64,000 nt of DNA. Source: Macrotrachela quadricornifera (Eukaryota > Rotifera > Eurotatoria > Philodinida > Philodinidae). The DNA is taken from the NCBI GenBank assembly GCA_022393335.1, contig JAJEKB010021216.1:174016-238015 (forward strand). Reading direction: 5' to 3'. Below, one piece after another: positions 1-64,000 of the stretch. The first letter of the stretch is position 1; every line of letters begins with the position of its first letter. The notes under the pieces were generated by a model, which worked only from the letters and a program-made list of their open reading frames with translations, was not told the DNA's origin and did no database searches. The position numbers and the translations under genes were made by a program.

Positions 1-403
1 GTGTGTGAGCTAAAGTAAGTAGTCCCGCAGCATTTGCTGACATAAGTACACAAAACTATGGTTGCAAAATTTTTCTGTTTTTTCGAAAATTTGACTATAT
101 CATAAAGAAATTTAATACTCTTTCGTTTTGAAAAAAATTCCTAGTTTAATGTTCTTTAACATTGAACATGTATCCTAGTCAAAGAGTGACGATATTTGAT
201 TAAATGAACATATAAAAATAGATACGTACAGTATTTTTTTTGTTTGGAGTATTCTCGAGGCCATTAGTGAATGAGTTTCTGTAAAATACGCGAACATCTG
301 CGAAGACTCTGATAGGAGAAATAGTCTAGACTTTCATATACCAATAGACAGAGCTCACTAATTCATACTCACGAACACTGTATTACCTCCTTCCAAACTT
401 TAT

Positions 404-622
404 GAGTACCGGTTATTTCGACGTTATTATCCTAGCCAAAGTGTTAGTCCTTGAAAATAAATACTTTGAAAGAATTGGGTTTTTCTATGTACTGACCGAT
501 CAATGTGCTTTCACCAATCAACGCTTAGAAAGAGTCGATTTTTTCAAAGCATTTATTTTCAAGAACAAACATCTTGGCCAGGATAATAATGTCGACATAA
601 CTGCAAATAATCGGTATTTGTG
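404..622. repeat. Imperfect hairpin (fold-back repeat)
   Basis: Bases about 419-484 are the imperfect reverse complement of about 524-592, with roughly 40 bases of loop between them. Both arms carry TTATTATCCT(A/G)GCCAA and TTGAAAATAAAT in opposite orientation. The outer part of the right arm holds about 11 extra bases. An open reading frame crosses the hairpin, but its two halves mirror each other at the DNA level, so it is not a gene. It may be a small fold-back element or a long hairpin transcript; the sequence does not decide. Confidence 0.6.
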
Positions 623-1819
623 GCTGTTCACAAATACAAAACATTAGAGTTCTCTTTAATAAGTAATTCAAAAGTGGTGTTCGTGTATTTTACAGATGCC
701 CTTCTTGAATTGAATCTTCGTTAGAATTTTTGACTGTCTATGCATTTTTCAAATACTTTTTATATTTGTGAACTCGTCATGTTTTCATCAGACGATATCA
801 GTCGCGAGATGACGCATGTTGAGTTATTTAGATAAGTATATATCAACAAGAACGAAATGAGTAAGCAAGAGCTAGTGTCGGTATTTTCATAAATAATCAT
901 TGTAATTTATACAGATAAACACACATGTTTCTTTTGATGCTTAGTTATTAGTAAAGGTAATGTTTGTCACAATTCGTTCTTCAATATAGTGTAATTATAT
1001 GACACGTAGTATTTTATCGTTACTCATCTTTTTTTTCCTCTACAAGCAGCCATTATAACAACCTTCATTAAACCTCTAGAGTGAACATTTACGATACTCT
1101 TCAAAATTCCAAATACAAAGAAATATTCATTATAGGAAGATTAGCCATTTTTCAAAAAAGCAATTTTTGTCTCTATAGATAAAAAAATTTTTTTTTAAAG
1201 TCGAAAGAGTGAAAAGCCTACCAATCCAACAAATATTTTTATTTTTTTTGTTTCATACAATTTTAGGAATGAAGGAGAATATGTTTAATCTAAGTTCTTT
1301 TTGATAGTGTTTGTGTTGGCTATTATTAAATTCAAACAAATGTAATTAGCATGTTATTAGAAAAATAGTTCCTAAATAATGACAGCTTCTGACATTTCTA
1401 GTTTGCAATACATCACTTTTTTGGCAAGTTTTTCGTAACATAGCTTCATCAGGTATGTTCCACTGATCACTTATATTTCTTCAATGAATTGGAGATTATA
1501 TTTTTGTTGGCTGTATTAGTAGTCTACTTATAGATTACATTTTTCCATCGCTCTTCTTATTTGTCTACATGAACTGTAAAGCACATATTTTCCATTATGT
1601 CACCAAAGAACGCGATTGTTTGAAGATTGTCACACAGATACTTTGAGGAATCGTTATTGTAAGTGGAGCACTAATCACTTTCAGAAGTAAAAATGAGCAA
1701 AGTTTAAGCATGGATCTCAAACTTCAAATTAGCACTCTATTTTTTTGTACCCTCGATCGAGTAGAGTTTGTCGAGAAATTCTCTTTAAAAACGTTAAGCA
1801 AAAAGAATTAAAATTGAGA

Positions 1820-3000
1820 TGTTCAAACACTTTACACGTATTTGGATGTAAACAGAGGCTACTGTAAATCTGACCTATTTCAAGGATCACTGGATTGTCT
1901 GACAAGTGTGGACATTGGTGTTGACCTTGTTGGTTTGATACGTGCTTGTTATTTGGTTAAAAGTGCATATCGAATTATTTATGTTACCAAAAGAAAAGAG
2001 GATGGTTTGAAAATAAAATAACAACTAAACAAGGCTGTGATAGAAGTGGTGTTCATAAGATTATTGAAAAGCGTATCATTTTATCAATATATAGAAGGAT
2101 ATAATTAACTCTGTAGACATCTGTTGAGAATTCTATTGTATAGATAATCATCATTTGGACAGCAGTTATATTTCAGCTGCATTCCATATATACATTTACC
2201 CTTTTATACAATAAAAATTCGAAATCGATGATATATCGAATCATGAAAATGTCTTACGTTTTGAATTTACTGAAAATTTCTACAATCAAAAGTTACGGTT
2301 TAGCCGACTTTTTATGATTGTTTTCCAGCATGATTGTGAAAGAACTGTTTTGGAGCATTTTGTCGAACATCTCAAAAAAAAGATAAGAAAGCATTGCCAA
2401 GTATCGGTGCACTATTGTCACAACATTTCTACCATTGGTTGTTTGAGCGTATTTTTATCTTTCATAGATCATATTTCTAAATGTTTGACTGGAAATGTGA
2501 TAATTCCCTTAAAATGTATCCGTATATTTGCAAATGCTGACAGTAATCAATAATCGTCCTACTGATGGTGTCTTCCTTTGTAATATTAAACAATATACAA
2601 TGTTCAGTTTGCAAACGTTCACGATGTAAAAGGTTTTTTGTTGACTGATACAAATAAAACTGACGATCAAGGAAACCCTGTGATGAAAATTATGAAAAAA
2701 ACAAATGAAACGATTTCTTCTTTGCACAACATCATTTTGATGAATGACTATTATACTATTTGATTGATAGAAAACATTGAACATCGATATACTATTTTAG
2801 ATTTATACGACTATGCCAATACAAACTTTCCATCTTTGTATCGAAACGACAAAGCAAAATTTATTTATGTTCCTCTGGAGGACATTGGTCATTCGATTGA
2901 TTCAATTCAAGCTCAGTCCTTCTATGCGCAAATGTTGAAAGGCCTGTCCCATTTATTACCATATGAAATAATAAATTTTACAGTTTCTCTCAGTGGGTAA
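1820..3000 (+). pseudogene. Decayed coding stretch, family not recognised
   Basis: Several plus-strand segments read like protein for 50-80 codons but cannot be joined without stops: about 1821-2021, 2314-2553 and 2618-3000. In the last, one frame runs through a single TGA at about 2762 and then codes for roughly 78 more residues, including GLSHLLPYEIINF. I do not recognise the family. The most likely reading is an old gene broken by stops and frameshifts. Splicing of short exons is a possible alternative for part of it, but no clean donor/acceptor pairs were found around the TGA. Confidence 0.35.
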
Positions 3001-3700
3001 CTTCTAACAATACATACCTGATTGTCTAGCGCAGCAATTTTGACAATCTGTGCATGTACTGTGATCTTCGAAAGAGAAATTGATACGAAAATGTTCTAAT
3101 CAAATGGATTCTAAAAATTTTAATCTGCTATTTCAATTTCATGTGAAATTGATCTTAACATTTTTTTTTCAAAATATCCAATGCCAATCAGTCATGATTA
3201 AAGATTAATTTTCTGGTATGATTGGGTTTAGTAATTTTACAAAGTATATTGTATTTGTTGGCTTCTAGATCACACAGTTAAAGAAACCCTAACTAGTATT
3301 TATATAAACAATCTATTTAAGCTTTTCATCGGACTTGTCTCTAGCGACAGTATTATGATATTCACATACTACTATGAAATATATACCTTAAGAATTCATT
3401 CCTTGTCATTCAAAAATAAAAATTGGCTATTCGTTAATATAGGCAGATCATGAGAATATTCAATAAGATCAAATTCTTTATCATTAGATCGAGTATGTAA
3501 AATATAGAAACAAAAAAAAATTCTGCTATAAATTGATTTCTTAATGCTATATCGGTTAAAAAATGTTTTATATAGAAAAAACTCATATTCATTAAAATAA
3601 GCAATAGTATTTCTTTTAGATAATACTGAAAGGTAGGATTAGTTCTATGAAATGTCAAAAGCTATTTCTTATGTTAATTTGTTTGAAATAATGAATATAA
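3000..3700. other. AT-rich stretch with no gene seen
   Basis: No reading frame with protein-like composition on either strand. The only long frame (3434-3658, minus) is rich in Ile, Phe and Leu, as random AT-rich DNA is. Confidence 0.6.
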
Positions 3701-3701
3701 T

Positions 3702-4017
3702 TCTATAATTTGAAATTTATGGCAATTGATATAGTACATATGAATAAAAATAGTGATATATTATTTTTGAAACTTTATTATTAATATAAAATGTAATAAA
3801 TAAAATTCGACGTTTCGACTCATTTAAAGAGTCATTTTCATTCATATGTACTATATCAATTGCCATAAATTTCAAATTATTGTATTAAAATTAAAATTAA
3901 GTGATGTCTTGGCATTCAAAATTTCTTTCAAGGTCATGTACAGTGTGGTGTTGGATTCTAGATAATGACTCTTTAAATGAGTCGAAACGTCGAATTTTAT
4001 TTATTACATTTTATACG
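3702..4017. mobile_element. Nested inverted repeats, MITE-like
   Basis: Two inverted pairs interlock. Pair one: 3702-3745 against 3838-3886, sharing TGGCAATTGATATAGTACAT. Pair two: about 3781-3833 against 3963-4015, sharing CGACGTTTCGACTCATTTAA followed by a tail that reads AAATAAATAATG on one arm. The right arm of pair two runs into the Kelch gene and supplies its last codons and stop. No transposase is encoded. It is probably a non-autonomous element or two nested ones. Confidence 0.6.
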
Positions 4018-6800
4018 AATATAATTCTGTTGTATTCAGAGTATGACTATTAATTGTTGATCCTCCAGTAACTAATACGTTTCCATTTGTTAATATAGTT
4101 GCTGTGTGAATATATCTTGCATCATTCATATTACTAGTAAACGTCCAACTTCCTGTTAACGGATCATATAATTCTGCGGTGATTAGACCACCAGTTTGAG
4201 CACAAAAATTAGGACATCCACCAGTAATCAATACATATCCGTTTGTTAATATTGTTGCTGTATGTTGCCATCGTACATCCAACATGCTACCAGTCGTTGT
4301 CCACGTTCCTTCCAATGGATCATACAATTCGACACTGTTATGAACACCATTGCCATAATATCCACCAGTAACTAACACCTTTTCATTTGTTAATATGGAT
4401 GCTGTATGTCCCTCTCGTACATCATTCATACTACTCGTAATTGTCCAAGTTCCTATTGCTGGATCATACAATTCGACACTATTTAAATAAGTATCACCTA
4501 CTCCACCAGTAACTAGTACTTTTCCATTTGTTAATACAGATGCTGCATGTCCGAATCGTGCATAGTTCATATTACTAGTAGTTGTCCAAATTCCTGTTGA
4601 TGGATCATATAACTCAGCCCAATTTAGTGCATGACTATCATCATCAAATCCACCAGTAACTAATACACTTCCATTTGTTAATACGGATGCTGTATGTCCA
4701 TATCTTGCATGATTCATGTTGCCAGTAGTTGTCCAGGTATCTGTTGGTGGATCATACAGCTCAGCACTTCTTAGAGCATTAATATCATTATCTCCACCAG
4801 TAACTAACACTTTTCCACTTGTTAATACGGAAGCAGTGTGCCACTTTCGTGCATCATTCATACTTCTAGTAACTGTCCAAATTCCTGTCAATGGATCGTA
4901 CAACTCAGTCCAAACCAAAGCATGCTTATGGTCATCAAGTCCACCACTAACTAATACTTTTCCGTTTGTTAATATAGATGCTGTATGCCATGATCGTACA
5001 TAATTCATGTTACCAGTCTTAAACCATCCTAGACAAAAACATTTGAATGTGTTCATTTCAGAAAAAAAAATATGTATTGTTCAACATTGAAGATCGTGAG
5101 TTTCTAGGGATTGCAAGAAGTCTTCAATGTGTTGTAAGAGATCACTCAGTATACTGTGTAGTAGCAGGGAGTACATTTTTTGATAAGGAATCGTATGCGT
5201 AAATTACAAGTAAATTAGGCTTATGTTTTCTCGTTGTCATAATATTGTTTATAAGAATTCGTGCATTTTTGATTATACACAACTTCTTATGATTATACGT
5301 ATGTATGTTTCCATACTGCGTACATTAGTTTTTCCTATTTCATATGCACATCTATCTAACATACATGCTTCCTGTCATTATTGATTTTTTTCTTTTTTCT
5401 TGTATATGTACGTTATTAGTGATGATCAATGAATCGAATCCATTCCATATATACGAAACTTACAGTTACAACAGTAAATATTTATTCGAGATGTAAAGTT
5501 TTAAAGCATTCTTTTTTTAAACTTCTCTATTATTAGATGGATTTATGTTTTAGATATACTTGCTGCTCGAACATTTGCTATTGTAATATTTTCTCTCCAA
5601 CAGCACTTTCTTAGAATTCCTAGCAATCAGAAAACAATTAGGAATATATTAAACTTATATATATAAATCGCCTTCATCCTGACATCGTTCCATACCTAAG
5701 GCCACCCCCTCTCCTCAAAAATCGATCCCAGCGCAGGTACGTTCAAATGGACTGAAATTTGGAGCTTATGTTGGGGCTGAAGTGAGGAGGCTATAGTAAA
5801 ATTTTCAGCTCGATCTACTGACATTTGACAAGGATATGAACCCAATAAAGGTCCAAAAATTTGTCCATTTTGTCCGCAAGATGTCTCTATGCGCTTTCAT
5901 TCAATATATGGATACTTTTTTAGTTTGAAAGAGCATCTCAAGATGCAGGGCCTGTGAGACTCCTTTTTTTGTAAACTCTTATCTTTCAAGCGGAGAAAAG
6001 GATTCACAAGTTCACTCACTCAAAAAACTCTCAAAAAATGGCGCTCTAAATATAAAAATAACAAAGCTTCATTCAAAAAACCGAGCCTCACAGGACCTGC
6101 AATTTTTGATGCTGTTTCAAACAAAAACAAATATTTGACTTTACACAGTACTGTGACTGAGTAATCTTGCGAATACTTTGCTAAATTTACCTTCTAAAAA
6201 AAAATGAAAAAGATTTTTTCGTTTTTTAAAAAACAAGCCTGTTTTAGGAGTAGTACATCTCGAAAATCGTCAAAAATCTTACTAGAAATGAGGAATTAAA
6301 AGGAAATTCATACTGTTTCTGAAAGATCTAAAGATGGGCTATCTTCACCATGCATTTATCTCAATCACTGAATTTCTGATAAAAATTGGCTTTTTTGAAG
6401 GAGGAGATGGCCTTAACCAGCTGTAAGCTGAATGGGTATAATAAAAAGCGATCTTATTTCGAGATTTCCAGAGTTTACCTGAATGTTGAGTTGTAGTCGC
6501 AGTGATTGTTGACGTTGATAATGAAATTGATGTTATTGATGTTGTTGTTGTTTGTGGTAATGTTGACGTTGATGTTGCCAGTGATGTTGTGGTCGTTGAT
6601 GATGATGGTGATACTGTAGTGGTGACTTCTGATTTCTTGGGTCGAAGTATAATCAGTGTTAACACAAGGTAGAGAGTAATTGAGAAAATTATTAAAAAGA
6701 TAAAAAGGATACAAGTGATTCTAATGCAGCGATGACGTTTCAATGTACGTAGTTCATCATTTTCATTAAGAAGCTCATCGTAAGTATGTCTGTCAGACAT
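4004..6800 (-). CDS. Membrane-anchored Kelch-repeat protein, two exons
   Basis: Exon 1 is 6800-6479 and exon 2 is 5028-4004, joined by a GTAAAC donor and a TTTTTGTCTAG acceptor. Exon 1 ends one base into a Gly codon and exon 2 supplies the other two, so phase agrees and the product is 448 residues. Residues 1-25 are polar and cytosolic. A single hydrophobic segment follows at about 26-52, with no cleavage site evident, suggesting a type II signal anchor. A Thr/Ser-rich stalk runs to about 107. The rest is seven Kelch repeats of about 50 residues with the signature HTASVLTNGKVLVTGG, enough for one beta-propeller outside the cell. The start at 6800 is chosen because the upstream in-frame ATG at 6875 precedes a less typical tail. 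The 1450-base intron is long for a bdelloid and contains an inserted fold-back. The C-terminus SYKM-stop comes from the neighbouring inverted repeat, so the native end may be lost. Ligand unknown. Confidence 0.8.
5923..6122. repeat. Fold-back repeat inside the Kelch gene intron
   Basis: 5923-5972 is inverted at 6073-6122 with about 80% identity: GTTTGAAA.AGCATC, then TGCAGG.CCTGTGAG, then a T-run. The loop is about 100 bases. It lies in the large intron of the Kelch gene and partly explains its length. The neighbouring stretch 5650-5900 is less AT-rich than its surroundings and may belong to the same insertion. Confidence 0.6.
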
Positions 6801-8301
6801 ATTATATTTTACAACTAACTTAAACTCAAACGAGAAAGAAATATTGTTTGAAACTACTTCATATTTGTTTATCAAGTCTTACATAAGTGATAAAAGATAA
6901 AGTAATATTATATCCAGCGCTAAAGATATAGCTATACTTTTATCTTTATATAATAAATTTCACATATAAGTGTGACATATAGCAGAAAACTATGCTTCAT
7001 TTCTTCGATTTCTCACATCGAATATTATTCTGTTTATGTTCATTTTTTATTCACACAACTTCTTTCTAAAAACATGCGAAATGTTTGAACCGATTCTCTG
7101 TATGTTATTCGCAATTCGATTGAACCCTTTGAAATGACAGAATTAAAGATGTAGATCAATACAGACATAGACAATCGAAAATATTTAAAGTTTCTTCGCA
7201 ATTTGCTTGCTTCAAAAAACTTTTAAATGGAAACAATTTGAAAACAATTGTTTAGAGCATATTTAAAAAAAGTTAGTCAATAATATCCGTAAAAATCAAG
7301 CACAAATACCGAAAACTCTAAAATTGAAGTAATTATTTTCGGATCATCGCTAGTAATACCTTTAACAATTATTTTTGATAAGAATGATGACTCATCTATC
7401 TGGATTAAATCTCTAAATAAAATATTTTATTTTCTATTTTATCTAAGCATGTCTTTAAAAAATTTTTTTATAGTAGTCAGATATGTTCTGAAATTTTTCA
7501 ATCCAAAAACTGTTGAAAATATTTCCAGTCGATGAGATGAGCCTAAATATTATCATACTTCAATTGTTGCAGGAACATTATATAATGAACACACGATCGC
7601 ATGCGTTCATATGAGCACAAATTGTTATAGATGGGGAAGTATGTTTATATGTCTTACTGTCTAAATACTAACTATTAGTAACCATATTTGTAATATTTTA
7701 TCATCTTTTTCTCATTTATGATATTGTATCTAAGATAAGCTTGCCGATACTTAACTGCATAAAGAGGATAAAAATTAGGCTTCCTTCTACCAATGAAATA
7801 ATAACTAGTTCGTATCCATTCGGTCAAAATGTATAATTGCTATGGTTTCAGAATACCTCAGATACTGTATAATTTCTTTTCGTTATATTTATTTTACTAA
7901 TTGAAGCATGAGGAAAATCTTTCTGTGATTTTAGTGTATGCGCTATGCTGTACGGATTGATAAGGATTTTGCTACAATCTATACTCGTTGTTATTGTAAT
8001 TTTATTTTTCTACAAAAAAAGAAATTATCATATGTCATTCATTCATACATACTTGATTATAGAAAATGTTAAATAGTATTAGAGAGAAGAAAATACCGTC
8101 AGGTATTGTTAATAGAAGACGTAGAGAAAGACAAAATAATTACATATTTCTGACCTATAATAGTAATTTATATTTCTTGACAGTTAAAATATAGATTTTT
8201 ATTTCTATTAAAATTATCAGAAGTCAGAAAATAATTATTATAATGGAAATTCTGTGATATAAAGCATACAATAGTTTATTTGATTTCAATATAAAATGAT
8301 A
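6801..8301. other. Intergenic, nothing recognised
   Basis: About 1.5 kb of AT-rich DNA between the Kelch gene start and the left end of the large transposon. No protein-like frame, RNA gene or clear repeat was seen. Confidence 0.55.
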
Positions 8302-8310
8302 AAAAAAAAC
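8302..8310. repeat. Possible 9-bp target site duplication, left copy
   Basis: AAAAAAAAC lies directly outside the left terminal inverted repeat and is repeated at 24180-24188 directly outside the right one. Nine bases is the usual duplication length for Mutator-like elements. The word is low in complexity, so the match could be chance. Confidence 0.45.
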
Positions 8311-8354
8311 GGTTTACATGATTTACTGCCGTAGGATTTACTGCCGTGTAAACA
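8311..8354 (+). repeat. Left terminal inverted repeat with doubled 13-bp motif
   Basis: Two direct copies of GATTTACTGCCGT about 18 bases apart (8320-8332 and 8335-8347), preceded by GGTTTACAT and followed by GTAAAC. The same block occurs in reverse orientation at 24136-24179. Tandem motifs in a terminal repeat are natural candidates for transposase binding; that role is inferred. Confidence 0.75.
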
Positions 8355-8440
8355 TTTATTTACAAATAGATTTTCTGTTATAATAAATTATATGATTAAG
8401 TTAGATAAATGTAATGATCACAATAGAATTTTTTTTTTAT

Positions 8441-9209
8441 TTACTATGTCAAAAGTTTATTTTTCATCTCAAAGGTTCGTGAAAATCTATTAAAAATTAA
8501 CTGTAGTTCGTAATGAACGTTAAAATCAAAAATAGTTATTCTATGACAAAGGTTTACTTTCCTTCTCAAAGGTTTGTAAAAGTGGCTTCATTTCTAACTA
8601 TAGTTCGTGATAAGCTATATGAATAAAAAAAACACTTAATCTATGTCAAAAATTTAGTTTTCATATCAAACGTTTGTAAAAGTAAGCTTGATTTATAACT
8701 ATAGTTCGTAATGAATGCTGTAAACAAAAAATATCTATTCTATGTCAAAGATTTATTTTCTATATCAAATGTTTGTAAAAGTGCATTGAATTTTAACTAT
8801 AGTTCGTAATGAATTTTATAAATTTGAATAAAAAATTTATTTTATGTCAAAGGTTTATTTCTCGTGCCAAACGTTCGTAGAAATCTATTAGAATGTAACT
8901 ATTGTTCGTAATCAGCTTTATAAATAGAAAAACACTTATTCTATGTCAAAGATTTACTTTCCATGTCAAACGTTTGTAAAAGTCGTTTGGTTTCTAAGTA
9001 TAGTTCGTAATGAATGCTGTAAACAAAAAATATCTATTCTATGTCAAAGATTTATTTTCTATATCAAATGTTTGTAAAAGTGTATTGAATTTTAACTATA
9101 GTTCGTAATGAGCTTTATGAATGAAGAAAACACTTAATCTATGTCAAAAGTTTAGTTTTCATGTCAAACGTTTGTAAAAGTGCGTTGAAGTGTAACTATA
9201 GTTTATGTA
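8441..9209 (+). repeat. 100-bp-period subterminal tandem array, eight copies
   Basis: The word CTATGTCAAAG and its variants recur at almost exactly 100-base steps: about 8443, 8543, 8641, 8740, 8842, 8941, 9039 and 9139. Each unit also carries CAAACGTTTGTAAAAGT and AACTATAGTTCGTAATGA. Copies 4 and 7 are nearly identical, as are the parts of copies 3 and 6 that precede them, which indicates a 300-base higher-order unit. The spacing has no spacers, so this is a satellite, not a CRISPR array. Its place just inside the transposon end suggests subterminal binding sites. Confidence 0.85.
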
Positions 9210-9833
9210 TTTTTTTTAGTTTTGCTTAATAATGGAATTTTTATTTCTAATGTTTCTCAGATGTTTTGTTATTCAATATATTGAATCAAGCAATTTACAA
9301 GGTACGTAATTTCAGTAAATGGAATATTAGTACTGTATTATATTACTCCTTTGTCTTAATGGTATTTTGTGATCATTAACTTATCTTAACTATAAATCAT
9401 GTAACTTACTAATTTTCATTGATAATCATCAATTGTATACATGCGAGTTTTGCATTTTAAATTTTTAATATATTTTTTTATATACAAACTATTGATATGA
9501 AGATCGATAGTTATGTTTACGAGACGAAAGACAAGCGCGCCATTGATGAAATTGATTTGTTATTGCTAATTAGAAAATTCATAATACTGATGATCTAATA
9601 TATTGAACTCTTTAACTTTACAAAAAAAATGTATAAATGTACATTAAAAAGTATAAATAGAAGAGCAAGAAAAAGGAAATGATTGAAGCGAATAAAAGAA
9701 AAGCATAAAAGATAAGTGTGCTTTATGATTAAAGATTGTAAGAAATAAATTAGGAGTTTATTATTTTTTAACGAATAAAAGATTTGTATATTCATAAATA
9801 GAATATATATTATTTGAATGAAAAGAAAATAGT

Positions 9834-12300
9834 TTATTTTATTTTTTTCCAAGACAAGATAGTATTATTACATTCAGCATCTTTACATCGAATACTATAT
9901 GTATAGTTTTTAGTATTTATCATGATAGCTACATTGTTATGTCGATGATGATCTTTTTTCTTTGGACAGTATTTATAATGACCTGCTATATTAAAAAATA
10001 ATACATTTTTATTGTAAGTTCCTCTGATGCATGATTGTATATAGCCTTGATGAGTTGCATCAGATGTAATTATGTGTTCGACAAAAGTATTAAATATTTG
10101 AATGTCAGGTATAGATAAATCTAGTTTATTAATATTGTTTACATGTAATGAAGAAGAGACATTTTGATTTGTACTAGTATTTGTATCTAGATCAAGAAAA
10201 GATGAATGCTCTATGTGCTCATTAATTAATTTAATATTTATTAAATTTTGTGATATTGTAGCTGTTGAAATAGAAATGGGTGGAAAAGAAATAATAAATT
10301 TTTTATTTTGAAAATAAATTTGTGGTATTTGATGATTTTCAATTAAAGTAATTAAGGATTTTCTAAGAATATCATTACATGAATATTGTAGTGGAGTATC
10401 AAAAGGAAACATAATTGAAGGAATAAGAGGATTGTTTTTTCCATATTTTACACTATTAAATAAACGAAATTGTTGGTTTTTTGAGTAAACATTTATATCA
10501 ATAGCTGCAGTCCATTTATTTGTTGTACTTCGCACAAGTAAATATGAAATATCAGCAATTGAAACATAAATAATTGGTGATATACATGAAGTACAATGTT
10601 TCCGTAATATATTAACATAGGGACCTAAGATTTGAATTAAATTTGATGTTGTATATGGTTCTATTGGTGGATTGATATTAAACATCGTACATTTATGTTG
10701 AATAATTGATAATAGTAGAAAATGAATAATAGTTTTCAGAAAAATGCCAAGAGTTGATGTATTTTCAAATAAAACTGACGGTTTCGAGTGTATAAAATGA
10801 TAGGATATCTTTTCATTTGTTGATCTAGCAAAAAGATTTAATCGATTAATTTAGAAATAAAAAAAATTTTAGATTAAAAATAATATTTTATAGGATAGTA
10901 TTGCTAAATTTTTGAATAGAGTAAACAATAAATTTCATATCAATTGAAAGTTCGTCAAAAATAGAGTTTATTGATGAATAAATATTAAGAATCATGAAAA
11001 CTTTCAGAAGTTTTATACTTTTTATGCGTTGGAAAAATAAAATGTCAGTCATTCAAAAATAGAGTAAAATTTTTTTCTTAGGTATTTTTATATGATTCAA
11101 TAAAGCTAGACGACCTCTATAAACTGTATTTATGAAAACTTTTCTGAGTCCCTTTTTTGTGATAAAAAATTCAAAGAAATATTTGGAACATAAAAAATGT
11201 TTAAAAAGGTTATATTTTTGATATGGAAGGAGAATACTCGAAATTTCAATGAAATTAGGCTTTTCTGATTAGTTTTACTGTTGTTGATGTTTCAAAGTAT
11301 ACTCACTAAATACAGAGTAAAAAACTCTATCGAATGAGTATATCTTCAAGTATCTTACAGAAGGATACTAATTGAAACCAGCTGAATTTATCATAAAAAA
11401 TACTTTTTTTTTCCTATAACAAATGTAAAAAATGCTCGTTTTTTCAGTTTATCATCTGAATAGTTTTCAGGAACTTCTTATACGACAGCTCTAACTAAAA
11501 TTTTTTTCATGTACACTGTTTTGTAGAATTCGTCGAGCTTTATCAAATCACTTTAAAATATCTACGAAAAAGATTTTACTCTATTTTTGAATTAATGACA
11601 TTTCATTTTTCTAATGCATAAAAAGTATGGAATTTCTGAAAGTTTTCATAATCCTTACTATTTATTTATCAATAAACTCCATTTTTGATGGTCTTTCATT
11701 TGATATAAAATTCATTATCTACTCTTTTTGAAATTTTAGCGATACCTACCTATCAAACTATTATTTCCAATCTAGTAGATGAAATTTAATGAATAAAATT
11801 CTATTTTGAAGAGAGCGAGTGATAAAAAAGATTGTATGCTATGTTTTTTGAAAAATAAACATGATCACTTACGCTTGTAAAACTAAAAATTGTTTTAAAA
11901 CCTTATTAGTATAAGTTTTCAATGTATCAATAGTATTATTTGGAATATTTAGAAAATAATAAAGTATTTTAACACAAGATATAGGACCAATATAATGATT
12001 TTCTATATCAAGATTTTTGTTAATGAAGTATTCGTAATCAATATATGTTTTAACATGCTTGTGTGGAGGAATGGACTCATATAAAGTTCGATATGACATA
12101 GGACAATGTTGAAATAATGTTATTAGTTCTTCAATCGTAAGATAACAATACTGTCGAGACTTATTTTCTTTTTCTATACTTATGCAAATATCATTTGTTT
12201 GATTATGTTGATCTAATGATTGATTTTTTAAGTCAGATAAATGATGAGTTATAATTTTATGTGGAAAAAGCGTTTTGATTAAATTTTGAATAAATGTCAT
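9834..12300 (-). CDS. PrimPol-type primase-polymerase (archaeo-eukaryotic primase family)
   Basis: Exon 1 is 12300-11873 and exon 2 is 10824-9834; the donor is GCGTAAGT, the acceptor is TTTTTGCTAG, and phase 2 is shared. The product is 472 residues. Three catalytic motifs of the primase superfamily are present: DxE at D88/E90 (YIDYEYF), SxH at S150/H152 (KISYHF) and a lone Asp at D252 within IDINVYSKN. A zinc-finger region of the PrimPol/UL52 type follows near the C-terminus: C429, His 435-438, C456, C461. Human PrimPol is about 560 residues, so this is somewhat compact but complete. The family makes primers de novo and extends them. The gene is the leftmost of three minus-strand genes in the element. 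Its 1048-base intron holds a separate fold-back insertion. A domesticated host gene is unlikely given its position between the terminal repeats. Confidence 0.85.
10891..11753. mobile_element. Fold-back element nested in the primase intron
   Basis: The arms at about 10891-11130 and 11515-11753 are inverted copies about 80-85% identical. Shared words include CAAAAATAGAGTAAAAT and GAAAACTTTCAGAA. The middle is about 385 bases with no reading frame. Removing it leaves about 185 bases of intron. It encodes nothing and does not disturb the splice sites, so the primase may still be expressed. Confidence 0.75.
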
Positions 12301-12376
12301 GATGTACTTGTTATCATTATATAGTTATTAGATATTATTTTGAAATGAAAATATTATTAGGCGCTTAAATAAATAA

Positions 12377-12408
<32 letters not shown>

Positions 12409-12409
12409 G

Positions 12410-12790
12410 AAGCTTTGTTTTTCATATAAACTTGAAATAAAACAGATAGATTAGTTAATGCAGGAGGTGACATTTCGATATATATTACATAGATATCATC
12501 ATCAGACGAAACCACAGACGCTGTACATAGAAATAGACATCTTAAGTTAATAATTAATTCTATCTGATTATTCACTGATTTAATAAAATTGATTCATATT
12601 TTAAATGTGTTATACATTTCTTTGATCATACATTATATTAGTTTCTAATAGTTACTGGTTTTTATGTATGTGCAAGGTCTATAGTTTCATCTGATGATGA
12701 TATCTGTGTAATAGATCTTGAAATATCACGTGGTGTTTTAACTAATCTAGCTGTTTTGTTTCAATTTTATATCGTTTATACAATTGTTCG
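12410..12790. repeat. Inverted duplication between primase and RPA-like genes
   Basis: The minus strand of about 12416-12520 matches the plus strand of about 12677-12780 at close to 80%. Both translate to related peptides: VSSDDDIYVIYIEMS on the minus strand and VSSDDDICVIDLEIS on the plus strand. Similarity at the protein level as well as the DNA level leaves open that this was once a coding exon copied in inverse orientation. No splice sites joining it to a neighbour were seen. Confidence 0.55.
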
Positions 12791-12799
12791 CCATATTCA

Positions 12800-13424
12800 A
12801 TTCATTTTTCATATAGATTCATTATTTTTTAAGGTAAAACAAAGTATTGATTAGTTAGTCATTTAAAGAATATCAATATGAATTGTATTTGGGAAGTTTT
12901 GTGATGCTATAATTAAGAGAGTTTGCATTTAAATTTATATTGATTCAAAAAAAAAATATTTCGGATTTTATCGTTAGTTTAGATGATTTTTTAAAGGAAT
13001 TTTATTTTCTTTTTGTTTTAAAAATACATTTCAGATTAGTTTTATTTATGATATTGAAATATAATTGATATACTAATTTAAACACTTTTGAAAGAAATAA
13101 AAAACAGTTTGTAGATTTTGTTTTGATTAAAATAATGTCAAACTAAAAAATTAATTATTAAGACATGATTAGATATATTGTGCGTTTTTTAGAGTTAGAG
13201 AAGAGGTGACGATTAGCAAGCTTCATGTATTAGAATCATTTAAACAACAGTTAAACGAGTATTAGACATACTAATGAGTGTTCGTGAACCTAAATATTTA
13301 AAAAAGATTAAAAATTGTTTAGAAAAAAAGAATGTATAAAAAGCAATTTACCATTAAACCAATTAATTTTAACATACTTTAAATTTAAATATTTATTTAT
13401 AATTGTTACTGAAATTTTTTTTGC
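12800..13424. other. Spacer inside the transposon, no gene seen
   Basis: AT-rich DNA downstream of the RPA-like gene. I looked for a missing C-terminal RPA exon here and did not find one. Confidence 0.45.
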
Positions 13425-15039
13425 CTACCAGTAATAAAATAAAAAAAAAACAATCATTGATATAAAAAAAACCTGTTCGTTCCATAATATTAATCTGATA
13501 TGAAATTCATCCTGACTAACGTGAAGTTCACGTCTAGTCCATGTATTCGAGTTCGTATTTCCTATGGTTGTTCCATAGTCTCGTAAAACTTTCACCTGAA
13601 CATCTATATTATAGTTTTCATAAAATAAATTATTAATATTTTTAAAATTGGTTATTATTAATAAATACAAACCAATTATTGAATTTAATGGTAATATTTC
13701 AAGATCACGCAAGTGAATGAAATTATATATTAATTGATATTTGTACAGAACAATCACTTCTCGTACTTTAGTGGTTTTATTAACTATCAATTGATAATCA
13801 TTTGGTAATTTTTTATAAGCAGTATCAACTGTACGAATTGATAAGTTATTGAATTCATATGACTATTAATAGATATGTATATACATATATATATATATAT
13901 AATAGATTAGCTCTTTCCTAAAATTTTATTACTTTGCCTTCAATTAGTTCGTTCGCAATCATGTATGAATATAAATTAAAAGCTATTAAATTTATTTCGC
14001 TTGTTTCATCGGCTAAATCACAGGTAAAGATTTCACCTTCACCATTCGAATTAAAGTATGTTCTCTTTGGATGTTTAAATGTAACAATTGCTCTTAATGT
14101 CCATCTATATTATATGTATAAGAGGACATAAAGAAAAAAAAATATATAATTTATGATGACATTTAAATGATAGCATATCTAAATTATTATTTTGTAATAT
14201 CATGCAAAATTGTTTATTATATATATAAATAAAATAATGCATAAATTAGTTTATATAAATTAAAAATAAGCTCAGAAAATATATTTAAAAAGAAATATGT
14301 TAGTTAGAAAATGAAGAACTTACGGAAAATCGATATCAATATTAATTTCGGTAATTTTTAATAACTTTGTTTCATTATCTTCAATGAATGTTAAAATAAT
14401 ATTCTTATGTTATAGATAAAAATTATCGATTATCTAATATTAAGCGAATGAAATAAAAATAGTTCTAGCGCATTCGAAATACTTTTTTTCTATCAAAAAT
14501 ACTCCAATTTCTATTATTATTGTATTTTACTATTTTTATTTTTATCTTTATATAAAACATACTATTTTGTATATTGATGACTTCAATAGAATTTTCTACT
14601 ATTCCATGATTTTGATCGTATTGATTAATTGTGTTATTTGTATTACTATTATCATTTGGATTAATATTACCATTATCAGTACCAATTGTATTACTATTGA
14701 TATTACGATGAAAATTATGATCAGTTGCCCCATTTATATTATTATTAATATTATGATTTACAACAACATTATCATTATTATTAGGATTATTATTATGATT
14801 AATATCACCATTATCATTACTATTAATATTAGCTTCATTATGACTACCACGATCTTGTATATTATTTGTTAAATCTTGTTCGATTGATACAGCTGATGTT
14901 GAATGAATACTAATTTAAAGAAAAAAAAAATATATATATATATATATATATTTATAATAAGTTAAATATCTTACACTTCATTTGAAATATTATTTATCAA
15001 TTCTTCGTACATAGTAATTACAGATTGATGGACATCCAT
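13425..15039 (-). CDS. RPA70-like single-stranded DNA-binding protein
   Basis: Exons supported: 15039-14975 (start MDVHQSV), 14909 to about 14563 (an Asn-rich linker), about 14384-14324, 14104-13933, and 13862-13425. The fourth and fifth exons match the tandem OB folds of the large RPA subunit. Exon 4 has WTLRAIVTFKHPKRTYFNSN and GEIFTCDLADETSEINLIAF, as in DNA-binding domain A. Exon 5 continues with KSYEFNNLSIRTVDTAYKKL and, after a linker, RRELHVSQDEFHIRLILWNE, as in domain B. Junctions 1-2, 3-4 and 4-5 agree in phase. The junction between the Asn-rich exon and exon 3 is not settled. The protein would be about 360 residues, lacking the zinc-bearing domain C of RPA70. It lies between the primase and the DUF3987 gene on the same strand, as expected of a replication module. 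The end at 13425 is the first stop; the last residues are hydrophobic and may be read-through into an intron. Confidence 0.75.
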
Positions 15040-15155
15040 TTTAATCTGAAAAAAAAATTATATATTGCTAAACTATTGAATATCATTTGAAAGATTTGCA
15101 ACCGAAATTAATTTAAGTAAAAATAAAAAACGTCATATTTATTACATATTCAAGT

Positions 15156-17481
15156 TCAATTAGAAAAATGATTTGTTGATGATGGTACATTTCCTAGTTC
15201 ATAATCTATTGATAAAACTTCAGTTGTCAATGGTTCAGATAATGATGAAAATGCAGTTGTTAGTTGCTTAACGTTTTTCTTCTTCATAAAAGCAATTCCT
15301 TTTGGACCTGTGAGATTATTTGTTTCTTCAATTTTTCCCTTCCCTTCTTCTTCCATTTCTCGTAATACATTTAAATATTGATCTTTACTAATTTTTCTTT
15401 TAAGATTTGCAGGTAATGATGATAAGAGAAGACGATCACATGGATGATTCTCAATATATTTTTTTATGTGATTCACCTCCTCTGGAGGTATATCAATTGT
15501 ATCTAAAAAATAAGACTATAGAAGTGCTATACGCGCTAGATTAACATTTTTTTCCTATTAAAATATTTTATATTTTTATTTATTTTTTTTCTATATTTTT
15601 AATTATTATTTATCATTCAAATTCAGAATTCATATAGAAAATGAATTATAAGATAATTAGTTCTCTCTTTTAATTTTATTTTTTTTTTTAAAATTTATAT
15701 AAATAAATAAATAAAATATATCGATTAACCGTAAAATAAAAACAATGTATTTACTTACATTTATTTTTTCCTATAACATTATCTGTTGTAGGATCATAAC
15801 CAGCAAGTATTTTTGTTTGATTAAGATAAAATTTCGTGAGTAAGGATGCTCGGAACGTGGTATCATAGTCAATTAAATGATCAGATTCAGTTAATTGCTG
15901 CTCTGTACAAATTGATTTAAAGTGATCATCAAACATAGGAAATGATTCAATATTTTCAACAACGTTGAATAGACGACGAGCACTATTTTTAAGAATGTGC
16001 AAAGCAAGTGATAGTCTTTCGACACGTTCAATAGACTTTTGATAAAGACTATAATTTAGAACGTCAATGAATTTACTTAAGAAATAGATATACAAATGAA
16101 TTACCTTGCAATAAAGTCATCATCGTTAGATTTATCGGACGAAAGGACATCACAGTTATAAATTACTTCTTTAACAAACTTTTTTGCTAAATAAATTAAA
16201 AATAGATAAGTCAATATTTATAGTAATAGCGAAAGTACCTTCTTCATTATATATATATTCTTCGATGTTACGATGTAATTTTTTAGTAAGATAAAATAGG
16301 TGACTTAAGCTCGGAATTTTGTTGTTCGGTTCAACTATATCACGATTAGGACGATTTTTATAAGCTACGGCAATTAAAAATCTATTAAAAAGACCATCAT
16401 CATTTTGGTCTTGGTCTTTCAAACCAAATCCTAATATATGGAATTATAAAAACATATGTCAACAATTCACTTGAATTGCAATTATTGAAAGTGTATATGA
16501 CATTGTATAAATATTAAAAAATCAGTTTAAGATATTTATTGTTCTTTTCCGGTATATATTACCTGTTAGACATTCAATCGTTTTTTTTGGATGACCACCA
16601 GCAATAACATTCAGACGTGGTATTATCATGACATTTTGCCGACTAACTAATTGTCGACGCACAATACCGGTTGGACTGTAAAGTTCGCACATCAGTCCAC
16701 GATCATATGCCGTTCTATCAATTCTTGTACTACCAAAAAGACCAAGAAAGACGGAAAATTCATCCCAAAGCTATAATAACTTTATTTATGATATTTAATT
16801 AATAAAATTATATGAGACCTGTATTAAATTTGGCTGCTTCTCCAATTCACAACATAATGATTCCATATTGGCTGAAGCATTGATGGACGATTTCTGCACA
16901 GGAATAGTGTCTAATGCTTCCACAGCTTCACATGCTTCTTTTACAATCCTAATGGGTGCACTCTTTTTGGAACCTTTAAAAAAAAAAAAATGAATTATTA
17001 ATAAAAATTGTCAGAACTGTTAATGATATTTTATTGGTTTTAGCTGCTTTTTAATAATAAGAAAAATCAATTCATATTTTTTAAAAATAAAAAAATTATT
17101 TTTAAGTGTCTTCTGAATTTATTCTTATACTATAAGTCAAAAGATATATTTAGATTTGATTTTTTTTCTTTATAAACGATTCTGGGAACAACTTTTTTTC
17201 TTTTAATTATTTTGAAGAATAAACAACATACCACTACCACCACATAAAATACCAAAGAGAATTAATGGTATATTATAAGCCTGTGCACCTTTTAATGTAG
17301 CTCCCATTGACCAATGACAAATAGCAATCAATGTAGTTAAAAAAATATAATGTATTGGAATACTGGTTGTTTCAGCAACTCCATTTATTATTAAAAAAGA
17401 ATATTCATCCAAGATAAGTTTTAAATCCAATTTTTCGTTAAAACACTTCTTCATCCGTCTAATTCTTTCACACTTTTCCAT
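15156..17481 (-). CDS. DUF3987-type P-loop protein (putative primase-associated helicase)
   Basis: Seven exons: 17481-17232, 16973-16819, 16770-16563, 16430-16239, 16186-16105, 16048-15759 and 15502-15156. All six junctions agree in phase and give 507 residues from the ATG at 17481. A Walker A-like loop GGSGSKKS spans exons 1-2 (about residues 81-88). A Walker B-like WDEF is at residues 137-140. An arginine-bearing DDGLFNRF follows at 215-222. The preceding segment IPIHYIFLTTLIAICHWSMG and the RQLVSRQNVM stretch fit the DUF3987 family, known beside or fused to primases in phages and bacterial elements. The C-terminal 100 residues are charged and may form a winged helix. DNA unwinding is inferred from the family. 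An upstream in-phase exon ending at about 17545 (VDRLVGK) is possible, so the N-terminus is uncertain. Loss of the usual Gly before Lys in the P-loop is unusual. Confidence 0.7.
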
Positions 17482-18268
17482 ATTTTTCTATTATCAATAA
17501 TATAAATAAGCATTAATGAAAATGATAAATCAACTCTTACTCCAACCAAACGATCAACAGTGGACGTGAAATGATTAAAAGTGAATCTTTTTTTTTTTGA
17601 ATAAAAGACGGCGCCAAGTGCTTATGTAATTAACATTAACTCAAATAGTAAATAGGAGGGAAAAAAGATGAGCACAATAATTTATTACATCTATAGATAA
17701 ATATATATATTCATTTAGGTAAATATGAAAATTATTTGTCTCTATAAATCATATATAGTGATATCATAAGAACAGTTAATTTCATGTATTGTTAAATAAT
17801 AGAGTAGATGAAAGAGATAATAAAAAAGAATTTATTATAAAAATAAAACTAATATATCATAAAAAAATTGAGCATAATTCATTTTTTTCTTAATGACAGA
17901 ACTAAAATTTATTACTAATGAATAATTATATTATTCCATATGTAAAAGAAGAATCTTCAAAAAGTTATATTCACGATTACATTGATTACTTTATAGTATA
18001 TCACTGAATCGATTTATTTTTAGTATTACTTCCTCATCATTTCTATCCGATAATTGATTGAGATCATATATTTCAATGGATATCAAATTATTATATATAT
18101 AATATGTTGTATTTCAAAAAAAAAAGTCATTCATTATAAGAAAAACAGTTTTATAAATTACAATTTATTTATTAATTAAGAATTTAAAAAAAAGGTAAAG
18201 ATTAGATCTATTTAATATACTCTATGTTTATGCTTAATCTTTTTTTTTATTTAAGAAATTAATACAAT
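17482..18268. promoter_or_regulatory. Divergent intergenic region inside the transposon
   Basis: The DUF3987 gene leaves to the left and the transposase leaves to the right, so this roughly 790-base AT-rich interval must hold at least the transposase promoter. No specific box could be defended. Short A and T runs are common throughout. Confidence 0.35.
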
Positions 18269-20188
18269 ATGTCGTTTACCACTACAAATGAAATGGGTAT
18301 GTTTTTTTCTCTTTAATCAATTAAGTGATTATTTTTATAAATTTTTATTCTTATATATTCGTCAAAATAAATATCCTATATGTCGTATTGAATAAGTTTC
18401 ATGTATTAAACAATCACGTTTTATTTAAAAAAAATATTGAGATATTGTAGTTTTCATTTTCTAATGAGGTTTAATATATATATACATTTGTCCTTTTATT
18501 AAGCTTCACAATCAACAAATAAAGATATTAGTTATATTAAATCAACGCATGGAAAACGTCAATTAGTGTTTCATGGTGCAAGATTTTGTGTAAAACAAAA
18601 TAATTTAAATTCGACTTTATGGAGATGTACCAAAGGAAATTGTCCTGCAAGTGTTTCAATTTCAAATAATGACACTATACTAAAAGTAAATGAAAACCAT
18701 AATCATCTTATTGATTTAAATGATATTAAACTTTTGGAGCTTCGCCATAAATTAAAGCATGAAGCACAAACAAGTTCCGAACCAATTGATAAAATAGTCG
18801 AATTCTCTTATTCAAATATGATTACAAAAGAAAAAATAACAGATTCAATCGTAAAATTACCTACAATAAAGACATTAAAAAATACGGTTAGTAAACAACG
18901 TCGACGAATTAGACCACGATTACCAAAATTACTTGATGATTTACCTTTTCCACTTCCACTATTATACACATTAACTAAAAATAATGATAAATTTCTTTTA
19001 TTTGATGGACTTTTAGGTGAAAAACGAGGTTTAATATTTTGCTCTCAAGAAGATATTCAATATTTAGCATTCCAAAAATTCTGGTATGCAGATGGGACGT
19101 TTTATACTTCACCATCCATATTTTATCAAATATACAGCATACATGCATTTGATGAAGGATTATCAACACCTTGTGTTTTTGCATTGTTAGCTGATAAATT
19201 TGAAGCAACTTATCATAATTTATTTTCAATATTAATAAATAAAATAAAAGAAACATCAAATATGATTCAACTTGAATGTATTACTATTGACTTCGAAGTT
19301 GCTGTAAAAAATGTATTTGATAAACATTATCCACATGTTAAAGTAAGATAAAAATTCAATTATTTAAAGTTTATTTATATAAGAATATCATTTTCAATTA
19401 TTTCTTTTCTAAAACTATTTCATTAACCAAATTTTAGAAAAAATTGATATCAACTTATTTAAGAAAAACAGATAAAATAAGTATTTATAAATAAAATACG
19501 ATTTTTGTAAATATAATCCATAAAAATAGAGTGAATTAAAAAGCAAAATTTTATAATTTTGTAATAGTTTAACATTATTGTTTTTTTAATATTTATGTAG
19601 GTTAAAGGGTGTCTTTTTCATTATGGAAAAGCACTTTTTCGGAACTTCATGAATTTGAATTTAAAAACAGCTTTTCAAGAGGATGAATCTCTACGTATTT
19701 GGTTCAGAAGTTTTGCAGCAATTGCACTATTACCAGAAATCGATATGGCCGAAGCAATTGAATATCTACGTGTAATGAAACCATTGTTATATGAAAAAGA
19801 AATTGATTTATTTTTAGAATATCATAATAAAACATATGGTATTAATAGTAGATTTCCATCAACAATGTATAATCACTATCGAAATCTTAATCCTCGTACA
19901 ATTAATTATCTTGAAGGACGTCATAATAGATGGAAAAAAAGATCTACGAAACCTCATAATGATATTTACATGTGCATTGATATGTTCAAACATGAACAAT
20001 TGTTAGCATCAGATGAAAGACAAAGACATGAAGCAGGAGCAGCTGCACCAAAACGACGAAAAAAGATTCGAATAGCTGAAGAATCATTATGTCGTTTATG
20101 GGATAAATTAGAAAAAAATCAGATTAGTCGAGAAAAATTTTTGAAAGGTGCAGGACTTCGTTATTTTCAATATTTGAAAATTGAATAA
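18269..20188 (+). CDS. FLYWCH-MULE transposase
   Basis: Exons 18269-18296, 18504-19342 and 19601-20188, with GTATG and GTAAGA donors and AAG and TAG acceptors. Phases agree (1, then 0) and give 484 residues. The N-terminus is a FLYWCH zinc finger: GKRQLVFHGARF, then WRCTKGNC, then a paired HNH. The MULE catalytic core follows, with first Asp D206 in WYADGTF and second Asp D272 in TIDFE. The family motif GCLFHYGKALFR comes just after the second intron. The likely catalytic Glu is E394 in NYLEGRHNRWKK. A basic tail (KRRKKIR) is near the C-terminus. All DDE residues are present and no frame is broken. The enzyme cuts and joins transposon ends and in this family usually leaves 8-11 bp duplications, in line with the 9-bp word at the ends. 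AATAAA overlaps the stop, and a second copy lies at about 20192. It faces away from the three replication genes. Confidence 0.9.
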
Positions 20189-20199
20189 AGTAATAAACT

Positions 20200-23100
20200 G
20201 ATAAATCTATTTATTTTTTCTGAATATAAATTTAATGTACATTCAAACTAATTGAAAAGGTATGATACACAAGTTTATAGAGGAAGTTTATTGATTTTAT
20301 ACATAAGATTAATCTAAATAATGTTTTGCTTTATTTTTAGTTTTTGTTCATATTATTTAAAATAGCAAAAAAATATTGATTGATTTTAATAATGTTTTAA
20401 ATATTTTTATTATATTGAAATTGTTTAAATTATTTGATGAGAGAATTGATCTAGATACGATTATTCACAGCAAATATATATACATGTGTTCTATTCGAGA
20501 ATGGAATGTACTGGACATTGAAATGATTTTTTTAATTTATGTATTATATTATATTATGTATATACAAATGTATATTCATTAAAAAATATTATTATGAATA
20601 TGGCTATTTGTTGAATAAATTAATAATTTAGTGCCTTTTTTTATAAAGCAGTATAGTACTTGAGATTATTATAACAGAATATAACTGAATACTTTTGTGA
20701 ATTTGCTCTTCTAAAAAAATGATTTTCTATACGAATCTTTTTCATTACTAAAATAATATACATTTCTTTCAGCATATGATGTTGTATAAAATTTGATATA
20801 TTTTTGATTGAAATAATAATACGTATTGTAATTTGAGGATGATAGTATGGTCTGCGATAATCGTAATCTATGTTTTTTATTTATTATATGTATATAGTAA
20901 ACTTTTTATTTTAGTGTTGTTGATTGATTGTTTCATGTAAACAGAAAATGTGATTCTATATTTAATACTAATATAGAGGAGTCGCTTACTATGTATAATT
21001 ACGAGATTTTCAGGCGATTGGCAGCTATAATATTATTGAATTTCAAAGTTAATATGTAATGTTTGACAGAACTGATTTATAATATGATAGATTTAATAGT
21101 TATATATATCTATATAAATATTAAAAACCAATAATTATTAATCTGCTATTGTCATCATTTATTTTGTACAGCTCATATTAAATCTGAAAAAAAAAAGAAT
21201 TATTTATGTATTATTTATTTATTCAATGGTTATTTATGAATTCAGTTTGTCATAATAGAATATATGAATTATAATAATTCTCAATGTTGTTTGATAATCT
21301 ATCGTCTATTATTAGTTACAAGGACGAAAAAAAAGATGATGTAAAATCTTATTGTCTTTAAATAGATTTTTTTTGTAAAACACATGATATCAAAACTAAA
21401 CTCAGTATGTTTCATTTTTTGAACATTCATATAATATTATGTGTTCTACTAATATTAATATCTTTTCCAAATGCTTATTAGGGAATATTTTTCTTTTAAA
21501 ATGCTGTTGCAAAACAACGTGATATATTTCTTGAAACCAATATTGATATCTATAAACGTATATTCAATAATACTTGATTTCTTTAAATGATTTTCAATCT
21601 TATCCTAAGAAATTGGAGAAATTTGAATTGTCTATTATAGAGTTTGAATGCTAGTATCATGCAGGTTATAACAATAATAATAAAAATTATAAAAAATAGA
21701 TGAAGTATATTTAAAAAAGAAAAAAAGAAATTTTCTACATGAAGGATAAACAAAACAAAAATATGATATTAATAGATTAGTGAATAATCGTTTAGAAAAG
21801 TCGTCACTATCTTATTTGTAATATGAGGATTACAATTATTGAAAAAATAAATAAATAAGTAATTATACTATTGATATTAAGTTTTTTTTCTCAGTGTTTT
21901 TATTAATGTAGCATCAAGGAGAAAAGCTGCTATTGAATGAACTAGTATTTATTTAAGATAATAATCTTTATCTCTCTAATGATATCTTCAGATTTTATTA
22001 TTTTTTACTGATTTTATCAAGAACTATATATGTATCTTTTTATACGTATATGTCGATTGTTCAATATTAACATATATTATAGTGCTGTCATAGAACGATA
22101 GCAAATCGTCTACTAGCTATTGTAATAAATGCTTGACTAGCTGAAACAGAGAATAAATTCATTTTAAATAAATAATGCTCTATTTTATTAAGCTATTTAC
22201 ATAAATATCATTTCAATAAATATACCAACAAACCATGAAACCTTAACGTAGTTTATTCTTACTTTAAGGCTAGCAGTGCTTTGATCAATTATACGAGCTT
22301 GTTAAAAAAAATATGTATAATATTGTTCTATACTGATTCACTTGACTATTCCATGACGTCATTGCAATATGAACCTTATCCTGGTTGACCTATAAGTCTT
22401 CTTGACATCATATTTTTATTATTTTTTAGTTCTGTTGAAATTTCGAAATCGCGCAAAATGCATACTTCTACATCTGAAAGACTTTAGTAGGATCGAATAT
22501 TACTAATAAAACTAGTATATTTTACATACGAAAAATAGATATAGACTTCTTTTATATTAATATTAGTTATATAAAATAAATTCTTTTCTTTTTAAATATT
22601 AATGTGTATTTTATTTTTAATGCTACTTTTTTTTATTCTTAAAACCAGCTTACAAAATACTCAGAATAATCGTTGAACAGTATTATTAATTGTATAGTAT
22701 TTACCAATTAATAACTTAATAGTGGAATATTAAGTTGTCTCAAATGCATAAAATCATTTTATTTATAAGAAATAAAGATGTTAATACAGTAATATTAAAA
22801 GCTTTAAAAAAAAACAGAAAAGAATACAAATATAATTTTTTCATTTTGTAGAGAAAAATTTCTAAACATAACAAAAATTTTCAATATCATCTCAAATTTC
22901 TGAAAATAACCAATTTCTTGATGAACATCATCTGTAACACAATATTCTCTTTTTATATATTTAATTTTTTTTATTAATCAGTAAATATATCAGTTTTCAT
23001 TTTATTAGGAATTAGCCATAGATTTCTATAATTCTATAGTGAAGTAGAAACATTAAAAGTATATTTATCCATTAATTTAAAAAGAAAAAAGCGAGAAACA

Positions 23101-24040
23101 AATTAATAAATGCATGATACAATACATATGCAAAGGCATATATGTAAACAAACGGTAAGATCGAATATACATTTTTTTTGTTTAAAAGATATAAGAACAT
23201 CGTATTAATAATTGAGCAATTTCAAACTGAAACAAATAATTCAGCATTCATATTAATATTTTTTTCCTTACTATTTTATGATATACAATTATTTTTATTA
23301 AAGAATTTGTTTCAAGAAAATGAATATCCTATCTAATCTGTTTTGCATAAATATAAACTCCTATAATTTGTATAGATTTTACTTGACATTTTTTTCTTCT
23401 AACATATGGCTTTTTTTAAAATAATTTTATTTAACATAATACATGCATTCATTTCTCAAATTATATTGATTAACATATTGCAGCATAATCTTCCATAAAA
23501 TTGATAAATCAATTTGTGAAAACTCATTTTATATCAATCCAATTCTTTTTCTTTATAATTGGTGTTTTTTTTATTCATATAAACAACAAATATTGATTTA
23601 TGTAATTTCAAATACGACATTGGTTTTATAACAAATACTATATTTTTGAATTGAGAATCGATCACAAAATAGATTCACTATATCTATTTTTTTGCGTTGC
23701 ATTTCGAAAGATGAGATTTATCATAAAGTATTAAATTTGATAGATTTATAAAACGATTTCATTCATTTAGTACAGTAAAATTCATACAATAAGCATGCAT
23801 ATATCCACATAATAAGAGTCAATTCATTGCATTCTTTTTATCGATTAACGTTAAAAACGCAATTCATCACTCAAATATAAAAATTCATTCTTTACAAGAA
23901 TACTGTATCGTATAAAACAATAAAATTCAATTTTTTTTTTCTATTATAAAATATACGGTGCCGCTCTAAAATAAGAATTCAACAACTATTCAATATATTT
24001 CTCCTTTTTGTAAATCTCTTACATCTTTAAAGAGAGCAGA
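20200..24040. other. Right-hand non-coding part of the transposon
   Basis: Nearly 3.9 kb downstream of the transposase with no protein-like frame on either strand, no RNA gene recognised and no satellite like that at the left end. It is very AT-rich. A decayed fifth gene, or structural DNA needed for replication, cannot be excluded. Confidence 0.5.
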
Positions 24041-24123
24041 GGGGGGGGGGGGGGGGAAGCGAATTATTTTAATTAACTCTTTTTTGAAACAAGGATTTTA
24101 ATTAAATGTTTTTTGAAACAAGG
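24041..24123 (+). repeat. 16-G run and 29-bp tandem duplication near right transposon end
   Basis: Sixteen consecutive G at 24041-24056 stand out in DNA with almost no G-runs. Immediately after, TTTTAATTAA....TTTTTTGAAACAAGG occurs twice (24067-24094 and 24096-24123). Both lie within 140 bases of the right terminal repeat. The G-run could form a quadruplex or simply be slippage. Confidence 0.7.
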
Positions 24124-24135
24124 CGCGTTATAAAA

Positions 24136-24179
24136 ATTGTTTACGGCAGTAAATCCCACGGCAGTAAATCCTGTACACG
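24136..24179 (-). repeat. Right terminal inverted repeat with doubled 13-bp motif
   Basis: Read on the minus strand, it has GTGTACAGGATTTACTGCCG, then a second GATTTACTGCCGT after GG, then AAAC. This matches the left end over about 42 bases. The two inner motifs are 17-18 bases apart at both ends. Confidence 0.75.
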
Positions 24180-24188
24180 AAAAAAAAC
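24180..24188. repeat. Possible 9-bp target site duplication, right copy
   Basis: AAAAAAAAC directly outside the right terminal repeat, matching 8302-8310. Low complexity limits its weight. Confidence 0.45.
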
Positions 24189-25027
24189 ACATCTTATTAT
24201 AAATCAAAATGAAGAATATTCAGATTTCTTTTGCATTTACATACAATTAATTCTCAATATCTTTATTTTTTTAATAATGTGAAGAATACATCCTATTTCG
24301 CAATGTTGCACATTATGAAACCAGTTCCGTTCACGGAATTCGTTGACTGCTCATTTTTCCCTAGTAGCATCCGATGTTGTCATGATGCTTCATAATTGAA
24401 GCAGATTTTATTTGAAAATTTCATAAACTTGTTGTCTTTACATCACAATTCTAAGAAGATTTCAAAACAGATGAAATTATATCGACTGATAACGTGCATA
24501 TTTTCGCATGTAAGTTTTTTCTGAAGTAAAATTCACAACAACACATTTCGAATTGTTTGTCAACAAATAATTAGCACTTGATTTGAATGTTAGTAAATAA
24601 TGTTGGTAAATCAAAATGATATTTTTAAGCATTTGAACATATTTTCGATGCATTTTTTTTCCTTATTTTGAAGTGTTTTAAAATAGCGTTTTTACCGAGA
24701 AACTTCTTTTATATTTTGAGACTTGTGTAAAATAAATATGTTCATGAAAAGAATTAAATTATATATGAATGAGTTGGTTGCATATTTTTGTGAGTGTTCA
24801 TGGGAACAAGTTGAGTTGTTTGCGTGGACAATAAAACAGATTTTGGATATTCATTCGACAGGAGATTGTATTTTTCTGCTACAGCTTATAGATATGGGAT
24901 GTTCGTGTTGTTCGCATAAATTACTAATACCCGTAAATCACTGATGGTTGTCAATAAATATTTTTAAACATTATTTAGAGCATTTATTTCTTCGTATAGA
25001 AATCATCAGACAAAAATGAAGCATGAT
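24189..25027. other. Intergenic, nothing recognised
   Basis: About 840 bases between the transposon and a fold-back element. A 73-codon frame (24723-24944, plus) includes a Cys-rich end but has no family resemblance, and I do not call it a gene. Confidence 0.5.
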
Positions 25028-25570
25028 TAATTTTAACTTTGAATTGGTGAAATCGGTAGCCCAGATTGAGATCTACAATTCTAAACTAAACTTAGCTTTG
25101 TATCTCTTATAGTTCGAAAGTTATGAGCATTTTTCAGAAAAACATTTATTGTTGTCAGAATATAGAAAATATCGAAAAATAGGTAGTATTTTGATTGTTG
25201 AAAGCTGTCTGTTATGCAAAATACGCATTATATTTGGGATCAGCATGGGAAAATACACAAAAAACATCTAGTTTTTATTGTAAAATAGTTCCTGTCGAAA
25301 TTTTACCCCTGGTTCCTTTAGTTTTTTATTCCTTGAGTTTTCTCTTGTGATTCGCTAGGGGTGAAATTTTGACAGGAACTATTTTACAATAGAAACTAAA
25401 TTTGTTGGTGTATTTTTTATGCTAATTCCAAATATGATGCCTGTTTTGCACAACAAACAACTTTCGACAATCAAAATATCAAAATACAACCTATTTTTCA
25501 GATATTTTCTATATTCTGACAGCGATAAATATTGGGCTACCGATTTCACTAATTTAAAGTTAAAATTAAT
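25028..25570. mobile_element. Fold-back element with about 200-bp arms
   Basis: The left arm (25028-25312) and right arm (25361-25570) are inverted copies. Shared words include GTGAAATCGGTAGCCCA, CAGAATATAGAAAATATC and TGTAAAATAGTTCCTGTC. The left arm has an extra block of about 85 bases at 25063-25150. Part of that block (TTATGAGCATTTTTC) also resembles 25727-25742, just outside the right arm. No protein is encoded; the two opposite frames here are mirror images. Confidence 0.75.
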
Positions 25571-25804
25571 TATTCCCTTTGGGAAAGACAGTCTTGTCAA
25601 ATTTACATAGAACAATCTACTATGGTGAATTTTATTGGAATCCAGTATTATTTTATGTTACCATGTGCTGTACGAAGATCTATCAAATAGTGAAAACCGC
25701 AGGTCTCTATCATATTCCTTTCAACAGTTATAAGCATTTTTCTGAAGCACCCTGTTTTTCAAAAATTGATATTAGTTATCGGTTACATTAATTACATCTA
25801 ATAG

Positions 25805-27998
<2,194 letters not shown>

Positions 27999-28613
27999 GA
28001 TGTAATGTATATGTCTGAATGATACAAGATGTTGATGAATGGGCTTTCAACTTCTTCTTTTTGACGTTAATACTCTAGTATAATGTTAATTGAGATAAAA
28101 AGAGTGAAAAATTGATTACCAAAATAATCAAAAATTTATTGAGAATGTTTTAATTCTTTCTAGAATGCCTTTGAGTGTTAGATAAAGGTTGTCGGATGGC
28201 TATGTTTGAAACTTTCACAATCAAATTGAAATACTTGGTGGATGACTCATTCATAGCTTTTAGAAGTATACTACATCCTCTATATGGTTTGTAAATCTAC
28301 TAAACCAATAAATTCTGAAAAGAGAGAATTGTATATGGAAGATCTCAACTTATGAATAGTATATTTTTAATTGTTTAATTATGGAACATATATATACAAA
28401 CGGTTTGAACTTTAGTCTGATGATAAAGATTGTAGAGGACGTCCGACTGTAGGTGACAGTCTTATACGTCCTTCATTGCACCTTAACCATTTTGTAACAA
28501 TGCATCCTGTATAAAAGATTGTTTTGACGAATAGGATACTTTCAAATATTTGTGGATATAATAATAATGAACTCTTTTTAAACTTTTATACTTTTGAGTA
28601 CACATTTGAATAG

Positions 28614-29543
28614 CATTATAACGGGTAGTTTAAAAGAAATTACCGGCTTTTGATAGACTCTTTTCTCAAGTTAGACTAAATAAGAAAGTTTTGTTCGAAT
28701 ATCAAAAGATAGAGAATTTTGTGTAGATTTTATTGATATATTCTTTGTGAAATGAATATTTATCTCCCATTTGTAGTATGAGCGATATTGGATACTACAA
28801 AAATATCATTTACTCCGCATTTTACTAGAATAAAGCGCTCGTTTTCTTTGTTAAATAATTCTACATACACTATTCGAATGCAATCTCATAAAGTACAGAG
28901 ATGTATCTATTTTTGAGACTCAATACCAAATCTGTTAATAAAGTTTTACTACTAAAAAAACCGCTAGCAAAAAATGCTACATTGTCTATTTTTAGTGTCT
29001 TCGTATGTCAGAGAAAAGATCTCAGTCTCATCATTAGTTTAGAAAAGGAATTCACTTTTTACAATGAAGAGCATTTTGTAGAGTTTAAAACTCTGCATGT
29101 GTTGATATAATAAAGATTAGTTTTTTTGAAAGACAAACTTTGAGAAAACTGGGGTTCTATTGGCCGAGAGTATTATCTCAATATTTTGTGTTTTTTTTGA
29201 AGCAAAAACAATTAAATTTAAAAAGATAAAGACCACACTAGATGCAGCTCAAAATTCTGTATCGCTTAGTGAGAAGAAGATATTCTTGAACAACAGTGCA
29301 CTGGACAAAAATTTTAGTTAAAAAATATCACATTTTACAGTTGAGCAAATGATGTTTTTATAGTATCGAGTATCTTTAATATTATAAGAGAACGACAAAT
29401 GCTTATTTCTCAAAGAATATATCAATAAAATCTACACAAAATTTGCTATCTTTCGATCTCCGAACGAAACTTTCTCGTCTTATCTAACTTGAGAAACGAG
29501 TCTATCAAAAGCCGGCAATTTTTTCCAGACCACTCGTTATAAT
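28614..29543. mobile_element. Fold-back element with about 210-bp arms
   Basis: 28614-28825 is inverted at 29331-29543 with roughly 80% identity. Shared words include GCCGGCTTTTGATAGACTC (first base varies), TCTCAAGTTAGA and TTTGTGTAGATTTTATTGAT. The centre is about 500 bases without a convincing gene. It belongs to the same structural class as those at 10891 and 25028 but its sequence differs. Confidence 0.75.
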
Positions 29544-31620
29544 AAAAGTCTTTGTGGAAAATATATCTTGGATATTTCATTCTATATAAATAGTTTTCGA
29601 ATAAAACGTTCATATTTTGTATATATCACATAGGCAGTGGTACTTTAAAGAAGTAATAGGTCATAAAGGCACTCTTCCAAAAACTTCATGTGTAATTATT
29701 CATTCGAAGGCTGTTATATAAAGAACTTTAAACAGTTGAATACTTGATGAGAAATCATTTTGCCGAGAACAATGTGTAGATAGTGAAAATTTGATTATTA
29801 TTCATGCAACTATGGATGAGATGTTGGTCTCGATATAATAAGGGAGTAAATATCTATTGATGATGATCCTTATCCTAAAATATTGATTTTTTTGTTAAGA
29901 GTGAAAAGATCCACAGAATGATTTTGTGCTCTTGCGTCCTCATATCAGTCCTAACAAAACAAAATAGTTGAAAAGAAAGGAATTGAGCGGGGGAAGGGGG
30001 AGGGGTATAAGTGACACTTCCTTTCGTGGTTTCATTTCTAAAAAAGCAACTGTCGATGTTCGTTACTATCTTCTAAACAGCTTTCATTAGGGCCACCCTG
30101 ACTTCTCAATTTTGTATTGATTTTTGTCGTTCCGAACTCCCGTACACTTAATTCCGAGTCTTTTTTTCTTATGTCTGAAAATCGTAGCAAATATCTGCTA
30201 CGGGTGATCATAATGAAAAAGGCAGTTCGAAATGTCCCTTCTTCCTGATAGTGAATGGGGCAATAATTAAATTTAAAAAAAAACTTTTTTTTCAGAAACA
30301 TGCTAACGAGAGAACATACAGAAATAATAAATAAAAATCCACCGATTAGAATTTGTTCTAGTGCTAATTCCTACTTAATAATAGATATGAAGACATATCA
30401 AAGATGTCTAATTATTCCAGATTACAAAAATTTTTCATAGTTATAGTACTAATCTTGAGAAAAGTATTTCATGGTATGTTTATGAGACATCAAAAAATTC
30501 TTAAGCTTTAGCCCTTCGTACTACGTGATTAACAAATGCTATATTAATGTATTTAGCTTGAGTTTAATTCTGATTCATGTGATGTTAAAAGAATCCTCGT
30601 TCTATAACAATGAATTATTCAGCTGTATTCTCTAGTTCCGCTCATAATTAACTCACATTTGTGGTTCTTATAAAAACGGTAGCCTGTAAAGTTAGAACCG
30701 TAGTTGGTTCTGCATATTTCTAATCAGGTTGAAATTAAATATTGGTGGCAGCCGTTCTAGAAGAGTTTGAGAAAGGATTAAATCTTTGTACTGTATGCCA
30801 TCTACCTGTTTTTTTTCGGCAAGATATAGTATGAACGATCATTTTAAGAACTTTATAAAAATGAGCTTTTACTCTTATTTCGTGCAGAAATACTACATAC
30901 AATGGTATAAAGTAAACAAAGGAAATGGAATGCGAAACTAATACTTTTTTCTAAATTATTTATTATAGATATTCTACTCATCCTATCCTTGGAATAATGC
31001 ACCTCGTAATCCTCATCTATTACTTTTCTCAAATAGTTTTCATACTTCATATCATATGTGTTTGTTGATATTTTTTCAAGAAATAACTAAAATGAACTTC
31101 ATTTTCAACAAACACAACGAGTTTCGGAAGAATTTTTATACAACAGTTAGATATCGAGTTACAGTAATCATTGTATTTGTTAGATAAATTTTGTTTTTGT
31201 AACACACTATGATTAAAACGTATGAGAATACTTTCCGAAATTGAAGCTATAATAAATATTCCATTTGCATTTTTTTAAGAGCTAAAATAGTTAAAGTTGC
31301 AAACAATGGTGAATATTTTCGTAAAAAAGTATCTTTTATTCTATTTGGGAAAATCACTTATGTCCAATCTATTGTTCTGAACAATTGTACGACTCTTATA
31401 TTGTTCAAAAATATCGATTTCGGCGGTATAGATGTTGCGTGATTTAGATGTCGCTGTTTTCTTGACATAGAGGACAATAATTTTGTTTTGAGTATTGACT
31501 AGATTGTTGAATAAATTCGATTCATTCGTTTGCCAAGAAGACTTTTGTGAAATTTCAATAATTCTTTGTTTTCATCATATCGTTTTCTCAATTCAACATT
31601 ATTATTATTTTAATTTTTTC
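29544..31620. other. Intergenic, nothing recognised
   Basis: Frames at 30038-30301 and 30853-31050 (minus) have no family resemblance. A purine-rich patch (GGGGGAAGGGGGAGGGG) is at about 29990-30005. No RNA gene was seen. Confidence 0.5.
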
Positions 31621-32126
31621 CTATTATGTCTCTTACAAATTTTTATGCTAATATTGACCATTTACTAGATAGTATATTAGAATATACAGATTAGGTGTTT
31701 TATGACTTTGTCGAAGCTTTTCTTGAAAAATTACATGCACGTCTGCTTGCTTATTTGTACATCAACAGTGTACTATGTTTTCTTTTGACAGACAATCCAT
31801 GTACTGTTTTAGCTGTAGATGTTGCACATGAAATTTTAGAACAATTAAATCGACAAATATGTGTTAAATTAAAAAATTAATAATAATATATAATTAATCC
31901 TGGTATTGAAAACAGTTTTAAATATTTTAAAAGAATTATCAGAAAGAATTACATCGACTTCATCCTCAACTTCATCAAATTCCATGTCACAATCATTATC
32001 ATCGACAAATTCATTTTTGTCATTAACCTTAGACGAACATGTAACATATTTAGAGTCTATGGTTTTTTTAAATTCAAATTGAATTTTGAAGAAAAAAACA
32101 ACCTTCCATTTTTACCAAGGTAGGGA

Positions 32127-32820
32127 AATAAGGGGACTATAACAAATAATTGCACATTTCCAATAGAACTCATCCATCTTACATATCAACATGTAGAATC
32201 CAGTTAAATAAAACAAGTCTGCACCATCATTTACCTGTCGAATTAACTCTTACACTCTTTAAAACAACTACTCTTCACTCTAGAATTCAGTATATTTATG
32301 TGAAAACAATACATGTATATATCTTGACGGTGAGAGTGAGGCTAAGAGGACTAAGAGAATTAAGGATCTCTTAGTCCCACTGTATCCTTAGTATCATCAC
32401 CCTTCATCGCACCTTCACTCTCACGCTCTAGTCCGAGCTATGTTCAGCTTTCCGAAAAAGGAAATTAGGGAGATTTCGAAGAACACCTAAACTCACAGAA
32501 AACTATTTTTGAAAATGTGGAAGGCTAAAGAAGTTTTGAAAATTTCAGTAATTACGGAAAGTGTAAAGTATCGAAATTTTAGAAATTTCCGTAGTTTCCT
32601 TTTTCCGAAGTTTGAACACAGCTGCGTACTCCTCTGAATCCCCTTAGCCCACTCACCCTCATCCTAAGTCCCCTCATGCTCCTCACCCTCATCCTGAGTC
32701 CCCTTAATCCCCTCACCTTCATCCTAAGTCCTCTCATCCTTAGTCTTCCCTATATCTCCAGTCCCTTATATAAACGATATATACATTTGCTGAATTCAAC
32801 AATTCCTTAGTCCCCTATTT
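32127..32820. mobile_element. Small inserted element with short inverted ends
   Basis: The left end AAATAAGGGGACT (32127-32139) is answered by AGTCCCCTATTT at the right (32809-32820). Inside are a 190-base hairpin (32437-32626, arms about 30 bases, TTTCCGAAAAAGGAAA against TTTCCTTTTTCCGAA) and a CT-rich minisatellite. No transposase is encoded. The exact ends and target duplication are uncertain. Confidence 0.5.
32636..32767 (+). repeat. CT-rich minisatellite
   Basis: Imperfect repeats of about 24 bases built from CCTCACCCTCATCCTAAGTC and CCCTTA words, about five copies. Related words (AGTCCC, TCTTAGTCCC) also occur near 32370, so the array may have grown from the ends of the same insertion. 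Confidence 0.7.
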
Positions 32821-33311
32821 TAATTTAAAATTAAATGCTTTTTTTCGGTTTAAATTCAAAATGAAATTAAATAGCCCATTGTATGCATATTTGTCAGATT
32901 TGATTCATCATTGGTGTATGGAAAATGAAGCATGTCTTCACTTAAATGAAATTGAATTGAGAGAAGATGCTGATTTTACATTGGTTTTTTCGAACATGAA
33001 TGGTATTTTGAAAAGCAATATTCGATGAAACTGCGAATCTAAAATAAGTTTTGCTAAAGAATTGTGGATAGTTTGAATTGTTAAATTATTATAAACATTT
33101 GAAAGATACTAACTGTTCACATATAAAATTAAAAAGAAAAGAGGAAAAGCAATTATTGTTAAATCATCTACAAACGGCAACAAATTCAACAACAACACCA
33201 TCTGATGTAGTAGAGTTACTAATGACCGGTTCTTCTTATTTTATGAATTCATCAACTCCATCTCCTTTTAACAGTAAAAACGATATAGTGGTTCTGAAAC
33301 CTCACAAATAA

Positions 33312-33965
33312 TTGGCAAGAAGAAAAAATAATTGTGATTTTATTAAGTATTCTATTATTTAGTTTTTATATATGTTCTTCTGTAAAATGTTTTATATATT
33401 TTGAAATTCCACGAGCTTTTGTTATAGTAATGCTAGTGTGTTTTTGGAGTGTAGGAGCTAAGTAGTTTGATTAGATAAAACCAAACAAAACTATTTATAA
33501 GTGTAGTAAATGTCTTTAGTATAGTCAGAAATACATTAAAGTATCTTAAAGTACGGCAAAGTGCATTAAAGTACAAAAATACAAAAGTACGATGTTTCCT
33601 CTTACTCCTAACAGAACAGAAAAATATCCTTGACGCTTCTTTTTTCATAAAAAAAAATGCAATTGGTCTTTTTTCATGATATATTTGGTTTTTATTCAAC
33701 CGTAACATTATCTCACAATTCTTTTTCGTTCTCCACTCATTACTAATAAATATTGATATTTTTCTCTCACATTGTTTTTCATAATAACTTATTCAACATA
33801 AATAAAAAAAGTGGGTTTTTTCAATCATAAGGTAAAAATAAGACTAACATCAGAGAGATAAATTAAGAAAGGCAGTGCATAACCTATAAATCAATCATTT
33901 TTTGTAATTGTCTCACTATCATTTGTTTTCAACTATTTTGAAGTAACGGCATTTATCAATCAATA
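33312..33965. other. Intergenic, presumed promoter side of the ART-TPR gene
   Basis: No gene was seen. AT-rich DNA leads into the ART-TPR start codon; no promoter element could be defined. Confidence 0.45.
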
Positions 33966-36038
33966 ATGGGTCACAAGTTCTCAAGAACATTAAATAATGC
34001 AGGCAGCAAAAACTACTCGAAACAAGCATCTGGCTTCTCCAAAAGTGCACAAGCACGTCCACGAATCAGTATGGTACAAAATGTCCTTCTGATTTGGTTA
34101 GACGGTAACATTGATGAACAAAATAGCGTAGATTGCCAAAACACGATAACTCAACTACGTCGTGTAGTAAATACTGTTAAGACATTTACCGACGGCAATC
34201 AATGTATTGAATTTCTTGAAACTACAAATAATGAAAAGGTTTGCATGGTTATATCTGGTTCACTTGGTCAACATATTGTCCCTCGTATTCATGATATGTC
34301 TCAAATAGATTCTATTTTTATTTTTTGTGGTAACAAAACATATCACGAACAATGGGCCAAAGAATGGTGCAAAATTAAGGGTGTATTCACCGAAATTTCG
34401 CCCATCTGTGATGCTCTCAAAGAGACAGCTCAACAAGCTGAACAAAACTTAATCTCAATTAGTATTATGAACACAATTAGTGATATATCTAATAAAAAAT
34501 TGGATCAGTTAGATCCAACATTTATGTATACACAAATTTTTAAAGAAATTTTATTATCTATCAAGTTCGAACAACAACATATAAAAGAATTTATCAATTA
34601 TTGTCGCGAACAATTCGTCGAAATTGATGATAATTTGAAAACTGTTGATGAATTAGAAAGAGAATATCATCAGAAAACACCAGTTTGGTGGTATACATAT
34701 GAATCATTTCTGTTTTCAATGGTCAATTATGGCATCCGAACAATGGATGGAGATATTATGATTAAAATGGGTTTTTTCATCAGTGATTTACACCGTCAAA
34801 TCGAACAATTGCATGAAAAACAATTTCGTACTTATTTCAGTGCTAAAACCTTTACCATTTATCGTGGTCAAGCTCTATTCAAGGCAGATTTCGATCAGTT
34901 GAAGAACAGCAAAGGTGGTCTAATGTCTTTTAATAGTTTTTTATCTACCAGTAAAGATCGTGATACTTCTCTTTCTTTCGCTAATGAAGCTCTTGCTGAT
35001 CCGAATTCGATAGGCATTCTTTTTGTTATGACCATTAATCCATCAAAATCAACTACTCCCTTCGCTTCAATCAATGGCATTAGCTATTTTCCAGCAGAAG
35101 ATGAAGTTCTTTTCTCAATGCATACAGTATTTCGTATTTGTGATATCAAACCAATGGATGATACTACTCGTCTCTTTCAAGTAGATTTAACTCTTACTAA
35201 TGATAATGACAAAGATCTATGTGCACTTACAGATCTTATACGAAAAGAAACTGAAGGATCAACAGGTTGGTATCAATTGGGAGAATTGTTACTTAAAATG
35301 GGACAATCCAAGAAGGCTCAGGAAGTTTATGAAGTTCTTCTTGATCAAACAACTGATAAAAAAGAGAAAGGAAACATTTATAGCCGACTTGGATTAGCAA
35401 AATATAATACAGGAGAATATCAAGAAGCAATTACATTCTATGAAAACTCACTCAAAATGTACAAAGAATCTCTTCCTTCAAATCATTCTAATTTGGCTGC
35501 GACTTACAATAACATCGGTTTAGTATATAACAATATGGATGAATACTCCAAAGCACTTTTCTATTACGAAAAAGCTCTTGAAATTAGTCAAAAATCACTT
35601 CGTTCGAATCATCCTAGTTTGGCTATGTCGTACAATAATATCGGTAGTGTGTATTACAATATGGAGGATTATTCCAAAGCACTTTCGTATTATGATAAAG
35701 ATCTTCAGATCAGTAAAAATTCACTTCCTTCGAATCATCCTGATTTGGCTAAATCTTACAATAATATTGGTAATGCATATATGAAGATGCGTGATTATTC
35801 AAAAGCACTTTCATCTCATGAAAAAGCCCTTGAAATCCGACAACAATCACTTCCTTCGAATCATTCTGATTTAGCTATGTCCTACAATAACATGGGTAAT
35901 GTGTATAAGAACATGGGTGAATATTCGAAGGCATGTTCGTATTATGAACGCGCAGTGGACATTGGACAACGTTCATTACCGTCAAATCACCCTTATCTTC
36001 AACAATATAAAAGGAACCTCGATTTAACAAAAAAATAA
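33966..36038 (+). CDS. Mono-ADP-ribosyltransferase with TPR repeats
   Basis: A single exon of 690 residues. After a basic, disordered start (about 1-33), residues 35-165 form a domain with VLLIWLD and HDMSQIDSIFIFCG, common to bdelloid members of this family. The ADP-ribosyltransferase fold covers about 190-400, with R300 in YRGQ, S327-T-S329 in FLSTS and an E378-x-E380 pair in AEDEVLF. These are the R-S-E triad of arginine-directed ART enzymes, so activity is plausible. From about 425 to the end are one degenerate and five or six regular TPRs of 42 residues (SYNNIG.VY..M..YSKAL.YYEKAL), as in kinesin light chains, suited to binding a partner protein. No signal peptide is visible, so the protein is probably cytosolic. 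The start is the first ATG in frame, preceded by AT-rich leader; AATAAA lies 34 bases past the stop. The substrate is unknown. Confidence 0.9.
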   Translation: MGHKFSRTLNNAGSKNYSKQASGFSKSAQARPRISMVQNVLLIWLDGNIDEQNSVDCQNTITQLRRVVNTVKTFTDGNQCIEFLETTNNEKVCMVISGSLGQHIVPRIHDMSQIDSIFIFCGNKTYHEQWAKEWCKIKGVFTEISPICDALKETAQQAEQNLISISIMNTISDISNKKLDQLDPTFMYTQIFKEILLSIKFEQQHIKEFINYCREQFVEIDDNLKTVDELEREYHQKTPVWWYTYESFLFSMVNYGIRTMDGDIMIKMGFFISDLHRQIEQLHEKQFRTYFSAKTFTIYRGQALFKADFDQLKNSKGGLMSFNSFLSTSKDRDTSLSFANEALADPNSIGILFVMTINPSKSTTPFASINGISYFPAEDEVLFSMHTVFRICDIKPMDDTTRLFQVDLTLTNDNDKDLCALTDLIRKETEGSTGWYQLGELLLKMGQSKKAQEVYEVLLDQTTDKKEKGNIYSRLGLAKYNTGEYQEAITFYENSLKMYKESLPSNHSNLAATYNNIGLVYNNMDEYSKALFYYEKALEISQKSLRSNHPSLAMSYNNIGSVYYNMEDYSKALSYYDKDLQISKNSLPSNHPDLAKSYNNIGNAYMKMRDYSKALSSHEKALEIRQQSLPSNHSDLAMSYNNMGNVYKNMGEYSKACSYYERAVDIGQRSLPSNHPYLQQYKRNLDLTKK

Positions 36039-36071
36039 TTATAATTAGATCATATTTGTTTTTTCTTGGAG

Positions 36072-36077
36072 AATAAA
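36072..36077 (+). promoter_or_regulatory. Polyadenylation signal of the ART-TPR gene
   Basis: AATAAA, 34 bases after the stop codon of the only nearby plus-strand gene. The hexamer is frequent in AT-rich DNA; position is the main argument. Confidence 0.45.
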
Positions 36078-36099
36078 GTAAAATGTTTGAATAAAAACT

Positions 36100-37557
36100 G
36101 TATTTTACATAGATTATACGTGCGTAAACTCAGAAATTCCATTCTTATTAAAGACATAAATAGGGTATACTATTCATTGGTAAGGTAAAACGATGCATGT
36201 CGAATGATATATATATTGTACGAAAAAAAAGGCCTTCACAACAATTTTCATACTTTGATAAGAACACAAATTCTCTATATTAGATTCTAAAATAGCCAGG
36301 CTCAATAGAGTGCGTTAGTATCAGGAATAGAAATTCATTTATCAATACAATAAATTATTCTTCTATTCGAGTAAAAGAATAATTTATTATCTTCATAAAT
36401 ACATCGATATGCAGAAGTGCAAATTTAATTCAATGAGTTCTTATTTCTCAAGACTAACGTAAGAACCAATCTATTCTGGATTTTCTAATTTAATTGACTT
36501 TTATTCGAGCAATAATTAAATTTCAAAAGCATGCTAAGCTTCATAGTTTTCGACTCTTTTAATGTACTGGTTCCAAATATAACTTTAGTTTCTCTTAAAA
36601 GTGTAACACGGGTTTCAAAGACAAAATAACCTGAAAAAGGTTATATGAGTTTTTGCATCTACCATAAGTAAGATGCATACGTAGAAGCACGGAATCAAAA
36701 TGTGTTCTCAGTCGAAAGTTACTCTTTTGTAGCGTTTGAAATATACAGAATTGGTGCATTTTCCAATAGATTTCAGAGGCTCAATAGCCTTTTTTTCTAC
36801 TCTGTTTTTCATTGGATTACAATCATTTTTTCATCATGAACTCCATAGATGAGCAAGTTTTTTACAATATTGTTTGTTTGGAAAGTACTACATTATACTG
36901 CCCAACGCTTTGACTTTCTTCATTTATGTTGCTTTAAAGGACTCTATACAAACTTTAAGAAAATGTAATTTGGGAAATGATAGATTACATATGTACGTAT
37001 CTATGCAAACGGTTAAATTTTGAAAGAGAATATTTTCACATGTATACACGTGCTTCCTCACTGTACGTAAAACGTCCAACAACAGCACCAAATATGTTAC
37101 AATCAGCTGCAACGAAATTGAAATATATGTCATGAAAATTTTGTCTTTAAAATTTTTCAGTTCTTATCAGTGATAGATTATTTCGATTCATTTCATATGT
37201 TACTTTTTTATATTACCTGGTTTATTATCATACACTGATATTGTTATTTTTTATGAATATAAGTATCAGTTTTTGTCTATGCATGTTTTATTTTCTTTTT
37301 TGTTCGTTAATTATATTTTTTTTAATGAAATATTTATGTTTTAAAAAGAAATTGACTATAGCTTTCTTTATCTTTGGAGTAAAAGAAATATGTCAAACTA
37401 AAGAAGCACAAGTATACATTTCGAGCAGTACAGAAATAATATTATTAGCAATTAGATTAAAATATAGTTAATGAAAGTAGTGTGCGAAAGAGTAGTAACA
37501 GAAAAAAACACCATGTTAGTATCTTAGATAAAAGAGTCTTCTAATAACTATATAACT
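36100..37557. other. Intergenic between convergent genes
   Basis: The ART-TPR gene and the HECT gene converge here. There is a perfect 14-bp-arm hairpin at about 36350-36388 (AATAAATTATTCTT against AAGAATAATTTATT). The 76-codon frame at 37241 is Phe/Ile-rich and not convincing. Confidence 0.5.
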
Positions 37558-40500
37558 TTAATGTTCACCTGTACTCACATCAGAGTCAAACTCTGTTGGA
37601 ACAAAATTTTCATTCATAATACCATCACCATCGATACTCGAGCAATAAGTGATAGCATAGTTCAAACGTTCATACATTATATCAGTTGTCGAATATTGAG
37701 GTAAGTCTAATGTAAATCCACATGTATGTGCTCCTAAAACAAGCAAATGTTGACTTACGATAAAAGGACATATAGAATTTGATTACTATGAAAACTAAAA
37801 GATTCCGATTTGAACTTACTTGGAAGTGTTCCATCTATATTTTCATTAGGTGCATCGTAGGGATAAATTTTAAATTTGGATATAAAATCTTCATCTCGAC
37901 TTGGTAATGTACATCGTCCCCAAACAAATATTAAAAATAGTTTTTTCTGTTCTTCATTAAACATATCATTTATAACAGTCCAAAATCGTTGAATAAATGG
38001 TGAATCTACACTATAATCGCCACCATAGTTAGTATTTCTCTTTAATAATTCAACATCGATTTCACCTTTTCCACACACAGCTTCTTCAAGTTCTTTGGGT
38101 GTAAATAGACTCAAAAAATAACCTGGAATAACACTATACAAACCTTGACGAATAAATTCAATTTGTCTTTGAAATTCATTTAATCGATATTCACGATAAT
38201 AATTACAATATTCTTTAAAATTATGAGCTGTTATAGGAATATCTTTTCCACCTGGAATAAGTTCATAAGTTTGTCCTGCTGAACTAATAATTTCGAAACG
38301 GAAATCATCCATAATACTACTAAATAAATCATTAATATCACTATCAGTTCCAATAGATTCTATTTGTTTGATATTTTTTTCCATTTCATTAACCATTGTA
38401 AAACTTTGCATATCAATAGCTTCAATATCTTCCAAAGTTATTTTTTCATGAACTAATTGTTTCCATAATAAAATCGGAAATTTTAAATCTAAATAATGTT
38501 TTTTACGTATTGCCATACCCATTAATTGTCCAATAAATCGATATTGTTTTTTAATTTTATTTGAAATTGATCTATTTGGTGGAAAAACATTTGGAATCCA
38601 ACGATCTCGATTTAAACCACTATTCATTCGTCCATTTGGACATAAAATAAATAATGATAATCGTGTACTACATATATCTGAACAAATACGTGTTATTGAA
38701 TCACGATATGGTCCACCTTGATCAGTACTATGCATTCCAAGATATTGTGCTAACCATAGACGATCATTCTGCATACGAAATGTTAAATGAGCTTTATCAT
38801 GTAATTGTTCATAAGCTTGATTAAACATTGTATATTCATCATTATTATTACTATATGCACTAGCTTTAACTGTATCAAAATTAACTGTAGGAATATTATC
38901 ATTACTTTGTACTTCTGTACAGAGTAATGATGAATTAAATAATTGAAATTTCATTAGATACAATATATATGCTCGACCTGTTCGAATTTTATCTGTTAAA
39001 ATACTTTGTTTAGGTAATAAACTAAAATCAATTATTGTTACAAGATTTTCAATAAATAGACTAAATTGATATATTAATTTTGCACGTATTTGTATATAAA
39101 TAGCTGGAATATGTAATAGAGATGGATAAATTTTATAGTATGTAGGATTTGGTACAGATTCATTTGGTAAATTATTGATTAATTCAATGATAGAAGTATT
39201 AATAAGAGGATTATTATTCATAAAATGAATTAATTGTTGATCAGCAATTATATCAAAATAACTATTTGATTTTTCAACTTCATCTCGAGTAAATTGGAAT
39301 TTATCATCGAATGAAGCATTAGATTGCATGAGAAATGTTTCTGGAAATGATGTTTGCTTAATTTTATCTGTTAAAACATTAATAATATCGATTGCTGTTA
39401 ATAGATCATAAAATTTTGATGATAATTTTGTTAAATCAAAATCAAATATAACATTCGATTGTTTATTAAAAATACTAGTAAGATTAATTGCTTTTTGTTG
39501 ATATTGTTGTCGTTCTAATAATAAAAAAACAATATCCATAATAATAATTTGAAATTTTTTCATCATTCGAGTATTTCTTGATGTTGGATTTGGTGGTAAT
39601 TCAATAAATAATTGAAATAAAAAATGTTGAATATATTTATTTAAATTAAAATTTTTACTTATTTGAATTAAACTAAAAAGAAAAGAGAAACAAAAAAAGA
39701 AATGTTTTCCCATGTATATCTTCATTTCATTTACTTACATAGAAAATAAATGTAAAATAAATATTTTTGATTGATGCGATTTACTTAAAAGAAATAGATC
39801 AAATAAAATATTAATTATTAATTCAGGAAATAAAATTGAAATAAGAAAATCAATTTCATTTTGTTTTATTATTATTGTTGTTGTTTGATCAGATAAGAAT
39901 TTAATAAAAATATTAAATAATTTAAGAATAAATTTAAAATTTGATTGTTTAATCATTGATTGTCTATCGATAATAAATCTTTCATCATCATAATCATAGA
40001 ATATTTCTGATGGATTTTTTAAAAACCGAATCCATTGAAGAATTAAATCTTTTTGTAAATGATAAAGTAATGGAGCTTTATCTTGGATTATTTTATTTGT
40101 AATTTGATTATTTGTTGTTGAATAGTATTTAAATAATTCATTAGTTTCTATTTTTAAAATTGAATTTATTAATAAACTCATTCGATCAATATTTTCATCT
40201 GTATTTAAACGTCTATATGTATAATGATAATCTAATAATCGTAATAATATAATAATAAATGAACAATCACCAAATTTTTCTAATGGAAATAAATTTGTAC
40301 CATCGTTTGACCAAATTTTTAATATATTTAAAATAGTATAATGTGCATATATTGATATTAATTCATGTTCACAAATAACACGTAATTCATAATATTGTTT
40401 ATGTGAATATTGATTTGATTTTGGAATTTTTTTATGTTGATTTTCAATGATTATTGTTTGTTCTTGTATAGGTTGTTTTAAATCAAGTAATTGATAAGTT

Positions 40501-43500
40501 AAATCAGCTTCTTCAGTTAGTATTGATTTATCTCGAATCCAATCAGTAAGACTATCATTAATATCTAAATGATGAATAGCTTCATAAAACCATTTTTTAT
40601 CAGTTGATAGTTTTTCATCTTTATTAATTATGTTGTTAAATGATGATGTTTGTATATCATTCCAATGAATAAGCAATATTTTACTAAGATTATCTAATGC
40701 TTCATCAGTATTGAATTCCGAGAAATTTATTAAATGTTTTAATTTTTCTTGATCAATCAAATGACTTAATTTTAAAAGAATATTTTCTTTAGTATTGAAT
40801 TGTTCTATAATATTTGTCTTTGTACGAAGAATTGTATCAAGTAATTGAATATTATCTGTCATATTTTGTTTCATAACAGATTTAATTGATGATTCATCAT
40901 AACCAATTAATAATAAACTTGGTGAAATAATTGAAAATGGTGGTATAACTAAATTATCTAAAGAATAGTTTGATGATTTCATTTTTTCATCAATTAGATT
41001 TGTTGTTCTATTCATATAAGTTATTGATTTACATTCAATTCGAAGTGTATCTTCATTCATTGTATTCTTTGTTAAATCTATTTCTCGAAATAAATCAATT
41101 CGATTATTTTTTATCATCCATTGATTATTATCTATATTTACATCAAGTTCTAATAAACCATTTATATAGATTTTTACTGATTTTTTATCAATAGAAATAA
41201 GTAAACGTATATATTCATTTAATTTTAATATTGATTCATTTTTAATACCAGTAGATAAGCAAATATGACCATGATCAGAAATATAAATTTCTAATTGGGA
41301 ATTATTTAATGATATTAATGTTATTTGTTCATTATCTTTTGGTAAATTTGTTATACATATATCTAATATTAATGTATATTCAAACCATGGATCAATTGAT
41401 TTATCTAAAACAAGATAAGTTTTATTACCAAATAATTGTATTATTGATTGATTAATTTCATTATTTGATTTAAAATATTTTGTTTCATCATGATCAATTT
41501 GATATTTTTTCTTTTCCCATTTATTTTCATCAAATGATTCTTCAAATGGAATAAGTAATTCATTTAAAAAATATATTTGATTTTTATTAAATATAAATGT
41601 ATTAAAATGTTTTCGATAATCTTTTAATCGATGATAATCTATTGTTATATAAACAAGACCATAAATAAAAAGACGTTGAATATGTTCTTGTGTAAGTGCA
41701 TATTTCCAAATAGCTAAATTTTTTATTCCAACTGTAATATTAGGTAAAATATGAAAAATAAATTTAGTTATTAATGGATATTCAATTATTTGATATTCAT
41801 TATTAATATAAATTATTATTTGTTGTATATTAGAATCAAAAATAATAGCTATACGATTATTTTCAGTAATTTTATTTGATGGTATTCGAATTGAAAATTG
41901 ATCAGATGTATCAAATATTAATAGAATAATATCAGAATTATCAAAATTTGTTAATATTTCAAAATCAAAACAAATTGTTAATGAACCATGGTGATCAATT
42001 ATAAATGGAAAACCATTATGTTCTTTTGATAATATTAATTGATTTTTATCAAAAGTAAAAATATTTTCAATATGATCATTATTAATAAAATCACGTAGAA
42101 AATTTTTTGTTTTTATATTTCGTTTTGTATAAATATAATCTTGAATATTCTCACCAATTAAATATGCATTATAAGGATAAGCAACAAATGCTTGATCAAT
42201 ATTAATTAATTTTGGTAATAATAATGGTTTATAACCTTTTGGTAATGGACATTCTAACATATCTTCTGGACTAAATATTAATTCACAACAACTCATTGAA
42301 TAACTATTTACTTTTAAAGTAATACCAGGAAAATAAGTTGCACCATATCCATTTGGTAACATATTACATACTGTTGTTGTCACACCAATTGTTGATTTAT
42401 GTTGAAAAGCTGTACCAAAAAAATGTCCATTTAACCAATAATTAATTCGTATATTATCATCAGATATTTCAATTCCACAACCACAAATATCATTTGTTGT
42501 CCAATGAATATTTTCTGATAAAAATGAATATTGTTCATTATTATTATAAAGTTTATTTTGTGAACCATCATAAGACCATGAATATTTATCATTACCTAAT
42601 CCAATTGTATTTGTTGGTGTAAATCCAGTTGTTGCCCAACCAATTTGAGCATTAGCACCTTCAAGTAATCGAACACAATAATACCATTTACCTTCAGTTA
42701 ATCGTAAATTATTAATAATAAATGTTGCCATTGATGTATCAGCATTTTCTGATATTAAATAAATTCGTCCTGGAAATTTATGTTTAATACCACATTCTTC
42801 TAATAGATATGTATTAGAAATTGTTGATGGTAGAGGAACAATTTCAATATCATCATTACCAATTCTTCCATATTTAAAATATTCAAAATCTTGTTTTGAT
42901 ACATTTGATTTCCATTGATGAATTTGTGATAAAATATTTATTGTTAAATGATCTTGTTTAATTGTATAATCATTCCAATGAATAAATAATGAATTATTTT
43001 TATTATCATTTAATTGTTCATATTGATTTAAATTTAAATAATATTGTTCTAAATATTGTTTATTTAATAAATGTAAATTAATTAATTGATTATTAATTGA
43101 TTTTGATAATAAATTTGATATAGATAATTTTGCAATAATTGATGCATAAGATTTTTCTATAAAAATTTCAATTAATTTTTTATTATTTAATATATGATAT
43201 AAAGTAGAAATTGATTGACGTTTTAATTGTAATAATAATAATGATTTAGTTATTGATGTATCAATTTCAATAAAAGATATTAATATATCAAAAAATGTAT
43301 TTAAAATATTATTTATATTTGGTAATATAAGAAGATTTGGTGGTGGAACATCAATTTCAATTTGTAATTTATTATCATTAACTTGTTGAATTTTATTTAT
43401 TTGAATATATTCAATTAAATATGGTAAATTATCAATTGAATTTGAATCAAGAATATTATTATCAATATGAATAATAATTGCTAATTGATTTTCATTATCA

Positions 43501-46500
43501 GAATTAATTTGTACAATTGAACTTAAACAATAAGGATATATATAACCACCTAATATAGATAATGATGATAATAAAGAATTAATTTGTTTTAATTCAATAT
43601 TTTCAAATGATTTTATATTTGAATTAAATAGAATATTATTAAAAATTAATTGTGTTGCTAGTATTTGCCATGATGATGGAATAGATAGAACTGTACGATA
43701 AATATATATTAATTCAGTAGTTATTTCTGATGGTATATTATTATTAATTGTATTTAATATATCTTCAAAGAAATTTTTTATAATAATTTTAAATGTTTCA
43801 TTAGTATTATCTGGAATTAATGGAATTAAATTACGTAGAATTTTTAATGAAAGTAATCTAGTTATATTATTTTGACTATTTCGATAAATGTATATTAGTT
43901 CATGAAAATAATCAATAGTTCCACAAAAATTTCTAATATGTACATATGAATTAAGACATCGTAAAAGAAGCATTAAGAATTGATTAGTATATAATTCAAT
44001 TTCGAATTTTGTAGGCTTATCGTTTGTTGTTGATGCTATATGAATAAACCAACCAATTGCAAGATTTTTTAAAGAATTATTCTTGATATCTGAAGAATCG
44101 GATATATGAATATCCTCTTTGATTTGTTTCAATTGTTTTAATTCATTTAAAATTAATTTATTAAAAACAAATTCAATTTGTTGGTTTTCAATATTAATAT
44201 TTTCACATAATTTTATTAAATATAAACGAAACCAATTAAAACTTAGAAATTTTGTATAAAGTGAAATATTATTATTTGATTTATCTATAAAACTAATAAA
44301 TGTATTGAATAAAATTTCAATAAATTGTTCATGATATAAATGATATAGATCATTTTGATTGTAGGATAAATTAAGTAAATAAAACATATTTCCTATAGAA
44401 AATGTTGATTCGAATTTTAATGATTGTAATATATATGATAAAGTTCTTTTTATAATTGAATAATAACTATTTCCAATTTCTTCTTTTACATCATCATTTG
44501 CTATTTGAATATTCTCTAAATAAGACCATTCTAAATCAGTATTTCTCAAATATGGTAAACAAAAAGTTAACATTATTACACATTGTTCTCGATTATTTTT
44601 ATAGAATATTTTTTCAATAAATATTGATATAAATCTATATATAATTAATCTTATTATAGCTCGTTCATATTGTCTATATATACATTGAATTATTTCATCT
44701 GATTGAGAATTTGTATCTTGTATTATATTATAAATAAAATCATTAATTATTTCATGTAATATATATTCATTATTTTGTTTATATTCAAATAATTGTTTAT
44801 TTTTTAACATTAATTTTTTCAAACGAATACAAGCTTGAAAAACATGTCGAATTAATCGAAATGCATATTTTTCTTTTTTCCATTTCGAATAATCTCGTTG
44901 AGTTTTGAAAATTTTCTCTTGATTTATTTCTGATCTTATCATATTAATATCAATTATTGGAATAAAATAACTTTCTTTAATAGATAATAATAAGAATAAT
45001 GTATTATTTTTAATTTGTTTATAAAGTTCATTACAATCATTACCTTGTCCTTTAGTTGTAGCAAATAATGTATAAACATAATTAGCATATTCAAATAATT
45101 TTAAAAGTTTTTTATGTGGTTTTTTATTATTTGTATGAGTTAATTCATATTTAGCTAAATTAATTCGACGAAAATATTTAATATAAACAGCAAATATACC
45201 TGCACATACATCATTTGCTTGTTCTTCAAGAGATTTTTGTAATAGATATTCTTTTGTTTTAATATGTATTTTCATTTTTGATATTAATTCTGCACCTTGA
45301 TCAATATTATTATAAATTGACAGTAAAAATTCGCAATCAGATGATGATTGTTGATTTTTATTTGACCATGTAAATTGAGTATAAGTAGATAAATTTGATT
45401 CGAATAAATTTAATAAATTTTTATTCTTATCAATAAGAATTTTTTCACACCCACCAGCTAATAATGATAGTTTTAATTTATCAATATATTTTTTTTCTAA
45501 TGAATTTTTTTGTGAACCAATAATCATAATACCAGACATTTTCCCAAGTAACCAATATATAAAATATAGATAATTATTATCTTGATTTTCTGATATATAT
45601 TCAGATAATAATGGTAAAATATTAAAAAATATTGGTTGAATTGTTTCAAAATTGAATATTTTTTTAGTATCTGTCATCATACATAAATCGATAAGGATTG
45701 AATCGAATAATGTTCTTGTATTTGGTGGTATTTTACTAATATATTTTGTTAATATATAAGTAATAAGTTTTGTAACAAGAGAAATAATGGGCATAGAAAT
45801 AGATGATTCACTTTCATCATCAATTATTCCATCTATAAGATTTTTTATTCGAAATTCAGATATTAATTGATAAAATAAACATTGTCGAAAAGATGTTAAT
45901 ATTTGTTCTATTCGTTTAGTAAATTCTTGATTAATATTATTTGATAAATTTAAAATCATATCAATAAATGAATATAATATTGTAAATACTATTTCATTAT
46001 TATCACAAAGATATTTAATCCAATTAAATAAATTTATATTTTTATTTAATTCTAAAAATAATTCATTAATAAAAATTGAATATTTATTTTCAATAATATA
46101 TTTATGAAAAAATAATAATTTATCTGGAAATGATAAAAATTTTTGATTAATTATATAAATAAATACTTTTAATGCATCTTGATATAATATAGTCTGTTCA
46201 AATTTTTTATCTTCATTTAATACTAATTTTGATAATATATTAAACCATCTTTGTAAATCATCATTAGTTATATATTCGATTAAATTAATATCTGTAGTCG
46301 ATTTTATTAATGAATTTTTCATTGTTATTGGTAAATCTTGGGTAATATTAGATTTTATTGTAGATAAAAATTTAAAATGTGTTGCTGATAATCTTAATAG
46401 AATACTTAAAATATGAATATCAATCGTAGTTAAATCTTGTTTTATTGTTAATTGTTCAATAATATCAAGTAATTGTTTAAATGTATTTGGATAAAAATCA

Positions 46501-47994
46501 AATGATATTGAACTATTGATTGTATTAGAATTAAATTGTTTACTTGCATTTATAGTATTATCAAAATCGATATGAGTCAAGATAACAGCAGAAATAAATG
46601 GTCCGGTAAATTGTTTTTCATCAAGTTCCATTACTTTTGTATTTGGATATGCTCCAATTGATGTAAGATAGTCTGAATAATAAAAAACAAAACAATTCAT
46701 TCATTCGAATTATGACTGAACTTGATTTAAAATACATATGAATATGTTTAAGCATCAATAGTAAAAGCAAACTATCTGAAATTTTTATCATAAATGAAGA
46801 ATTCGAAATCTCTTCCTATGTAGATGATCGATAGATAGAAATTTCTATTCTATATGAATCAAAGCATTATGTCGATCTCTTGCATATACTATCTGAATGT
46901 AATATTATAGGAGATGTGTTAAGAATAAAGTAGACTATGTAGTTATTTATAGATAAAATAAAATTCTTACCTATTATCTGTTTGGAATATATGTTTTCAT
47001 TTTCAATATGTTTTTGATGAGAATCTTCATTTATATGTTCAATTACAGATTTTAATTGTTCATTTTCTAATTTTTGAATAGTTGTTGTTAAACCATTATT
47101 TAATTGTATGAAAAGATTTCGTACATTAAAAATATCGGTAGTATTAAATATTAATTGATTAAGTATAGGTAAAATATCTTTGAAAGAATCTTTAGCAATT
47201 GCAAAACTTAGAAGAATTATAATAATTTTTTCATTTAAAATTAAATCATTTGATGGTAATAATTGATTAATATAATCTTTCAATGGTATTAATGATTTAA
47301 ATAAGAAATTATTTTTCTTATTTGTTGATGATAAATATTTCATTGGAATATTTTCATATAATTGACTTGCTAATGTTAAGACTTGTTGAATAACAGATGG
47401 ATCATGTTTTTCAGCTGATTTTATTAATATTAATAATATTGATGAAAATGATTCTGTAGCAAGAAGAGATATTTCTTGATCTTGAATAACAGATTGTTTT
47501 TTCATTTGTTTATCAAATTCTGTTTCTTGATCATTATCATTATTAATATTTTCAGAAGATGAATCGATTATTGTTTCTGTAATAATATTTTGATCGAGAT
47601 TTTTTTCATTAGTTAATTTCTTTTCTAATGATATTTGTAAATAATTTTGTTTTTCTAAAATAGTTTTAATATCATTTATTGATTGTTGAATATCTTTAGC
47701 CATAGGTAAAAAAATATTATTCATTAGAGTTGTATGGATTTCATTATTTAGTTTTTCTAATTCATTCCCATTAGCTAAGAAATATATTTCATTTTGAATA
47801 TTTTGTATTAATTTTTTTTGAGAATTTGTAATTAGATTATCATAATTTGATTCAATTGAAGATTTCGAACATAGAAATACATTGGTATCATTTGTATCAA
47901 TACCAGATAGAATTGTCTCATTACTATGTAGGATTCCATCCGTTTTTATATATTCAATCAGTTTGGTATTGATATCGGACAATTGTTGACCCAT
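37558..47994 (-). CDS. Giant SPRY-HECT E3 ubiquitin ligase
   Basis: Four exons: 47994-46971, 46672-39739, 39672-37820 and 37733-37558. All phases agree, giving 3328 residues. Residues 1 to about 1600 are a long helical region rich in Leu, Ile, Asn and Lys, without a recognised domain. A SPRY domain is at about 1635-1800 (GKWYYCVRLLEGANAQIGWA, WSYDGSQNKLYNN). A concanavalin/LamG-like stretch follows to about 2130. The HECT domain starts near 2930 (WLAQYLGMHSTDQGGPYRDS, then RFIGQLMGMAIR). The catalytic Cys, about 3275, is in the last exon within RAHTCGFTLDLPQYS. The enzyme accepts ubiquitin on that Cys and passes it to substrates. The SPRY-plus-HECT layout recalls HERC1 and HECTD4; no RCC1 repeats were seen, so I give no symbol. 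Exon 2 at 6.9 kb is very large for a bdelloid. The tail after the Cys is about 53 residues, slightly longer than usual. Confidence 0.88.
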
Positions 47995-47999
47995 TTTTC

Positions 48000-49617
48000 A
48001 ACTGATTGAATAGTAAAAGCAAATATTTATGAATATAGCGAAAATAGTTTATCTAGAAAAACTTTTAGATTAATTTTTAATTCTGGTGATTGTACAAGAT
48101 AATTAAAATGTTAGATTTCAAATTAACAAACTTTTCTGATTTAGTCTCGTTATATATACAAATAATATATATCAAATAAATATATTGAAATAGTTCTTGT
48201 CTTAAGAATGTATTAGAAAATATCTCAGTTTTTTTTTCATAAAATACAACAAAATAACAAACCTTCACACTTTATATAGCACATGTACAGGTAAAAATTA
48301 TTTTAATGTGTACGAGGGTCTTTCTGTTTTCTTTCAATGTACATTACAAATTTCTCTCTCTTTCGTTTGCTTGTTCGTCTTTTTCTTCTTGTGTTTTTTT
48401 CATTCCTGCTGTCATATTGAATTGCTATCTGAAGTACGACAACATAACATAGATGGTTCCAAATTGAATGCAACTCTTCTTGCATCAAGTGCTCTGTGTA
48501 TAAGGCAATCATAAGTAATAATATAATTGGATGAGAATAAAACTGAAAATCATAATTTAATTGTGATCATTTACTAAAAAAACGATTTATTCTGAATAAT
48601 ATAAAAATAATTCGACTCATCTCACAAAAATGCATTGGCTTATCTTTCGTTATTTCAATGACAGTGAAAGAAACCATACATTTGTCTTCTTAGACACTTT
48701 GACAATTTTTATAAAGATAAATCGATGCAAGATTATATATGAATGGATAGTTAAGCACTTCAGTTAAGTATTATCGATTATTTCTAAAGCTTTTCTCAAT
48801 AATATATTAATCTAAGTATTGTTAAGATATATCCTTAAAAGTCGGTTGCAATGATCAGCATATAAGAGATAATAGTACTGAATATTTATTAAAATATAAA
48901 CATAAACAATGCTTGTCAGTACCGTTAATTCATTTTGATTGAGTCCCATCTATTTATCTCTACCATTCGGCTTTTTAAAAATTATTATTAGATATATATG
49001 TAGTACTTTTAGTAATCATCAATTTTATGCAATCAATTATTCTCTAGAAAAGAAATAATAGACATTAAAAGAATTACTAAATATTATTTAAAAAGACCTT
49101 TAACTTGAGAAAATATTAATAATTTTGGACTGACTACATAGTTAAAAGTTAGATTTAGTAAAAGATAGACGTATCGATATGAAAACAGTTTCGAAAGGAT
49201 GAAAAAAAACCCCTAAGGAATTCTGAAAATCGTAGTGACTATTGGACGTTCGGATGCTTCTATTCTATCGTTTGATTTGAGTGAATTTCTGTCAATTTTT
49301 GAATTCTTTTACTCAAATTTATCAATCTGTCTATTTCATAACGCAAGAGATTGTGTATTGATCGATGCGTATCTCATTTCTAGATAAATATTTTCAAATT
49401 GATGTGTAGTAGAAATATGTGACGAAATCCATCATACACTTTGTTTTTACATGTGATATTGATCGAATGATTATATATTCAAAAGATTCAATCTATGTAT
49501 AAAATAAATCAATTCTTTTATTAAAAAATCAAAACAAACGAACAATACAACAATCAGAGAAAAAATGTTATTGATGGGAGCGATTTTATTAAATTAATTA
49601 ATTACAGATACTGTACC
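48000..49617. other. Intergenic, nothing recognised
   Basis: Upstream of the HECT gene and downstream of the GPCR gene, both minus strand. The overlapping frames at 48303-48514 on opposite strands have no family resemblance. Confidence 0.55.
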
Positions 49618-50592
49618 TCATCGACTCACTGTCATTAGAGGAATAACAGTATTATTATTATTATTGATTCGTCTTCCCTGATTTCTCATATACATCCAAA
49701 ATCGTCTCAGCTGTTCAATGAATGTTTGTCGAAAGAGTTTTGATGCCAAACAATGAACATAAAAGTTGAGACAATAGTTCAGATTGAAAACAGCAGTTAT
49801 TATAATAATTTGATTGACAGTTGATGCAGTTACTCCAGTTCGAAGATAAATAGATCGATGAATAGAGTAGCTTAATGTACAAACGGCAAAGCAGATAACA
49901 CTTGAAACCATCATTAAGAGCATTTGTTGTTGGATTTTTTCTCTTCTAGCTGTCGCTACAACTAGAGTTCGTTGTGAACGAACTTTGGAATAGATGCCGA
50001 TCGTAGTTAGTATCATCAAACAACTTGGAATAAAATATGTGATCAATAATTGTAAAATAGACCAAATATTAAAGTAAAACATATTGTAGACAGTGATTGG
50101 TGAACGACTTGGTCCACAAGTATTACTTTTCAGATCTGTGTAACCAAATTCTGATTGAAGAACATGACATGTTAATAAAATTGAGCATACACATACGACT
50201 GCACATGAATAAAAAGCCATTTTACATGTACATAATCTTCCTTGTTGATGTGGAAAACGTACACGAATGAATCGATCAATTGCAATTAAGACAAGAAGCC
50301 AAGCTGATGTGAAAGATGCAAAATTGATAATAAATTGTCGAAAACGACAAAATGCTTCATGTTGTACTGTTGGTATTGATAGATATAGCACAATAAAATC
50401 ACGGATTGTCATTAATTGATACATAAAGTCGGAAAGAGTAAGAAAAATGAAAAGTAATCCAGTCGATGTTTGACGAAGAGTTTTTGATGAATATGTAATT
50501 AGACTGAATGTATGTCCAATAAAACCTATTGAATATACTGCTATATAAGTGTAGGTACCGGCGGCAAGAGCTAATGCACTTGGACTTGACAT
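49618..50592 (-). CDS. Class A (rhodopsin-like) G-protein-coupled receptor
   Basis: A single exon of 324 residues from the ATG at 50592; an upstream in-frame ATG at 50622 would add ten. Seven hydrophobic segments are visible. Segment 2 has FLTLSDFMYQL with the conserved Asp. Segment 3 ends in IDRFIRVRFP, so DRF replaces the usual DRY. Cysteines suited to the usual loop disulphide are in AFCRFRQF and SNTCGPS. Segment 7 has NYCLNFYVHCLASKLFR, in which NFYVH stands for the usual NPxxY. It resembles the orphan peptide-receptor-like families that are expanded in bdelloids. The receptor acts at the plasma membrane; ligand unknown. The C-terminal tail is short and holds NNNNN. Confidence 0.85.
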   Translation of the reverse strand: MSSPSALALAAGTYTYIAVYSIGFIGHTFSLITYSSKTLRQTSTGLLFIFLTLSDFMYQLMTIRDFIVLYLSIPTVQHEAFCRFRQFIINFASFTSAWLLVLIAIDRFIRVRFPHQQGRLCTCKMAFYSCAVVCVCSILLTCHVLQSEFGYTDLKSNTCGPSRSPITVYNMFYFNIWSILQLLITYFIPSCLMILTTIGIYSKVRSQRTLVVATARREKIQQQMLLMMVSSVICFAVCTLSYSIHRSIYLRTGVTASTVNQIIIITAVFNLNYCLNFYVHCLASKLFRQTFIEQLRRFWMYMRNQGRRINNNNNTVIPLMTVSR

Positions 50593-50644
50593 TTCTTTGT
50601 AAGTGATGAAAACGGCAATCAATTTGAATTACAAAAAATTTCAA

Positions 50645-51580
50645 CTATTTTACTAAAACTTCTCGTAGTTCCTATAATAAAATAATGTATCTTAGTTATA
50701 CTTGAATAATGTGAAAAATAAGTGTGAGTAGTTCACAAAGATTTATATTAAACTTTGACACTTAAAGGAAAGAACTTCTTTTAATGAAAAATTTAATGCC
50801 AATATCGCATTATGTTTATCTCATAATACGCCATATATGAGCTTATCCTAGCATAAAACTTAAGGGAAGAGTTTTATGAGAATAAGTCGGATAAAAGAAA
50901 ATTGTTTATATTAAAAATTATTTTATTCGCTGCAAGTAATTTTAATTTAATTTAGGTTCCATTAATTATAGAGGTTATTAAAGTACAATATGTTCTTTTT
51001 TGCAGAGGCAAAAAAAAGTAGAAGTCTAATAAAAAGTTTTCAAATATTAAAGATGAAAATGTCACAAGCTGTAAATAGAAATCTTCTGAAAGGATTAGCT
51101 ATATTATACTACTGTTATAGAGTCTGACAATCTTTCTGTGAGAATACAACATACTCAGACTGTTGACCAATATATAGCTTAAAATTTATTATCAATGAAT
51201 CATAAAATAGTACATCAGATTAATAATGACTAAAAGACAAAAATTCTTAAACGTAATTTTTCATTTTGAATAGAATGCAGACCAACTTACAGGATTCAAT
51301 AAACTGATTTTAATAGCTTAAACTATTTTTTTTTCCATGTAACTTTAAATGATAAAAATACTTTAATCTTATTTTCTCAAGATCACCTTAAAAACACTAG
51401 AATTTTATACATATCATTTTAAGGGCATTAGTAAAAGACATTTTCCTCCATTTCCAATGTAGTTTTGACTAATATGCAGTCAATTTTATATAGTTCAAAA
51501 TAAATCTCACCTTCACTTTCTTTTCTCGATTTTGGCGGGGAAATAACAAATCAGTACCTAAACATATTAAATTGCTTTTG
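50645..51580. other. Intergenic, nothing recognised
   Basis: About 930 bases upstream of the GPCR. No gene or clear repeat was seen. Confidence 0.5.
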
Positions 51581-52012
51581 AGTCCCATATCATCAAAATC
51601 ATGAAAAAATCAGCAATTAATCGCCAAAAACTGGCAATTTTTTGTTTCTTTTTTTAAACAAAATCAAGATTTATCGAAAACGATAAGACTTTGATGAAAT
51701 CGATAGGTGACGTCAGAAAGTCTATCGTAGAGTCTCTTCGAATTCATTTTCTTCACGTTTTTTCTTCCAGAAAAGAATCAACTAGACAGATAACAATAAT
51801 AATCGATAGAAAAGGAAAGAATAACAGAGTCAAAAAGCTTAACTATAGTGCAAATAGAGCTATCGATACAATGACACGAAAAGACGAGTAATATCATGTG
51901 AGTTCCCATAATATTACCAATGTGAACATTTAAGCGAAAATCGACGATTTATCGTGATAAAATCTCACAATTATTCGTCAAAAATGCCGCGAATTTGATG
52001 ACATGGGATTCT
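51581..52012. mobile_element. MITE-like element with short inverted ends
   Basis: AGTCCCATATCATCAAAATC at 51581-51600 is answered on the minus strand at 52012-51990 by GAATCCCATGTCATCAAATT. The 430-base interior has no real gene; the 66-codon frame at 51691 is incidental. Its right end is within a few bases of the hAT-like MITE that follows. Confidence 0.5.
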
Positions 52013-52022
52013 ATTAATACAT

Positions 52023-52472
52023 CAGAGATGTCCATCGCGGCTGAGAGTCTGGCGCTGCCGCGCCGCCACGATAATCAACAAAAAGCTACCGCGCCGCTGC
52101 CGCGACGCGGCGTTAAAAAAGCTTACCGCTGCCGCGCCGCGCCGCGACGTGACACTAAAAAAGCTTGCCGCTGCCGCGATGGTATTTTTAAAAATCTCTC
52201 GATTTTCAAGGCTGTGACTGGTTTAAACTAGAGCTACTGTCGCTAATCGCGCAGGTTCGTCAAGTCTTATAGTGCAGCAGACATCAATGTCAAGATTATC
52301 TGTAAATTCATGAGTTTTTCAAATTTTTTTCTAAAAAACCTGCCGCTACCGCGCCGCTGCCGCGCCGCGACGGTTTTTGTAAAAACTCTGCCGCTGCCGC
52401 TGCCGCGACCGCCACGGCGGCAGCGGCGCGGCAGCGGTAGCGGCAGCGGCAGCGCCGCGATGGACATCTCTG
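52023..52472. mobile_element. hAT-like MITE with GC-rich interior
   Basis: The 450-base element starts CAGAGATGTCCATCGCGGC and ends with its exact complement (GCCGCGATGGACATCTCTG). CAGAGATGTCC fits the CAG-type hAT terminal consensus. It is flanked by an 8-bp duplication with one mismatch, TAATACAT at 52015-52022 and TAATACAC at 52473-52480; eight bases is the hAT length. The interior is packed with CCGCTGCCGCGCCGC words on both strands, against an AT-rich background, and folds back on itself. No transposase is present. Confidence 0.85.
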
Positions 52473-52480
52473 TAATACAC

Positions 52481-54603
52481 TAATGTATTAATTAATACTA
52501 ATGCTACTTGGATTTGACCACAAGTTTTGTCACTATAAATAGATATATAATGATAAAAAGACATTTTCGACTTTATTTTAACAATTATGTTTTACTAGGT
52601 ACGGTGAATACGGCAGATGCAATACTATATTGCTGTCTTTTCCTTTCAAATAATTAAAAACATTGGGTGAATAAAAAGTTAACGACGATCACTAAGCAAT
52701 TTTATGCCTTTTGAACATGATAACCCTATTTCATTACCAAAGAGCGTCAGACATTTTTCAATATAATACTTGTGTCCTACAGGCTTGCCTTCATCTATAC
52801 TACAGTACTGTGAAAAATTATAGAATCACTATACTACACCTAAGTTTTAGCTTATTCCCTACTAACTTAAATTGCTGAACAAAACAGAAACTCTACTAGT
52901 ATATGTGTTCGAATAAAATCAATTAGGGGTGTTTTAAATCTTGCGTATTTATATACAGGTTGTGGATTTTTTATATGAAAACTGTAAAATCCGATCAAGT
53001 ATTTATAATATTTATACCAGTTTTATATGCCCCATTTTATATTGTGACACTATATTTACCAAATAAGAAAAATGCCTCTAAGATTTAGTAAATATAGTAG
53101 TGCTACAAAATGAGTGGAAGGAATAAAACTGATTATACTTGATACGATCGAATTTGAAGATTTCATTATCGAAAATTTACAATCTTTATGTAAATAGACA
53201 TGATTTGGTGCACCACTAAAACAAGTTACAGAATATCCCATAAGCTGTAGTAGATTTCTTTAAATCTAATTTTTGATAATAATGAATACAAATCAGACTT
53301 GAAACCGGTAAAAAACCGGCCGATCAGAATTCTTGACTTTACCAGCGTGAGATCGGTGCATCTTATGCATCAACTAAATAATTATCTCATTGTAGAAACA
53401 GTCTTTTACATTAGTCTGACGGAGATATATACTATCAAAATCATAAATTTTGAAGTTTTCATTAGTAACAGTTTCTATCTTAGTATATCATATTTTAGGC
53501 CTCTTCTTAAGGATAAACGAACATTTTTTTCAAAAAAGATTGAACGAAGAGCTCAGAGAAACTAATACTGATCTATATTGAACTATAGTCTGGCTGACTT
53601 TTTTCAATATCGATATGATTGATTTACAAATCATAAATTAAATATATTTTTTATTTGAAATAATTAGTCAACACAGCCAACGAGTATCTTTACTAACAAA
53701 ACGGAAGCTACTATAGAGCGGTAGATGAACTAAGCTAAAAATATAGAATTTTTTACATTAGTTTTCCTGGGCAAGGTTTCCTAATACCTAAGTATTTTCA
53801 CATTTATATGACGGCAGTTGTTGACACGGTCTTCTGAATGGAACCTATTTTTCGTGAAATTTTATTATGAAAGCACGAACTGAAAAGTACGAACTATTAA
53901 GATTCTGTGAGAGTAAAACTATTGCTTAAATCGATATTATCTTCAAATGTTTGATTAGCTTTACATGTACATAAAAAAATTCACTCAGCGAACTTTGAGA
54001 CTTCTATCCTAGGATAGAAGTGTTAGCAAGCGTTTAGAGCTAAGACTTCAACAATTCTTGAAAACTTATCAATCAGAAGCTTACAAACTCATACTTTCTC
54101 ATCAATAAAATAATGAAAACCGTTAAAAATAAGCAAAACAGGTGAGTTTTAGTGGCTTAAGAAATTGTTTAAAATTGAAAAAAGACGGATGAAGACTGAA
54201 CCGATTGGTTCGGTTCCAAATCTGACGCAAATCAAACTCATACTAACACATATCATACAATTTAACATGTGTTTTTACTTTATATATCTTATTTGGATTA
54301 AATTATTGTATATACAAAAAATTAAATAAATTTAGCATATGTAGAATTAAATTTGTCTTTTTTCCGCATACTTCTGATTTTAGAAACCGAAGCATGATTA
54401 CTTAGTGATTTTTATACTACATGTGCATGATAAGCGCATCATCAACATACATATAAAAGGACAAAACAGAAAAAAACAATTATTGAACAAATGCAATCAC
54501 TCAATAGCGGTATGTTTATACGTTTATAATTATTTTTTTTGTTTCATTTATATATATATATTGATGGTTTGCTCGTCCTGCACATGCACTGTTTACTTTT
54601 TTT
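52481..54603. other. Intergenic, nothing recognised
   Basis: About 2.1 kb. A short hairpin at about 53047-53103 (ACTATATTTACCAAAT against ATTTAGTAAATATAGT). The frames at 53056-53241 and 53299-53565 have no family resemblance. Confidence 0.5.
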
Positions 54604-54650
54604 TTTATATACAATGATGTATTCCAAATACAATATATGAAATAAAAGTA
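54604..54650 (+). repeat. 47-bp sequence duplicated on both sides of the gap, left copy
   Basis: Identical over all 47 bases to 55051-55097. This is the pattern left when two contig ends that overlap are scaffolded without being merged. Confidence 0.9.
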
Positions 54651-55050
54651 NNNNNNNNNNNNNNNNNNNNNNNNNNNNNNNNNNNNNNNNNNNNNNNNNN
54701 NNNNNNNNNNNNNNNNNNNNNNNNNNNNNNNNNNNNNNNNNNNNNNNNNNNNNNNNNNNNNNNNNNNNNNNNNNNNNNNNNNNNNNNNNNNNNNNNNNNN
54801 NNNNNNNNNNNNNNNNNNNNNNNNNNNNNNNNNNNNNNNNNNNNNNNNNNNNNNNNNNNNNNNNNNNNNNNNNNNNNNNNNNNNNNNNNNNNNNNNNNNN
54901 NNNNNNNNNNNNNNNNNNNNNNNNNNNNNNNNNNNNNNNNNNNNNNNNNNNNNNNNNNNNNNNNNNNNNNNNNNNNNNNNNNNNNNNNNNNNNNNNNNNN
55001 NNNNNNNNNNNNNNNNNNNNNNNNNNNNNNNNNNNNNNNNNNNNNNNNNN
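54651..55050. other. Assembly gap of 400 N
   Basis: Unbroken run of N. Frames reported across it are meaningless. Confidence 1.
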
Positions 55051-55097
55051 TTTATATACAATGATGTATTCCAAATACAATATATGAAATAAAAGTA
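55051..55097 (+). repeat. 47-bp sequence duplicated on both sides of the gap, right copy
   Basis: Exact copy of 54604-54650; see there. Confidence 0.9.
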
Positions 55098-55151
55098 TAT
55101 GTTAATTTGTATACAGTATCCTCAAAAATTAGATTTTAATTTTTTTAAAGG

Positions 55152-55610
55152 TGTAGAACGTTATTCACCAGAAGGACTGGCTGATCAGCGTTCGCTTTTG
55201 CCTTGAATTGATACTCAATGGAAATTCGCTTGTCCGATAAGTATCTTTGCTTGTAAAGCTGCTACCTATTCCTATGTATGCAGTTATTCAATTATTGCTA
55301 ATGGTACAAACAGTTCATCAGAATGTGAAGGTCATACATGTCACGGTGAGGAAATATCGTATCTATTTCAATTATTTTAGATGAATTTTACTGATGCTGG
55401 TCGATATTTATCTCAAAGTTTGGGTACCTATTGGACAAATTATGCGAAAAGTAAAGATCCGAATCAACCGATACCGATCCAAATGGTATGACCAAAAGTA
55501 ATGAATGGTTCAGAAAAGTATTTATACTTTCAAGATTCACTTCAAATTAAAGACGATTGTGACTTTTGGAATACGCTTAATTTTATAAAGATAGTTGACC
55601 TTAATTTTTA
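55152..55610 (+). pseudogene. Carboxylesterase-type relic (C-terminal part)
   Basis: Type-B carboxylesterase/cholinesterase C-terminal motifs follow each other in one frame: ERYSPEGLADQR, DTQWKFACP, YSYVCSYSIIANG, ECEGHTCHGEEISYLFQL (the CHGEEL motif with the family's late catalytic His), and GTYWTNYAKSKDPNQPIP. The frame is cut by TGA at about 55204, TAG at about 55378 and TGA at about 55491. About the last 150 residues of an enzyme of roughly 550 remain. Everything upstream, including the nucleophile elbow, is absent and may lie in the gap or be lost. It is not functional as read. Confidence 0.75.
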
Positions 55611-55619
55611 ATTATATCA

Positions 55620-56689
55620 TCAAAAGTACAATTCCTTTTTTTTAAATAAAACTTAACTGAAAAACTATATCTATATATTCTCAGTTAAAGTGCATTCAAA
55701 CGTTTTTCTTACAAAAATATCATAAAATCTATCATCATATTATAAAATATATATGAAAACAATTTTGATTTTTTTTCTAAATGGAAATGATTCTTTCGGG
55801 GCTTTTGAATAAAAAAATTCTAAGATCTGAGCAGAGAAAGGAGAATAGTTTCTTATGTAGGAATAATCTTGTTTAATATCCATGTTATGGTTGTGTTTTA
55901 TAATATGTGACAAACTACTGGTTTAGTACCTGTTGAATATTTCATTAGAAAGTCCTGCAGCTTTATTTCTACTTTGATCCACTTGCTTATTTATAGATTG
56001 TTTCAGAAAGTAAAAATCAATCGAAGTTCAATAGACGCAAAATTTATTTAAAATCTCTGGTATTTATCGATTTTTTTTCTTTATAACATTTGTGACTTAT
56101 TTCAATGACAAGAAAAGAAAAGCTCATTGTGTTATTGAAATAATTTCATCCAGTTATGTTTAATTTAAATATTTTCTTGGGTGATGTGAGTCTCTTATAT
56201 TAGAAAAACTGACAGAAAGTTATCCATTGAAATCAAAACGTCAATGAGACAACTCTTCAATTAAACGTTTTATGAAAGAAAAATTTAATATTCAAACTGG
56301 ACAAAACTTCTGAGCCACCATTTAGACTCATTCGTCTTTAACCATATATTTCTCTGTCAAAATTTGAAGAAGAATATTACCTCCAAATTATTTGAGCCTC
56401 ATTTTATGTTTCCATTGTATTTTGAAATTTATACATACATTAAGCGAACGAATACAAGTTTATAGCATATGCAAGCATATTGAGAATATTGAGAATATAA
56501 AGAACTGATTAAGAACAGTTAAATGAATCATAAACGGCTTCACTTTATCAAAGCTTCTCTGAAATTATCATAGTTGTTAAAAAGTTGAATATGTGTGAGG
56601 ATTTACAATCTTTTTTGTAAAAGGCAAAGAATAATCCTGCGAAATTTTTCATATAATTTGATAGTTTTCGAAAGAAAAGATAAGAAAAG
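55620..56689. other. Intergenic, nothing recognised
   Basis: About 1.1 kb of AT-rich DNA between the esterase relic and the FG-GAP gene end. Confidence 0.5.
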
Positions 56690-59412
56690 TCATTGATGAG
56701 TTGATATATTTGTCTGCAACAGTCCAAACACGCAACAATCACATAAATTTAGTAAGATACCAGTAGTGCTCAATTGATAATCGGTGATGATAAGATCTAA
56801 CTGACCATCCTTATTGAGATCTGCAGAAGCAATTCTAACTGGAACACTACCAGCACACGTCGAAAATGTAGTTTGTGCTAAAAACGTTCCATTACCAATA
56901 CCAAGCCATAAACCTATATTGTGTGCGTAACTGTTGCTGACAACAAGATCTAGTTCACCATCATTATTGAAATCATCGATAACAATCGATTTTGGATTAC
57001 TAAAACCTCCAGTGGAAAATGTTACTTGTTCTTGAAAAGTATCATCACCATTGCCAAACATTATACCTATATTATTTCTGTTTGAATTGACAATAGCAAG
57101 ATCCAAATGATTATCGTTGTTAAACTCGCCAACAGCCACTGAGTATGGATAATGGTAAAGTTCAGCAAAAATTTCTATTGGTTCCTCGAAATATCCACTA
57201 CCATCGTTAAGTAGTATGAACACATGATCTGCTGAATTGTCACCAAGCTGAGTAGTGTCAGTAACAACTAGATCTAGATAACTATCTTCGTTAAAATCAC
57301 CAACAGCAATTGACAGTATATCCTGACAAATTCTAGAACAAAATATTATTTGTGTTTCAAATGTTCCATCACCATTTCCAAGCGATATTCCTACACCGTA
57401 GGGAAAATAATTGACAACAGCGAGATCTAAATGATTATCGTTGTTAAAATCCATGGTAACGATTGAGCTCGGCCTAGTGTCGTGTCCAGTAGATAATACT
57501 ACTCTTGTTGCAACAGCTCCATTGCAATTTCCAAGTAGTATAGTTATGCTATCAGAATCATAGTTAGCAAGAACAAGATCTGTGCAATTATCGCTATTGA
57601 AATCACTGGCAACAACTGACTTTGGAAGAACAACTTCACTGGAATAAATCATCTGTGTTTCGAAAGTCCCATTACCAATTCCAAGCAATATACCTACACT
57701 ATTAGATTGACCATTAACGAAAACAATATCTATATGATCATCATTGTTAAAATCAGCAACAGTGATTGATTGTGATCTGTAAAGAACACCAGTCGGATAT
57801 GAATTGATTAATTGAAACAAAGGCTGACAACTTGGTACTAAGACAAAGAAAATGATAAAATTTTTCCTTTGACATCATCCATGTCATTGAGATCGCAGCA
57901 TTTTTGACAATTAATATCGGTTTTCAAAAAAAAATCGTTGGGTATATGGTGATTTACGATTTCAATTAATTGTGAGATCTTATCGAGATAAAAGCGTCAA
58001 TTTTGCTGTGATTTGAAGACATTAGTAAAGATAAAAATAGTTATGTATTGATAAATGCGTTCTACACGCTCTATCTGTTCTTATTCAACTGAAGAATAGG
58101 TAAAATATAATCAAGTATTTTAAGTTCATCGAAATAGTTATTTTAATTAACTATAACATAATTCTGGACTCTCGTTTTTATATCAGTTCTTTTTATGATG
58201 GATCAACAACAACGCATAAATAGTCAGAAAGATTTTCGGAAAAGAATACCTTTTTGAAAAATTCAATCACACAATGTTTCTTCAGAAGAAAAAGTTTATT
58301 TCTATGAAGTCGGAACTAAGTACAAAAGCAATTTTAAAAGAATTTCTAGTGTTGTATCAATTAATAAGTTGCACATTGCTAGTAAGAATCTACAATTTAT
58401 GAAAGTAGACCGTATTCAAATCTTTTTATTGTAAAAATTTCAAACTTAATATTTCTCATTCTCTGAGATAATCTAAAGAAAATTGTTGGCAATCCAGAAA
58501 AATATTTTTTCTATATTCTTTTTCTAGAGAAAAGGATTTTGAAGATTAGATACATGTGAACTAATTAATATAAACATGAATTTAGGATGATAAAATACTA
58601 TAAACATCTATGTATTTTCTCACTTTTCAATAGAAAATACAGTGACCAAACTATATATATATTCAATTCAAATTGAATATCTTCAATACCGAATGATGAT
58701 GATATTTAAAATAAAATTGTCAGATTTAATAAAAATCAGCGTCAATGAAACTCTGCTAGTTTTAATATTAATAATAGATATTTGTTTTGTTGTTGATCAT
58801 TGATTTGAATATATAGATACAGTTTAGATAGGAAAAGTTCAATGTTTTTATGAGAATTACACTCATCAGACCAAAGATCATTATAGTATCAGGTTTAATT
58901 AATATGGTAAACATCAATAAAATCTATTTTCTTCAGATTTTTCTAATTGAAAACATTATAGATAAAATTAAGTGATTCAATTGCAATATACATACCTTCA
59001 AAAACAGAAACTGTTGTAGTCGGAACAATTGCATTAGTTATTATAATCATTGTCGAGTTTGTCGAGGGCACTAATAGAAACACAAAGGAGAATTATGGAA
59101 ACTCAAAATTTCAGAATTTTTGAATTTTAAAACAAAAATTGGCATGAGGTTCAAGTTTCTGGATTTCAGTCAATTTTGTAACCTATTGTTGATATTTAGT
59201 ACTGATATGTAAAAAAATATGTTTGATTTACAAAAACTATGTCTCTCCATAATACATCTGAAATAGTTTTGAATAATAGGAAAATAATGAAAAAATGTCA
59301 TACTTGTCAATACAGCGTGATTGTCTTGTTTCGAATTAAAATAAAGGGGTGTGACAATGATAGAAATAATCATAAATATGAAGAGAATAATACCAAAGAT
59401 GAAACAACGCAT
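56690..59412 (-). CDS. Membrane-anchored FG-GAP (VCBS) repeat protein, three exons
   Basis: Exons 59412-59304, 59070-58996 and about 57837-56690. All junctions are phase 1, giving about 443 residues. Exon 1 encodes a hydrophobic anchor, FIFGIILFIFMIISIIVTPL, after a very short cytosolic end. Exon 2 is a Ser/Thr/Ile-rich stalk (MPSTNSTMIIITNAIVPTTT). Exon 3 holds about seven FG-GAP repeats, each near 48 residues, with the calcium-binding-like DFNNDNHLDL and the LGNGDGTFE signature, enough for one integrin-alpha-like propeller. A Cys-rich end (LCDCCVFGLL) closes it. The propeller would face outward. The layout is the same as in the Kelch gene at 4004-6800. The start is uncertain: an acceptor-like TTTATTAG lies just upstream at 59435, and in phase it could join the preceding gene at 59455-59959. 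Intron 2 is about 1.16 kb. Confidence 0.8.
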
Positions 59413-59454
59413 TAATGTGGAGAACAGCTTTGCCCTAATAAAGACACTAATAAA

Positions 59455-59959
59455 TTATGATTGAAAATTTAAAACAATGGTGTACGTAAGTGTTGGAGTT
59501 AGAGATATCGGTTTGAAATTTGCAGTGGTGTTGCGAACGTTTATGGAGGTTAATGTTGCATTCCTTGTCTCACTCGCAGTCATTTCAATAGTAGATATAG
59601 TATTAACGACATTTCTCCGCTTCACTCGACGTTGATAAATCTTATTGGCAAGATAAACTAGATTGGGACAAATCCATTCAAGAGCAAACGTGAGACCACC
59701 ATAAAGGCCAAGTAGAATAGTTATTGTATAAAGAGAATTAATCTTTTGAATATAAGTATGTGAGCACAATATTGGTGAACATTGATGAAAATATGCTGAA
59801 TAATTACTTGTTACTAACCAGTTTTCAATGAAAAGATATCGCACAAGATCAATTACAGTAGTGTTGATTGAGAATCGACTCTTGTCTGCAGAAAGTGTTA
59901 AGGAAACATTTGTAGTATAACTATTATCATTAATATTATTTGTAAATTCTTGAATAAGT
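59455..59959 (-). CDS. C-terminal exon of a two-membrane-segment protein (partial)
   Basis: An acceptor (TGTATTAG) opens the exon at 59959. It encodes about 168 residues: an extracellular part with NWLVTSNYSAYFHQCSPILC, a membrane segment with YTITILLGLYGGLTFALEWI, and a basic cytosolic tail (YQRRVKRR) that is Thr-rich. The Cys-spaced YTY/IQ...LLGLYGGLT pattern recurs in a large bdelloid family that looks like two-segment ENaC/pickpocket-type channels; that link is family memory, not proven here. No N-terminal exon was found upstream to 61.5 kb, so this is a fragment or part of a chimera. One possible donor (CTTAC/GTACACC) would splice in phase to the FG-GAP anchor exon 60 bases away. Confidence 0.55.
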
Positions 59960-60003
59960 CTAATACATGATATATATATATATATATCAGTAAAAAATTT
60001 CAA

Positions 60004-62169
60004 ATATGTCTAGTTATAAAAAATCTATACACTGAAATAAGCAAATATAGCTAACATCCATTTGACTTTCATGCAGATCTAAGATATATTTGAAAAACAT
60101 ATCAACTTAAGACTTAATCCTAAAATTCTTTCATATTGCTATTTAGAAAATTATATTGACAAGCTATAAAAACGCTTCACGTATGATGTGCTGTGAATTA
60201 CAAATCGTAGATTTGAATTTACCTAAAAGTATCTTAGTGGCATCAGAACTCATATTTGGCAATAACATTAAACCGATTAAGATAATTATTTTGAGATACT
60301 TATGGCAATTTTGAAGAAGTTCAAGTAATTAAAATAGATAATTTTACAAGTAATCTGTGGTGTACTTATTCTCATATTAAAATGAAAAGTCTTGTTAAAA
60401 TATTCGGATAACTGCTACCTTCCAATCAAATCATGTCATGGTGATCTCCAAAACCCATCAAAGCTATTCAACTTTACTCAAACAATTTATTGCTTATATA
60501 GCTCAAATAAAAGTACAAACTACAATGTAAGTATCAAGTACACTTTTTCCAGTACAAATATTTGTACTTGTTATATCTCTGATATATTGTGTTCGTCTTT
60601 ACTGGCGTAAAAAAACATGATATGGTAAAAAGTCTCAGTGTAGTTCGAGTGTAAATTAATATATGAATTAGGATAGATAAAAAAGAAAAGAAAAAAAACT
60701 TAGGTGCCATAGTTCATCTTCAGAGTAATGATCTCCTTACATGAAATCCACTGAAATTCTTGAAATTTTAGAATACGTAATGTTTTTTTGGGTAATGAGG
60801 TCGTTTCTACTTAGGATACTTCTTAGTATCTGGAAATGAATTTATTTCATTTGGTTACTTCATAAGGCACTGAAACGCCTAGCTTTTGATATCGACTGTA
60901 AAGATATTACGACATCGATGGCAATTTCATAGTATCTAGCATAATTATCCTCCAATTACTAAAAGTCCTAAAATCCTTATGTATTAAGTTAGATAGTTCG
61001 AAATCCAAAAAAGAAATGGGTTTGTAAAATTTTTCTCAGTTCTGTATAAGTAGCACAAACGCTTTTGAAGTTTGATGAAAATTTCCATCAAATTTTGGAA
61101 TACTCTAAGGATTTATATGAAAAGTTTTTTCTGGTGTTGAGAGCATTACCAAAATCTTCCTAATACCGCTTGATTTTAATGTTTTTCTGTGATTTCCTTT
61201 GAATTTCTTGGTAAACTTGGAATAGTGACTTTGGCGCAAAATTCGAGTTTCAAAAAGTATCTAAAAATTTCTTCGTAGTTTATTTATAATTATCGAACTT
61301 TTTCTGAATTTTCTTTGTGGCATATTTGTGAACTTGTGTAATTTCTGGAAAATCTTTGTGGTTCATCTATCGACTATTTTGTGTGCTGCGTACGAATTTA
61401 CTGTAATTTTCAAACGTTCTCGTTTTATTATTGTTGCCGTGAAGAAACTTATCAAATTGTACTACTGAGTAGAGAAATTTTCTTCTTTTGAAAGTTTACA
61501 GAGTACTGACGGATAGATAAAATCAATGCGTCTGATGAGATCTTTTAGCAAGGTCGAAATGCATCATAGTATACACGATTCATCTTCACATAGTTTTCAA
61601 CATTTAGTACTTATAGCAAATATGTCAGCCCTAACAAATAGTTTATCAAACATTGCACACAAAAACGTTAAATCAGTAATATTAATAAGTCCTTCGGTAG
61701 AACTATTTTTAAACAAGAAATATTCAACAACGTCGTTGAACAGTTGCAGATTCAGTCGGATGAAATGGTCGCCAGTGAAACCGAGGCTAAGATTGAAGTC
61801 ATAAGACTAATCATGCCGCTTTTATTCACCAAACAGGTTGTATAGAATCTAGCTGAGGTTTTAATTTATATGAAGGGTGAGGGTAGAGCAAACATAAAAA
61901 TATCGACTGAGAATACCTCTAACATTTGTTCAAAGAATAAGATGCGTATCATTATAAAGTGTCTATTCATTGAACTTACAAGCAATTAATTTGATTATGA
62001 AATTATAATATATGACATAAGGAGTAAAAAATGTTTATGCTCAGCTTGACATAGTCTTCTTTCTAGTAGAACATTAGCTCAAGGTCTGTAATAATAGAAA
62101 GTTGGATAAATAATTATCGAAACAGATCGACATTAATAGTTATTGTGGTTTATAATAATCATGATAAGT
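60004..62169. other. Intergenic, nothing firmly recognised
   Basis: About 2.2 kb. 61690-61850 (plus) reads in one frame as VVEQLQIQSDEMVASETEAK and ends IMPLLFTKQVV-stop. It is less AT-rich than its surroundings and may be a short gene relic. The rest shows no gene. Confidence 0.4.
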
Positions 62170-63996
62170 TTAGACTGATACTGAACACTCCATGAAACTA
62201 GGATTGAAGGATTGGAATGGAAAAGTGTCTGGCATTCGATGTCGCTCATCAATCTTCTCCGTAAGTTCAGTTAGTTGTTGTTTGAACAAATAATAATTGT
62301 CAAGATGAGATTCGACTTGATCTTCAGTTATGGTTGATACTAATTTACTTTCTTTATCATCAGTAGCAACACGTGGAATGAGATGACTCCAATCTCCCAT
62401 CAAGCCTGGCATCTTCATAGCAGTTAATACAGTCAAAATAAGCATTAGACTATAGTTTTGTACGGATGGTAATAAAGATGGTACATCTCGCCTTAGTTTA
62501 GTACCAATAAAAGTAGGATCAAAAAGATAATCGGCGACATGTCCAACGTGTTCATGAATTCCAGTGCATGCACAAATAAGCTGTGTGATCACATCAATTA
62601 AACGAGTACGATTAGGAATACCATCTAGTCCCAATGGTTGACATAATTCAGCGATAAATCGACGCTCACACGATCTAGCCATAAATGCGCGTTTTGAACT
62701 TATTTTACCTTCTTTCTCGTTCTCTGTCGACTCCTCTTTTCCATATTCGATGTCGAAGAATCGCCTTACATAATCACGCACGACTTTCCAATATGCAGGT
62801 AAGTCTACTGCAATAGGGTAATGTTTTATCCATTCAGAATCATTTTCATCAGGTATTCCATTTATTTCACTAGCTTTGTTATTTTGATTAAGATGTTCAG
62901 TAGAGTCTGTCAGGCTGTATCCACACTTTGGACATTTCTCTTTTACTGCACAACTGTCTGTATTTTCTTTTGCATGTGTATTATTACATCGTTGATTAGT
63001 TGATTCAGTATGAGACTGTCCATTCTGCTTCAACTTCATGTTACCAGGAATCCAATCAGGCATGATACGAAATCGGTAATGAGCAATGACATAGTCACAG
63101 AATTTGACAAACTCGCCGTGCTCGAATGCCCAAATTCTATGACAAAGGCCGCCCGCATTGACCAGTGAAGTTGCAGCCGAAAGATTAATAGTCACTGTAC
63201 GATAAGTAAATGGTTTAAGAAAGATACGCAAAGGATGAGCTGCAGGAAGATATTGTCGGGATATAGTTGTCAATGTATTGGCCTCAATGAAGTGTGTGAT
63301 CAGTAGGTGATCACTTATGGTTACTAAGGCAAGGGCCGATGATCGCCACATATATTTGGCATAAGTCCAATCTTTATCAGGACCATATGAATTATTCGAG
63401 GGCATGATCAGTTCATCATGATGAGAAAGATAAATACCAATCAAACGGCGTTCATGATCGAAATAGGCTGCGGCACCATAGCGATCGAAAGGAGCTCGAA
63501 CAGCAAATAATGATAAAGCAGTCATATCATTCACATAACGAGCTGATTTAAGTATTGGATGTGTCAGAGTTGCGGTGTACAATTCCATACTTTCTATACC
63601 AGGTTCGAGTTTTCGAGTATGATGGCAGGCCAAGCCATAAAAAGCAAAACGACTCATGAGTTCATCACTATCGCCGCACCAATTTGGATTGTTTGGTGCA
63701 GGCATCGAAGGAAAATGTTTATGCCTCCATGCGATCATATCATCTATAGAATTGAATTGCAACTCAAGATCTTCAAGTGGCCAAAGCTTGGAATTCAAAA
63801 TCTTGTTCACCAACCTCGGAAGAAAATGCCAAAGACTTTGATCATCTTCATCCCATGTCGCTACGAATCTTGCACCATCAGCTCGTCTGAGATGAAGATT
63901 TTGTGTAGGTAAGTTGGAAGGTTCGGTTATGTCGATAGCACGAGCTGGATTTGCGTTCCAGCTACTTGATACCATTGCTGATATTTTCATGAACAA
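62170..63996 (-). CDS. Lipoxygenase-like protein, possibly missing upstream exons
   Basis: An open frame of 608 residues reaching within four bases of the window edge, so the N-terminus may lie outside. Lipoxygenase catalytic-domain landmarks are in order: DWTYAKYMWRSSALALVTIS, LITHF, AAHPLRIFLKPFTYRTVTIN, CTGIHEHVGHVADYLFDP, and a C-terminus ending FMECSVSV, matching the family's closing branched residue that binds iron. In 15-LOX terms the first iron His of the H-x4-H pair is replaced: the position five before the His of SDHLLITH is Val. The second pair reads HEHVGH, where the canonical spacing is H-x3-H/N. So iron binding is altered or uses other His residues. An insertion of about 60 residues near 335-395 holds KCPKCG. 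The usual role is dioxygenation of polyunsaturated fatty acids; activity here is doubtful. Codon use and GC are higher than in the neighbours. Confidence 0.75.
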   Translation of the reverse strand: MFMKISAMVSSSWNANPARAIDITEPSNLPTQNLHLRRADGARFVATWDEDDQSLWHFLPRLVNKILNSKLWPLEDLELQFNSIDDMIAWRHKHFPSMPAPNNPNWCGDSDELMSRFAFYGLACHHTRKLEPGIESMELYTATLTHPILKSARYVNDMTALSLFAVRAPFDRYGAAAYFDHERRLIGIYLSHHDELIMPSNNSYGPDKDWTYAKYMWRSSALALVTISDHLLITHFIEANTLTTISRQYLPAAHPLRIFLKPFTYRTVTINLSAATSLVNAGGLCHRIWAFEHGEFVKFCDYVIAHYRFRIMPDWIPGNMKLKQNGQSHTESTNQRCNNTHAKENTDSCAVKEKCPKCGYSLTDSTEHLNQNNKASEINGIPDENDSEWIKHYPIAVDLPAYWKVVRDYVRRFFDIEYGKEESTENEKEGKISSKRAFMARSCERRFIAELCQPLGLDGIPNRTRLIDVITQLICACTGIHEHVGHVADYLFDPTFIGTKLRRDVPSLLPSVQNYSLMLILTVLTAMKMPGLMGDWSHLIPRVATDDKESKLVSTITEDQVESHLDNYYLFKQQLTELTEKIDERHRMPDTFPFQSFNPSFMECSVSV

Positions 63997-64000
63997 TCGA

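Follow-up and report, generated by a model that had tools for sequence, protein, structure and literature searches.

A Mutator-superfamily transposon of a bdelloid rotifer with a conserved PrimPol, RPA-like and DUF3987 gene set: a candidate self-replicating MULE

Ordinary cut-and-paste transposons use host replication, while Helitrons encode Rep/helicase rolling-circle proteins and have neither inverted ends nor duplications. Some Helitrons also encode an RPA protein, according to the accessible sections of PMC6431247. In bacterial mobile elements DUF3987 domains are fused to AEP primases and, in the accessible text of PMC5862659, are predicted to be replicative helicases. The IS256 transposases are described as MULE-like, with a replicated circular intermediate, in the accessible part of PMC7780238. 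In the 64,000-nt stretch of Macrotrachela quadricornifera DNA analysed here (the window), positions 8311-24179 constitute a single 15.9-kb Mutator-superfamily (MULE) transposon.

The terminal arms of this element (8312-8347 and 24143-24178) comprise 36 nt with 92% complementarity. The motif GATTTACTGCCGT is doubled at both ends and, even with 2 mismatches allowed, absent from the rest of the window, the 4 matches found comparing with 0.78 expected from shuffling. The MULE domain with its DDE residues, the 9-bp duplication and the terminal inverted repeats all fit the Mutator superfamily. The duplication in the window, AAAAAAAAC, is not unique evidence because this 9-mer is a low-complexity A-run; complex 9-mers are seen at other copies. 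An Rfam search of the element gave 0 matches, and the 99-bp subterminal repeats are possible protein-binding or origin repeats.

Table 1. Features of the element, in window positions
Feature	Position	Strand	Details
Left 9-bp target-site duplication	8302..8310		AAAAAAAAC; = 24180-24188
Left terminal inverted repeat	8311..8347	+	2x GATTTACTGCCGT
Subterminal tandem repeats	8444..9203		~99 bp, 7.7 copies
PrimPol gene	9834..12300	-	exons 12300-11873, 10824-9834; 472 aa
Inverted arms within PrimPol intron	10886..11757		238 nt, 82%
RPA70-like gene	13240..15039	-	8 exons, 360 aa
DUF3987 ATPase gene	15156..17481	-	7 exons, 507 aa; P-loop GGSGSKKS
MULE transposase gene	18269..20188	+	3 exons, 484 aa; FLYWCH finger
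Right arm	20189..24142		~4 kb, no reading frame >80 aa
Right terminal inverted repeat	24143..24179	-	
Right 9-bp target-site duplication	24180..24188		AAAAAAAAC; = 8302-8310

Gene models built from GT-AG joins yielded four intact, intron-containing genes with 0 internal stops (Table 1). An earlier note on this DNA had proposed that one pair of inverted ends encloses a MULE transposase, a PrimPol, an RPA70-like and a DUF3987 gene, and both this anatomy and the identities were borne out; its four intact frames are indeed free of internal stops, but they are spliced genes rather than simple open frames. The transposase displays the motifs YADGTF, TIDFE and NYLEGRH, whose D, D and E we assign to the catalytic triad, and it matches the MULE domain PF10551 (E 2.8e-10) and the FLYWCH finger (E 2.9e-7) in Pfam. 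The PrimPol protein contains the motifs YIDYEY, SYH and AIDINVY together with a C/H finger; it had no match in Pfam and matched human PrimPol at E 8.8e-6. The predicted structure of an 80%-identical Rotaria homologue recovered human PrimPol in Foldseek (E 2.2e-13) as its best primase match, with the herpesvirus and poxvirus primase folds matching more weakly. Motif III and the finger do not vary across an alignment of 17 rows, in which motifs I and II are found wherever the rows reach. By its catalytic motifs and fold this is a human-type PrimPol (AEP), for which primase/polymerase activity is predicted. The inverted pair within its intron has the look of a small nested element.

The RPA70-like protein consists of an Asn-rich N-terminal part followed by DBD-A and DBD-B; its residues 153-354, spanning these two OB folds, align with solved RPA70 (E 1.8e-14), and its OB-fold matches in Pfam lie below the cutoff. 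Judging from the extent of the gene model, it appears to lack the RPA70 N-terminal domain and DBD-C. The third protein matches the DUF3987 domain PF13148 (E 1.2e-12). The DUF3987 P-loop, found in the forms GGSGSKKS (in the window gene) and GYPG-SNKST (across an exon border), departs from the Walker A consensus GxxxxGK[ST] in that the Gly before the Lys is replaced, while the Lys and Ser/Thr are kept. The predicted structure has a pLDDT of 38.9, and family membership together with the published prediction point to a putative helicase.

Queried with the doubled end, the host assembly yielded 41 exact matches and 57 at up to 3 mismatches, as against 0 for the reversed control, and chance ends were rejected on this count. 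Both ends occur together at nine places, corresponding to six full-length and three internally deleted copies, and the 36-nt ends common to all nine are terminal inverted repeats that would serve mobilisation. Besides the copy in the window there are five further full-length copies, at 99.1-99.6% identity; all four genes are open in four of the six, and exact 9-bp duplications flank 6 of the 8 testable end-paired copies, the exceptions being C4275 and C4521. The element has multiplied recently as one unit. The suggestion of the earlier note that it may be recently active, and its prediction of further copies sharing genes, doubled ends and duplications, hold good. Transposase-only copies with these ends, which the note had named as contrary evidence, number 0 among the other eight end-paired copies, five of which carry all four genes, while the three deleted ones keep no more of the transposase gene than its 3' part. 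An assembly join inside 8-24 kb, likewise raised there, is rejected by the identical structure of six copies. Its anticipated empty sites did not emerge from a flank search for the C4678 copy, whose 11 matches were its own two flanks at 100% and nine partial ones at 71-83%. With deletion derivatives excluded, 51 of 59 high-identity RPA matches and 64 of 70 for DUF3987 lie on ten contigs also matching PrimPol and MULE; host housekeeping copies were rejected on these counts, the remainder showing 27-45% identity.

We computed dN/dS against two older copies, C2910 and C2058, obtaining respectively 0.12 and 0.11 for DUF3987, 0.35 and 0.39 for RPA, and 0.56 and 0.42 for PrimPol; the value for MULE, from the C2058 comparison only, is 0.27. 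The three replication genes pooled are under purifying selection (p 1.5e-5 for C2910, 4.5e-7 for C2058), on which ground passive cargo was rejected. The signal is weakest in PrimPol (p 0.07 against C2910 and 0.02 against the partial C2058), and a comparison restricted to the young copies gives a pN/pS of 0.69, which is not significant (p 0.17).

The replication genes also occur outside this family of copies. The earlier note had held that finding them in unrelated surroundings would speak against its reading; they do occur elsewhere, but in the company of a second, deeply diverged MULE lineage that has the same four genes in a different order, its DUF3987 domain matching PF13148 at E 2.5e-17. 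Searches for inverted ends in the second-lineage copies C4653 and C4127 returned AT-rich noise only, C4653 running into N, and two peptides of a third candidate lineage (C3585), examined for DUF3987, had 0 Pfam matches. Gene predictions of four other bdelloids link pairs of the four genes. A compact MULE, C2956, consists of a transposase only, 48% identical to that of the window, with ends repeating GATTTACTGTCCG; transposases without the module fall within the 13-row group of the window type and also beside the second type. Because of the copies, the selection, the same quartet in a second lineage and the paired predictions in other bdelloids, the replication module is, at the level of sequence, conserved and paired with MULE transposases, being neither random cargo nor misassembly. 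The element with its ends, duplication, DDE transposase, PrimPol, RPA70-like and DUF3987 genes has been conserved through its evolution.

The best explanation, and one that we consider somewhat probable, is an autonomous Mutator-superfamily transposon encoding its own replication-initiation set. The transposase would pair the ends and release or copy out the element; the DUF3987 protein, as a putative helicase, would open the DNA, perhaps at the 99-bp subterminal repeats; the RPA-like protein would cover the single strands; and PrimPol would lay primers, and perhaps some DNA too, for extension by a host polymerase. By analogy with the related bacterial IS256 transposases, the copied form would probably be an extrachromosomal circle, and the transposase would then insert it, generating the 9-bp duplication. 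We infer from the gene content that spread may be replicative, with self-directed replication or an excised circle. A circle or tandem end-to-end junction had 0 matches in the host assembly, a weak result as assemblies drop such forms. Points counted against this explanation are that missing junction, the non-canonical P-loop and the pLDDT of the DUF3987 protein, the weak PrimPol signal, the young-copy pN/pS, the sister compact MULEs without the module and an RPA without N domain and DBD-C.

Deletion junctions recur among the derivatives: one from window position 9761 to 19288 is common to C4062, C1594, C3168 and C4388, and another from ~12400 to 20045 to C4512 and C4106. Interrupted gap repair would leave such recurrent junctions, and a cut-and-paste MULE whose replication proteins aid repair of the 16-kb gap at the excision site, raising copy number without an extrachromosomal replicon, would also agree with a compact sister that functions without the module and with the absent circle junction. 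However, each shared junction could just as well go back to one event that was then multiplied in trans. Hosts already provide gap repair, and an ATPase kept at dN/dS ~0.1 for this purpose is hard to explain; we regard this alternative as unlikely. The replication genes are paired with MULEs of two lineages that are distant from each other, and module-free transposases lie near both types, as if the module swaps partners. This would fit a once-independent plasmid- or virus-like replicon (primase, SSB, helicase) that on more than one occasion recruited a MULE transposase to act as integrase, the replicon being the core and the transposase accessory. The weaker herpesvirus and poxvirus matches of the primase fold would agree with this, but human PrimPol is the best one, module loss in simple MULEs fits the tree equally, and there is no capsid, packaging or further polymerase gene, for which the reading frames leave no room; such an origin is improbable. 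Both PrimPol and RPA belong to the damage-tolerance proteins of host type, and this counts towards captured passengers in the Pack-MULE style or genes merely dampening host DNA-damage responses. Although gene capture by MULEs is known (in the accessible text of PMC6431247), the purifying selection, the recurrence of the set in the second MULE lineage and the linked predictions in other bdelloids argue against passengers, and we regard this alternative as very improbable.

If the self-replicating reading is true, a MULE with primase, SSB and probable helicase unites transposon and replicon life styles, is a eukaryotic counterpart of the bacterial mobile elements pairing AEP primases with DUF3987 ATPases, and may initiate its own DNA copying rather than depend wholly on the host. 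Bdelloids are noted for horizontally acquired genes, and a replicating extrachromosomal phase, if real, bears on their gain and retention of mobile DNA. As young intact copies, deletion derivatives and a compact relative occur in one genome, the gain from self-replication is directly testable.

In the open-access literature searched we found no MULE with such a replication set. The element shares the MULE DDE transposase, terminal inverted repeats and 9-bp duplications with MULEs having a FLYWCH finger, C2956 being the closest compact one, but C2956 and ordinary MULEs carry no replication genes, to which it adds PrimPol, RPA-like and DUF3987. Pack-MULEs hold gene fragments without their own transposase, whereas here the transposase is intact, as are the genes under selection. 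Like Polintons/Mavericks, it is a large DNA transposon of eukaryotes whose inverted ends enclose replication genes; Polintons, however, use a PolB that is protein-primed and an integrase of the retroviral type (PMC6431247), neither of which is present in the window element, where the four genes are identified otherwise and no long frame is left for PolB. It differs from Helitrons in its inverted ends and duplications, and no Rep/helicase gene was found among its frames. IS256 copy-out/paste-in elements rely on host replication, whereas this element, known from its genes, has a predicted replication set of its own. The bacterial elements likewise combine an AEP primase with DUF3987 for their replication (accessible text of PMC5862659), but in one fused prokaryotic protein, in contrast to the separate spliced genes, eukaryotic-type PrimPol and RPA seen here. 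We tentatively propose a class of self-replicating eukaryotic DNA transposons, distinct from Polintons and Helitrons, in which a transferable AEP-primase/RPA/DUF3987 module, associated with at least two MULE lineages, might support extrachromosomal replication before reinsertion.

One mobile element, a MULE transposon, occupies window 8311-24179. It is bounded by inverted repeats of 36 nt (92% complementary), GATTTACTGCCGT is present twice in each end and nowhere else in the window when up to 2 mismatches are allowed, and the 9-mers bordering it on both sides are identical (AAAAAAAAC). GC content is approximately 21-28% per 2-kb step within the element and mostly 28-35% in the flanks; however, a second AT-rich stretch at 38-48 kb is due to an ordinary host gene with HECT and SPRY domains, and composition alone therefore says little about the element. 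A G run at 24043-24057, close to the right end, is unusual for such AT-rich sequence. Within the PrimPol intron lie 238-nt inverted arms (10886-11757, 82% complementary, 396 nt apart), either a small nested element or a hairpin.

The element moves as a unit and has spread recently. In the 450-Mb host assembly the doubled end gave 41 exact matches and 57 with up to 3 mismatches, against 0 for the reversed control. Both ends are present at nine places, six of which hold full-length copies with 99.1-99.6% identity: four measure 15,851-15,869 bp, and the other two, with insertions of 581 and 874 bp, reach 16,436 and 16,734 bp. The earlier note had named several full-length copies with the same ends and genes and clean 9-bp duplications as support, and such copies were found. 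All four genes are open in four of the six; the copy on contig C4678 has one stop within PrimPol, and that on C4275 has lost the start codon of the transposase model, its DUF3987 frame being longer by seven in-frame residues. Exact duplications flank six of the eight testable copies (window, C3294, C4223, C4678, C5139 and C4062), none being found at the borders of C4275 and C4521, while the C4512 copy is bordered by N. The four genes are also matched on C5239 and C5240, which look like one place assembled twice, and on C2058 and C2910, giving ten contigs in total. Shortened copies share deletion junctions, one from window 9761 to 19288 (C4062, C1594, C3168 and C4388) and another from about 12400 to 20045 (C4512 and C4106). 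Of 14 end-bearing loci compared with the element, L027 stayed below the match threshold, and only the final 47-145 bp were matched by L005, L007, L023, L025 and L028 (L007 and L028 being the same place). What L023, L025 and L028 share with it is limited to the terminal 114-145 bp on the right, and they are possibly another non-autonomous family. C4453, adjoining a long N run, has the same end and a transposase 67-72% identical. The 15-bp end unit itself differs in number among loci: four overlapping doubled-motif matches (five units) occur at C3756:17235-17307, and the left end on C4521 has three units, with mismatches.

Features of the window
Feature	Window position	Strand	Description
DUF3987 gene		minus	modelled; 7 exons, 507 aa
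RPA70-like gene		minus	modelled; 8 exons, 360 aa
PrimPol gene		minus	modelled; 2 exons, 472 aa
MULE transposase gene		plus	modelled; 3 exons, 484 aa
Long AT-rich host gene	37755-47997	minus	HECT ubiquitin-ligase domain (E 7e-56) and SPRY domain
Seven-transmembrane receptor-like reading frame	49618-50628	minus	7tm_1, E 7.2e-18

The genes were modelled from GT-AG joins and protein similarity. Pfam recovered DUF3987 (E 1.2e-12), MULE (2.8e-10) and FLYWCH (2.9e-7) domains, OB-fold matches below cutoff for the RPA70-like protein, and no match for PrimPol. Against solved structures the RPA model aligned over DBD-A and DBD-B of RPA70 (E 1.8e-14), and the PrimPol protein matched human PrimPol (E 8.8e-6). 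For a Rotaria sordida homologue that shares 80% identity with the window protein, a structure model (mean pLDDT 79.7) likewise matched human PrimPol best in Foldseek (2.2e-13), followed by herpesvirus and poxvirus primases. Across 17 aligned PrimPol homologues, selected from at least 62, neither motif III nor the C/H finger varies, and motifs I and II are found wherever the rows extend that far. The predicted DUF3987 structure failed (pLDDT 38.9). Its P-loop reads GGSGSKKS in the window, and GYPG followed by SNKST over an exon border (spliced by eye) in a second, diverged lineage; both retain the lysine and serine/threonine and lack the canonical glycine.

These genes are under selection. Across the six young copies variable sites are rarer in coding than in non-coding sequence (48/5481 versus 200/10330, ungapped; p 1.2e-7); the codon comparison among them is weak, given a pooled pN/pS of 0.69 (13 synonymous and 35 non-synonymous sites, p 0.17) and 1.28 for PrimPol alone. 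For dN/dS we used the older copies on C2910 and C2058, whose compared frames contain no stop and no frame-shifting gap. The respective values are 0.12 and 0.11 for DUF3987, 0.35 and 0.39 for RPA, and 0.56 (p 0.07) and 0.42 (partial, p 0.02) for PrimPol; MULE gave 0.27 against C2058 only, that of C2910 lying beyond the fetched piece. Pooling the three replication genes gave p 1.5e-5 (C2910) and 4.5e-7 (C2058).

The second lineage, on C4653 and C4127, encodes relatives with 42-54% (PrimPol), 24-29% (DUF3987) and 33-38% (MULE) identity. On C4653 the order is RPA-DUF3987-MULE-PrimPol, all in the same orientation, the DUF3987 pieces scoring 2.5e-17 in Pfam and the RPA-like pieces matching a solved chain of RPA70 type at 5.8e-5. 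The C4127 element, whose RPA piece was recognised by eye only, is broken by a transposase-like insertion; the inserted reading frames (about 257.6-260.1 kb, minus strand) appear hAT-like by eye. C3375 retains remains of RPA and PrimPol next to a related left end, with no MULE within the 8 kb examined; this diverged end lies at 737, and a further nested end motif at 4244, about 3.5 kb inside. A third lineage is possible on C3585 and C2501, where a MULE match and a weak, equally oriented PrimPol match (26-32%) lie 8-9 kb apart; 5 kb examined between the two on C3585 gave no Pfam match. A compact MULE on C2956 (about 68.65-70.77 kb) has ends repeating GATTTACTGTCCG and arms 69% alike, with none of the three replication genes within the 5.1 kb examined.

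The protein collection holds at least 62 PrimPol, 18 DUF3987 and 37 MULE homologues. Among those listed, the named organisms are the bdelloids Rotaria and Adineta, and for MULE also Didymodactylos, the sole named non-bdelloid being a wasp MULE (29%) and the remainder environmental sequences; the element's proteins are closest to Rotaria among the matches listed. Gene predictions fuse RPA with PrimPol in R. magnacalcarata (P0024, P0052-P0054) and R. sordida (P0019), and MULE with PrimPol in A. steineri (P0031). Contigs of equal size suggest that MULE is linked with DUF3987 in A. steineri (75,385) as well as A. ricciae (13,236), and PrimPol with DUF3987 in R. magnacalcarata (19,436). In a midpoint-rooted tree of 21 transposases, where several long branches meet, the window type groups with four bdelloid proteins (99/99) inside a 13-row set (100/100) that also contains the compact C2956 MULE with its relatives (98/97) as well as two rows from Didymodactylos, the branching order within this set being unsettled. 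The second type (C4653, C4127 and A. steineri P0031; 100/99) stands apart and is joined by C4609 (100/100), for which no PrimPol was among the matches listed. The replication module was either ancestral and then lost in simple MULEs, or it changed partners; the tree accommodates both.

The putative helicase, single-strand binding protein and primase would act on the element's own DNA. In mobile elements of bacteria, PMC5862659 describes DUF3987 domains that are joined to primases as predicted replicative helicases, and PMC7780238 describes a replicated circular intermediate for IS256 transposases, called similar to MULEs; the reference list of the latter also includes a title that compares MULEs with cut-and-paste hAT elements. 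Donor-site gap repair is the main rival to self-replication. The assembly contains no circle or tandem junction, which is weak evidence either way.

No MULE with PrimPol, RPA70-like and DUF3987 genes was among the matches listed from open PMC titles and abstract beginnings. A term search of the bdelloid TE survey PMC7943196 found no Mutator, MULE, MuDR, primase, replication protein or DUF3987, and the passages covered of PMC8277862 mention no primase or RPA. Passages of a review of giant transposons (PMC6431247) mention Helitrons with RPA, Teratorn with a primase and enlarged CACTA elements carrying 4-5 frames, and speculate that a primase and polymerase joined to an integrase could yield new large transposons.
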